From Haliotis asinina (Eukaryota > Mollusca > Gastropoda > Lepetellida > Haliotidae), in contig NC_090281.1 in the NCBI RefSeq assembly GCF_037392515.1, positions 43,314,645 through 43,378,644 of the forward strand: a stretch of DNA of 64,000 nt, in the 5' to 3' direction. Shown here piece after piece: positions 1-64,000 of this stretch. Positions within the stretch are counted from its first letter, which is position 1, and every line of letters starts with the position of its first letter. The notes below the pieces were generated by a model. That model saw only the letters and a program-made list of their open reading frames with translations, did no database searches and was not told where the DNA came from. A program made the position numbers and the translations under genes.

Positions 1-1266
1 TAGTTTTTAATTCCCATTTTAAATCTTTCATCCCAAGAGGTCATATCAATTTAGTCGCTGTGGTTTAAAGTGTCGCACCTGTCGCAGTGTATTAAAGTGC
101 AACTCCACTCCTGTAGCAGTGGCTTAAAGCGGAACTCCGTTCCTGTTCCCGTGGTTTAAAGTGGGACTTCACTTGATGATATGACTGTTACTATGAAATA
201 TTCATAAATATGTGAAAACTGAACGTTTTCCATACAATAACGCGAACTTAACAATAAAGAAATAACAACCTACATTGTATGCTCATAAAACAAAACAGAA
301 TCGATGGCAAGGTAGATACTTTTATTGTCAAAAGTATGAACGATAATGATGAAGGTTTCAATACAAAGTATGATATGACAGATTTGACATGTGTTTTATT
401 AGTAGAAAATATATAAACAGATTTTGGATTAGAAAAATACACATGGTGGGAACAATTCTTAATGTGACAAATGAGAAATTAAAAAAACCCACACACTTTA
501 ATTGTAACCAACAAAAATACGGCAAACATATAATAAATACAAACGAACCAAATTCATGTTCAAAGTACATTTAGGGTCCGTTCAGTTTATAGCTAGTGGA
601 GTTGATAATTTTATGCATCACCCATTCGGTTCTGGGGAGGAAGGGGTCATCAGTTATGAACAGTAAAACCACGCGTTGGCCCAGCTGCACAATACTGAGA
701 TGGAAAACTGTGTAGTGAACTGTCTCGAAGAAATAATATGGAATGGTGAAGTTTCGGACAAAAGGACTTCATAGTAACGTGGTGTTATTGTACAACAAAT
801 CATATGGATGTTAGAAGATCTGTAATAAAGCATAAATGCCCATGTATACTGAATCTTGTACAGTTGAGCCAAAATGTCATAATACTAACAAAATCAATCA
901 ATACTATCTGAATCAAACAAGGATTGAATCCATGTTGACATGATCATGTTTCTACTTGTGTAAGCTCCATACCCGTGCGTGTTGCTGTCACCAGAATGGC
1001 GAATGTTGCATTAATTCCGGTTGGCATGATATAACGGGAATAATGTTCAAAACAGCATTGAACCAAACTCACTCACTCACTCACTCCTTCACTCAATAAC
1101 AAATATATACTCATTGCTTCAAACAACCTACATACACGTACACATACTAAAAATCCATAACAACAGTCTAAAGACAAAAATATATAATCAGTTGATAGTT
1201 TCTGCTGCAAAATGATATTGGATTAGGTATAAAAAAATACACAGAAAAATCTTGAGTTAAGGCATC
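1..1266. other. Sequence downstream of rhomboid gene 1
   Basis: AT-rich sequence 3' of the gene 1 stop codon; part is presumably its 3' untranslated region. The reverse complement of 317-322 gives AATAAA, far from the stop, so I do not call it as the polyadenylation site. No coding region is supported here. Confidence 0.5.
960..1086 (+). repeat. SINE 3' portion with ACTC-repeat tail
   Basis: The stretch ends in 'aaccaaactcactcactcac', the characteristic tail of the tRNA-derived SINEs found at several other places in this window. The body is diverged. Confidence 0.6.
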
Positions 1267-4200
1267 TTAATCCCAGTCGGTTTCGGGGTAACCTTTGTAG
1301 AAAATGTTAAACAGTATTCCAAACAGGACCGCTAGTCCGAACACTACAGAGGTGACGATTCCAAGCCTTGTTTCCCATGGGTGCCGTTGCATATTCTTCA
1401 AGATGGGCACCCCAAGTAATATACCTGTGAAAATCAATCAATCAAAACGATAAATTAAAGTTGCCCAAGGTATAGGTCGTGTCGTGCTAATCGTTCATAA
1501 AATTTAATCAATCAGGTCTATTGAAAATATACTTCTTTGAGAGGCATTCTCCAAGTTGTAAAGGTGAAGCCAAACCAGGTTCTATGGATGACCGACTTCT
1601 TTGTTGGAGTGAGTGGGACTTCACCGTGTAGGTGCCAACATCGTTATCAAGCAAGCGTGTTGAAAATAAAATAACATGATCCAACAGCAGGAATTTGATA
1701 AGCACTTTGCTCATGGTGTATCAAATGTGACCAATTTATCACAGAATGGGAAGCTTTGTTGGGGTCTAAGACATGGCGTCCAGCTATCTCCGAAAAAGCT
1801 CTTTGAGTTTGTTGGAAGGTTTGAAATAAACATAATATTTACAATATGAAAACAAAAGTGAAACCTGCCCAGTTGGACAAACATCCACTGGATATGGAGA
1901 AGACAAGTATCATCAGTAAAACTTCGCAGCGCAAAGAAAACCTAGGACCAGACTATACGTGCGAAGTGTGTTGTTGCAGCAACTTATACATTCTAATGGT
2001 GTGACGATTCATCAATATATACGCATCGATCCACGGGAAACCGGTACAGTGAATCCACACAAAGTTTAACATTGTTGTATATCCCGATATGATACTTCAA
2101 ATGTGCTACTATACATCGATGTTTAACTTTGAATACTGCCGAATCGCGATATCTGTCAAGAAAAAAAGAGACTTTCATTTGAGGATTGAAATGTATGCTT
2201 ACGTATTTTCCTTTAAGTAAACGTTTCTAGGTCATTCTTGCGTCAAGAACTATGTCAGATATGAGGCTCGCGTGTTATCAACATTCACATGTCCGTGTAT
2301 AAATTTAATTATCTCCTTTCCGAATGACCATTGAATAATACTGGCGGAATTTGACGATATGCTTTAAAACTGTATTTGTTTTGATCTTAAGATGTTTTAT
2401 AGCTGGTGTTAAGAATTAAAAATTTCTCTATCGCGAGACGTATTGCATCGCCACCGTATTGTATGGGAAATCGTACCGTATCGCAGCTTGTACGCCAATA
2501 CCATCATTCACTCATTTCTTCGGCAGACAAATAAAGGAATGAAACAGTATCTATCACCATGATTACCTGTCGCAATACCTCCCAGATGAGCACCAACGGC
2601 GATCCTCCAAGAATCCTTATCCACAACATGCTGATAGATGGCACGGCCTACTTCATAGAACACTGAAAATATCACGGTGGTTTTGTATTAACGTATTTTT
2701 TATGCTTTGACCTATGATATATCATGTGGTGGATGAGCTCAGATGAACACTTTTGTTCCCTAATGTCGTTTTCGAGAGAACTAGTGTCGTGAAATTTGGC
2801 CATATTGGAATGTAATGATATCGTTTTGGAGGAGAAAATACACTTTTAATTTATCAGTACCGTTAAGTCTTGAGCGTTGATCTAATGTTTTGTCAGTTAT
2901 CAAGTTCGATTGCCCTTTTCACCGTACCTAGCGGCAGGATGACGGTCAGGCGAAATGGACCAGTGGGCACTTTGAGTTCTTTGTCGAGGCACTCACAATC
3001 ACATCTCATTCGCATCTCTTTCCAGTTCTGAAATAAATAACAAGCAGTTGGGCTGAAATGTGAGTGACAAAATAACTGTCGGCATTACTTCAGCTATGTG
3101 GTCGTGGTGTATGGAGAACTGTGAGTGACAAAATAACTGTCGGCATTACTTCAGCTATGTGGTCGTGGTGTATGGAGAACTGTGAGTGACAAAATAACTG
3201 TTGGCATTACTTCAGCTATGTGGTCGTGGTGTATGGAGAACTGTGAGTGACAAAATAACTGTCGGCATTACTTCAGCTATGTGGTCGTGGTGTATGGAGA
3301 ACTGTGAGTGACAAAATAACTGTCGGCATTACTTCAGCTATGTGGTCGTGGTGTATGGAGAACTGTGAGTGACAAAATAACTGTCGGCATTACTTCAGCT
3401 ATGTGGTCGTGGTGTATGGAGAACTGTGAGTGACAAAATAACTGTCGGCATTACTTCAGCTATGTGGTCGTGGTGTATGGAGAACTGAGACGTGGGCTAG
3501 CTAACAAATGGTGAACAGCATGAGTAGCGCGCCGTCTGTATACAAAGACATATAGTCAGCCGGTTCCCGGTACGACAGTTGGTTCTGATAACGAGTGACA
3601 TCTTCCCAGGTCAAGGGAGTTATTGACAATAAAAGTCCACTTTCTACCCGTGCCCGACGTAGCGCCACTAGTCACGAGTGGGGCACGGGTACATCAACAA
3701 CCCTTTGTCTTACCTCACTCACGCATGTCGCTTTATGATTGGCGTAGCGCTCTTCTATTATTTTCAAAGTACCCTGCTTACAGGCGATGTATTATTTTCG
3801 ATATACACCGATGGGAATTCCGAACTCTTCTGGTGCTTCATCGGATCGTACACTTCAGCCAACCCATGTGAATCAAACGATTCGAATCATGCATCCTGCT
3901 GGTTTTTTCTGCAGGCATTGCCATAGTAGCGTCGACACAGTGTAATTCCCCTTCTTAATATTGACAGTGACTACTGAACGTCCAATCAAAATTTACTCAC
4001 TGGGATGCCTGGCAAATCTTTTCCTAACCATCGCTAAATTTTGCAGACGACACAAGATAAAACGAATTTAGAGTTATCTCCCTTCTATCGAGTTGCATTC
4101 GCTAAACATCGGCAATTTTAGTGCCACTCTAGGTAAACTTAGCCTCGGTGTTGTTCGTTACACGCCACCACTGAGTCTAACAAACCCTGGTAGGAGGTCG

Positions 4201-7200
4201 CGTAAGGTAACCTTTGAGCGACCTATGACCGTCCAATCAATAGCGAGACGATTAACGTTTTAACCAATCAGACAACGGCTATACTTAGGGATCGGGGGGA
4301 CTTACAAAAATATTCACATGACTGACACAAATCTTTCCACAAACAAAAATCCAGTCCGCATATAACACAGTTATTTGACCTGCAGTATATACGCTTTGGG
4401 GTTTCTGTTGACATGGTTACCATTAGCTAATATTTCCGCAAGATGGCATCCTTGAATATTTTCTGCGATTGTTTACTCACCGTTGTCATGGTTGTAATGT
4501 GCGTCGTGTGCATCACCCGGAAACGATCGTTTTTCTACATGGCATACGGAATTGTTTGTGTACGAACCTTTTCGAGATAAAAAGTTCAAAAGGTATGTGC
4601 GAATGTCCACTTTCGCGATTTGTTAAACTGTGTTCTGATAGGTCAATCTCAAAGGTTACCTGACGCGACCTCCCATAAGGTTTTGTTAGACTCAGTAGTG
4701 GGATGTAATGAAAAGTACTGAGGATAAGTTTACTCAGACTCAGTTTTAGTGCATCCTGCATGATTCAATGTACTTCGAGATAAAGAAGTACTACCACGAA
4801 TGAGTTGCCACTGGCTGCGGGGTACACTGAAACGCACATCGCTTGTAAGTGGGGTTACATTAGCCAATCACAAAAGGACATTTATGTGTGAAGTCATGTG
4901 AAGTGATGTTATATATGTTCCTCCAAATGACCAATCAGACTCTACCTTTCATATCACTTGTCGAGTCAATATGCATCAGATCACTTGATTAAAAGCATGG
5001 GAAATACCAACCGATACAATTGTTACCTATACACATACAAATCCTGCAACCGAGTGAAATCTATACAGGAGTTGCAATGATGTTTATGGCCCGTACGCCA
5101 ATATTTGTTGTATGAAGTTCATATAGAACTCTGCACACACTTGTTAGCAATGTCAGTTTAAATATACCTTCATAATTCAAGAAAAGTTCGGCATGGTAGG
5201 AATCATGAGTTGTATTGTCAGTTACCTCCCTTGTCTCGAGAAGATGGAAAAGTAGTGACTGACGGGTAATTGAGCGACGTAAACGGATTATCTGTTTCAG
5301 GAAGGTGCAATCGAAAAATTGAAGAAAATTGGCATATTTTTATGCCTACTTCCAGAAAAGTGGATCAGTTCATCTAAGTGGGTCAATGGGTATGATATGT
5401 TTGAGAACAGTTGGTCAGTTGTCACCTTCATCTTCAGAAAGGGACAAGGACTGTCCTATAGACTGGATGGTTAGATGGGTGATTGGCTGGGTGGTTGGCT
5501 GGATGGTTAGCTGGGTGTTTGGCTGCATGGTTAGCTGGGTGGTTAGCTGGGTGGTTGACTGGGTGGTTGGCTGGGTGGTTGACTGAGTGGTTGGCTGGGT
5601 GGTTGGCTGGGTGGTTAGCTGGGTGGTGAGCTGGGTGGTTAGCTGGGTGGTTGGCAGGGTGGTTGGCTGGGTGGTTAGCTGGGTGGTTAGCTGGGTGGTT
5701 GGCCGGTTGGTTAGCTGGGTGGTTGGCAGGGTGGTTGGCTGGATGGTTAGCTGGTTGGTTGGCTGGGTGGCTGGCTGGCTGGTTAGCTGGGTGGTTGGCT
5801 GGCTGATATTCCAGCTATGGGAACACGGTCTATAAGTAATCGGACATGGACCAGACAATCCAATAATCAGCAACTTTCATGCCATGAGGCTGTTCTATAG
5901 GACTCACCGTGATAACGACAGCTAGATGTGCCCCTACAAGTGTAAAGGCTCCAGCACTCGCTCCTACCAGGGCCAGGTCGTGCTCAATCACAGAATGAAG
6001 CAGGCAGCCTGAAAAAAGATAACCTCAGAATCATGATGATGGTGTACCAAAGAGCATCATTTATTATTTCATACAGACGCCCAATACTCGGTTCCATTGC
6101 CAACATGGTTATAATGCGTAAAGACTATTTCTGGTGTCACCCACCGTGACACTGGTGTAATATTGCTAAAAGCGGCGTAAAACCAAACTCACCCACCACT
6201 TCGTACATGGTGTACACGCAAGATGCCATGCTTCTTTGATGGGCATTTTAGAAGTTGCATTTGATGAAGACTGAGGACATTTTTAATGGATATACAACTT
6301 CGTTTATTCCGTAAAGGCGACATCACGAGAAAGATTCTAATGTCGTTATCACGTAAGTGATACATGAGAAACTGCTAGAGAGTATATATACATAATTTGT
6401 TATTACAATAGATTAGGGATGAGTTGTTTGTACAATAAATGGTAAGTTGATAGGAAGCCAGTAGGTGCCCGTTAGTCGCCCCTTAAGTCTGCAATAACGC
6501 CAAGGCGACGTAAAATGTTAACTCACTCACTCAGTCACCCATACGCCAAACATTCATATGACCATAGTTAATCTCTACCGCCAACGGCATATTTGAGTAA
6601 CCATAGAAATATGAAAGAATCGGGTATCCACACACCATCGCTATACACATACCCGCTATGACGCCGCACAGATACACAATCATGACACGCCACCACTTGT
6701 GCACCATCTCCAGGGACAGTCCAATCCCCAGCTGGAATATCAGGTTATTCAAAATGTGCCACCACCTGAAAAATAAGATACAAATGACTGAGTGACTGGT
6801 ACATCAGCAATACTCTAAAGACACCACGGCAAGTCTTGGCAGGGAGACCACCCTCTGACGGAATGAGTGGCTGCTGGACAGAGTAACGTCCCTTGGCGAA
6901 CAACAAGTCCTGATAGGCTGCTCGGATCCCAGTGTTGTTAGACAGCACCTTACACGTTGGCGTCTTTAAAGCCATACGTTGCGTATCACTTCCTGCATGA
7001 GATCAGGTGGTCAGGCTCGTTGGCCTGGTTGACACGTGTCATCGGTTCCCATTTTCGCAGATAGATGCTCATGCTGTTAATCACTGGGTTGTGTGTTCTA
7101 TACCCGATTATTTACAGACTGCCGTAACATAGCTGAAATATTGCTGAGTGCGGCGTGAGATAAAACGGACTGTGTACTCTCCGAAATCTGTACCTCTGGT

Positions 7201-9488
7201 GTAATTCCACTTCATTAAAATCAGCAGAAACGTTTTGGAATTCCTCAGGTTTTCTTTGCGGTCTAATGTTGATGAATGCTGTATTAGGTTGGACAACAAA
7301 TGACGTTAAATTAACGTGTTCCTAACAGACCGTTAGAAGTTAACGGAACTTTGAGCAACATCTTTTCGCTCTCTTAACGTTAACGTTCTGTTAAGGAGTA
7401 GTTACGGACCGTCAAAATTTAACAGGCTTTTGAACAACCGGGTCCTGGTCTTCAGGAACGCTTGTAGTAAGAGGCGACAAGTGGGACACGTGTCATCGTA
7501 AGTCACTTGCGTAGAACGATACTCATGCTGTTGATACGTCTTGATTGTCTGGTCCTGACTCGACTGTTTACACACCGCAGTCATATGTAGTGCCACATTA
7601 AATAACATGCAAACAAAACAATTGTACAATATGTGCGACAAAAATGTTTGCTTGCGTGATACAAAAGGTTTACATACCCATTGTGGATAAACATGTACGT
7701 AATGAATCTCCACGCCTCGTAGCGTTTGGCCGGCAGGTAGATGAGAGGACTGTAGTGGGGGTACCCGCTCGCAAAGGTCACGGGAGTGTTGGTGTTGGCA
7801 AGTTCAGCGGCATATACCACGCATATTATCAACTGTTGAGGAGAAAACGTGCAACAGAATTCATGCATCACCAGTAACAGGCCCCCCTAAGTAATCGAAG
7901 GAATTACAGCAAATTTGAAGGAATTGCATCTCAAATGTAAACAAACGCAGCCCACTCGCGAAACAACTGCAGCCATATCGGCAATTTAGCGGTAATAACA
8001 GAAACACATCGGCCATACCGGAAGCAATGTCGGTAATACTTGAAACACACTCGGCCAGCTTCGGAGATTTTTCGGCTCACATCCGTGATTTGTCGGTCGC
8101 GAACGGAAACCCACGCAGCAAAACATGGCGTCGTTCGAAGAAGCACCCGTCTCGGTGAGTTTTGTTCTTAGTTCCTACTATTACATTTTTATACTTATCC
8201 ATCTTTGACCACCCTTGTTGAATTCGTTTAGGTATGAGGGGTTGTTGAGGCTATAGCTTATTTTTTCAGGAACAGACTGTCACTGCAGAAGAGTGTCACA
8301 AGTCATGCCCCTGGAGGTTGTTTACATCTGAAAAATCTCCGAAGCTGGCCGAGTGTGTTTCAAGTATTACCGACATTGCTTCCGATATGGCCGATGTGTT
8401 TCTGTTATTACCGCTAAATTGCCGATATGGCTGCAGTTGTTTCGCGAGTGGGCTGCGTTTGTTTACATTTGAGATGCCATTCCTTCAAATTTGCTGTAAT
8501 TCCTTCGATTACTTAGGGGGGCCTGAGTAACTAGTCTATATTATATGTGCGTGCGTGCGTGTTTCGATACACTCCACTACCGAGTCTAACAAAACCTAAT
8601 GGGAGGTCGCGTCAGGTAACCTTTGAGACTGACCAATCAGAACACAGCTTACCAAATCGCGAAAGTGGACATTCGCACATGCCTTCGTACCCGAACAATT
8701 CCGAATGCTATTTAGCGTACGCTCGCTGCCGGGTGATACACACGGCATACGTACAACCATGACAACGGTGAGTAACAGTCGCTGAAAATGGTGTTTTTGG
8801 CAGTATTCAAGGATGTCATCTTGCGGAAATATTAGCTAATGGTAACCATGTCAACAGAAACCCCAAAGCGTATATACTGCAGGTCAAATGATTGTGTTAT
8901 ATGCGGATGTTTGTTTGTGGAGAGATCAGTGTCAGTGACGTGAATATTTTGAAAGTCCCTCCGATCCCTAAATAGTAGCCGTTGTCTGATTGGTTAACTA
9001 TTTAACCGTTTCGCGTTTGATTGGAAGTCATTGGTCGCTCAAAGATTACCTTACGCGACCTTCTACTAGGTTTTGTTGGACTCATTGGTGGAGTGTAACG
9101 AAATACACTGAGACTAAGTTTACTTAGACTGATCTTTCTTAATCAATCGATATTTAAAAACGTTTATGGATCTCTATGATGCACATAGATAACCACTCCT
9201 AGTTAAGACAAGCATGGTGTTTGGGTTGCAATCTGTGTGTTTTATTTTGAATGGAATAAGACGTGGGGTGTAGATATGAAAGCTCACCTGGATCATGCTG
9301 ATTATTGGTATGAACAAAGCCGGGGGCCAGCAGTTGCACTTAACCAGGTAGTCGCTCTTCTTCACCCCAAACCCTATAAACGTGATACACGGCTGCAACA
9401 TGCATCTCTTGCACGGGTGCATGTTCTCATCCGGGACCTGGACACCATATGAAGGAAACGCAGTTGTCAGACGTCTCATTATTTCATG

Positions 9489-9545
<57 letters not shown>

Positions 9546-11721
9546 AGTAGCAGAGCTGATGATAAATGTACAAGCCTCGAAAAGGACTGAGATTTTATGC
9601 CGGTGTTGACAACTTATCGGATTGGACAGAAGCCGGATTTGACAGCTTCCATTGTACTACTTCAGTATTTAAGAAACAGATAATTCTTTTAAGGATTCCT
9701 CAGTGAAATGGGGGATTCAGTAACAACACACACCTCTACCACGAATTATTAATTTGGTGTTAAACTGGGTAACTACGGTACGGGTTGCCGCGGCTTTTTA
9801 AGGCTATCAAAAACAGTTATGACTCACATGCATACAGGTGTAAGCGTTAAGATTATCAAAACACACGGATGTCACCTCTGCATTTATCTCCCATTTGAAC
9901 TATATATAAACACTCGAAGCCGGCAAACTTTACAACGTCAATGTATGGCGATAGCAACTCTATTCTCATCAGACAGAACGCGGATTGTTAAAATTCAAAT
10001 GTGAGTTATCAGTTCTATAAATACAGTTGGAAGCGAAAAGTGTCCTTTGTACGATCATTGAGTAGGAGGCACTGAAAGCAACGTTGTCGACATGACATCA
10101 GCAGTGTTGTAGCGGCTATTCAAACACGGGCTTTCGACCTTGACATATGTGACCCTTGACACGGTATGACATATTCGGAGTGCTGTTCTACTTCTAAACC
10201 GTCGTTATGCAAATATGTTGTACACTATTCAAACACTGTCATCAAATTCATATTTTAAACTCCGGTGTGATGCGGTGACATTGAGCATGCGATAAATCTT
10301 TGCATGAGACAGACATTTTCATCGAACGTTTAGATATAGCTAGGGGGTCAGTTTAAATAACAATCAACTGCACCGTGAGCAAAGAAACTGTTAAACGTCA
10401 ATTTTCGTTGAAGGCTGTTGATAATTTCTTTGTACCCATATCGATGCTCATGCTGTTGATCACTGGATTGTTTGGCCCAGACTGGATTATTTATTTACCG
10501 CCGCCATATTGCTGAGTGTAGCGTAATTCGCATTCCACGTCATCAGTATACAGAAAATAACGGGCGTCACCTCGTTTAATATAGAACAAACTTTATGGAT
10601 AACAACTTCTTTATTTGTCATCCATTAAGTATGGTCTACATTGCATGTCAAAACGTCTAAAATATCACTGAAACATGTTCCCTCGATTTCCAACGTGGAT
10701 GTGAGGTCAGGGTTTTCTAGAACAAACATATCCAGTATAACACATTTTATGTCTACAGTTTATAGCAAATCTATGTTACTGAAATTTCGTAAAAAAAGAG
10801 AAAATCACTTGGTTCCTATTTATTCCATTTCAGAAAGATAATCAAACATCCAAACATCAGTCTTATTCGTTAAAACAACTCATTCCATACTCGATATCAA
10901 TGTCTATTTTTCACACATTACACAAATATATTCACAAATATTATTCAGATCTAATTTTAGGCCGTTCGATATTTGGGAGTTTCCGATGCTATTTTAGGAC
11001 ATTGTCTCAGCTATCGCAGATTGTGAAACATGGGGAATCCCCTCTGAGAAAGTAGTCCTGATACCTATTGTTTTATTCAGGTATTGGTCTATAACTGTCA
11101 AATTCAACCATAAACGCAAAAAGGGGATAACATACATACTTTGTATCCATATGTATATGAATTATGGGTAAAGAATCTCATGTCCGTATACAGGAATCGC
11201 CATGAACAGGTATTTCGTTATTACGCACTTGGTTTACCAAGTGCATGTTTTTGTAATGAACAGAGACATAAATAGACGGAACGATTGTATAAAATAAGGA
11301 ACACTGGAAAACGGTTTTGTTAAAGATTTTGGTTCAATATCAGAGAGATTCCTGGTATTACAGTGACTAAGTCTGCAACGAACAGGACCAGTTTCCTGGT
11401 TACAATGGCAGCGGCAAGATAAGTAGGGTAACAGGTAAACTGTCTCTTGAAAAACCACGCAGGTAATACCACGTCTCCATGGCGAATGGGTTAAACTCTC
11501 ATGCTTGATCACATGAGCCGTTATTGACACATATAAACATACTTCGAATACCACGATCGGAGCGAACGCTTGAGACTACTTGTATCATTGATCAACCAGC
11601 CACCACTGAAATACTGGCATAGACTTACATAATATGATCCTCCCGATTCGGTGATACCGATGTCAATTTCGTCGATGGCATCCCGATCATCTTCATATCT
11701 GCATTTGATTCCCCAACCCAT
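1267..11721 (-). CDS. RHBDL: Rhomboid-family intramembrane serine protease, gene 1 (8 coding exons, 321 aa)
   Basis: Coding exons in transcript order: 11629-11721, 9288-9437, 7678-7832, 6653-6765, 5908-6008, 2928-3027, 2567-2662, 1267-1424 (stop TAA at 1267-1269). All junctions are GT-AG and phases match, giving 321 codons. Seen: acidic N-terminus (MGWGIKCRYEDD), Cys-rich segment HPCKRCMLQPC, loop-1 motif RYEAWRFITYMFIH, HILNN (His and Asn of the HxxxN pair), GASAG with putative nucleophile Ser188, AHLGG with His263, and a last hydrophobic segment before KGYPETDWD. Rhomboids cleave membrane proteins within their transmembrane helices using a Ser-His dyad; the layout fits the seven-helix RHBDL/secretase type. 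Odd: GASAG replaces the usual GASGG, and Phe stands where Tyr normally packs on the His. The first exon is the least certain: it fits by ATG, donor and phase only. It is the downstream member of a three-gene array. Confidence 0.9.
3061..3487. repeat. 61-bp minisatellite, 7 copies, intronic
   Basis: Seven nearly identical 61-bp units begin at 3061, 3122, 3183, 3244, 3305, 3366 and 3427. The array starts 33 bp upstream (minus-strand sense) of the acceptor of gene 1's NWKEM exon, so it lies in the intron. The unit copies intron sequence, unlike the arrays in genes 2 and 3. Confidence 0.95.
4020..4885 (+). mobile_element. Dispersed repeat X interrupted by MITE M
   Basis: The flanks of the MITE (4020-4124 and 4744-4885) match one continuous stretch at 33955-34190, sharing 'tttgcagacgacacaag', 'agagttatctccctt' and 'gcatgattcaatgt'. 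At 34.0 kb the join is uninterrupted. The repeat family itself is not recognised. Confidence 0.75.
4125..4743 (-). mobile_element. MITE family M, copy 1 (619 bp, ~95-bp TIRs, 9-bp TSD)
   Basis: Both ends carry the same ~95-bp inverted sequence, including 'gagtctaac' and 'ggtaacctttgag'. It is flanked by the exact 9-bp direct repeat ttttagtgc (4116-4124 and 4744-4752). Two relatives lie at 8553-9132 and 58838-59448 in opposite orientation. Long TIRs plus a 9-bp TSD point to a Mutator-like (MULE) derived non-autonomous element. No transposase frame is present. It lies in an intron of gene 1. Confidence 0.88.
5465..5815. repeat. 12-bp minisatellite (ggctgggtggtt), intronic
   Basis: Roughly 29 imperfect copies of a 12-bp unit such as 'ggctgggtggtt' or 'agctgggtggtt'. 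Because 12 is a multiple of three it produces long low-complexity frames on both strands (TTQPTTQLT-like and VVGWVVSW-like). It lies about 90 bp downstream of gene 1's active-site Ser exon, inside the intron. Confidence 0.95.
6085..6200 (+). repeat. SINE (tRNA-derived), 3' half
   Basis: Contains 'aatattgctaaaagcggcgt' followed by 'aaaaccaaactcac', the conserved tail block of the local SINE family. It lies in an intron of gene 1. Confidence 0.75.
6463..6535 (+). repeat. SINE fragment with ACTC tail
   Basis: Tail block 'aaggcgacgtaaaatg' followed by 'aactcactcactcagtc', close to the donor of gene 1's HKWW exon. Confidence 0.55.
7060..7170 (-). repeat. SINE V fragment, antisense
   Basis: 'atgctcatgctgttaatcac' and 'atattgctgagtgcggcgt' are the reverse complement of the full-length copies at 21455-21667 and 23481-23693. 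Confidence 0.7.
7440..7600 (-). repeat. SINE V fragment, antisense, diverged
   Basis: 'gtaagaggcgacaagtggga', 'gatactcatgctgttgatac' and 'gtctggtcctgactcgac' match the antisense SINE V consensus in order. Confidence 0.65.
7878..8525. mobile_element. Foldback DNA element, 648 bp, 196-bp inverted arms, 5-bp TSD
   Basis: The left arm 7878-8073 and right arm 8330-8525 are reverse complements with about two mismatches, starting 'caggcccccctaagtaatcg'. The exact direct repeat agtaa flanks it (7873-7877 and 8526-8530). The 256-bp centre is non-palindromic. It sits 45 bp upstream (minus-strand sense) of the acceptor of gene 1's WR-motif exon, within the branch-point zone. No transposase frame is visible; superfamily undetermined. 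Confidence 0.92.
8125..8530 (+). other. Possible two-exon ORF inside the foldback element (96 codons)
   Basis: ATG at 8125 opens a 30-nt stretch coding MASFEEAPVS, ended by a strong donor (gtgagt at 8155). After a 115-bp gap, a polypyrimidine run and cag precede 8270, where the frame continues EQTVTAEECHKSCPWR and then runs into the right inverted arm, stopping at 8528-8530. Phases match. It could be a captured host exon pair or chance. No family recognised. Confidence 0.35.
8553..9132 (+). mobile_element. MITE family M, copy 2 (left terminus lost)
   Basis: Colinear with the copies at 4125-4743 (inverted) and 58838-59448. The right TIR is complete ('aagtttacttagact'), but the outermost ~25 bp of the left TIR is replaced by a short gtgc/gtgt run. 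No TSD can be read. It lies in the same gene 1 intron as the foldback element, 22 bp from its target duplication. Confidence 0.85.
9491..9546. repeat. (CTA)n microsatellite
   Basis: About 18 uninterrupted CTA/ACT triplets in the first coding intron of gene 1. Confidence 0.97.
9561..9664 (+). repeat. Dispersed repeat Y, copy 1
   Basis: Shares 'ataaatgtacaagcc', 'ggtgttgacaactt' (with one difference) and 'gacagcttccattgtact' in the same order with 54957-55060 in an intron of gene 3. Nature unknown. Confidence 0.75.
9925..10595 (+). repeat. Dispersed repeat Z, copy 1 (with antisense SINE V piece)
   Basis: Colinear with 33172-34230: shared blocks include 'ggcaaactttaca', 'tctataaatacagttggaag' (diverged), 'ctttcgaccttgaca' and 'gcgtcacctcg'. 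Each copy carries an antisense SINE V fragment at the equivalent place (10437-10525 here). Family not identified. Confidence 0.7.
10600..11628. other. Gene 1 first-intron remainder, nothing recognised
   Basis: AT-rich, no repeat or coding region I can support. Confidence 0.5.
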
Positions 11722-11933
11722 GACGACTATCTCCGAGAGCTGACTGCTGACTTGTGAACAGTGGCTGTCGACCCACGCTTGTAAGATGACGGTATAACGA
11801 GGTAGTGTGAGTATCGTAGCGTATCAGCTAATGTGTTTGTTTGCACACGGTACCATATTTACCGCAATAATTACTTGCTCTTCTCGGGGTAAATGACCGT
11901 TCATAATCAATGGTTACTGGAGATGTTGACTCT

Positions 11934-12001
11934 GTGTGCGTGTGCGTGTGCGTGTGCGTGTGCGTGTGCGTGTGCGTGTGCGTGTGTGTGTGTGTGTGTG
12001 T
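11934..12001. repeat. (GTGTGC)n/(GT)n microsatellite
   Basis: A GTGTGC run passing into pure GT, upstream of the gene 1 start codon (211 bp away). Confidence 0.97.
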
Positions 12002-12271
12002 TCGTATTGTACACACCATGTAGGTTGGAGGGGAGGGATCAGCAATTTTGTACGTAATAATACTTTAAAGTTATGCTTAAAAATATGGGAAGGGGGCAGG
12101 GACGTAAATGATTTCGTACATGATATACAAGAGTGTGTATAGGGGTGGGGATACGGGGATGTTCACTATTTTTATACACGAACCTTACCATGGATGTTCA
12201 CATTGTACATGCTTCTCCATATCTGCTGCTGCTCTTCCTCCTCATCATCATCGCCATCACCACCATGATCT

Positions 12272-12378
12272 CTCTCCCCCCCCCCCCCCATCCTCCCCAT
12301 ACAAACGCCCTTTAGGTGTATATATGCAAAACTCTCTCTCACACACACAAACGCACGCACGCACGCACACACACACAA
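12272..12378. repeat. Poly-C and (AC/GCAC)n low-complexity tract
   Basis: A run of ten or more C near 12280 followed by CA and CGCA repeats at 12330-12378. Confidence 0.9.
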
Positions 12379-12659
12379 AGAAACACAAAAAACGTTAAAG
12401 TACATCGTATTTACTGATGCTAATCTGTTTTACGTAACATCTCTTTATTAACAGTTAAGAATCCGTGGCTTGTAAACATAAACTGTATATTTACATGGAT
12501 GTGTATAAACAGAGACCATACTACGGATATCATATGGTTCCTGATTTAATGCAAAATTATCAATTTAGCTAATTTGTAACAGGCACGTGAAGTTTGTGTT
12601 GAAGGTTTATTCACTGCAGCTTCTGAAAGGTTCAGAGCCTGAACTAAACGTGTAACAGG

Positions 12660-13475
12660 GGCACAGTGGTGGTTAGGTGGTCTCACCATGGGGCTGCTCC
12701 GTCTATTGCCTGCTTATATAACATCTCGGGTAGCACTGGAGTGTACATAATTCATGATTTCACTGTAAAGCGGGTATCAACGGATCCTGTTTATGTTTAC
12801 GCTTATGGACGCTGTATTAAAAATTGGTATAAACTATTGAATATGCCAGTATCTTGTCTACACAGAAAGTGTTATAACTTGTTACTGTTAGACGCTAGCA
12901 ATGGAAAAACAAACTGGGTATAGAAAACGTAGGTTATTACTGTACAGTATGGGATTTGGATATGTATGGGAAGACAGTATAGTAGTAGCTTAAATTCCTT
13001 TCTGTCTGAATTTATGACCAGGACCCATCAAATTCTGAAACTTATCCATATTCTCTTTTTAAGTTTAATCTCTCTGTGGAACCATATCTTAGTGTTATCA
13101 ACTTTCGCATTGCTCTTGCACAGTTTCGCTGTGGTTCCCATCAGCTGACTATTGAGACAGGTAGATGCACAAATATGCCAAGACATCACAGGTTGTGTAA
13201 TACGTCTGATAATGGATATACTGAAAACGGGTATCACTTCCTTTTAGTGTGTACCGCATATAGTTCATTGCGCACTAAATACATTCCTGCTAAGTTCTGT
13301 ACGTATCCTTCTTTGCAAAATTTTAATATGTCCTCAAACAACACTTCTGTAATTAGAAACGTAGCAATGTTAATATACTTTGCTGCAAAGTACAGTCAAT
13401 CAAATATGGCTGCAAGCAAGTAATGTTGTAATGTGGGCCCATGGCCTACATACATTCTGTGAATAAAGTGTGATA
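12660..13475 (+). mobile_element. LINE (non-LTR retrotransposon) 3' fragment
   Basis: Broken frames encode the C-terminal part of a LINE ORF2. One segment contains CIKNWYKLLNMP. The longest frame (13076-13423) has ALAQFRCGSHQL, RLCNTSDNGYTENGYHFLLV and CTAYSSLRTKYIP, matching the conserved zinc-knuckle-like tail (xFRCSSHKL...EYHFLLVCPxY). A short 3' UTR with 'gaataaagtg' ends near 13475. Between 12923 and 13076 there are in-frame stops and at least one frame change, so the copy is dead. The reverse transcriptase core is missing (5' truncation). Clade not determined. Confidence 0.85.
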
Positions 13476-14072
13476 TAACAGCTATGTACTGTACTCAATG
13501 TGTAGGACAAAATGTACAAAACATTGTGTTATTCCATGACTAATTCGGGATATTTGTTGTTCATGAAATTAGCGTTGTACATATACGACACGGATTAAAT
13601 CATCCACGTCTGTCTCACAAGCCCATCAAATTTTCCGTTCCTCAAGCCGTCTCTGTAGAAAAATCGGGCCCTTGTTTTGTAGAAAACAAACCTATTTCTT
13701 CTCCGGGAATGTTTAGGGAGAATGCTTCATACATGGATATGTACATAGATATACACGAAGGGACACCAATCTAAGTTTTACCGAAGACATACTGTTCGTC
13801 TTCATAGCTACAATTCGATCCCCCAAATCACCTGTCGTAGGACTTTTAACAATAAACCCGTTTAGTGGAACAGGGTCGGGGCTACTGACGATCCAACCAC
13901 TGGAGCGTTGCACTGTGTCCCCAGATACGTCGTATTATTCTCAATAGATGCGCCCACATATGCCAAGGCAAAGTCTAAATAATTTATTTAATCGAAAGGA
14001 ATGACTGCCTACGGGTGTTCCTCCTTTTAAGAAAGAAGGTATGACAGTTTCCCGTTAATGTTAATATGATTG
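13476..14072. other. Nothing recognised
   Basis: AT-rich, without a supportable frame or repeat. Confidence 0.4.
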
Positions 14073-14132
14073 ACTAAACATTTAGGGGACGTAGGATTGA
14101 TATCCTAGGTAGTGGGTTGCAAGCAAGCAAAA

Positions 14133-14137
<5 letters not shown>

Positions 14138-14163
<26 letters not shown>
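14138..14163. repeat. Poly-A tract
   Basis: About 26 consecutive A after 'agcaagcaaaaagc'; possibly a retroposon tail. Confidence 0.9.
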
Positions 14164-15201
14164 CCAAAACAATCAAACGATAACTATTTCGCAGAAAATT
14201 CCTTAAATACATGTATATAATTATACTGTATACTTTTTTTTTATTATGTTGTACGACACATTATATATGATATTTCGTTGTTGCAGTTCTAATTTAGTTG
14301 TGTGTGTATGCCTGATTTGTTGAATGGCGTTTGGAGCTGCTAGTATAGCGATGACACAGCTGTAAGCATGATAAAGGTCCACTCTGGCTTCTCATCAACC
14401 TGCCTTGCTCACATTGCTCGAGACTGGCTTCCCACTACCTGCCTAATTACCTTATATTCACTTACATTCACTCATTGTAATCTCATTTATTTTAGCTCAT
14501 CATGTAACTTTCTTTGATGTTTTTTCCCACCTTTGCTATTCTTGTCTCAGTATCACATATGCATGTATCTTGTATCTGTTGTACCCTATAATTCCCTACA
14601 TGGTTGAAAACGGTACAAGAACCTATACTGATTCTATTGTTAGAATAATGAAGCTGATCTTCCACAAAGTCACCGCGATCTCTGTATGCCTGGGGCTGAG
14701 AAAATACTTCCTACAAAACAAGTCTTCATCCCCACCCAACAGAGAATACCATTAAAATGGCAGTCCTGGACAAGGGCCACACACAAGTGTCTGTCTCTTG
14801 TTGTTTGTTCCACTCACACCTATACCATGTTTGTATTACACGTTCAAATCTGGTTACGAGTCTTGTGGTAAAATCGTATTACGTTCTCCAAACACACAGA
14901 TCAGTTGCAGAAACAGCCCCACATGCGTAGCTATAAGAGATCTCAATCGGTTGCGCTTCGCTCAATTTGCTGTCAATATAACAGGGCAGCATTGCAATCG
15001 GAGTAGTGATGTCACGATTTCACAGTAAACTGATCCCTCGTCATATAGTACCTTACAAAGGATTACAATTTGTGAAAACAAACTATCCTCCTTAAATATT
15101 TTCACCTTCAAAGTCAGATTGTTTTTTTCCCCACCAAGAAACATTAAGAACACTTTTTTGTGCTGATACACAAACACTTTTATTATTTATATACAGTTTA
15201 T

Positions 15202-18200
15202 GATCGATATGTATGCTGGTGACGGTGCGCCATGCATTGGTGGATGTTGTGGTGTACTCCTGTATGTCGGTGACGGTGTGCCATGCATTGGTGGATGTTG
15301 TGGTGTACTCCTGTATGTCGGTGGCGGTGTGCCATGCATTAGTGGATGTTGTGGTGTCCTCATGTATGCTCGTGGCGGTGCACGATGCATTGGTGGATGT
15401 TGTGGTGTGCTCATGTATGCCAGTGACGATGCGCCATGCATTGGTGGATGAGATGGTGGTGGCTCATGTATACCGATAGTGATGCACCATGCATTGGTGG
15501 ATGTTGTGGTGTGCTCATGTATGCCGGTGGCGTTGCACGATGCATTGGTGGATGTTGTGTTGTACTCATGTATGCCGGTGGCGTTGCACGATGCATTGGT
15601 GGATGTGATGGTGGTGTCTCATGTATGAGGGTGGTGGTGCCCATTCATTGGTGGATGTTGTGGTGTACTCATGTATGTCGGTGGTGGTGCCCCATGCATT
15701 GGTGGATGTTGTTATGTACTCATGTGTGTCGGTGGTGGTGCCCCATACATTGGTGGATGTTGTGGTGTACTCATGTATGCCAGTGGTGGTGCCCCATGGA
15801 TTGGTGGATGTTGTGGTGTACTCATGTATGTCAGTGGCGGTGTGCCATGCATTGGTGGATGTTGTGGTGTAGTCATACATGCCGGTGGCGGTGCGCCAAG
15901 CAGTGGTGGATGTTGTGGTGTGCTCATGTATGTCAGTGGCGGTGTGCCATGCATTGGTGGATGTGATGGTGGTGTCTCATGTATGAGGGTGGTGGTGCCC
16001 ATTCATTGGTGGATGTTGTAGTGTACTCATGTATGTCAGTAGCGGTGTGCCATGCATTGGTGGATGTGATGGTGGTGGCTCATGTATACCGATAGTGATG
16101 CGCCATGCATTGGTGGATGTTGTGGTGCACTCATGTATGCCGGTGGCGTTGCACGATGCATTGGTGGATGTTGTGTTGTACTCATGTATACCGGTGGCTT
16201 TGCACGATGCATTGGTGGATGTTGTGTTGTACTCATGTATGCCGGTGGCTTTGCACGATGCATTGGTGGATGTTGTGTTGTACTCATGTATGCCTGTGGC
16301 TTTGCACGATGCATTGGTGGATGTTGTGTTGTACTCATGTATGCCTTTGGCGGCGCGCCATGCATTGGTGGATGTGATGGTGGTGTCTCATGTATGAGGG
16401 TGGTGGTGCCCATTCATTGGTGGATGTTGTGGTGTACTCATGTATGTCAGTGGTGGTGCCCCATGCATTGGTGGATGTTGTTACGTACTCATGTGTGTCG
16501 GTGGTGGTGCCCCATACATTGGTGGATGTTGTGGTGTACTCATGTATGCCAGTGGTGGTGCCCCATGGATTGGTGGATGTTGTGGTGTACTCATGTATGT
16601 CAGTGGCGGTGTGCCATGCATTGGTGGATGTGATGGTTATGTCTCATGTATGCCTGTGGTGGTGCACCATGCATTGGTGGATGTTGTGGTGTAGTCATAC
16701 ATGCCGGTGGCGGTGCGCCAAGCAGTGGTGGATGTTGTGGTGTGCTCATGTATGTCAGTGGCGGTGTGCCATGCATTGGTGGATGTGATGGTTATGTCTC
16801 ATGTATGCCTGTGGTGGTGCACCATGCATTGGTGGATGTTGTGATGTAGTCATGCATGCCGGTGGCGGTGCGCCAAGCATTGGTGGATGAGATGGTGGTG
16901 GCTCATGTATACCGATAGTGGTGCCCCATGCATTGGTGGATGTTGTTATGTACTCATGTATGTCGGTGGTGGTGCCCCATGCATTGGTGGGTGTTGTGGT
17001 GTACTCATGTATGCCGTTGGTGGTGCACCATGCATTGGTGGATGTTGTGGTGTACTCATGTATGTCAGTGGCGGTGTGCCATGCATTGGTGGATGTGATG
17101 GTGGTGTCTAATGTATGCCTGTGGTGGTGCACCATGCATTGGTGGATGTTGTGTTGTACTCATGTATGTCAGTGGTGGTGTGCCATTCATTGGTGGATGT
17201 GATGGTTATGTCTCTTGTATGAGGCTGGCGGTGTGCCATGCATTGGTGGATGTTGTGGTGTACTCATGTATGCCGTTGGTGGTGCACCATGCATTGGTGG
17301 ATGTTGTGATGTACTCATGTATACCGGTGGTGGTGCCCCATGCCGGTGGGGGTGTGACATCCATTGGTGGATGTGATGGTTATGTCTCATGTATGCCTTT
17401 GGTGGTGCCCCATGCATTGGTGGATGTTGTGGTGTGCTCATGTATACCAATGGCGGTTCGCCATGTATCGGTAGATATTATGGTGCCGTCTCATGTATGA
17501 GGGTTGTGGTGCCCCATGAATTAGTGTATGTGATGGTGGTGTATCATGTATGCTGGTGGTGGTGCCCCATGCACTGGTGGATGTTGTGGTGTACTCATGT
17601 ATGCCGGTGGTGGTGCGCAATGCATTGGTGGATGTGGTGTTCGACTCATATATGCCGGTGGCGGTGCGCCTTGCATTGGTGGATGTTCTGGTGTGCTCAC
17701 GTATGCCTGTGGCTGTGCGCCATGGATTGGTGGATGTGATGGTGGTGTCTCATGTATGAGGGTGGTGGTGCCCCATGCATTTTTGAATGTTGTGGTGTGC
17801 TCATGTATGCCTGTGGTGGTGCACCGTGCATTTGGTGGATGTTGTTGTGTACTCATGTATGCCGGTGGTGGTGCCCCATGCATTGGTGAGTGTGATGGTG
17901 GTGTACTCAAGTATGCCGGTGGTGGTGTCCCATGCATTGGTGGATGTTGTGGTGTCCTCATGTATGCCTGTGGCTGTGCACAATACATTGGTGGATGTTG
18001 TGGTCTACTGATGTATGCCGGTGGTGGTGCCTCCTGTCGGTGTCGTTGTGCCATCCATTGGTGGGTGTGATGGTTAGGTCTCATGTATGCCTGTGGTGGT
18101 GCCCCATGCATTGGTGAATGTTGTGGTGTACTCATTCATGCTGGTGGCGGTGCACCATGCATTGGTGGATATTGTGGTCTACTGATGTATGCTGGTGGCG

Positions 18201-18558
18201 GTGCACCATGTGTTACTGGATGTGATGATGGTGGCTCATATATGCCGGTGGTGGTGCCCCATGCATTGGTGGATGTTGTGGTGTACTCATGTATGGCTGC
18301 GGCGGTGCCCCATGCATTGGTGGATGTTTTGGTGTACTCATGTATGCCGGTAGCTGTGCACCGTGCATTGGTGGATGTTTTGGTGTACTCAGGTATACCG
18401 GTGGTGGTGCACCATGCATTGGTGGATGTTGCGATGTACTCATGTATGCTGGTGGTGGTGCACCATGTATTGGTGGATGTTTTGGTGTCCCATGTAATGC
18501 CGGTGGTGGTGCACCATGCATTGGTGAATGTGATGGTGGTGTCTCATGTACATGTATT
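15202..18558. repeat. 51-bp minisatellite array 1 (~65 units)
   Basis: The unit core is 'catgcattggtggatgttgt' followed by a variable half such as 'actcatgtatgccggtggcg'. Period is 51 bp, with a minority of 53-54-bp variants beginning 'ggatgtgatggtggtgtctc'. Since 51 is divisible by three, several frames stay open on both strands (minus: HPPMHGAPPPAYMSTPQ, 17 residues). Unit variants are interspersed, implying repeated local duplication. I do not interpret these frames as genes. Confidence 0.97.
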
Positions 18559-18585
18559 GTTGTGTACGATGTTGAGATGATTTTT

Positions 18586-19032
18586 TTTACTTTAAACAAA
18601 ACGTAAACCAGACATAGTGAAATTAATATCCACGTCATTTTATCTTGCAACTGAAAATTTAAGTCTTAGAATTTTATTCAACTTAGGATAAAAGTTGTTT
18701 AACAAACGATTATAGATTCAAATCGTTATTACTGGTTTGTATTGCAAGGAGGTAAGCGCAGCAGTTAGAACAGTGAAACAAGAGCACGTGCGGTACGTGA
18801 TGAGCGTTAACTTAGACCAACCCAACTTCTCGACGTTTTATTTAATGTGCACCCCAAACCCCCTGTAATGCAAACAAAGAAAGTGATTTGAAATTATGAT
18901 CGTTTCTTTAACAACTTTTATTTTAAGTTGAATAAAATTCTGAGAATTAAATGTTCAATTGGCAAGGTATAAAATTATAAGAAATTTGCCATCGTAATTT
19001 CATTTTATTCGATTTACGTTTTTGTTTAAAGA
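18586..19032. mobile_element. Inverted-repeat element, ~140-bp arms
   Basis: 18586-18722 and 18893-19032 are inverted copies, diverged: 'tttaaacaaaacgtaaa' against 'ttacgtttttgtttaaa', and 'agaattttattcaactta' against 'taagttgaataaaattct'. The spacer is about 170 bp. It abuts the end of minisatellite array 1. No clear target duplication; probably a non-autonomous DNA transposon. Confidence 0.75.
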
Positions 19033-20463
19033 GACTTTCATCGGTACGCTTTCACGGCAAACGGACTGTAATCGCAGAATAACACGAGTGAGTCACGAAA
19101 GCGATGAGCAGTGGTAAGCACATCACAATTTACAACATTCCCACCCACGGACGACAGTTTGTTTTAATTCATTTACATTGAATGTTCCATACACCTAGGT
19201 CACTTTGGGTTTAACTTGTAATTTTAAATTTACAATGGGTTATACCTGTATTGAATTAGCCGTTGATTATGTTTTAGCTATATTAATAAGTCTGTAATTA
19301 ATGAAAGAAAATTTTGTTTCGTTTTGTTTCAATAATGAATATTACCAGGTCTTACTTGGCTCACGCTAAATAAGAAAACATGCCTCTGTGCAAACACTTG
19401 TGATTGAGGTGCTTTCAGTAGCTCTAATCCTTTGTTTCGGGTTCGGCGACCACGATTAGGTTGCGTAAGCGAGCGACCCGAAGCGAGCGACAGAAGCCCG
19501 CTTGGAGTTTGAGCACCCACCTATAGTGATGTGAAATATTCGTCGTGGGGACAGAAAGTCTTGAAATCCTGTAGAGGTAGGACCACTTCAAGGATTCTTC
19601 GGAAGGGCGACAGAGGACCAGACAGGTAGGTGTTTTCATATCTAGTTGGAAGAAAATATGCATCTTCATGGATATTTGTTTAATATACAGTGCACACTCA
19701 TTCTCTCATAGTACACAGCCATTTAGGTACAGATGGGAAAGGTTGATACTGGTTTCTGCATGGTTTCTCTCATAGTATGAGGCTCGTCGTTGGAAAATTG
19801 CCCAAAGCGGCAGAAAACCACACTTACTCGCTGTTGTTAATCCAATCTACATCCGAGAGAAATGTGATTACTGATGCTTATGCATGACTCATTTCTTTCA
19901 GACGCAGGAACCCTGACACACTCTGGATTTGGTGTTGTGTCACTCTAAACCCTTCCACCTGGACTTTAGTACACTGACTTTCCGAGGGTCCGATGGGATG
20001 AGCTTTTGTCTCATGGTGGCTCCATTGTGCGTCTGCTCTCCGCGTAGCCCCCTGCCGAGCGTACATGGAGTAGGTTCGGTGCTAGGGCCTGACTGTACAG
20101 TCAGGATGGTTGTTACAGCAACCCAGCTAGTTTAGGGTTGGCACACTCTGTGGCCCCAGTCTTTTCAGCACCCCCAGTAGACCCAATGCTGACTGCACTT
20201 GACTGGTAGATTTAGGGGTTAGTGTAGATAGGGCCCCCCTTCGTGCATGCCCTGTACGATGCTATCTATTGATAGTATAACTTAGTGTTAACCCACCATT
20301 CCGTCCTTCAATAGGTAGTTCGAGACAAAGCAAGTCCCGGATGGTCACTTTGAAAGTCAGTGTGCTGGCCACCTGCTGGTAAAGTATTCACTATTTCAGT
20401 TTAAAGCTTAATTTACATTTTGTTTTTCACGTCCCGATATATTTGCTTTGCATTTAAATGTAA

Positions 20464-20630
20464 GGGGATCGTCGAATAACCGAATGGTTAAAGCGTTCGC
20501 TCATGACGATCCAAACAACCTATTTCGATTTCCCATATCTGAATGATGTGTGAAGCATATATTTGTTGTTTCTCCCCGTGATATAGCTAGTATATTGCTG
20601 AAAGCGGTGTAAAAGGACACTCATGCAGTC
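20464..20630 (+). repeat. tRNA-derived SINE in tandem unit A
   Basis: tRNA-like head 'aataaccgaatggttaaagc' with degenerate box B 'tttcgatttcc', then body block 'tgatatagctagtatattgc' and 'gaaagcggtgtaaaa'. Identical positions in units B and C. Confidence 0.85.
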
Positions 20631-20893
20631 ATAATCTGTGTGAGAGGCATAAATTATGTAAAGTGTTCTTTGCCTTTTTAAGTAGAACCGTTGCTTACGC
20701 ATGCAACTGTTCCTCTCAAACAATCTTTTGAATAAACCATAACCTGCAATGCATCCTTGTTTATCATGACGTCTACTGCAAAATTACAACTTGAGTTTCA
20801 TGTTTGAGATTTTACGTGTAGGCATATAAGTTGCATTTATGCACACAGTAAGTGCCAGCGATGTAAACTATATTCTCTGTACTGTTATGAGCA

Positions 20894-21045
20894 GGGATGC
20901 CATCTACCTGGGGGCGGAAATGGACCCCGAAGTCCCCCAGAGGCAGGACGACTGCCAAGAAGATATTCCGTGGACAGAAGTGGATCAAGGTCTCCTCTGG
21001 TGGCAGGACAACGACCACAAAGCCGCCAGACTACCAGGAAGGCAA
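20894..21045 (+). other. Exon-like repeated block (tandem unit A, first copy)
   Basis: Begins after an acceptor-like 'tgttatgagcag' and ends at 'caggaag|gcaagt', a GC-type donor. One open frame reads WGRKWTPKSPRGRTTAKK and ...GGRTTTTKPPDYQEG. Related blocks sit at 21238-21380, 22920-23071, 23264-23406 and 24938-25037. All three forward frames are partly open, so coding is unproven and no family is recognised. Confidence 0.35.
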
Positions 21046-21454
21046 GTTCTCCAAACTATCCTTTGAAGACGACATACAATATATTCTTGTTGACAATGAC
21101 GTCATGAGCAAGTTACAACTTGTGTTTCAGGTTACAGCGTTTTCCTGACCAAAAAGCATATGCTTTTAATATTTATTATCTATGTAGTAAGTATCAGTGA
21201 TATGAAACATTAACCTATTCGTTATCGTTACTATTAGGAACGTGGATGCCATCGTCCTGGGGGCGGAAATGGACCCTGAAGTCCCCCAGAGGCAGGACGA
21301 CTGCCAAGAAGATATTCCATGGATAGACGTGAACCAAGTTTCTTCGGAAGGGTGACAGAGGACCAGAGAGGCAGGTGTTTTCAACTCTATTTGGAAGAAA
21401 ATATTTGTTTCATATTTAGTGCACACTAATTCTCTCATAGAAAACAGCCATTTA

Positions 21455-21667
21455 GGAGTAAGTGAGTTTAGTTTTACGCCGCACTCAGCAATATTCAGCT
21501 ATAAGGTGACGGTCTGTAAATAATCGAGTCTGAACAAGACAATCCAGTGATCAACAACACGAGCATCGATCTGCGCAAATGGGAACCGATGACATGTTTC
21601 AACCAAGAAGTCAGCGAGTCTGACCACCCGATCCCATTAGTCGCCTCTTACGACCAGCATAGTCACA
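21455..21667 (-). repeat. SINE V, nearly full length, with ~13-bp TSD
   Basis: Contains 'gagtttagttttacgccgca', 'aatcgagtctgaacaagaca', 'gatctgcgcaaatgggaacc' and 'gaccacccgatcccattag'. It is bounded by 'cagccatttagg' on both sides. The equivalent site at 19706-19725 is unoccupied ('cacagccatttaggtacag'). Confidence 0.88.
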
Positions 21668-21714
21668 GCCATTTAGGTATAGATGGGAATGGTTGATACT
21701 GGTTTCTGCATGTA

Positions 21715-21850
21715 AACGGGGTGGTTGTGTAGCCTAGTTGTTCAAGTGTTGGCACGTCATGTTCAGTACTATTGTTCGAGTCCTCACTTAAATACTATGC
21801 CCCACGCCTACTTAACGCTGGAAAATTGCCCAAAGCGGCAGAAAACCACA
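21715..21850 (+). repeat. Second tRNA-like SINE family
   Basis: Box-A-like 'gtagcctagttgttcaagtg', box-B-like 'tgttcgagtcctc', and a tail 'gcccaaagcggcagaaaacc'. Repeated at 23741-23885; only the tail remains at 19795-19820. Confidence 0.7.
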
Positions 21851-22489
21851 CTTACTCGCTGTTGTTAGTCCAATCTACATCCGAGAGAAATGTGATTACT
21901 GATGCTTATGCATGACTCATTTCTTTCAGACGCAGGAACCCTGACACACTCTGGATTTGGTGTTGTGTCACTCTAAACCCTTCCACCTGGACTTTAGTAC
22001 ACTGACTTTCCGAGGGTCCGATGGGATGAGCTTTTGTCTCATGGTGGCTCCATTGTGCGTCTGCTCTCCGCGTAGCCCCCTGCCGAGCGTACATGGAGTA
22101 GGTTCGGTGCTAGGGCCTGACTGTACAGTCAGGATGGTTGTTACAGCAACCCAGCTAGTTTAGGGTTGGCACACTCTGTGGCCCCAGTCTTTTCAGCACC
22201 CCCAGTAGACCCAATGCTGACTGCACTTGACTGGTAGATTAGGGGTTAGTGTAGATAGGGCCCCCCTCGTGCATGCCCTGTACGATGCTATCTATTGATA
22301 GTATAACTTAGTGTTAACCCACCATTCCGTCCTTCAATAGGTAGTTCGAGACAAAGCAAGTCCCGGATGGTCACTTTGAAAGTCAGTGTACTGGCCACCT
22401 GCTGGTAAAGTATTCACTATTTCAGTTTAAAACTTAAATTACATTTTGTTTTTCACGTCCCGATATATTTGCTTTGCATTTAAATGTAA

Positions 22490-22656
22490 GGGGATCGTCG
22501 AATAACCGAATGGTTAAAGCGTTCGCTCATGACGATCCAAACAACCTATTTCGATTTCCCATATCTGAATGATGTGTGAAGCATATATTTGTTGTTTCTC
22601 CCCGTGATATAGCTAGTATATTGCTGAAAGCGGTGTAAAAGGACACTCATGCAGTC
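22490..22656 (+). repeat. tRNA-derived SINE in tandem unit B
   Basis: Same SINE as at 20464-20630, carried along by the segmental duplication. Confidence 0.85.
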
Positions 22657-23480
22657 ATAATCTGTGTGAGAGGCATAAATTATGTAAAGTGTTCTTTGCC
22701 TTTTTAAGTAGAACCGTTGCTTACGCACGCTACTGTTCCTCTCAAACAATCTTTTGAATAAACCATAACCTGCAATGCATCCTTGTTTATCATGACGTCT
22801 ACTGCAAAATTACAACTTGAGTTTCATGTTTGAGATTTTACGTGTAGGCATATAAGTTGCATTTATGCACACAGTAAGTGCCAGCGATGTAAACTATATT
22901 CTCTGTACTGTTATGAGCAGGGATGCCATCTACCTGGGGGCGGAAATGGACCCTGAAGTCCCCCAGAGGCAGGACGACTGCCAAGAAGATATTCCGTGGA
23001 CAGAAGTGGATCAAGGTCTCCTCTGGTGGCAGGACAACGACCACAAAGCCGCCAGACTACCAGGAAGGCAAGTTCTCCAAACTATCCTTTGAAGACGACA
23101 TACAATATATTCTTGTTGACAATGACGTCATGAGCAAGTTACAACTTGTGTTTCAGGTTACAGCGTTTTCCTGACCAAAAAGCATATGCTTTTAATATTT
23201 ATTATCTATGTAGTAAGTATCAGTGATATGAAACATTAACCTATTCGTTATCGTTACTATTAGGAACGTGGATGCCATCGTCCTGGGGGCGGAAATGGAC
23301 CCTGAAGTCCCCCAGAGGCAGGACGACTGCCAAGAAGATATTCCATGGATAGACGTGAACCAAGTTTCTTCGGAAGGGTGACAGAGGACCAGAGAGGCAG
23401 GTGTTTTCAACTCTATTTGGAAGAAAATATTTGTTTCATATTTAGTGCACACTAATTCTCTCATAGAAAACAGCCATTTA

Positions 23481-23693
23481 GGAGTAAGTGAGTTTAGTTT
23501 TACGCCGCACTCAGCAATATTCAGCTATAAGGTGACGGTCTGTAAATAATCGAGTCTGAACAAGACAATCCAGTGATCAACAACACGAGCATCGATCTGC
23601 GCAAATGGGAACCGATGACATGTTTCAACCAAGAAGTCAGCGAGTCTGACCACCCGATCCCATTAGTCGCCTCTTACGACCAGCATAGTCACA
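23481..23693 (-). repeat. SINE V, duplicated copy
   Basis: Essentially identical to 21455-21667, in the next tandem unit. Confidence 0.88.
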
Positions 23694-23740
23694 GCCATTT
23701 AGGTATAGATGGGAATGGTTGATACTGGTTTCTGCATGTA

Positions 23741-23885
23741 AACGGAGTGGTAGTGTAGCCTAGTTGTTCAAGTGTTGGCACGTCATGCTCAGTACCATTG
23801 TTCGAGTCCTCACTTAAATACTATGCCCCACGCCTACGTATGAGGCCCGTCGTTGTAAAATTGCCCAAAGCGGCAGAAAACCACA
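23741..23885 (+). repeat. Second tRNA-like SINE family, duplicated copy
   Basis: Same element as 21715-21850 at the B/C joint, with small differences including 'cctacgtatgaggcccgtcg' before the tail. Confidence 0.7.
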
Positions 23886-24525
23886 CTTACTCGCTGTTGT
23901 TAATCCAATCTACATCCGAGAGAAATGTGATTACTGATGCTTATGCATGACTCATTTCTTTCAGACGCAGGAACCCTGGCACACTCTGGATTTGGTGTTG
24001 TGTCACTCTAAACCCTTCCACCTGGACTTTAGTACACTGGCTTTCCGAGGGTCCGATGGGATGAGCTTTTGTCTCATGGTGGCTCCATTGTGCGTCTGCT
24101 CTCCGCGTAGCCCCCTGCCGAGCGTACATGGAGTAGGTTCGGTGCTAGGGCCTGACTGTACAGTCAGGATGGTTGTTACAGCAACCCAGCTAGTTTAGGG
24201 TTGGCACACTCTGTGGCCCCAGTCTTTTCAGCACCCCCAGTAGACCCAATGCTGACTGCACTTGACTGGTAGATTTAGGGGTTAGTGTAGATAGGGCCCC
24301 CCTTCGTGCATGCCCTGTACGATGCTATCTATTGATAGTATAACTTAGTGTTAACCCACCATTCCGTCCTTCAATAGGTAGTTCGAGACAAAGCAAGTCC
24401 CGGATGGTCACTTTGAAAGTCAGTGTGCTGGCCATCTGCTGGTAAAGAATTCACTATTTCAGTTTAAAACTTAGATGAAATTTTGTTTTTCACGTCCCGA
24501 TATATTTGCTTTGCATTTAAATGTA

Positions 24526-24690
24526 AGGGGATCGTCGAATAACCGAATGGTTAAAGCGTTCGCTCATGACGATCCAAACAAACCTATTTCGATTTTCCAT
24601 ATCTGAATGATGTGTGGAGCATATATTTGTTGTTTCTCCCCGTGATATAGCTGGTATGCTGGTAAAAGCAGTGTGAAAACGACATTCATG
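24526..24690 (+). repeat. tRNA-derived SINE in tandem unit C
   Basis: Same SINE as in units A and B, but more diverged in its second half ('agctggtatgctggtaaaag'). Confidence 0.85.
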
Positions 24691-25099
24691 CAGTCTTAAT
24701 ATGTGCTGGAAGTATAAATTATGATACAGAATACTGTTTACCTTTATTAGCAGAAGCCACTGTGTTCTTCCAAACGATCTTTTAAAGAAAACATAAAGTG
24801 CCTCCTTGTGTACATTGACGTCTACTGCCAAGTCACAACTTGATTTTCGTGTTTGAGATGTGTTCTCGTGGAATCATATATTTTGCATTTATGCACACAG
24901 TACAAATGATGTAAAATATGTTTACCTTTATTATCAGGAACGTGGATGCCATCTACCTGGGGGCGGAAATGGACCCTGAAGTCCCCCAGAGGCAGGACGA
25001 CTGCCAGGAAGATATTCCGTGGACAGAAGTGGATCAAGGATTCTTCTGGAGCAGCATGTGGATGTGTTACTGTTCGGATATTTTGTGACAATGTACTCT

Positions 25100-27550
25100 G
25101 CGTGTCTACTACTGTAAACCCTCCAGTAGAATAGGTAGCGTTGCATACGTTGAGGGAACACGGTTCCAGAGTTTTTTTCTTCTCAAAAATGTTTTTTATC
25201 TCTGGTTTTACGTGTCGGGCTTCAGTTACCTTTGACCTTGTTCAAATCTCAAATTTGATCAAGATCAATTTAGACACACATTCTTCGACAACAATGTTTG
25301 TGTTTGTTCGAGGATTTGGTACTGTTCCATGTTGGGAATGATGACATTAATAAAACATAATCCGCACAGCTGGTCCAATTGTACTTGTTTGTTTTGCTGT
25401 TTTGTTTGTGAAACTTGTGAACTCGAGAAGAATTGTTTTTGTCCATGGAAATTGGATGTGCACGACTTTATTGCCTTGTAGGAGTGCTTGTTTTTAGCCA
25501 TATACTGCCATGCACTGTTAAACACCGCCACACATCACGAAACAAGTCCAACATTAAAACAATAGATCAATACACGGGGGTATTCTAATGTCTACAAACC
25601 AATTCAAAAGCCCATCAACATTACTAGATCACATCGCACATACCTTAAGTTCAATGTATGTACTAAACAATCCAGTGGTGTCTGTAGATGAGACAAGACA
25701 TTAAATGAAAAGCTCCCACCAACATCCAACAGTCTAGAATATTACATTGCGCAAGTAAACAACCAAGTGCATGTTTGCCAATCATATTCCTTAACCAGTT
25801 GACCATGGTTGGAGCATTTGTGATGGTCAGCGTATCCCTATTCTGGTGTTCTGATGTCGATAGATGCTGCTCCCCATGGATTGGTTGAACTGACACAGAG
25901 TAAATGCAATAAAGTCAGTATGCCATCAGAGGGAGATCTATATCAAAGCAGATAAACTGAACAAATTGTAAGCTTCTGAATGTATCAAAAATGATTAACA
26001 GTTATCTGACAGACCATTTGAATAGCTACTACGAGAGCTTAGAGGCAGTTATCGATCGTGAAGCATAGTTTTCTAATACTTTGGATACTGCTATTTCATC
26101 AAATAGTTTAGGAATGTATAGCTTTTATTAACCATAACATTGAAGTTTGTTTTCTTCTAAAGTGTGTTAAACATGTGACACCAAATGAATTGTTTGCTAG
26201 TTCTCTGCTCTGTATAGGCACTAAAACTACAATGGTGGCCATCTTGGCAGCCATTTTTGAATTCTGGGTAATATCAAGTTATTCCATGTAACATGTTGTC
26301 ACTCTAGAAGTAAACAGGAAACAAAATCTCGTCTCAAAGAGTAAGCTGTAAAACATTATATTATCTCGACATGACCATACAAAATCACCTGTTTTGTGCC
26401 CGACCCACCACTCTAGAAGATACAAATGTCAAAAAACATAAAAAGTATCAACATTGGCCGTAAATGGACACATTCGGTGTTAATTTTTATGTAAATGTAA
26501 CTGCCGAGAAGACAATTCAAAATGGCGGTCATTTTCACTATTTTCAAAAGCAAATATATGTCAAAAAATATACAAAATAATATACACCACTTAAGCAATA
26601 CACAAAAGTCACAATGACAGTGATCAGATTGATATTAGTAAAAGTATCCATGATTAACTTTGAGATGTTGTCGGCCAGCAAACCAAATGTCATGAAAATG
26701 CTCACAGACTTCCACCACATAAAATGGCCTGTGAAAACCTGAGTATTAAAGGCCTTTTCATGAGCCAAAGACATCATACTAACTGAAGATAGTGTCAAAC
26801 AAACTCAGTACTGGGGAGGCTACGACATCAGATTTTTCAGCTGCCTCCTCCTGTACTACTTCAATACCCTTGGATACAGCAAAGGGGTTCACCTTTTACG
26901 GTGTCTTGTCAGGAGTCTCGATCACAAGGAAAAGCGGCCAATACTCAATCGATGCAGAAGGTCTGTGATCAGTATCAATAGGGTCAATTTCAAGTGGACA
27001 TTTTGGGATTTTGGGAGGAATTTCATAGCCATGGTTAGTGTAATATGGTTCATCATCCGAGCCACCCACCCACCACGGAGTATCACAAGGACAATGCTAA
27101 AAGCAAGTGGGTCTCCAACGTACAACACCAAGGATGATCTACTCCAGCAGAAGAATTAATATTAATATTTCTACCAGACTGGCCCATGAGCCATATTAAC
27201 TACGAGGTCGAAAATATCGGGATTCATATTTTTCATACGATGACCTAGGGGAAAATATTACTTTGTCATGGTGAGGTGATGTCGTGAGCAATGCAAGGAC
27301 GCCACGTCTCCTCTATAACGTTGTGTTCTAAATGAGGCCATTGTGGGTAACCAGCCCATGTTTGAAAGTTGAGTTTGGTAATAGATAGGCACACTCGTGC
27401 CTAAATATCTGTATATCCCTCGCTTCCGTTCGGGGAATACCAACATTCCAATTTGTGTCGTAAACATAGTTTCACATTAATTAGCAACAGCCTTAACAAT
27501 AATAAGCGTATTGTATCGTGCTTACGTCAACTTTCAGGGTGTATTGCACT
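25100..27550. other. Repeat-like but unidentified sequence
   Basis: Two stretches ('aatggtggccatcttggcag' near 26232, 'aaaatggcggtcattttcac' near 26519) resemble motifs common in invertebrate DNA transposons. I cannot define ends or a coding frame. Confidence 0.35.
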
Positions 27551-27559
27551 CTGTAGACA

Positions 27560-28680
27560 GGTGTAAGTTGTGGTAAGTTGTCAAAGTTAGATGTAAATGG
27601 AAAATTAATGTCAGTTATATATTCTTTGTATCTGAACGTTAGATCGTTTGTTAGCGTTGGCGGCTATTTTAGTGAATCCTTTAAGAATAATTCGGATTTA
27701 ATGCAAGGCGATGTTTTGTCTCCAATTCTATTTTCATTTTTTCTCAGTGATTTTGAGACCCCCTTTTTTGAAGATAACTGAATTTCTTATAAATGTAAAT
27801 CCCTAAGTATTTTTCTGTTACTGTATGCAGACGACGTGTCCTAATTTCTGAATCAGTTGATGGTACACAAAAGCAGTTAGATTCGTTGTTGAATTACTCC
27901 ACTGAAGTTAAAAAACTATACATGTAATTCTATGGCTTATGCAGAATTGGGTCGTCTCCCTCGCATATATCAGAGACAATTTAACATGATAAAGTATTGG
28001 TGCAAGTTGCTTCACACAAATGATCTTATCCTTCGAAATTATTATGAATGTCTTTTGTGAGAAGTAAAGAACCGTCGTGTTAATAGCTGGGCGTGTCAGG
28101 GGAACAATATTTAATCTAACATTGGTATCAATGAATTATGACATAGAGATGAAGTATGTCCTGCATACCTACCTTCTTGCATACGAAGTTTCGATCAAGC
28201 ATCTCAAGAGATTGTTGTTATTTATCCAATTGATCAGAATGTGTAATTTATATAAATATTATTTATATTTGCACTCTGCTGTATTATCTATGTAAAGCTA
28301 TCCCGCACATCTTCGGGAAATATTTATCTAAATTCCGACGTAACTCTCGTAATTCAGCTATAGAAACAGCATGTTGAAATAACAGAAAGAAACTATGTTT
28401 TTTGTGAAGACGACATTTAAGACGAGTTGCATTTTATATTAGTATGTCGCTATTTTATTAATTACAGAAAACTGTACATAAAACCATATTACTACAGATG
28501 CCATATTACTAACATATAAAACCATATTAGTACAATGCATAAACGCATTCAACTTGTAAGTGTTAGAAATGTAAAACAGTTGTGTAATTTAGGTGAATAT
28601 TTGTATAAAGATTCTTGTCTCAGAAATGAAATGATGCTAAATAATAAGGTACTTTCTGTACATTCTACATTATAATCAAT
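27560..28680 (+). mobile_element. LINE fragment with reverse transcriptase motifs, decayed
   Basis: The frame at 27578-27781 reads VNGKLMSVIYSLYLNVRS and LMQGDVLSPILFSFFLSDFE, the RT region with the QGxxLSPxLF motif. At 27820-27838 LLYADDVS gives the catalytic YADD box. Further decayed segments read LGRLPRIYQRQFNMIKYWCK and LHFILVCRYF, matching the LINE C-terminal region. There are many stops and frame changes and a shortened interval between YADD and the C-terminal part. Endonuclease domain absent. Clade undetermined. Confidence 0.85.
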
Positions 28681-28689
28681 GTTTCGTCA

Positions 28690-29283
28690 TCCACCTGTGC
28701 CAACTTTCGTCTTTGTAGGCACCACTGATTGTCTGTAAAGGTAAATTATGAATCTCAATCTGACATGGGCACTCATACAATGGTGTAATACATCACTTCA
28801 TATAATGGTATAATACATCACCTGAATCATCCAAACGTTCATCGATAGGTAGGGGTGGCCATTCTTCACTGAGTCGTGTTTGCATTATCCCAAGATTGAT
28901 ACTAAATGTGATTTCAGACACGTGTAAGGAGGAACCTTTGTTATACCATTCAGTAAGTTAGACTGGTGTAACGGAATGGAATCGATGGCTAAAAAAACAG
29001 ATTGGAATAGGCAAGGCAGGATGAATGACGTCTTTAACACGAGCCGAACCTAAGTGTGGGAAATTGACGGGGGCTGTTTTGGAAATAACACTATGCAATT
29101 TGTGTCAGCGGTTTCTGGAAAACAAATTAAAAGTTACTGGGGAAGCGATAGATTTAATGCCTTTCAAATACACGACAAGTTGTACCACGGGGCGTTCAGA
29201 TCAGATGTGATTTCATTCCGACTTTAAACACGTTTTCTTTCAACATAACGGTTCCGGTGACTTTTATTTTCTATGCAGTCATT
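28690..29283. other. Flank of minisatellite array 2, nothing recognised
   Basis: Just before the array, 'acttttattttctatgcagt' loosely resembles 'acttttattatttatataca' before array 1; otherwise unidentified. Confidence 0.35.
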
Positions 29284-32262
29284 CTTGTGAATTGGTGGAT
29301 GTTTTGGTGTACTCATGTATGCGTGTGGCGGTGCGCCATGCATTTGTGGATGTGATGGTGGTGGCTCATATATACCGATGGTGGTGCCCAGTGCATTGGT
29401 GGATGTTGTGGTGTACTCATGTACGTCGGTGGCGGTGTCCCATACTTTGGTGGATGTTGTGGTGCACTGAGGTATGCAGGTGCCGGTGTGCTATCCATTG
29501 GTGGATGTGATGATGGTGTCTTATGTATGCCTGTGGTGGTGGACCATGCATTGGTGGATGTTGTGGTGTACTCATGTATGCCGGTGGCGGTGCACGATCC
29601 ATTGGTGGATGTTCTGGTGTACTCATGTATGCCGGTGGCGGTGCACGATCCATTGGTGGATGTTGTGGTGTACTCATGTATGTCGGTGGCGGTGCGCCAT
29701 GCATTGGTGGATGTTGTGGTGTACTCATGTATGTCGGTGGCGGTACGCCATGCATTGGTGGATGTTGTGGTGTACTCATGTATGTCGGTGGCGGTGCCCC
29801 ATGCATTGGTGGATGTTGTGATGTGCTTATGTATGCCGGTGGCAGTGCGCCATGCATTGGTGGATGTTGTGGTGTACTCATGTATGTCGGTGGCGGTGTG
29901 CGATGCATTGGTGGATGTGATGGTGGTGTCTCTTGTATGAGGGTGCTGGCGCCCCATGCATTGGTGGATGTTGTGGTGTACTCATGTATGCCGGTGGCGG
30001 TGCACCATGCATTGGTGGATGTTATGGTGTGCTCATGTATGCTCGTGACGGTGCACGATGCATTGGTGGATGTTGTGGTGTACTCATGTATACCGATAGT
30101 GGTGTGCCATGCATTGGTGGATGTTGTGGTGTGCTCATGTATGCCGGTGGCGTTGCACCATGCATTGGTAGATTTTGAGGTGTACTCATGTATGCCGGTG
30201 GCGGTGTGCCATGCATTGGTGGATGTGATGGTGGTGTGTCATGTATGAGGGTGCTGGTGCCCCATGCATTGGTGGATGTGATGGTGGTGTGTCATGTATG
30301 AGGGTGCTGGTGCCCCATGCATTGGTGGATGTTGTGGTGTACTCATGTATGCCTGTGGCGGTGTGCGATGCATTGGTGGATGTGATGGTGGTGTCTCTTG
30401 TATGAGGGTGCTGGCGCCCCATGCATTGGTGGATGTTGTGGTGTACTCATGTATGCCGGTGGCGGTGCACCATGCATTGGTGGATGTTATGGTGTGCTCA
30501 TGTATGCTCGTGACGGTGCACGATGCATTGGTGGATGTTGTGGTGTACTCATGTATACCGATAGTGGTGTGCCATGCATTGGTGGATGTGATGGTGGTGT
30601 CTCTTGTATGAGGGTGCTGGCGCCCCATGCATTGGTGGATGTTGTGGTGTACTCATGTATGTCGGTGGCGGTGCACCATGCATTGGTGGATGTTATGGTG
30701 TGCTCATGTATGCTCGTGACGGTGCACGATGCATTGGTGGATGTTGTGGTGTACTCATGTATACCGATAGTGGTGTGCCATGCATTGGTAGATGTTGTGT
30801 TGTACTCATGTATGCCGGTGGCGTTGCACCATGCATTGGTAGATTTTGAGGTGTACTCATGTATGCCGGTGGCGGTGTGCCATGCATTGGTGGATGTGAT
30901 GGTGGTGTGTCATGTATGAGGGTGCTGGTGCCCCATGCATTGGTGGATGTGATGGTGGTGTGTCATGTATGAGGGTGCTGGTGTCCCATGCATTGGTGGA
31001 TGTTGTGGTGTACTCATGTATGCCTGTGGCGGTGTGCGATGCATTGGTGGATGTGATGGTGGTGTCTCTTGTATGAGGGTGCTGGCGCCCCATGCATTGG
31101 TGGATGTTGTGGTGTACTCATGTATGCCGGTGGCGGTGCACCATGCATTGGTGGATGTTATGGTGTGCTCATGTATGCTCGTGACGGTGCACGATGCATT
31201 GGTGGATGTTGTGGTGTACTCATGTATACCGATAGTGGTGTGCCATGCATTGGTGGATGTGATGGTGGTGTCTCTTGTATGAGGGTGCTGGCGCCCCATG
31301 CATTGGTGGATGTTGTGGTGTACTCATGTATGTCGGTGGCGGTGCACCATGCATTGGTGGATGTTATGGTGTGCTCATGTATGCTCGTGACGGTGCACGA
31401 TGCATTGGTGGATGTTGTGGTGTACTCATGTATACCGATAGTGGTGTGCCATGCATTGGTAGATGTTGTGTTGTACTCATGTATGCCGGTGGCGTTGCAC
31501 CATGCATTGGTAGATTTTGAGGTGTACTCATGTATGCCGGTGGCGGTGTGCCATGCATTGGTGGATGTGATGGTGGTGTGTCATGTATGAGGGTGCTGGT
31601 GCCCCATGCATTGGTGGATGTGATGGTGGTGTGTCATGTATGAGGGTGCTGGTGCCCCATGCATTGGTGGATGTTGTGGTGGTGTCATGTATGCTGGTGG
31701 CGGTGGACGATGCATTGGTGGATGTTGTGGTGTACTCATGTATGGCGGCGGCGGTGCGCTGTGCATTGGTGGATGTTATGGTGGTGGCTTATGTATGCCT
31801 GTGGTGGTGCCCCATGCATTGGTCGATGTTGTGGTGTATTCATGTATGCTGGTGGCGGTGTGCCATGCATTGGTGGATGTGATGGTGGTGTCTCATGTGT
31901 CAGGGTACTGGTGCACCATGCATTGGTGGATGTTGTGGTGTAGTCATACATGCCGGTGTCAGTGCACCATGCATTGGTGGATGTTGTGGTGTACTCATGT
32001 ACGTCGGTGGCGGTGTGCCATGCATTGGTGGATGTTGTGGTGTCCTCATCTATACCGGTGGCAGTGCGCCATGCATTAGTGGATGTGATGGTTGTGTCTC
32101 ATGTATGAGGGTGCTGGTGCTACATGCATTGGTGGATGTTGTACTGTACTCATGTATGCCGGTAGTGGTGCCCCATGCATTGGTGGATGTTGTGGTGTCC
32201 TCATGTATGCCGGTGGCGGTGCACGATCCATTGGTGGATGTTGTGGTGTCCTCATGCATGAC
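29284..32262. repeat. 51-bp minisatellite array 2 (~58 units) with 671-bp higher-order repeat
   Basis: Same unit as array 1. From about 29933 a block of ~13 units recurs with spacing 671 bp (starts near 29933, 30604, 31275) and near identity, so the array has higher-order structure from recent unequal exchange. Longest open frames: 241 codons (+) and 214 codons (-), explained by the period being a multiple of three. Confidence 0.96.
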
Positions 32263-32425
32263 TATCGAAATTTCTTGTGTCACGTGGTAGTCACACGTCG
32301 CCATTTAGCAGCACTCGCCCCAGACCGACGTCGGCAGGAATCTGAAATATGTTTCACTAGAAACCACGAGTGACGATCTTCATACTTAGTAACATTAAGT
32401 GTTAACTTGTTAACTTGTTGTCTTA
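32263..32425. mobile_element. Element K, right flank block
   Basis: 'gaccgacgtcggcaggaatc', 'gagtgacgatctt' and 'aagtgttaacttg' match, in order, 'gcccgacgtcagcaggagtc', 'aagtgacgatcgt' and 'aagtgttaacttg' at 35110-35205. Confidence 0.6.
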
Positions 32426-32473
32426 TTGCAGTGTCACGCACTGTGTTGGTGTGTATGTATGTGTGTGTGTGTG

Positions 32474-32490
32474 GGGGGGGGGGGGGGGGG
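32474..32490. repeat. Poly-G run after (GT)n
   Basis: Seventeen G following a GT tract; a potential G-quadruplex-forming stretch. Confidence 0.9.
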
Positions 32491-33171
32491 ATTTTAGCAT
32501 GACGACTATTCAGAAACATTTGTTGCATTAATAACCCGAACACTGGATGGTGTGAAGGACTGCCAACGAGCTCTGTCTGTTATAAGGGAAGGTAATCCAA
32601 AACGGCCTCCAGATGAAAGTTGTTCGAAATGGTGAGATAAAATATGGGCACTGTTAATTCTAATTTTAGTTGCCTCTTTTTACAATCTGGTGCGCATAGA
32701 CAAAGGAAATTTTCTACAAAGACACACACCGGTAATTTTGCTAGCAGCATTAACAATTTTGAAATGTTTGTTTTTTTATTGAGAGCAGACAGACCCCCGT
32801 GTCAACCTTAACAATGTAGGTCACCACAGTTTGAATAAAGGTTTGATAAATAAACTGAAAAATAACACTGTCAGTCATTATGGTTTTTCCAATAAAAACA
32901 TTCTTAAGTGGCGAAGAAAATACAGTCGCTGTTGGCCTTTTTTTTGATGTGATCGATGTGTTTTGAAACCGAAAGATTCGAATGTAATATAACATTGAGG
33001 TACATTGTATTTGTAATGGCCCACGCTTTCAATTTCAGTTTCTAAATGCCCCAAGAGAGGTCGGTTTAGTAAATGCACAAACGAGTTGGATAAGTAATAT
33101 GTAAGATTATTTAAATAGAGATACTTCATCTTTGAATTCATCCACAATGACGTAGTGAGCTATGGAATGGG

Positions 33172-34230
33172 GCAAACTTTACAAACGCAATGTATGGTGA
33201 TAACAACGTTATTCAGGTACCACTGAACGCATATTACTAAGATTCAATTAGAGTTACGAAATCTATAAATATATAGTTGGAAGAGAAATGTTCGATCACT
33301 GAGTGGGAGAACATTGGCGACGGCGTTGTCGTCAGGGGCCATGACATCGGCAGTGCTGTAGCGACTATCCAAACAAGGTCTTTCGACCTTGACACGTGAT
33401 CCCTGACGCTGTATGACACGCATACGGAGTTCTGTTCTCCATGTAAACCGTTGTCATTTTCAAGGAACGTTTGTGCACAGCGGGATACTTTGAAAGGATT
33501 TAAGTGTACCGTCAGCAAAGTACCAGTTAAACTTCAGTTGAAAATTGCGTGTACCAAGACACGGATATCAGTGAAGTCCTGTGAGGTCCGGATTAGGACT
33601 GGTCTTCCCGCAGTAACCCATGCTTGTCGTAAGAGGTGGCAAACGGGATCGTGTCGTCAGGATCTCTGTTTTGACTGACGCACGTCTTTGTATCACAGTT
33701 ACGCAGATCGATACTTATGCTGTTGAACACTGGATTGTCTGGCCCTGTGACTGTTTGTCTGGTTCTGACTCCATTAACGACCGCCGTCGTATAGCTTAGT
33801 GTAGCGTAATAGGCCATTCCATTATAAGTTGTTTACTGGTCGCGAGGGGGCCATGGACTCATGTTCACTCGAGGGACCAGTGAACAACGTATTTATCTTC
33901 CCGAACACCTGAAATTTAATTTTAAACTGTTAAGCACTGCTGTTGAATATGAGGAGAATCACCATTTTGCAGACGACACAAGGTAAACGGATTTAGAGTT
34001 ATCTCCCTTCCATCGATTTTCAATCGCAAAATATCGGTAATTTCCGTGTTTGATGCATGATTCAATGTTATTCGAGGTAAAAAATACTACCGTGAAGAAC
34101 CAGAAGAATTCCCAGCGGTGTACATTGAAATAATAGAATAGCGCTTAGCCAGTCAGAAAAGCGACATTCGTGCGTGAGGTAAGATAAATAATCAATGCTC
34201 ACTGAATGTGCGTCACCTCGATTAATATAG
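33172..34230 (+). repeat. Dispersed repeat Z, copy 2, carrying repeat X
   Basis: Matches 9925-10595 on both sides. It includes an antisense SINE V (33604-33815) and repeat X at about 33955-34190. The X copy here is uninterrupted and serves as the pre-insertion form of 4020-4885. Confidence 0.7.
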
Positions 34231-34742
34231 ACTGACGCGCAAAAGAAACGTTTTCTTCTTTAAAATTGTACATATTTAAAAGCAACAACAACTAAGTAAA
34301 AAGTAATCCTTTTGCTCTGTCGCCTAATCATGTACACGAGTGTTAAACACAAACTTTTGAAAAAAAACAAAACAAAAAAAACCAAACAAAAACAAACAAA
34401 ACAATAAACAAAACCCAAAAACAAACAGGTCAGTCCACTGGTCACCGCAAATGGCACCCCAGACCATGACACTATCGTCACCACGGCTCTGGCAAGACAC
34501 AACAACGAGCTGTTCTTTCGCTTCTCCTTCTGTAGACACTGACTCTGCCGTCAGATCGCCATAGACAGTGTCTGCGTCCGTCACACAACAGTACCCAGTC
34601 ACGTAGCTACCAGAGTCTGACTTGGGGCTAGATTTTCGAAGCTCTCTTAGCGCTAAGAAAGTCGTACTTGTCATACAAAAACATAAGCATCAGTTGATCA
34701 GTTTATCAATGAATTCGTCAAATTAAATATTATGATACTGCG

Positions 34743-35215
34743 AAACATTTAGGGGACCTAAAGTTGGTATCCTAGGGTGAGGGTTGAGGTTGGGGCCTAC
34801 CCGACAGTGAATACCATGAAATGGCGGTCCTGGACAAAGACCAATATAGGTATGTCTCTTGTTGCTTGTTCCACACACGCCTATGCCGTGTTTGTGTTAT
34901 TGAGTACCTCATGGTAAATCAGATTATCTTCATTCAGCATTTTCACCGTCAAAGTCTGATTGGTGTTTCCCTTTGAGAAATATTGAGCTAATGCACAAAC
35001 AATCTGAACCTTTACATAAGGTTCATGATTGCGGGATGTCTTGTGGCACGTGATGCTCACCAAATCCGTTAACACATGAATTCTTCTCAAAGCGTCCTTT
35101 AGCTTTAGGGCGGACCAGCCCGACGTCAGCAGGAGTCAGACAGGTTTCCCCAATAACATGCAAGTGACGATCGTAATGTGTATAGCTAATGCAAGTGTTA
35201 ACTTGTTTTCCTTGT
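34743..35215. mobile_element. Element K, copy lacking the minisatellite core
   Basis: The left part (34743-34990) matches the flank of array 1 and the right part (35070-35205) matches the flank of array 2, with no 51-bp array between them. This ties the two array flanks into one element. Confidence 0.6.
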
Positions 35216-36290
35216 AACTTTGTTACCTTAGCCGTGAAAACAAGATTTTCTGAGTTTGAATGAAGCAAATCTTGTTCTCGGCCTTTTTCGGAATTCAGAA
35301 AGCTGCAAGGAAGCCGAACCAGACCAACAATTGTCATAAATGTTTCTGGTAACTAAATCAGTTCTACTACTATCCCTCACTATCCTATTCGTCTTTGCAA
35401 CTGATATTGAAACGAAGGAACTGTCTTGCATAAGTTGCATATAACAACCGAATCAGGTATGTATTGGTAATTACGTCATAATATTTACCTCAATGAACAC
35501 GTGAGGACGGCTATAAAATAATTCATTGGCTTGAGTATTGCAGATGCATTGCGATGCGAAAAGCATATATTGCGATATGAAATGCAACATATTGTGTTTT
35601 TTTACACAAAATACTTATAATGTGGTGAATGCTTGATTTAAAAAGCACAACAAAATTAATATGTTTGATAAAACTTTAATACAACCTTTTAACTATGAAA
35701 AATACAAATGTACCTAGTTTTTGATACAAATGAAACAAGGAAAGTAAAATCAACATCAACACAGTGGTTCAGCCCCAAATGCTGTCATACTGAATCCGTT
35801 GCAACACAATAAATAAATATTGTTCCTTTTCGGGGGTCGCCACTTTACAACTTCCGGTGTGTAAAACGGAAAAATCCTTCGGTTTCTGAGAGTTACGAAG
35901 TTTTCCGAATGCATGTCAGAATACCGGGCTTCGATCAGTTTATTGCACTACCTATTGTTTTCATGTGTCTGAACCGGTTTATACCTGTAAGTAGGTTGCA
36001 TTACAAAGCCCTAATGAACTGACCTTTAATTTTTCGTATGCACACGTTGCTATTATCATGACCACGGGGAAAGTCTTTTTTCTTGAATTATTTTATTCAA
36101 TAAAATCAACATGCTTGCAAGTTTGAAATATGTCAAGTAAGTTATTTTGTTCACTCAAAGCTGAACAAGTCCATATTATCGAACGATATAAACAACTTGA
36201 AACAGTTATGCAAGGTATCAGCTATGTGGGTAACATAAAACGTGCATTAAAAATGAAATAGTTCAGCATCATGACAAGATACCAGTGACT
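35216..36290. other. Nothing recognised
   Basis: AT-rich; no supportable gene or repeat. Confidence 0.4.
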
Positions 36291-36298
36291 ATATTGTC

Positions 36299-36560
36299 AA
36301 GCAGGAATGTACCGTTGCCAAGCACGAATGTACCGTTGCCAAGCAGGAGTGTACCGTTGCCAAGCAGGAGTGTACCGTTGCCAAGCAGGAGTGTATCGTT
36401 GTCAAGCAGGAATGTACCGATGTCAAGCAGGAATGTACCGTTGCCAAGCAGGAGTGTATCGTTGTCAAGCAGGAATGTACCGTTGTCAAGTAGGAATGTA
36501 CCGTTGTCAAGCAGGAATGTACCGTTGTTAAACTGTGTACTGTTGTCAAGCAAGAATGCC
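36299..36560. repeat. 21-bp minisatellite (~12 units)
   Basis: Unit 'caagcaggaatgtaccgttg' plus one base. The 21-bp period gives heptapeptide frames on both strands (RCQAGMY, FLLDNGT). Confidence 0.95.
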
Positions 36561-37262
36561 TCTGCTTGACAACGTACACTAAACTATATCGAAACGTCGC
36601 ACTCAGGAAGTAAAAGAAGTTGTCATCCATAAACTTTGTTCCTTATAGAAACTGTGTCGACTGCAAATATCTCTTGCCCCAAGAGAGGTCGATTTAGTAA
36701 ATGCACAAAACGACTCGAATATGTAGAGATGTCGATAATTTAGATGTCTGAAAATACATGTCTGTTTAGAAATATTTTGTTGTTCATTATTCATTTTACA
36801 AAGGCCATAAACAGCTTAATATTGGAGTGTAATACGGATTCTGAGACCGGTTTTCGTTCAATGAAGATAGAGTGACTCCTACACTAGTACGGGTACTAGT
36901 TTTACCACCAAGTTCTTTCCAGCAACATGAATGCATACTGAACTGATTAATAAGTATACTAATTGTTTACGGTTTTTTCAAGATTTGTTTGAAAATAGAA
37001 CCCTTCTGTTACAAGAGCAGAATCATGATGAGTAAAAGATCTTCACCAGCCACGGTATTGTCACTATATGAAGTTTATCAAAGTAACTGACGTAAATACT
37101 TTTCCAGGAAGAACACCAGAATGTGGCAATACTTTAGGGCTGTCACACTGGCACTTGACATGATTATGATGAAGATCACGATTCGTATAAACATGTAAAT
37201 GAGACATATATAGACATGTCATGAAACGTATGGATTTGATTTCATGGAATTGATGTCTTGGA
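36561..37262. other. Mostly unidentified; short shared repeat
   Basis: 'gccccaagagaggtcg' followed by 'tttagtaaatgcacaaa' (36675-36710) also occurs at 33048-33080. Nothing else recognised. Confidence 0.45.
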
Positions 37263-37505
37263 TCTGATTTCACTGAGTGGTCCTCAATGTGGCATGCATG
37301 TGACATGAACATTAATGTGCACGACGAGGACAATGTGGCATATATGTGACAGACATGTGACATGTGACATCAACATTAATGTGCACGACGAGGACAATGT
37401 GGCATATATGTGGCATACATGTGACATGTGACATCAACATTAATGTGCACGACGAGGACAATGTGGCGTATATGTGACAGACATGTGACATCATAATGAT
37501 GTGTA
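37263..37505. repeat. 64-bp minisatellite (3 units)
   Basis: 'gtgcacgacgaggacaatgt' recurs at 64-bp spacing (block starts 37321, 37385, 37449), just downstream of gene 2's stop codon. Confidence 0.9.
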
Positions 37506-37587
37506 TGTGAAGATTATAATGATGACATGTAAATGAGCAAAGATGCAGCATCAATAAAATGGATGTGTCATGACCCTCGAACGCTAT

Positions 37588-38121
37588 TCAACTCCAGTCT
37601 GTCGGGGGATAACCCTTGTACAACCCGTTAAACAGAACAGCAGCAGTGACGAACAAAAGAAACACAACGGCAGTGACGATCCCAAGAGTTGTCTCCCATG
37701 GGTGCTTGACCATATTCTTCAGAACTGGCACGCCCAGGAGTACACCTGTGATAAACAATGTTCGTATATAAGAAGTGATCTCTCAACTGAAGCACATTTT
37801 CATAATCACAGGTACTTAAGGCCGCTTATTTTGGGGTGCAAATGATAAAACCTCGTTAGCAGTCATGGTGGCCGAGTAAGCATAGTTTTCCGTTTACAGT
37901 TCCGTTAAATCTTGACCAACACTGGATCAGGATGATGAGAAAGAATTCATAATGTGACAGTGTCATTAATGATCAGTCTATGTTGTAAAATATTCAGCAA
38001 TTTCTCTCGACCTTTCAAATAATATAGCTAACCAGCTTATATAATCACGATCTCATTACTTGTGACGTCGTGGAAACCGATGACATCGCAATAGTCGGCA
38101 AAATGTGCTCACATATTTGAT

Positions 38122-38184
<63 letters not shown>

Positions 38185-41100
38185 TCCACCAAGCTCATTT
38201 GTTATCTAACCATAAATGTTTTTAAACGTACTTGTTTGTACTTGTTGTACCTGGGATACGATGACGTGCATTTATCTAAGTCGCCTAGCACATCGGCTGA
38301 AGAAGACCAATAACTGCCCGGATATTCGCGGGTTTAGAAACTCCTAGATAAAAGTATACATAAGCTTGATGCAACGTTCAAACCAGGCCAGTCATATTAA
38401 CCGAGCCAGTTATTAAGAAACCCAGATACATTTGATAGAAAATCGTACGTTTCCGATCTCTAATATCTGAAGAACTTATGTTTACATAGAAAATGAAGTC
38501 AATATGGAGTGTACTAGACGTTTTCACGCCTGTCCCTGCATCGAGGAACGGTTTGACGTGCTCTTGTGAATGGTTGTGATAAACGTAGTTATTGTCGAAC
38601 ACGGTATGTGTTGTGTGTACAATACCTGCTAGAACACCGCCAATATGAGCCCCCACTGCAATTCTCCAGTCCTCATGGGAAACCACGTGCTTGTATATGG
38701 CGCGACCGAATTCATGTAAAACTGAAACAGGGTAAATATCGTTATTATTCAACGTAAGAGCCGCCCTTTTCGGTTCGTTCCCAAATGTCTCGTTTTATTT
38801 CGATATTTAGATTCTTTTAAAAAATTTACCTAACATATTTATATATCTCGTTGGGATTTCATGTTTAACATTTGCCACGTAAAGCCAATGGTCTCGTGTG
38901 TCTTGGAGATAACATTTATGGCGTGAAACAGTATTCAAATTTCAAAAGGCGATATATTTAACTGCAAAATATAAAATCGTGAGATTTAGCACCCAAAATG
39001 GTTCTTGAAACAAGGCAATCTGATGCTATTTCATTGCAGCACCATTTCCAGTGGTCGTTGCAAACGATAGGGATGCAAACAAATTGTTTTTGACTGGGGT
39101 CGTATTCGAAGTACCTGGATAATCCCCTAAACAGGCCAGATATACGCGTTTCTGGTTCTGTAGCCACACAGGTCATTCCCTACGGTTCACAACTTTGTAC
39201 AACTGGAACATTGGGGAATCGTCTTCAGCACTCACGACCAGTTTCAATGTATGCGACTGACTCTCTATGAACAATTTGTCCCATATTTAACAGTGTCACC
39301 TACCTAATGGCAAAACCACTACGAGTCGAATCGGAGCAGTTGATACGGTGCGGTCCATGTGACGAGGCAGACATTTGCATGAACACTCACACCTCACTCG
39401 CATTTGTTTCCAGTTCTGTAAATGTTACATTGCAAACACATCATCAATACAGCGAAGAAACCCGACAACGACGGTGTAGTACTGTTATTAACGTCTGTAC
39501 TGAAGGGTCATTTACAATATGGCTGTCTAGCGTAAGTGTGATTTACCCTATCAACGTTTATGTAATATGGTATAGTGTCATAGCCATGTCTCTAACAATG
39601 TTGCACACAAACAGCATATAATTTAGAATGTTAGAATGTTTTTTATTATTCTTAAGGGTACATCAGTAAGTACCGGTTCACAATTCTGAAAGTTTGTAAG
39701 ATAGAATTTCAAATTGCATAAATATTTTCAGAACTTTGATACAGGAGTACAAAAGAACGTCTCGAATATAGAGTCTATTATCAATGTTATATTGGGAATA
39801 TAGATCCTATTTTGTGTCATGAAAATTGAAAATTTCTGTAAAAACACACATGAACTTTTGAAGTTTTGGAGCAGATTGGTTAATCCCATATAAATGGATC
39901 GGTTTGGCAGTTAGGATAGTATAATTCAATAATCTGTACAGCTTATCAAATCTAATAAATATAGGACATTTGTACTAACAGCATAACGTGATACCAGTTA
40001 GCATCACACGGGTCGGGTTGTGTTTTATTTGTCTCAGCGGTGAGGTGGCCTAGTCGTTATAGTGTTCGCCAGTTCCCTCGCCTTGATTTTGCAAGAATAT
40101 TGCTGAAGGCGACGTAAAACTAAATTCATCCAATTACTCTGCCGGACTCACCGTGATAGGGAGAAGTTGTGTTCTGACTCACCGTGATAACAACAGCCAG
40201 ATGGACACCCACAAGGGAGAAGTTGTGTTCTGACTCACCGTGATAACAACAGCCAGATGGGCACCCACAAGGGAGAAGTTGTGTTCTGACTCACCGTGAT
40301 AACAACAGCCAGATGGGCACCCACAAGGGAGAAGTTGTGTTCTGACTCACCGTGATAACAACAGCCAGATGGGCACCCACAAGGGAGAAGTTGTGTTCTG
40401 ACTCACCGTGATAACAACAGCCAGGTGGGCACCCACAAGGGCAAACGATCCAGCACTCGCTCCCACCAGGGCCAGGTCATGTTCTATCATTGAATGGAGC
40501 AGAGAACCTGTAGAACAGAGAAAATGGGGACCTATTGTTTCTGGAATCCACGCGGGGAGACAGACATGGGTTGGACAAATCTTCGCTTATACCCCACTGG
40601 TACACAGTAATGGCCCGGGCAGGGATACTTGGGAACTGTTCATTTTGGAAAAACCACAGGGAGACAGGCATGAAGTACAGGGGACCTATATGCTACCTGG
40701 AATATCAACAGTGGACTAAGTTATATAGGTCCACGCAATCGATTGGCCATTCGTAGCTGATACGAATACGAGTTGACACGAGTCGATGCTTTTTCATACG
40801 AGTTGTTGCGCTGGAATGCGAAATTGGCACCTCAATTCAATGTCACTATCTGGTGTCCCGTTCAGATACAGACTCATACGTTGTGATAGGATTGTTCCCA
40901 TCGAGTCCACGTTTGGGGATCTGGTACTTGCAGGTACATACCGATACCTTCATCGCCATACCCTCTGTTGCGACAAGATACGTTTGTGGTCGCGATGACT
41001 TTCACGATCACGATCGTGGATGATAACGGCTGAAGCTACGACTGGACCCCGTCGGGTATGCATACAGCCCGACTGACCATGGACTTCATAGTTTCTTAAA

Positions 41101-43561
41101 CTTCTACAGAATGAACACAACATCGCACAACCTTTGTGATGCTTGTCTTGTCCACGACTGATTCCGATCACTACGAGTCTGAAGTACGATTAGATGGAAT
41201 ATGTTGCGCTTACTTACAATGCAACACGATTTGATGCGACTGATCACGACTGACAATTAATCGTGTTAATCGAAGCACCGTCCAAACTTTTGCCACGACT
41301 GACCTTACGATCTGATTAGATCTGACAGCATCACCACGGCTAGTCCGCGATTATAGTCGCGATTTCAATCGTGGCGTGAATCGTGATAGTGTGAGCCTCG
41401 TACTGCCATGGGGGTCATGTCCATGTCACCTGCTGTAATACAGAGAGACGCATCCACCTGCCAGGGGCGTGGCACCTACCTGCAATAACGCCACACAGGT
41501 ACACTATCATAACTCGCCACCACTTGTGAATCATCTCCAGGGACAGGCCCACGAACAGCTGGAGAAGCATGTTGCCAATCAGGTGTTCATATCTATAATA
41601 AAGAAGACAGAAAAAAAAACAGCGATGAATACGACAAAGACGGCGATGGTATTGCTCCTTTGATTGTCGTGAAACAGCCATATCCTTACAGTTCTTATTC
41701 AAAATAGGAACATACTGTGTGACTTTCAACAATCTGGCTTCCCCCAGGGTTGTGGGGTACAGTGGCGGTAAAAGCGTCCGAAGGTTTGGGTTCCCCACAC
41801 GGACACATGCGCATACCTCAATCCTGGTGTGCCTTGTCGTGATTAGTGCCCAAAGCGACGTAAATCCTCACTCACCCCTGGTGTATAAACATGTAGGTGA
41901 GATATCGCCAGGCCTCATAACGCCGTGTGGGCAAGTACACCAAAGGGCTGTTCCGGGGGTACCCGGTGGTAGCGGTCACGGGATTCGAGGTTCCAGCAAG
42001 CTCCACAACATAAGCAGCGAATATCGCTATCTGAAAGAAAAGAAAGAATAAATACATCACAAAGATTTACGTCTAAATTTCTAATCCGAGCTATCATCTC
42101 CCCACCTACGGCCAACAATACTGCTGGACTGGTATCTCTAATACACGTATGATTGCGTCAAGCTGTCGCTAAACATAATACACGGATACAGATCAACATG
42201 GGTCGGTGTACACACACGATTAACTCTACTGACAAGGCGAGTATGTGAGTTTCTATTTTGTCCAGATGTATATTTCAGAAATTTCACAGTGTATCACTAT
42301 GGACTATTGTTATGACGGGAACATAGATGTCTCACCTGGGCTAATGTTATGACGGGAACATAGATGTCTCACCTGGACTATTGTTATGACGGGATCATAG
42401 ATTTCTCACCTGGACTATTGTTATGACGGGAACATAGATGTCTCACCTGGACTATTGTTATGACGGGATCATAGATTTCTCACCTGGACTATTGTTATGA
42501 CGGGATCATAGATGTCTCACCTGGACTATTGTTATGACGGGAACATAGATGTCTCACCTGGACTATTGTTATGGCAGGGATCATAGATGCCTCACCTGGA
42601 CTATTGTTATAACGGGAACATAGATGCCTCACCTGGACTATTGTTATGACGGGAACATAGATGCCTCACCTGGACTATTGTTATGACGGGATCATAGATT
42701 TCTCACCTGGACTATTGTTATGACGGGATCATAGATGCCTACCTGGACTATTGTTATGACGGGAACATAGATGTCTCACCTGGACTATTGTTATGACGGG
42801 ATCATAGATGTCTCACCTGGACTATTGTTATGACGGGAACATAGATGCCTCACCTGGAAAATTGTTATGGCAGGGATCATAGATTTCTCACCTGGACTAT
42901 TGTTATGACGGGAACATAGATGCCTCACCTGGACTATTGTTATGACGGGATTATAGATGTCTCACATGGACTATTGTTATGACGGGATTATAGATGTCTC
43001 ACATGGACTATTGTTATGACGGGAACATAGATGTCTCACATGGACTATTGTTATGGCAGGGATCATAGATTTCTCACCTGGACTATTGTTATGACGGGAT
43101 CATAGATGTCTCACCTGGACTATTGTTATGACGGGAACATAGATTTCTCACCTGGACTATTGTTATGGCAGGGATCATAGATGCCTCACCTGGACTATTG
43201 TTATGACGGGATCATAGATGTCTCACCTGGACTATTGTTATGACGGGAACATAGATATCTCACCTGGACTATTGTTATGACGGGAACATAGATGTCTCAC
43301 ATGGACTATTGTTATGACGGGATCATAGATGTCTCACCTGGACTATTGTTATGACGGGAACATAGATGTCTCACCTGGACTATTGTTATGACGGGAAAAT
43401 AGATGTCTCACCTGGACTATTGTTATGGCAGGGATAAATATTGCCGGGGGGTAACAGTTGCAGTGCTTCAGGTAGTCACTCTTTCTGACCCCGATACAGA
43501 TGTGTGTCACACAAGGCGTCAACATACACCTCTTGCACGGATGCAGCTCTGTACTGCTATC
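37588..43561 (-). CDS. RHBDL: Rhomboid-family intramembrane serine protease, gene 2 (7 exons found; N-terminal exon not located)
   Basis: Coding exons in transcript order: 43412-43561, 41876-42030, 41480-41592, 40407-40507, 39304-39415, 38626-38721, 37588-37745 (stop TGA at 37588-37590). These give 294 residues in one open frame with GT-AG junctions. It is the closest relative of gene 1: HPCKRCMLTPC, RYEAWRYLTYMFIHQG, HLIGN, GASAG with the nucleophile Ser, AHIGG with the catalytic His, ending KGYPPTDWS. The loop exon 39304-39415 is 12 nt longer than in gene 1 and Cys-rich (RCECSCKC). It shares the GASAG and Phe substitutions with gene 1. The located part starts at phase 0, so one short upstream exon like gene 1's 31-codon exon is expected at higher coordinates. 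I searched 43.6-47 kb by eye without finding it, so a missing start cannot be excluded. Two of its exons are followed by minisatellites that copy their 3' ends and splice donors. Confidence 0.88.
38122..38183. repeat. (AAC)n microsatellite
   Basis: About 20 AAC triplets in the last intron of gene 2. Confidence 0.97.
40036..40135 (+). repeat. tRNA-derived SINE
   Basis: Head 'ggtggcctagtcgttatagt', tail 'gaatattgctgaaggcgacg' and 'taaaactaaattcatcc'. Intronic in gene 2. Confidence 0.75.
40147..40401 (-). repeat. 56-bp minisatellite copying the end of gene 2's Ser-motif exon with its splice donor
   Basis: Donor motifs (ctcac on the plus strand) occur at 40178, 40234, 40290 and 40346, then at the true exon donor 40402: exact 56-bp steps, plus a partial one at 40147. 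Each unit holds ~35 nt equal to the end of exon 40407-40507 (the region coding VGAHLAVVIT) and ~21 nt of intron. Units match the exon with one or two changes. No acceptor precedes the copies. Confidence 0.95.
42303..43411 (-). repeat. 37-bp minisatellite copying a gene 2 exon end and splice donor (~30 units)
   Basis: Unit 'ctattgttatgacgggaaca' + 'tagatgtctcacctgga'. On the minus strand each unit contains 'ataacaatagtccag|gtgag', identical to the end of exon 43412-43561 (…AITIVQ) plus its 5' splice site. Variants include 'gatcatagatttc' and 'ggcagggatcatag'. The array begins directly at the true donor and runs downstream for about 1.1 kb. Confidence 0.95.
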
Positions 43562-44430
43562 CTGTAACACGCAGTTGGTACAATAATGTTACAGCATATT
43601 ATTGGAAGGGATGACAGCTGTAATAATGTTACCTAGACACAAACATGTTCTAAAAATACTATCACATAATTTGTCCACAGTTATAAGAATACAAAGTAAC
43701 CATTCACCTGACACTTAATGCATTACTTGTTTTATGAGGTTTGTCAACCAAGTCAGCGAGCATGACAAGTTACTGAAGGTCGATTCTAACCCGGACATTG
43801 ATATCAGCTGAGATTATGTGGTACAAATCTAATATCAGCTGGTATATCGCTGTGTCGTGTAATTCTTAAATTAAAATAATTTAAATAATCGCACAGAGCC
43901 CCCGAAATCTCGTTACACCGAATGAGTCACTACCTGGGAATGTCGGTTACACATTGGCGTATAACCACGGTACATGTATTATGTAACGAGTGGAGTACAT
44001 ACATCACCCCATTCAGCATCCACCACATCCTTGCATCTGCAGCCACATCCAATACACATGGCTGCCCTCTGATGTCCTCGACTGTCCTCAGATGTTTTCA
44101 ACTGTCCTCGATTGTTTTCTGCTTTCTCTAGTCAATTGTCTTGTGCTGTCTTGAATAGGTCATCTGTCCTGATCCATCTTTACATGTCCTCGATTGTTTC
44201 CAAGAATGATATCTTAGTTTCAGTTGTCTTCAACTGTCCCCAACGTCTTTTAGATATGTTTTGTGTTTCAATGGTGCATAGTCGTCTTTAGCTGTCTTCG
44301 GCCATGCTCGGTTCCTTTACATAATCAGACACTGTTCTCCACAGTTTTCCCTTGTCCTCGACTCTCTTTCACATTGCCATTTGTCCGGAACTGAAACTGT
44401 AAGGTATCTGAAACTGTTCACGTTTATCCT
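43562..44430. other. Upstream of gene 2's located exons: SINE fragment and tgtcct-rich tract
   Basis: 'gtcaaccaagtcagcgagca' near 43745 is a SINE V piece. 44050-44420 has many scattered 'ctgtcctc/ttg' motifs, a degenerate simple repeat. No gene 2 first exon found. Confidence 0.5.
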
Positions 44431-45974
44431 CAACAGTCCGCAACTGTCCAAGGTTCACTGTAGTATGTGGAGACACCCTGCCGCCACACCAGCGAGGGAT
44501 ATCTTGCATGCACGCCTCCCCAGGAGAGGAACAGTACTGCAGACCTGGGAAGTTCCTTTTGTCGGTCTGTATGCCTCGTCGCGGTCTGCTGCAGCGAATA
44601 TCAACTAGATGTGCATGTCACTGTACCTTTTACCCACCTTACAGTTCAATACTATTGTAGATATTCAAGAATGAACTCCCGATGGTGATGCCAGGGCTTG
44701 GATGTCATCTGTGCTTGTTCTCAAAGCCACCTTTCAAGAGTAAAGTGGACACGTACAGTTCGCAATTACAACTTGCAATCTTATTTTTGTTTGATAACAG
44801 GTGTAGCATATGGGACGTGTGACACATGGCTGGTCTATGCAACTCAGTTCAGGTACGTTAGACATCGGGTTATGCATTGACATGTCAATAAATATGTAGG
44901 TGCATCTACACGGGGAATAAGCATATCAATGTAGTGAGTGAATATTACTGAATACCGGTGCATTCAGCCTTGCAGCTATTCGAGGATAACACAAGTGTGA
45001 ATATATACCCTGTAAATCTTTAGTGGGGAGACGGAGAGAGGAGACGGGAGACGGGGTGGGACGGAGAGGTAGATCCGCGTTTCGAGTTTATGACCTTGAC
45101 AGTTTTTGTATTTTCAGTATCGACTTTGCAGTCAACAAACCAATGTTAGCAAGTGCTTTAACAGCTTAAGCCGATATGAGAACTGACATTTTTGTATAAT
45201 TCGTTCATTCACATGTTTAAACACGCCAATGCTGCGTTTAAGTACACTTGTACTAGTAGGATAAAACGTACCCGATGTCGACGTATAATGAGGTCGTGAT
45301 GGAGAATTTGTGGCCAATGAAGCTGCCGCCCTCTTCCTTTCTGTTCACATGTATATGCATCTACACTGGCAGGCCTCGACAGGTATGTCAGGTCGAACAC
45401 TTCAAAACAAAGCAGTACGTCTAATGACTTCATTCAATATTCAATGATGAGTGATGTTACATACACTGGTGCTCGTTCAGTGTAAGGTGTGCCTGCTGCA
45501 GGGTTGATTCAAGTGAATATGTAGATTCTCCCGGACGTTGAGCTTGTGTATGGGACACGACTGTTTACATAGAGGTGGGAGTATTTTGTTCTCGTCCCTC
45601 TTCTCTGTAACGTACGTGACAACACGTGACACAAGTGGGGAGGGGGTGTATACAATCATCTGGACATTCTGCGTCATATTCCTTGCATGGTTCACTGGAC
45701 ATTGAGCAAAAGGCACCAAGAGCTTGCGCATAACAGACGCTGAATAAGAGATCGGAATATGTGGCGTCATTGTATTGACAAGTTCATTGTGCATTGAGTA
45801 TGACCCAGACATTCTGTCTATCTCCTTTCTGAGTCTGAAATGGTGAAATGAAGGACGTCTGCTATTTGACTTCAACGAATCACGACACACAGAGTAAGCA
45901 AAGCACACAGCAACGTTGGGTGATTATTGTTAGTAATTACAATAGGATATATGCAATAGGATATATGAGCATCA

Positions 45975-45978
<4 letters not shown>
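44431..45978. other. Nothing recognised
   Basis: Several open frames exist, including a 143-codon minus-strand one, but none resembles a known protein or the expected gene 2 first exon. Confidence 0.4.

Positions 45979-46035
<57 letters not shown>
45979..46035. repeat. (CA)n microsatellite
   Basis: About 28 CA dinucleotides. Confidence 0.97.
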
Positions 46036-46037
<2 letters not shown>

Positions 46038-46244
46038 GACACATATATCATTGCGACTGTCCCATTCATAGCTGGTTGATAATAGTTCTGGTTGTAATTT
46101 TACAGCCATAATTACTGTGTGTAAAAAAGACATGACAGAAGAATCGGAGCATCTGACGGCGTGTCTGGTTCAGGAGTGAATCATTATTTCTTCTCCAACA
46201 CCGAGATGAAAAACAACCAGTCTGCTGACGTCGGAAGGAGCGTT

Positions 46245-46560
46245 TTGTTTCGAGCTGTACAGATGTTCTACGGGTGTACAGATGTTCTACGGGTGGACAG
46301 ATTCTGTGTCGGAAGGGCGATGGCGAGGGGAGCCATATCCCTAAGAAGGAGACGTTTCTTATTAGTGGCTGGGGGTGTCGCAGTAAAACGTTTTATAAAC
46401 TAGATTCGTGACCGTCCCCTTCTTCCGATTATGTCAAGGGAATTGTTTCAGCTTGAGTAAGCTATATCATACATAACTTGTGTGCCTGGTGAATGCCTCC
46501 ACAGTCCACAGTGTTTCGAGCTGTACAGATGTTCTACGGGTGGCTGTACAGATGTTCTCT
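46245..46560. repeat. Short duplicated motif, gagctgtacagatgttctac
   Basis: The motif 'tacagatgttctacgggtg' occurs twice near 46257-46295 and again near 46523, with a further 'tacagatgttctctac' at 46547. Confidence 0.8.
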
Positions 46561-46804
46561 ACATCATCTCTCCTTTCGAAGAATTTTCCAGTTTGCCTAT
46601 TGCCCAAAATGGAGTCTGTTTCTGCAGAGAATGGTTGTCTGGTGCTGCATTTTGGTATTTCAATTTGTTATTGTTAAACAGTGATAGAGACAATAACTCC
46701 AAAGTGGCATACAACCAGGTGGTCTACATGGTTTGTTTTGATTCTTGTTCAAAGTGACACTCAGCAATATCCCATCTAAAGTGATCAAATAATTGACCCC
46801 TGTC

Positions 46805-46985
46805 AAGATAACCCGGGGACAGCAGTCTGAGCATCAATCTATGCAACTGTGACATGATGGCAACCTTGACAGCAAGCCTGACTACCCGAGCCTTTTGTTA
46901 CAACAACCGTGGGTTGTCAGCAAGCCTGACTACCCGAGCCATTAGTTACAACAACCGTGGGTTGCTGAAGACCAATTCTAACAGG
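46805..46985 (-). repeat. SINE V fragments, tandemly duplicated piece
   Basis: 'gcatcaatctatgcaactgt' then 'agcaagcctgactacccgag' twice (46870 and 46918), each followed by 'acaacaaccgtgggttg'. Confidence 0.65.
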
Positions 46986-47984
46986 TCTATTCATGCGTCC
47001 TGTGTACTGAAGTGTGATATCACCCATTAAAGAGTTCTGGTGAACATTTCCCTTCTGATATTCACTATTTCTCCATATCATCCAGATCTATTAAGTCACT
47101 CCACATGATGTTGACTGACTGATCCATTCAGTGACCAGGGCACAGCTTCAAACTTGAAAACACTATCAGGTACTCTTGGTAGTGGTCTTGATTCATCTCA
47201 GTTAGCCACTCACCCTCTTTGACTGCACAGGATGTTTGAGTTGACCAGTCACTGACATGTTCTCATGACATGGCATCAAGGGCAAGTTGTTTCCTTGTTG
47301 TTGGAAAGAAACAGTTAAACTCAAACAAAAGTTGTATATTAAGATTTAATTCCTTACAAAACAGTGCAAGTTATCCAGAATCACATATTGCTTGACATGT
47401 CCTGTCACACACATGCATGACATCTACACTTGTTATAACATCATTATAAAACAAAATAACAACATGCTCATTATAAATTATTGACGTAAAGAAATACTGA
47501 ACCATCATAACAGGATATGCTGGAAATAAAGATATCAAATTCAACTGAAATATGTACACATATATAATTCAAGTAGCAATGTTTCACAAAAGAACATTCA
47601 ACATCTCATTTGTCTCAAACCAAGGTATTTGATAAGACTAAATAAAAATTCAACAGGAAGTGATGGTTAAGCATGTACCATTCCTCCCGACACACTTACT
47701 GACATGACTTACCTCGGAGACAAATTCACATGACGCTATAGTGGAGATTGTGAATGAACCCAAGACAAGCAAGCACGCAAATCCGACTGTTGGATGCAGA
47801 TGATAAGCATCAACTGATTCCACTCAATGTATTTATTCATAAGCCTTGTGAATCTCAATAATATTCATATCAAAAGTCAAGACATGCCACAGTATATGGA
47901 TATTTCAAAGAGCTAACAGTAGAAAAATAGTAAAAATCTCAAAACATCACTGACCATAAAAATATGAATTGGTAGACACTATAA

Positions 47985-48163
47985 GTTATCACATCGTGTC
48001 TTGGGAAATACAGGGTTTTATCAGTCCCTTGTAAGGTTGTATTCCCCGAGCCGGAGAAATACAGCGTTTTATCAGTCCCTCGTAAGGTTGTACGAGGCTC
48101 GGGGAATACAACCTTACGAGGGACTGATAAAACCCCGTATTTCCCTAAACACAATGTGATAAC
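47985..48163. mobile_element. Hairpin MITE, ~70-bp inverted arms
   Basis: 47985-48053 and 48092-48163 are inverted copies: 'gttatcacatcgtgtcttgg' against 'gtttagggaaatac...' read in reverse, and 'aaggttgtattccccgag' against 'ctcggggaatacaacctt'. The loop is ~38 bp and itself holds a second copy of 'ttttatcagtccctcgtaag'. No coding capacity. Confidence 0.85.
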
Positions 48164-49298
48164 GCATTTATCTAGCTGAATGTTTTTACTAAATCAAAAC
48201 AAAACAACAAGCATCGAATCGACTTGTGTTTATATATGTGAGATGCCACTGTTTGACCTCAATGCACCGCACGTTACTAAAGGCTTGTCGATGCATGCTT
48301 TTCTCACTTAGCGTCGTCACCGAGGCGTAGCGGGGTGATATGGCTTTCGTAGCGGGATTACATGACTTTTATACTCCCACTCCTGGATTGTGTTGGATTT
48401 ACATGGTATTTTATCAGAGTCATGTGGACCAACTGTGCAACTAAGAATATGACACATGTAGTGTACATGGCAAGAATATTTGATGACAAAACATGACAAA
48501 ATGATTGTATCTTATACCGTGAGGGAATAAAATGAAATCATTTACTTCAACCCTCTGGTCTCCAGAAAAGGAGGGCTGTTCTGTTGTGGAAAGTAAAACA
48601 CATGCAGTGCTTTGTGAAGGTCAACAGTAATACACATACTTCGTTGCAGGGGTTATTCTACATGAAACAAGAGCAATGTCCGTGAATTATCAGCAATGGA
48701 CTACACTCACAATCATCCTTCTCATTTAATAATATACACCCCCAAAATAGAAAAATACATTAACATTGATGCTATGATTTTCTGTATATTTCTAGTTAAT
48801 TAACTTGTTCACACTCAAATACAAAATACACATGTACATCACTAGATAATTACTCTCTTATAATACAAAAGTAATACAAAGATAAATTGGCAGTGCAAAG
48901 GATCAAAAGCACTACAAAACTGAAAAATAAAACCAATTCATACAAATATATTGATTCTATAAATAATCTATCCTTACATATATAAAAACACACTGATCTG
49001 ACACTCCACTCTGTTCAGCCTGGTAAACATATTAAACCATTTCATTTGAAGTCATGTTGTCTGACTCTCTGATCACTATACAGTGTACTGGATACTTGAC
49101 CAGGAGTTGATTATAAGGTTCTTCTTCACTGCTTGATCTCTTTGTCACAATATTTCACTTTCTGACCTGAGTTCATTACAATTTGTACAGCCATCTTCTT
49201 ACCTGTATGTCATTGTCTGGCAAGTTACTTTTTTACTTTTCTTCTTTATCTGTGTTGCTAATTGATCCTGTGTTACTATTTGACAACTATTGCTTCTT
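48164..49298. other. Intergenic, AT-rich; nothing recognised
   Basis: Downstream of gene 3; part could be a long 3' untranslated region, which the sequence alone cannot show. Confidence 0.4.
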
Positions 49299-49535
49299 GG
49301 CCTATGTCACCACTGGACCTGTGTTACTACAGGACCTGTGTTACCACTGGACCTGTGTTACTACAGGACCTGTGTTACCACTGGACCTGTGTTACTACTG
49401 GACCTGTTTTACTACTGGACCTGTGTTACCACTGGACCTGTGTTACCACTGGACCTGTGTTACTACAGGACCTGTGTTACCACCGGACTCATGTTACTAC
49501 AGGGCCTGTGTTACCGCTGGACCTGTGTTACTACT
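49299..49535. repeat. 17-bp minisatellite (~14 units)
   Basis: Unit 'ggacctgtgttactaca' alternating with 'ggacctgtgttaccact'. A 17-bp period cycles through all frames, so three overlapping open frames appear with 17-residue repeats. Confidence 0.93.
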
Positions 49536-50739
49536 TGCCCACTATTACTCAATGACCACTGTATTTCTATTTATTGACCTTTATTACTATTTATTGACCT
49601 TTATTACTTATTATTCTGTTTCACTACTTGACCAACATGTCACTATTTGACTGATGTACCAGTGTCCAATCAGCTTGTCAAATCCAGCATCAAATCATTT
49701 GTAAGTCACTCTAATGAAACATTTATACTTTGATTACATCATCAAAACTTGGTAAATAAATAGTATAATAGGATAATGCATATCCTGATTTTTCATTCTC
49801 TACAATACTTTCAGTTTGAAAGAGGACATTGCTGTACATTCTTCAATACTGATAACAAACATGAGGATTGTCCTGAAGTAAACCCTCTGAGCATCTACTT
49901 GGAACTATCAACTCGAACTGTCATCACTCTCAGTGACAATAGAAACAAACAATATTATGCATCTACTTAAAAGACAACAATAACATACCGAAGTGTTACT
50001 CAATATTACTGATAAAAATAAATACCTGTTCTACAATTATATCTTTATTATGACTGGGAACTTGATTTTAATATACCTTAGTCTAAAGAATTGTTTCAAC
50101 GTACAAAATCTTACAATACATCATTTTGGAACCTAAGAAATGCTTTCACTCATGCAGCCCATTTCTTTCATTTTTATAAAAGGGAATAACTTTTACAGAT
50201 ACTCTAAAAAGATCTGATTTTGAACTTTCCTTTAGACTTTGATCACTGATGCTTTGATCACTCTAAATACATATCTAAATTTTTAATATTTGTTAATATT
50301 TTGATCACCAGTGTTTTGATATATGAAACAGAACTATGAGCCATGTAGATATATATTTACCATATCTGTGATATTAGTGTGGCAATACATGACATATTTT
50401 CCTTTGAGCTTGCCATGATAAAACACCACACACTATACTAAACTCTGATTTGCACTTTTGATATACAGAAATGATTGTCTTATTAGATCATGCCAGCTGG
50501 ACAGAAATATTCCAAGTTTATATTCAGATCTACATGACAAGTTTAAGGCACATATGAAAGTATACTAGTTTGGACATAACAGTGATGACACATACACATT
50601 TACACTCAAATTTATCCTGAGAAAGTTATGAAAGAAGAGGATATGCTGAAAAATGTTTAAAATATTATGGGTATGTACAGTTATGCCAAATGTCATATAA
50701 CCTAAAACGTTCAAATTGCATGCTGCCACTCTGAGCTCA
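49536..50739. other. Region 3' of gene 3, nothing recognised
   Basis: Very AT-rich; presumably includes the 3' untranslated region of gene 3. Confidence 0.45.
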
Positions 50740-53700
50740 CTAACTCCAATCTGTGGCCGGGTAGCCTTTGTAGAGACCATTGAAGAGAACGGCAAACGCC
50801 ACCAGCAGCAGAAACACAGCCATTGTGACCCAGCCGAGAGTTGTCTCCCAGGGGAGCTTCTTGATGTTCTTCAAGACAGGGATACCCAGCAACAGACCTG
50901 CAGATAGAGAGGAACATCAGAAGAATATCCCACCTGGAGACAGACTGGACATGACTTGCTCACTGAACACCTTCCATGCCAGTCCTAGCCACTGAACTCA
51001 TTTGGACATATTCATCACCTAACACACTTTCAGACCACTTTACTGAATACCCCATACACTCTCCATTATCATCCATAGCCAGTCAGCTGCTTTGTCCAGT
51101 TTGGCCACCTGTCACTGTCAGCATCTCACCCTCTGTCACCATGTTAACCGCCTATCAGACCTTTGATCAGCTTACATCTTCTGTAAGCAACAGGATCACC
51201 CGTCACCATCTTGACCAGTTGTCACCATGTTATTCACCTATCAGACCTGTGACCAGCTGGACCGCCTTATACCTCCAGCAGCTGGACCACATATCAATCT
51301 TGTCCACCTTTAAACTCCTGCCACAGTCTTGAGTGCCCATCATCCCGCCACCATCTCGACCACCCATCATTATCTTTCCAGCTGTCACCATGTCGACCAA
51401 CTGTCTCCCTCTCAATCATCTGTCCCCATCTGAACCACCCAGTGACCATCTGAACCACCCGATCACCATCTGGACTGCCCATCACCCAGGGATGGCAACA
51501 GAAAAATCAGTTTTCAAATGAAAACGTAACAATGTGTCATGAAAAGGGGGTTCAGATGATTAACAAAATTGATCAGTTTGAAATAAAATCAGCTGAAATG
51601 CACATAAAATTGCCATTCCTGATCCACCTACCAACCCATCACCATCTTGACCATCCATCACCAACTTTCCACCCGTTACTATGTCGACCATTTCTCTCCC
51701 TCCGGCATCATGATGACACCTATGTCCTTCAGCACTCACCTGTCAGGAACCCTCCAATATGAGCGGACACACCAACTTTCTACCTGTTACTATGTCGACC
51801 ATTTGTCTCCCTCCGGCATCATGATGACACCTATGTCCTTCAGCACTCACCTGTCAGGAACCCTCCAATATGAGCGGACACACCAACTTTCCACCCGTTA
51901 CTATGTCAACCACTTGTCTCCCTCCAGCATCATGATGACACCTATGTCCTTCAGCACTCACCTGTCAGGAACCCTCCAATATGAGCGGACACACCAACTT
52001 TCCACCCGTTACTATGTCAACCACTTGTCTCCCTCCGGCATCATGATGACACCTATGTCCTTCAGCACTCACCTGTCAGGAACCCTCCAATATGAGCGGA
52101 CACACCAACTTTCCACCCGTTACTATGTCGACCATTTGTCTCCCTCCGGCATCATGATGACACCTATGTCCTTCAGCACTCACCTGTCAGGAACCCTCCA
52201 ATATGAGCGGACACACCAACTTTCCACCCGTTACTATGTCAACCACTTGTCTCCCTCCAGCATCATGATGACACCTATGTCCTTCAGCACTCACCTGTCA
52301 GGAACCCTCCAATATGAGCGGACACACCAACTTTCCACCCGTTACTATGTCAACCACTTGTCTCCCTCCGGCATCATGATGACACCTATGTCCTTCAGCA
52401 CTCACCTGTCAGGAACCCTCCAATATGAGCGGACACACCAACTTTTCACCTGTTACTATGTCGACCACTTGTCTCCCTCCGGCATCATGATGACACCTAT
52501 GTCCTTCAGCACTCACCTGTCAGGAACCCTCCAATATGAGCGGACACACCAACTTTTCACCTGTTACTATGTCAACCACTTGTCTCCCTCCGGCATCATG
52601 ATGACACCTATGTCCTTCAGCACTCACCTGTCAGGAACCCTCCAATATGAGCGGACACACCAACTTTCTACCTGTTACTATGTCAACCACTTGTCTCCCT
52701 CCGGCATCATGATGACACCTATGTCCTTCAGCACTCACCTGTCAGGAACCCTCCAATATGAGCGGACACACCAACTTTCTACCTGTTACTATGTCAACCA
52801 CTTGTCTCCCTCCGGCATCATGATGACACCTATGTCCTTCAGCACTCACCTGTCAGGAACCCTCCAATATGAGCGGACACACCAACTTTCTGGTTCTCTG
52901 GTGCTGTGACTCTTCTGTAGATTGCGAGACTGGTATCTGGCACAACTACAAACATACATTTGAATATTTGAATGAAAGGAGGCAGCCTTTACAAGTTTTG
53001 ATTTTCTGTCTTTAACCAACATGATTACAAAGGATAACAGGCATGGTAAATAGCACAATACAGCTGTGCTTGGTGACTGCTGCACATGTGGGTAAGTAAA
53101 AATGGTAGAAACATTTACCACATGTATTGTTTGATATAGAATTGCCATTTCCATAGGCCAATCACTATAAGCATGAGGACACACAGCAACATGTCCACTA
53201 CTTCTACATGTGACATGTGACCCTACTGGGTGACTCACCGAGGGCCAGGATAATGAAGAGCCTGACAGGGGCACTCAGTAGAACACGCACGATGTTACCC
53301 TCACAGCACTTGTAGTTCATCTCCTTCCAGTTCTGCAACAGAGACCATGTTACATTTCACTTCAAGCCACAGAGTAGACATTTTGTGGGAGAACCGATAG
53401 GACACATATTTTTAGAGACTTCTAACATAGAAAACATGTACAGTTAGTGTCACTCACTCAAAGACTTAAGTTCCCAACAATCTTCATTGCAATACCTGTA
53501 CCTGAGTTGCTATAGATTGCAATGCAATTTGTTTGCCAACACACATCCCTATGAACTGCGCTCATAAGCAGGTTATGTGAGGTGACGTACCGTTGCTACT
53601 GCAGCTAGATGAGCTCCAAGCAGGGCATACACCCCTCCACTAGCCCCGACAAGTGCCACAGAATGGTCTGTCACCGAGTGAGCCAATGAACCTGGATAAC

Positions 53701-56700
53701 AGAGGTGACGTTTCACACAAGCAGAACATATACATTTGTTTAGTGTCAATCGGTACATATACAAGCTCTACATTAGCCCCATCATTTAGATCAGCCTCTT
53801 ATTTTAAGCCTCAAGTTTAAGCTGTAAAGGGAGACAACCAACAAAACAAGTATCATAAATTCAGAAATCAATCTCAGCTATACATAGATGCCATTGTTCA
53901 ATAGAGAATGATTTTATAAAATATTAACCAGAAAAACCACAACTTTCAATCGTTTGTTATAAACATTTGTTGCACTGTGAAATGAATGGATATGTAATGG
54001 ACATCTGTTTACATCATCTGTAATAACTCGCCTCTTTCCATGACCTTGTATCTGTATAGTACAGCATTTTGCCAAGAATTGTGGCAAACTAATTGAATCT
54101 CATGTCATAAAATGTGACATGAGGTCAGATAATTTCCTTGAAAATAGAGGTTTTCATTATCATTTCCGTGACTATAAAATTATTGTTAATGACATAAGAA
54201 ACTTACACACTGTGTCTTTATCATAATTTCTAGGAGTAGCCATAATTGGAATAGTTTAGATCTTTCCCTGGAAATACTCCAAGACTGTTTTCATCTCCAT
54301 GCTTAAACAACGCCCGGTCATGAACATGGCCAAGAGAAAGGTACGAATCGCCATCGGCTTGCCAGAATGACACAAGTAGTTACAAATGCTGGTTGGATAC
54401 AAGGGAGGTAACTTGTACTGTGTGACTGAAGCTAGTGGTTGTGTTTCAGTGTCTGACCATAACCAGTGCTGCTAAGTCTGTCTATGTTTACTACAAATAG
54501 TCAGATGGCTAAAATGATAGTACAGCTTGATGAGTATTGACAAAAATAAGTAGCAACAGTCTCCATCAGCATTTAACCAATTATTATTATTTTTCGATTA
54601 CAACATTATTCAGTTTGTCAGTATACCTACCTGCTAGAACTCCACACAAGTACACCACCATGACTCTCCACCACTTGTGTACGATCTCTAGTGGCAGACC
54701 AAACAACAGTTGAAAGATCATGTTGGACAGTATATGTAGATATCTGTAACAAAAGGCCTGATCTTAGATTCTAGCCATTAGCTCAATTTGTTTATATAGC
54801 AAAATCTTTCAATGACATTATGAGCTAACACTTGAATATCTTCCTTATATAATCATAAATTTTAACAAATGCTATTGGTGGTACTGCTAAACCGGCACTC
54901 ATCGGGACTGAACAAACAATTTGGTTTAGACAATGTGCCGGAGTGTAGACGTGATAATAAATGTACAAGCCACAAGAGGTACTGAGACTTAATGCCAGTG
55001 TTGACAACTTGCTGAATTGGATAGATGCCACTTTTGACAGCTTCCATTGTACTTCATTTTCTTTTGCATTTGGGGTAACATTGACACACTGTTGGAAAGT
55101 GGATGCATGTACTGTATCATACAAAAATCATTTGATTTGTTTTGGTTTGCTTTGTGACACATCTACAGCTACGATAAGTGTTAAGCACAGCTTTATCCCT
55201 GCAATGGTGGACTATGAATTTGAAAAGAAGCAAATGAAGGCATGTATATTCGGCTTTTGAAAATATTTACTTTCTAATGAGAAACTGTACTTTGTGTTGG
55301 CCTGGTAGTTTATGAAATGTCTAAAATTGTTCAGTAAAATTGGCAGAATTCACATTTGTACATTTATAGTGTAATTCAAATTCAGTAATTATTAAAAAGC
55401 TTGGTTCATAAAATATCTCCCCAACTATACTGTCATTCTCTTCAGTTGATAGTCTTTTATCCCTGTTTTCACTCCCAAATCCTGTAAAACAGAATTTACA
55501 TTTATTCCTCTAACTCTCAATACAGCCATTTGACAGTTTGCATATACTTCCACTTGGCATTTAACCTGGCCATGTTTTAGTAATAACTGCAGTGTAGTGC
55601 TAGTATAATTTCATGATTGTTATAAGCTGCTTAAAATAATTCAGAAACAGTTTGTTGGTGTACATACCCTTGATGTATAAACATGTATGTGAGGTATCGC
55701 CAGGCCTCGTATCTGCGTCTCGGGGTGTACACAAGGGGACTGTACATAGGTACTCCACTTGTGGCTGTCACAGCTTCACCTTGCTTGGCCAATTCGGCAG
55801 CATAAACACCAAATATCACAATCTGTAACAGAAACAAGAGGAGGTGAAGAGTTATCTCCCTTTGATCAGATGTTGACCATAACTGTCTGTGCAGATGTTG
55901 CATGATTTTTGCAAAGATACTGTGGATATGAATTCATGGAATATCTCGTATTACTGACTGAGATTCTAGTTTAATGTGTCACTGGTGTTATGCTGTCTGG
56001 AGCTGCAGTATTTGCAGTAGGCAAGTGAGAAATGTTTCAATGGAAAGTGGTCAAGAGTTACATGTGAGATTACACTAGACTAACGTCTAGTCTCTGAAAT
56101 CAACATATTCTACAGAAAAAAAGAAAAAGAGTTCCTGAATTATAAATATAAAAAAGGAGCCAACAGACAGGTGTGGAAATCTAGATTTGGCACTTGATTA
56201 GACTAGATAAATTTGTTTAAGGGTCGGAATGACTCAGTAAAGTACATATTCAAGCACTTTTGTTGGGTTGAGTCTCATCCATGATCTGAACCCCCACCAA
56301 CAGAGTCAGGCACCTAATCACTGATTAGTAATCAGTACATAAAGTCAGCCATCTAACCCACTGTGCCAACATGACTGCCACAAATATGAAAGTTGGACAA
56401 ATTGTTGGCTAGACCACAGACTTTGTGTACCCCTCTGATGAATATAAACTGGCAGCTTCCAAGGCCGATTAGCCACTAGCCTCTGAGGGTGTGGGTTCAA
56501 ATCCTGGCTTGGACTCAACCCAACCAACAAAGTACTAGAATCTGTATTAGACAGAGAAATCCCAAATACTACACATAACATTTAAACAGTTTCTAAATGG
56601 CACTGTGTATTAATCTTTCCCTACTGTAACTAAAGGAAGATTCATAAATTATGTAGGGATCAGGAGTTTGTAACACTGGGAAAGACTGATAGACCAATGT

Positions 56701-59700
56701 TATATTTATGGTGATAATAGTAATATTATCTCACTGAGCTGTAATAACTCTTGGTCATTCAGACTGATGCTCCAATATATATTTCATGTCGTCTTGACAG
56801 TCCAAACCAAATGTACAAAAGCATAATCATCATACACATTCAGACAAACCTTGGTTTAATCAGTCCTGGATTAATCAGGGACAGACAGAAACAATCAGAC
56901 ACGACTGCTGGACGTTGTCACATGTAAGTGGTCAGTATTAGATACTACCAGTCACAACTAGTTTCTTTCTCAACAGAAGCTCATCCACCACGGGAGTCAC
57001 TGTCAACACAGGTGCTACAGATGTGAACCACAGGTCTTCGCACACAGAAATGTACACTCAACAAAGTCAAAATGCAGAAACATACCTGATATCCTAAATG
57101 GCCAACAAAATCATATTTCGTAATCCAAATCTGAAAGTGTATATTGTTGGTCCTGTTCGGCTGATTGTGAATGATATTCCGCACCGTGAAACATTTGTTA
57201 CTGTATGTGCCTTTCTTATATAACACGATCAAATAATCATCTAATACAACAGTATCACAGATCTGATTGAGAAAACGACACAGTGTTGTGAGATGCAAAC
57301 ACAAATACATTTGTCACAAATAAATGTTTTGTGTGCCAGACAGTGCCTTGATTGTTAGCCCCTACATTTGGTTGAAAAATTGAAATGAAATGAACAGATG
57401 AAAACCTGACATGTGATTGAAAAACAGACTTTCTTTGTTATTATTGTTGCAGTTTTGTTGAGTGTCTGTCCCTCAGGACAGACAGAAAGTTGTTGGCTCC
57501 CACAATACTGACCAATCGTGTAGTGTCGAAGGAGGTTTCCAAATACCAGTTTATGACCCCGAGCAAATGACTTTTTCTGCATATATTGATTATATTTATG
57601 AAATAGGAGCCTGTGGAATGAAATCCGACTGAAATGAAATTCCTGAAATTTTGACTAAGTTTCACAGTATACAGCATACAGCAAACTGAGGTGTACGTCT
57701 GTAGTACCCCTGAAGACAACAACCCCACTGGTGGATGAACGTGTGTTCAGAAAGAAACTGGTTGTGTCTGCTATTGTCTACTACCAACCACGTATATGTG
57801 ACAACATCCAGCAGTTCTGCCAACAGTGACCCCTTCAGCACCAGTGATGGTGTGACTTACTTCAGCAGTGCTCATGATGATTATGAAGAGAGGAGGTGGA
57901 CGGCAGTTGTAGTTGGCAAGAAAGTCATTCCTCATACTCTGTGGCACAATGTTGGCAATGGCTGCCCCAAGGACACTTCTGAAAGCCGATCTTTCAGACT
58001 TTGTAAGACCTTCATCACTCGTCATCTGAAAAGATTGAAAAATGACTGATAAACATCGGTGTTTCATGTTTAGACTCGCTACGCTATCCTACTAGGGTCT
58101 GTGTTGTGGAAACTGCACTGTAATCATTATGTAGTTGAAAATTTGGCTTTTGATGTCGGATATGGTCAAGTTTATGTAAAACAAATGATCTTCTCATCTC
58201 TATCAGTCTGTGTGAAACAAGTAGTCACATAAGGTAGAGAAGCTGTCCTGAGCTGGACTAAAATAAGAAGCTTTAATGTCTCGGAGGGGGTGAGCATTTT
58301 CTCAGACACTATACTACTTACAAGATTAACAAACTCAGTGTAAGTGATCATGTTGTCATCATTGTAGTCAGCTCGGTCCAGCAGCTGGTTGAGGCGCCGC
58401 TTGCTGATCTTGTCGGTGATACCCTCTTCCTCCATTTCACGCTGCAGATCCCCCAGCGCCACACCCTCCGGCCCATGCTGCAACAACAACATCAAGGTAA
58501 CAACTGCTCCAAGGCTTGACACAAACAACAACTATTCTGAGGCTTTATAATAACAACAAATTTCTGAGGACCTACTGTAAGAACAACTGTTCCGAGGCTC
58601 TATGGTAACAACTGTTCAAAGGCTCTTGGGTAACAGCTTCTGTAAGGCTCTATGGTAACAACTGTTCAAAGGCTCTATTACACAACAACATCTGTAAGGC
58701 TCTGTGGTAACAACTGCTGTAAGGCTCTGTGGTAACAACTACTTGAGGGCTCTATGGTAACAACTGTTATAAGGCTCTATGGTAACAACTGTTGAAATTC
58801 TCTGTGGTAACAACTGTTCAAAGGCTCTGTTATACAACAGTCTAAGTAAGCTTATCCTCAGTACTTTTCGTTACACTCCACCACTGAGTATAACAAAACC
58901 TTATGGGAGGTCGCGTCAGGTAACCTTTGAAATTAACCAATCAGAACACAGCTTACCAAATCGCGAAAGTGTACATTCACACATTTCTTATGAACTTTTT
59001 ATCTCGAAAAGGTTCGTACCCGAACGATTCCAAATGCTATTTAGAGTACGATCGCTTCCGGGTGATACACACGGCGTACATACTGCCATGACAACGGTGA
59101 GTAAACAGTCGCTGAAATAGTGTTTTTGACAATATTTAAGGATGTTATCTTGCGGAAATATTAGCTAATGGTAACCATGTCAACAGAAACCCCAAAGCGT
59201 ACATACTGCAGGTCAAATAACTGTTATATGCTGATTTTTGTTTGTGGAGAGATCTGTGTTGGTGATCTGAATATTTTGAAAGTCCCTCCGATCCCTAAAT
59301 AGTAGCCGTTGTCTGATCGGTTAAATCTATTTCACAGTCTTGCATTTGATTGGACTGTCATTGATTGCTCAAAGCTTACCTGACGTGACCTACTAGGTTT
59401 TGTTAGACTCAGTGATGAATACACTGAGATGAAGTTTACTTAGACTGTATTATACAACAACTTCTGTAAGGCTCTGTTCACATCAATTCATGTAACTAGT
59501 TTCAACATCTTTTTTATAAGGACAATGTACTTATAGGCATGTTCTATTCCAAAGGTAGAAAATTCCAGGATAAATATTGTAAAATCTGATGTGACCACCA
59601 TTCTGCAAGTGTCCCAATCTCTGTCTATGGACCAAGTGTCTACAGCTGTTGCAGGAGATATAAATCATGTTCCCAGTGCCCATAACACCTCCACCACAGC

Positions 59701-60250
59701 TGACGAACACAACCTATAATTGCAACCCCATATGTTTGTACAAGGTTGTCAATGCTTCTCACAGAATGGCATGGAGAAATAAAAGACTACATACAATTTA
59801 CTTGTGCTTAAAATACATTTCCTTTTCTGATTCAAATTGACATAAACATTTGACTCCAAAAAGTATCTAAGCATCAGTCTAAAATTTCAGAAATTTAAAG
59901 TTTATTGAATCTTGTAATATGTTACATTTAGGAGTGAAGTTTATTATCATTATGAATTAACAAAAATTGCCTAACCACCATCACCAGCCACAGACTATCT
60001 ACAGTCTGTGACTAACTCTTCAAGCCCTCTTTGAAAATGACAAAACCAGTGCATATTGTGATTAACAGACTGACAAATACATTTGCAGTGATTGAAACAC
60101 AGATAGGCTTATTTTGAACACTGCCACAAAAACAGCAATCATAATAACAGGTGATCAATATATCTGAACACAAAATTATTTTATTTTCTCTCAGTGAAAG
60201 ATACTTACTCTATCAAATATTGGCTTGAAGTTCTGTTTGACAATATTCAT
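50740..60250 (-). CDS. RHBDL: EF-hand rhomboid-family serine protease, gene 3 (9 coding exons, 359 aa)
   Basis: Coding exons in transcript order: 60209-60250, 58322-58477, 57861-58025, 55668-55822, 54631-54743, 53591-53691, 53239-53332, 52850-52945, 50740-50897 (stop TAG at 50740-50742). All phases close, giving 359 codons. The ATG at 60250-60248 has an in-frame TGA two codons upstream. Seen: a canonical EF-hand loop at residues 51-62 (DYNDDNMITYTE: D1, N3, D5, I8, E12), preceded by a degenerate loop near residue 13; then NCRPPPLF before helix 1, RYEAWRYLTYMFIHQG, HILSN, GASGG with Ser228, AHIGG with His301, and KGYPATDWS at the end. EF-hands before the rhomboid core are typical of RHBDL1/RHBDL3 and fly Rhomboid-4, which suggests Ca2+-regulated intramembrane cleavage. 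The His exon is followed by ten partial copies of itself. CCAAT-rich repeats lie just upstream of the start. Confidence 0.92.
51660..52849 (-). repeat. 111-bp minisatellite copying gene 3's catalytic-His exon end and splice donor
   Basis: Donor motifs occur at 51735, 51846, 51957, 52068, 52179, 52290, 52401, 52512, 52623, 52734 and at the true exon (52845): ten extra copies at exact 111-bp spacing. Each unit has ~39 nt equal to the exon end encoding GVSAHIGGFLTG, including the catalytic His codon, and ~72 nt of intron. Unit identity is very high. The plus-strand 420-codon frame over the array arises because 111 is a multiple of three. Confidence 0.95.
54957..55060 (+). repeat. Dispersed repeat Y, copy 2
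   Basis: Colinear with 9561-9664: 'ataaatgtacaagcc', 'ccagtgttgacaacttgctg', 'gacagcttccattgtact'. It lies in an intron of gene 3. Confidence 0.75.
56440..56530 (+). repeat. tRNA-like SINE head
   Basis: 'gccgattagccactagcctc' followed by box-B-like 'gtgggttcaaatcctggc'. No acceptor-stem pairing, so this is not a tRNA gene. Confidence 0.5.
58480..58837. repeat. Degenerate ~28-bp repeat (aaggctctatggtaacaact)
   Basis: About 11 imperfect copies of 'aaggctctatggtaacaact' with variable linkers, downstream of gene 3's EF-hand exon acceptor; it resumes after MITE copy 3 at 59449-59480. Confidence 0.8.
58838..59448 (+). mobile_element. MITE family M, copy 3 (611 bp, 9-bp TSD)
   Basis: Starts 'cagtctaagtaag' and ends 'gtttacttagactgt'. 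The flanking nine bases are gttatacaa and attatacaa (one mismatch). Interior is colinear with copies 1 and 2. It is inserted into a degenerate repeat in the first coding intron of gene 3. Confidence 0.87.
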
Positions 60251-60602
60251 CAATCAGAGACATCCACAGCAGGTAAATCCAATGAAAAGAATAAAATGTC
60301 CCCAATCGTCAGCACCCGGATCATGTGACATTAATATTATCCAATGAGAACGCAGATGGATATATTGTCACCAATCAGGAGCACAGCATCCACATCATGT
60401 AACATCAGCATTATCCAATGAGAACGCAGATGGATATATTGTCACCAATCAGGAGCACAGCATCCACATCATGTAACATCAGCATTATCCAATGAGAACG
60501 CAGATGGATATATTGTCACCAATCAGGAGCACAGCATCCACATCATGTAACATCAGCATTATCCAATGAGAACGCAGATGGATATATTGTCACCAGTCAG
60601 AA
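60251..60602 (-). promoter_or_regulatory. CCAAT-rich 74-bp repeats upstream of the gene 3 start codon
   Basis: Four units at 74-bp spacing each carry 'tatccaatgagaacgc' and, except the last, 'caccaatcaggag'. CCAAT occurs at 60279, 60302, 60341, 60371, 60415, 60445, 60489, 60519 and 60563. The motif 'ccaatcagg' fits the NF-Y site. The position just 5' of the ATG suggests the core promoter or 5' leader, which is inference. Confidence 0.55.
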
Positions 60603-62225
60603 TCAAGTGTAGAATATGAAAATGAAGAGAAAACATTTGTTAGCTTAAACGTTGCTCAAATACTGAAATAGATATTTTACTCCAACATGTTTTTTATAAA
60701 TCTACATCAAAATCAATCATTTCCAAAACACATAAAAACACAAATGCAGACTTACGAAGAAAACATTTACCAAAGTAAATCTTATCTTCATGAAATTAGA
60801 GTTACCTGCTCCTGCCATGTATTGAAGTACATGTACCAGGTTGATGATGAACTGAACAATTTCTTGACAATGCAATAAAAAGAGGGCTTTTAATGTATTT
60901 TTTGCACACATTTCAAACCTGAGAACAGACTGCCTATATTTTGAGCTGTGCCCATTCAAAAACTTGTCATGGGTTTGGTTACTACAATTAACATGAGACG
61001 GAGGAAGTTGTGGTATAAAGTGTCAAGCTTCCTCAATTAAACACTACAACACTAGCTGTAACTATTGCACCTAGTTAGCCAGAGAATTGTTATATTCAAA
61101 GATGCTCTCTCACTTTATCATCTCCAGGACTATTTTTATGACACACATTGGGGCGAAATGCCACACATAACAGTGTGCTGCTTCACTGGGGAAGAGAGCA
61201 GCATACAATTTCCACATTCCAAACTGCATAATTATTGCATGTTAATAACTAATCATTATGTACTTGACCTGATTCCATCTGCAATGCATAAAAACTAGTA
61301 CAGATGGTATAGTCAACTTCACCTCAAAATCACTACACTCCTTATTCAACATCAGACATCTGCTACAAAATAGCTAGTTTAACAAACAAGCACAATTCCA
61401 ACGTATGTTGAGTAATATCACAGAGTGCTTGTATATGGGGTATGATAATGTTCACTAGGTGATGCAACCCACCACCTAGTCTATCTCATAGTCCCTGAAT
61501 CATATTATTTACCCTACTACCTAACCCTAATGCAATGCTAGAGCTCTAAATGGAGCAAGTTGAGATTTCCCAATGTTCAGAATCTCCTATCTCACTAGGG
61601 TTCCTTGTCAATTTAAATGGGTTTATTTGTTACAGTAGAAATTACACAATGTTGTTCAGTGAGTAAGCGTTAGTCTATCCATCACCTAATACATATTACA
61701 TTATGTGACCTCCCTAGAAGGTTGTTGTGACTTTTGCTGACCCTTTCTAAATATGTACGATGTGTATAAAACTGATCAATTTTTATTAATTTTTCAACAA
61801 CAAAACGGCTGTGCAGGTTTTAATGGATGCTTGAACTAGACAATGACCACCATTTACTGCATGGCTAAACTGAATAGTGTATATTTTATTTTGTTTATTT
61901 GCTGTTTAATGCAACACTTTATATCAGTACTAGTTGGCTCTTACACCAAACATGGGTTGCTCAGGAACATTTCAAACCCGATTCTTCAGAAGTTAAAATA
62001 TCCCCAAACAGCTTAGCATAAAATGTGACCTGTAATGAAACTATAGTTAAAAACTGCATGATCACTCATGTTTACCACTTTTGTCAGTTGTACGTAATTA
62101 ATAAAATATAATAGGATAGTGGAATGTTTTGTTTTTTTTATTTTTACGTTTGGATGTTGCCCCAACTCACAAGTAGGTGATGGATGTAAGGGTAACACCA
62201 GCAACAACATACTACACACAAGTGT
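60603..62225. other. Upstream of gene 3, nothing recognised
   Basis: AT-rich sequence with no exon I can support. Confidence 0.4.
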
Positions 62226-62310
62226 CACAGTGAGTGAGCTTAGTTTTACGCCACACTCAGCAATATTCCAGGTGTTTGTGATAAGGGTAACCGACCTCAG
62301 ACTAATTGTA
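62226..62310 (-). repeat. SINE V fragment
   Basis: 'gtgagtgagcttagttttac' then 'gccacactcagcaatattcc', the start of SINE V in the orientation seen at 21455. Confidence 0.75.
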
Positions 62311-62359
62311 GCAGCTTCTTGTCTCAAATAATACCTAACACTTGTACTGTTTCAATCAC

Positions 62360-62660
62360 AAACTGATATTGATATGCAAAGCTTGTAGGACAAATTCATA
62401 TTGCTGTGTAATAATTGTAGGTATGCAATACTATAGAACAAATTGATATTGCTATGTATTATTTGAAAAACAAATTGATACTGCTGTGGAATACTTGTAG
62501 AACAAATTGATATAGCCGCAAAGTACTTGAATAACAAATTGATATTGGTATGTAATACTTGTAGAACATTGATATTGCTATGTAATGCTTGTATAGCAAA
62601 TTGATATTGCTATGTATTATTTGAAAAAACAAATTGATACTGCTGTGGAATACTTGTAGA
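62360..62660. repeat. Degenerate ~38-bp repeat (caaattgatattgctatgta)
   Basis: Seven or more imperfect copies of 'caaattgatattgctatgta' with 'atacttgtagaa' linkers. Confidence 0.85.
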
Positions 62661-63194
62661 ACACAAAACTTATTTCAAACCATTACCTACAAAATTTGCT
62701 GTAACAGTCTTAATTTGTCTAATGTAGGCCTAACCCTATGGTGCTATTTTCATACCACTGATAAATGCTTGATAACAGCCATCCCACTCAAAAACAGTGT
62801 ATTCAAATGGACAAAAGTTTCATTCATACAGTTCATGGCACAAGTTTCTAAATACAATATATTTCCTACACAGGCTTTACTGTCAACAGTGTATTCTGAA
62901 CCTGAGAAATTCAATACACAGTTTAAATATACTCATGAAAACAAATAAGGGAAAACAAGTACAAGTGTTCCTTTATTTATTTCCAGATTTTCACCAACAG
63001 TGCAAGATAAAGCACGGCAAGACACCCTGGAAACTGTATAGGAACATTTGTGCTTTCATGTGCTCCTTGATTCCTTTCAATGAGAATAGTAATTATTCTA
63101 AAAATGTATATTTCATGCACAACAAATTCAGTATGAACACTTTTTAATATCACTATGTAAGAATCAATGTTAGGTATCTTTAAAATGATATATC

Positions 63195-63420
63195 ATGAGT
63201 GAGTGAGTGAGTGAGTGAGTTGGGTTTAAAATCACTTTGAGCAGTATTCTAATTATCTCACAGCTTCTTGGTTTAATGTGATGGGAAAATCTGAGGTCAT
63301 GAAGCCTGCCATATGGTGCTCACAAACCTAAAAACATCATCAGGGAGAACCAGGATTTGAACCCAGGATTACATGACTCTGCAGGTTCAAAAAACAGGCA
63401 ACTAACAGACTTCCATTGGC
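63195..63420 (-). repeat. SINE-like sequence with (GAGT)n start and tRNA-like part
   Basis: A (gagt)n run and 'ttgggtttaaaatcac', followed by 'accaggatttgaacccagga', which is an antisense box-B-like motif. Confidence 0.55.
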
Positions 63421-63590
63421 TGTATAATTTCAGGAGTGCGATGCAGGTATTAGAAATGCCATGAAATAGGAGGTTTTCCCCATACTATATGGTGAACATA
63501 CATCCAAAAGACTCATCAGATTTCATTGGCTGAATTATTTCAGGACTACGGTACAAGTATAAGAAATGCCAAGAAATAGGAGGTTATCCT
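63412..63590. repeat. ~113-bp tandem duplication
   Basis: 'cattggctgtataatttcag' through 'gaaataggaggtt' (63412-63475) is repeated, diverged, at 63525-63588. Confidence 0.8.
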
Positions 63591-64000
63591 GTAGGTTATG
63601 TTCAAACACTTGATAACTCACAGGGCATACACACTTAGAGCGGGAAAACCTGTTTTCTGTTGACGCCGATTAGCCTTGGGCCACAATGCTACAATGTTAT
63701 CCCAGTGGGTGACTGTGGGGTACATCATAAGCTGTGAGGCATGAACAAACTTCATCTCACTGTGTGAAGAGTGACACCTTGCTCCTGGTGCTGCAGCTTA
63801 GGATAAACTAAGGTGTCAGAAAAAGACGACATGTTGACAGTCATTTAGCATGTTTCATGCTTTAAAAATAAGCTTCCTTGAGAGGTGAATAAATATTTAT
63901 AACTAAATTGTGCAAACAGGGTTTGATGACTCTAGTTTTTAAATTTGAAGTTTCTGTTTTTACACTTAAGTGTAAAGTTGTTGAACAATGAATTTGAATT

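Follow-up and report, generated by a model that had tools for sequence, protein, structure and literature searches.

Provisional evidence for recurrent birth of minisatellites at 5′ splice sites in the genome of Haliotis asinina

Introduction

Single-gene precedents are known for minisatellites that contain a splice donor. In human IFI6, the relevant passages of PMC4526556 describe two downstream repeat units that are used as donors. Genes in human segmental duplications carry internal tandem repeats at exon–intron boundaries, with a mean unit of 30 bp; the sections of PMC2812944 concerned give 162 alignments, with 27 intron modifications after inspection. In Caenorhabditis elegans, the intronic minisatellite CeRep25B is linked to multiple alternative splicing, according to the parts of PMC4039745 that treat it. 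The literature searched yielded no genome-wide pattern of minisatellites born at donors.

Here we describe three minisatellites in a window of 64 kb (the whole stretch of DNA analyzed) that holds two rhomboid paralogs, genes A and B. As in the passages on IFI6, a splice donor forms part of the repeated unit, and the repeat sits at the end of an exon. Following such arrays through the genome leads us to conclude, provisionally, that minisatellites have arisen recurrently at donors in this species.

Results

Three donor arrays in two rhomboid genes

Rhomboids are recognized by a catalytic serine in a GxS motif and a histidine in a later helix. Both translations carry these motifs (GASGG and SAHIGG in B, GASAG and GAHIGG in A), and both match the Pfam Rhomboid family above its cut-off of 22.6 bits, gene B with E = 2e-32 and 112.8 bits and gene A, queried with e2–e5 only, with E = 8e-21 and 75.2 bits (Table 1). 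An EF-hand match in gene B scores under the Pfam cut-off. Exons upstream of e2 in gene A were searched for in the window and none was found, nor did gene B show a start codon or an exon upstream of e1 there; an Rfam search of the 64 kb gave 0 matches.

Table 1. Features of the two rhomboid genes, in window coordinates (slash, end of exon)
Feature	Positions	Strand	Basis	Detail
Rhomboid gene A, exons e2–e8	37588..43561	(-)	gene model + Pfam PF01694	
Gene A e2	43561-43412	(-)	gene model	3′ end CCAG/gtgaga
Gene A e3	42030-41876	(-)	gene model	
Gene A e4	41592-41480	(-)	gene model	
Gene A e5	40507-40407	(-)	gene model	3′ end ATCACG/gtgagt
Gene A e6	39415-39304	(-)	gene model	
Gene A e7	38721-38626	(-)	gene model	
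Gene A e8	37745-37588	(-)	gene model	
Rhomboid gene B, exons e1–e8	50740..58477	(-)	gene model + Pfam PF01694	
Gene B e1	58477-58322	(-)	gene model	
Gene B e2	58025-57861	(-)	gene model	
Gene B e3	55822-55668	(-)	gene model	
Gene B e4	54743-54631	(-)	gene model	
Gene B e5	53691-53591	(-)	gene model	
Gene B e6	53332-53239	(-)	gene model	
Gene B e7	52945-52850	(-)	gene model	3′ end GACAG/gtgagt
Gene B e8	50897-50740	(-)	gene model	
37-bp array at donor of gene A e2	42300..43435	(-)	TRF + gene model	TRF: 37 bp × 30.4, 42300-43427, 92% matches
56-bp array at donor of gene A e5	40146..40441	(-)	TRF + gene model	TRF: 56 bp × 5.1, 40158-40441, 99% matches
111-bp array at donor of gene B e7	51659..52890	(-)	TRF + gene model	TRF: 111 bp × 11.1, 51659-52890, 98% matches

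In all three arrays the first copy is the end of a coding exon, the later copies are intronic and the unit holds the 5′ splice site; the 37-bp unit joins some 16–24 bases of the end of A e2 to the start of the intron. The 37-, 56- and 111-bp arrays contain 29, 6 and 11 donor-like sites, respectively. The first has 1 more, altered copy, a separate donor-like partial copy of 13 letters lies beyond the second, and the third holds 11 intact copies of CAGGTGAGT. If used, nearly all of the later donors would bring a stop or a frameshift. The sequence GAAAGTTGGTG is common to the exon start of the 111-bp unit and the intron end of its array. Exon lengths are equal in the two genes for e3, e4, e5, e7 and e8 and unequal for e2 (150 in A, 165 in B) and e6 (112 and 94); given this equality between paralogs, the 56- and 111-bp arrays each have an ancestral donor as their first.

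TRF and the gene models thus confirm what a preliminary description had reported, three arrays of different unit length beginning at donors of rhomboid paralogs. Its proposal of independent births also stands, since the homologous donors of the sister gene have no arrays. It had further given one gene two arrays lying wholly within introns close to the homologous exons, which was not confirmed. If that gene is B, TRF lists none near B e2 or B e5, the homologues of A e2 and A e5, and the other minisatellites of gene B (58582-58828 and 60320-60600) lie upstream of its first exon found.

Within genes A and B, 3 of 3 minisatellites with at least 3 copies and a unit >30 bp lie at donors, with 0 elsewhere in 9.4 kb. 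When the arrays were each reduced to one unit and placed at random in the introns of these two genes only (9.4 kb), the chance of every array covering one of the 13 identified donors was 5.7e-4, a post hoc figure. GTGAGT occurs 66 times in the window versus 42 expected, and GTAAGT 36 times versus 35; the GTGAGT excess is owed in large part to the arrays and to GTGA runs.

Donor enrichment among genomic arrays

Arrays were sought as at least 3 copies of a 9-mer at a spacing of 24–54 or 55–85. For CAGGTGAGT, three-copy matches numbered 592 at the shorter and 580 at the longer spacing, versus 88 and 56 for the motif read backward, and single sites numbered 12862 versus 6369. The arrays listed for CAGGTGAGT and for the further motifs TTTTNCAGG, AAGGTGAGT and CAGGTAAGT come from the first contigs; the 24–54 set spans C1 to C3:17.6 Mb, where 19 of 20 listed arrays were classified (C3:17600885 was left out). 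Single CAGGTGAGT sites all come from C1:0–10.1 Mb, and the 100 listed became 89 on omission of 11 further copies in two clusters, among them one real donor (L154) with a two-copy 69-bp duplication.

Exon-like status was read from sequence, partly by eye, and for only 28 arrays. By eye, 19 of the 28 distinct CAGGTGAGT arrays among those listed start at an exon-like donor (13/19 at spacing 24–54, 6/9 at 55–85), compared with about 14 of 89 single sites (Fisher, p = 4e-7) and 14 of 52 unique ones (p = 7e-4). Three of the 19 have units that copy nothing of the exon past its last few letters; the strict count, which demands a unit visibly repeating exon letters, is 16/28 (p = 4e-5 against all singles, p = 0.015 against unique ones), and the strictest comparison, 15/27 versus 15/53, gives p = 0.027. 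An automatic exon score, applied to 85 singles after 4 copies of two arrays had been dropped, marked 14/28 arrays versus 12/85 singles (p = 2e-4) or 7/49 unique singles (p = 0.001). With a Pfam limit of E < 0.01, matches were obtained for 9 of the 18 exon peptides queried, which represent 10/28 arrays, compared with 4/49 unique singles (p = 0.004); counting only matches that pass the cut-off set by Pfam gave 5/28 and 1/49 (p = 0.02). Thus the expected enrichment of donors over CAGGTGAGT elsewhere was found by eye, on the strict count and by the automatic score.

Expressed as rates, an estimated 3.3% of CAGGTGAGT donors carry arrays at spacing 24–54 and 2.2% at 55–85, as against 0.55% and 0.40% of unique non-donor sites. 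Arrays are about 5-fold enriched at exon donors over unique non-donor sites, a ratio in which gene-body versus intergenic density is uncontrolled. Unit lengths gave no sign of being selected to keep the reading frame: among 16 clear periods, which were entered by hand, 7 were multiples of 3 versus 5.3 expected.

These arrays lie in exons of fucosidase, CysRS, ABC-C, a DHX helicase, IBR and other genes (DHX and ABC-C named through PDB matches). Among five other rhomboid matches, viewed as 3-kb loci, no array touched the matched stretch. The idea of a system special to one gene family, rhomboids, is excluded by arrays in so many unrelated genes.

Acceptors and other motifs

The acceptor TTTTNCAGG occurs as a single site 65580 times genome-wide. 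It yielded at least 24 distinct arrays in 584 Mb, of which 23 were read and 2 had a real acceptor; the one left out, C2:47272618, has a unit that marks it as a paralog of C2:47250047. Matches of TTTTNCAGG were about as many as those of the backward control (196 versus 189), and those of the acceptor TTTTGCAGG were fewer (19 versus 103); the 7 genome-wide arrays of TTTTGCAGG included, by eye, 0 at a real acceptor. A PARL-like rhomboid exon does have a 41-bp × 37 array at its acceptor. For the k-mers tested, donors stand well above acceptors, and the equal frequency that would have spoken against the preliminary description was not seen.

Among other donors, AAGGTGAGT weakly replicated the effect: at least 18 arrays were listed, and of 10 read, 3–4 were exon-like and 2 ambiguous. 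Arrays are scarcer at GTAAGT than at GTGAGT donors. The CAGGTAAGT donor is at least as near the consensus, and it has 12478 single sites; at least 11 arrays were found in 381 Mb, 3–4 of them at exons. Donor status alone is therefore insufficient, and a strong-donor effect as sole cause is rejected, since as many single sites go with fewer arrays.

Discussion

Our best account, which we hold tentatively and at somewhat less than an even chance, combines junction-spanning tandem duplication, seeding by homology, a filter for silent copies and a mutational bias of GTGAG donors or gene bodies. Tandem duplications of ~30–110 bp across exon–intron junctions would recur in unrelated genes and grow into minisatellites. 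Slippage or end joining may seed them where exon and intron share short direct homologies; short homology is present at array bounds (GAAAGTTGGTG and CCCT), and the fucosidase gene has a 13-letter near-match there. Slippage, break repair or a link to transcription, as raised in the preliminary description, may each be the cause. The upstream donor would remain in its native exon and still be used, so that a duplication spanning the donor would be nearly silent; one inside an exon or over an acceptor usually would not. Such a filter may account for donors versus acceptors, but not for the excess over unconstrained sites, which might reflect a mutational bias acting locally, either on GTGAG-type donors or throughout gene bodies. 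We consider this bias likelier than selection for extra donors. The bolder proposal, that GTGAG 5′ splice sites are this lineage's genome-wide minisatellite hotspots, seems to us doubtful. On that view roughly 5% of CAGGTGAGT donors have arrays with 3 or more copies, and exon ends would continually seed intron growth by a duplication process linked to sequence or to splicing, sparing acceptors and GTAAGT donors.

The strongest competitor, less probable than our account, is a purely neutral filter: arrays arise at one rate across introns, those spanning donors are merely tolerated, and location in gene bodies, together with sampling, produces the apparent excess. The genome is indeed rich in arrays (66 partly overlapping TRF rows in the 64-kb window), and few lie at real acceptors. 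Moreover, from C1 to C3:17.6 Mb the total rate per CAGGTGAGT site (19 of ~2538, or 0.75%) is no higher than that of the control 9-mer TGAGTGGAC, which has 9 arrays in that region (0.72%); genome-wide, this control has 21 distinct arrays, or 0.33% of 6369 sites, counted irrespective of exon status. Against a uniform rate stand the donor enrichment within CAGGTGAGT, at p = 7e-4 for unique sites and still p = 0.027 on the strictest count and p = 0.001 automatically, and the 3/3 rhomboid-gene minisatellites at donors, for all that this test was post hoc.

An artefact is improbable. Non-exonic sequence could have been taken for exons, since classification was partly by eye and 3 of 19 exonic calls have no repeated exon letters past the last few; singles from a single region could mislead; and young transposon copies could dilute the singles, 36 of the 85 non-array ones being repeat copies. 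However, homology supports exon status for 10 of the 28 arrays, and the enrichment persists without repeat copies and under the automatic score.

The least probable reading is retention by function, in which extra donors bind U1 (as decoys, boosters of exon definition or suppressors of premature polyadenylation) and tune expression: one intron with up to 29 donor-like sites and the IFI6 precedent in PMC4526556 fit it, as does donor identity in intronic copies that exceeds the rest of the unit by +0.007 to +0.094 in 6 of 7 exonic arrays, but the gain is slight, drops to −0.001 for the 37-bp array and overlaps the −0.042 to +0.113 of four non-exonic arrays. Moreover, nearly all later donors in the window's arrays would add stops or frameshifts, and CAGGTAAGT has fewer arrays, not more. 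Most exonic arrays in the identity comparison had been found through a perfect-donor search; of the 37-bp array it followed 6 of the ~30 copies, of the 56-bp array 4, and of one IBR array a single copy. Any purifying selection that acts on decoy donors is slight at most, and the suggestion that decoys tune expression is not sustained.

If donors, and one kind of donor in particular, do seed minisatellites, the origin of intron growth and of tandem repeats would be non-random and bound to splice signals. In each intron with an array, moreover, the spliceosome has to select one 5′ splice site from as many as dozens of near-identical ones, the majority of which would ruin the transcript, so that such introns are natural tests of that choice.

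Set against known systems, the arrays have relatives of several kinds. Intron gain by tandem duplication likewise copies splice signals through a duplication over an intron–exon boundary, but makes a new intron; here the introns of A and B stand at the same places and are only lengthened, and no array-made intron absent from its relative was found, the introns being homologous in the two paralogs. CeRep25B, as the cited parts of PMC4039745 present it, also lies within introns of spliced genes; it is one dispersed family, whereas the units here come from the host exon and differ in each gene. The repeats of PMC2812944 are likewise minisatellites at exon–intron boundaries that alter gene structure in paralogs, in that case recent human duplicates; its passages on them present no donor-versus-acceptor bias, and the word "donor" is absent from its main text. 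Finally, IFI6, in the passages cited, is one human gene, whereas here donors known from sequence carry arrays in a single invertebrate genome, across many genes that are unrelated to one another.

Donor arrays in the two rhomboid genes

Gene models and Pfam place two rhomboid genes, A and B, on the minus strand of the window, which lies at C2:43314645-43378644 in a genome of 1.14 Gb and 159 contigs (C1, C2 and so on). The arrays at the donors of these genes are real, as the preliminary description held (Table). Exons e3, e4, e5, e7 and e8 have identical lengths in A and B, so the introns sit at ancestral positions, and in the 56- and 111-bp arrays the ancestral donor is the one that comes first. 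In the TRF listing the corresponding donors of the sister gene are free of arrays, so the arrays were born after A and B split. GTGAG occurs at 5 of the 13 donors found in these genes, and 3 of those 5 bear arrays, against none of the other 8 (one-sided Fisher p=0.035). Next to the 61-bp array elsewhere in the window, no exon was recognised when the flanks were read by eye.

Table. Coordinates and placement of arrays and related duplications
Feature	Location	Strand	Placement or support
37-bp array	donor end of A_e2 into intron	minus	TRF and gene models
56-bp array	donor end of A_e5 into intron	minus	TRF and gene models
111-bp array	donor end of B_e7 into intron	minus	TRF and gene models
Two large arrays	window 15209-18550 and 29291-32260		common degenerate 51-bp G/T-rich unit, higher-order periods
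61-bp x7 array	window 3055-3487		99% identical, GTGAGTGA within unit
IBR-type pair (L079, L080)	C2:51810728 and C2:51829165		adjacent paralogous exons, both with donor arrays, units related yet different
69-bp duplication (L154)	C1:3950640-3951204		two copies, spanning an exon's donor
Intronic GTGAGT arrays (L032, L194, L195)	C1:86.52-86.58 Mb		~100-150 bp past P450-like exons, donor untouched
53-bp unit (L197)	C2:15536238-15536511		combines acceptor-like site, mini-exon-like stretch and donor
TTTTNCAGG acceptor array 1	TLDc exon		Pfam E=1e-5
TTTTNCAGG acceptor array 2	transporter-like exon		no Pfam match
41-bp x37 array	L004 (C4:158228-161368) 1-1511		over PARL-like exon's acceptor, ending there
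Two-copy duplication	L004 about 1612-1680		over PARL-like exon's donor

The 111-bp unit starts within the exon at GAAAGTTGGTG, and the intron end of its array repeats the same 11 letters before the sequence changes. The 56-bp array has CCCT at either boundary, with a second, 13-letter donor-like copy beyond it, and a fucosidase array found elsewhere in the genome has a 13-letter near-match at its bounds. Such bounds would fit duplication between short direct homologies. Reading frames predict that splicing at a later donor would usually ruin the message. In the 37-bp array, with 29 donor-like sites, and in the 56-bp array, with 6, the frame stays open from the first two sites alone, the second being out of phase in both; in the 111-bp array, with 11, it does so from the first alone.

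Donor arrays across the genome

Three perfect copies of CAGGTGAGT, a GTGAG-type donor 9-mer, gave 592 matches at spacings of 24-54 bp (88 for the reversed motif) and 580 at 55-85 bp (56 reversed). Since single sites also differ genome-wide (12862 versus 6369 reversed), matches were to be collapsed to distinct arrays and compared per site. Among the matches listed, we read 19 of 20 distinct arrays at the shorter spacing (genome order, C1 to C3:17.6 Mb) and 9 new ones at the longer (C1 to C2:51.8 Mb). By eye, an exon-like donor stands at the start of 13 of the 19 and 6 of the 9. Exon letters are plainly part of the repeated unit in 16 of the 19 exonic arrays; in the other three (C1:99.0 Mb, C2:32.8 Mb and C1:56.0 Mb) the exon repeat barely exceeds the last few letters.

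Eighteen exon peptides were sent to Pfam, the nineteenth exon being a paralog of a submitted one, and nine matched at E<0.01, representing 10 of the 28 arrays. Fucosidase, CysRS, IBR and ankyrin exceeded Pfam's own cut-off; the remaining matches fell below it, two of these weak exons being DHX helicase and ABC-C transporter by PDB matches. A PDB search with an exon that we take to be ADAM-like gave no match. The paired IBR arrays are probably a single birth followed by divergence. With donor arrays in many unrelated genes, the idea of a system peculiar to the rhomboid family does not hold; the rhomboid arrays are one instance of a broader pattern.

Single CAGGTGAGT sites provide the comparison. 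The first listed, all in C1:0-10.1 Mb, were sampled, and 89 of 100 were kept, the other 11 being extra copies within two clusters. About 14 of the 89 are exon-like by eye, several uncertainly, and 2 of these have arrays; 36 of the 85 non-array sites are repeat copies, which leaves 49 unique. Exon-like donors occur in 19/28 arrays versus 14/89 single sites (Fisher p=4e-7) or 14/52 unique ones (p=7e-4). A strict array count of 16/28 gives p=4e-5 and p=0.015, respectively, and the strictest, with the IBR pair as one and a left-out donor restored, 15/27 versus 15/53 (p=0.027). Pfam supports 10/28 arrays versus 4/49 unique sites (p=0.004); 12 of the 49 were submitted, and the four E<0.01 matches include a close paralog of one match and, probably, one spurious membrane-segment match.

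An automatic score for exons, with kinase exons and the window's own exons as its training set, exceeds 4 at 10/13 window donors versus 5-10% of 535 noncoding sites. Taken per array at the hand-entered 5'-most near-match, it passes threshold 3 in 14/28 arrays versus 17/85 singles (p=0.003) and 10/49 unique sites (p=0.008), threshold 4 in 14/28 versus 12/85 (p=2e-4) and 7/49 (p=0.001), and threshold 4.66 in 10/28 versus 6/85 (p=6e-4) and 6/49 (p=0.017). Scaling the 10-Mb sample up to larger regions implies rough array rates of 3.3% (spacing 24-54) and 2.2% (55-85) at CAGGTGAGT donors, versus 0.55% and 0.40% at unique non-donor sites. The two-copy duplication at L154 is possibly an array at its initial step.

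A control 9-mer, TGAGTGGAC, forms 21 distinct arrays genome-wide, at 0.33% of its sites; 9 of the 21 fall in the CAGGTGAGT region, where the rate is 0.72% versus a total CAGGTGAGT rate of 0.75%. Because these total rates match, the firmer claim is one of donor preference, not of more arrays overall: CAGGTGAGT arrays prefer exon donors to other sites of the motif.

Other motifs, acceptors and rhomboid loci

Two further donor motifs were searched. CAGGTAAGT (12478 single sites) gave 280 array matches versus 39 reversed, with 11 distinct arrays among the matches listed in 381 Mb, 3-4 of them at exons. AAGGTGAGT gave 323 matches versus 114 reversed, with 18 arrays among those listed; of the 10 read, 3-4 are exon-like, 2 extend beyond the stretch read and 2 are intronic, shortly downstream of a P450-like exon. 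The exons at C1:86.52-86.58 Mb are presumably P450-like; one of their peptides had no Pfam match.

The comparison of donors with acceptors, which the preliminary description proposed, came out on the side of donors for the k-mers searched. The acceptor k-mer TTTTGCAGG gave 19 matches versus 103 reversed, and none of its 7 arrays genome-wide covers a real acceptor. For a second acceptor k-mer, TTTTNCAGG, with 65580 single sites versus 53052 reversed, array matches number 196 versus 189; among those listed in 584 Mb are 24 distinct arrays, and 2 of the 23 read were judged to lie at real acceptors. Five other rhomboid matches were viewed in loci of 3 kb; the matched stretch is clear of arrays in all five, and 2 of the loci have arrays elsewhere. 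One rhomboid exon, at L004 (Pfam Rhomboid E=3e-9), we take to be PARL-like; locus L005 on contig C48 is identical to L004 across 350 compared bases.

Discussion

Recurrent birth of minisatellites at donors thus stands provisionally, though not as a property of the rhomboid family only, and with a preference for GTGAG donors. The alternative that arrays are retained because decoy donors tune expression is not supported. If decoy donors were selected, intronic copies ought to conserve the donor more closely than the remaining letters of the unit. The difference in identity is -0.001 to +0.094 in 7 exonic arrays (positive in 6) versus -0.042 to +0.113 in 4 non-exonic ones, some arrays being followed in part only and the figure being biased upwards because most arrays were found through perfect donors. 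The signal of donor retention is at most slight, which speaks against the proposal; a function relying on a few copies only may exist.

The literature searched, largely without subscription papers, yielded no report of a genome-wide donor bias of minisatellites. In the parts of the sources available to us, related cases include a single-gene precedent in IFI6 (PMC4526556), repeats at exon-intron boundaries of human genes (PMC2812944), intron gain through tandem duplication (PMC4974935), and minisatellites within introns in a worm (PMC4039745) and in earthworm metallothionein genes (PMC12783039). Whereas these precedents are single-gene or boundary cases, the arrays described here occur at donors across the genome.
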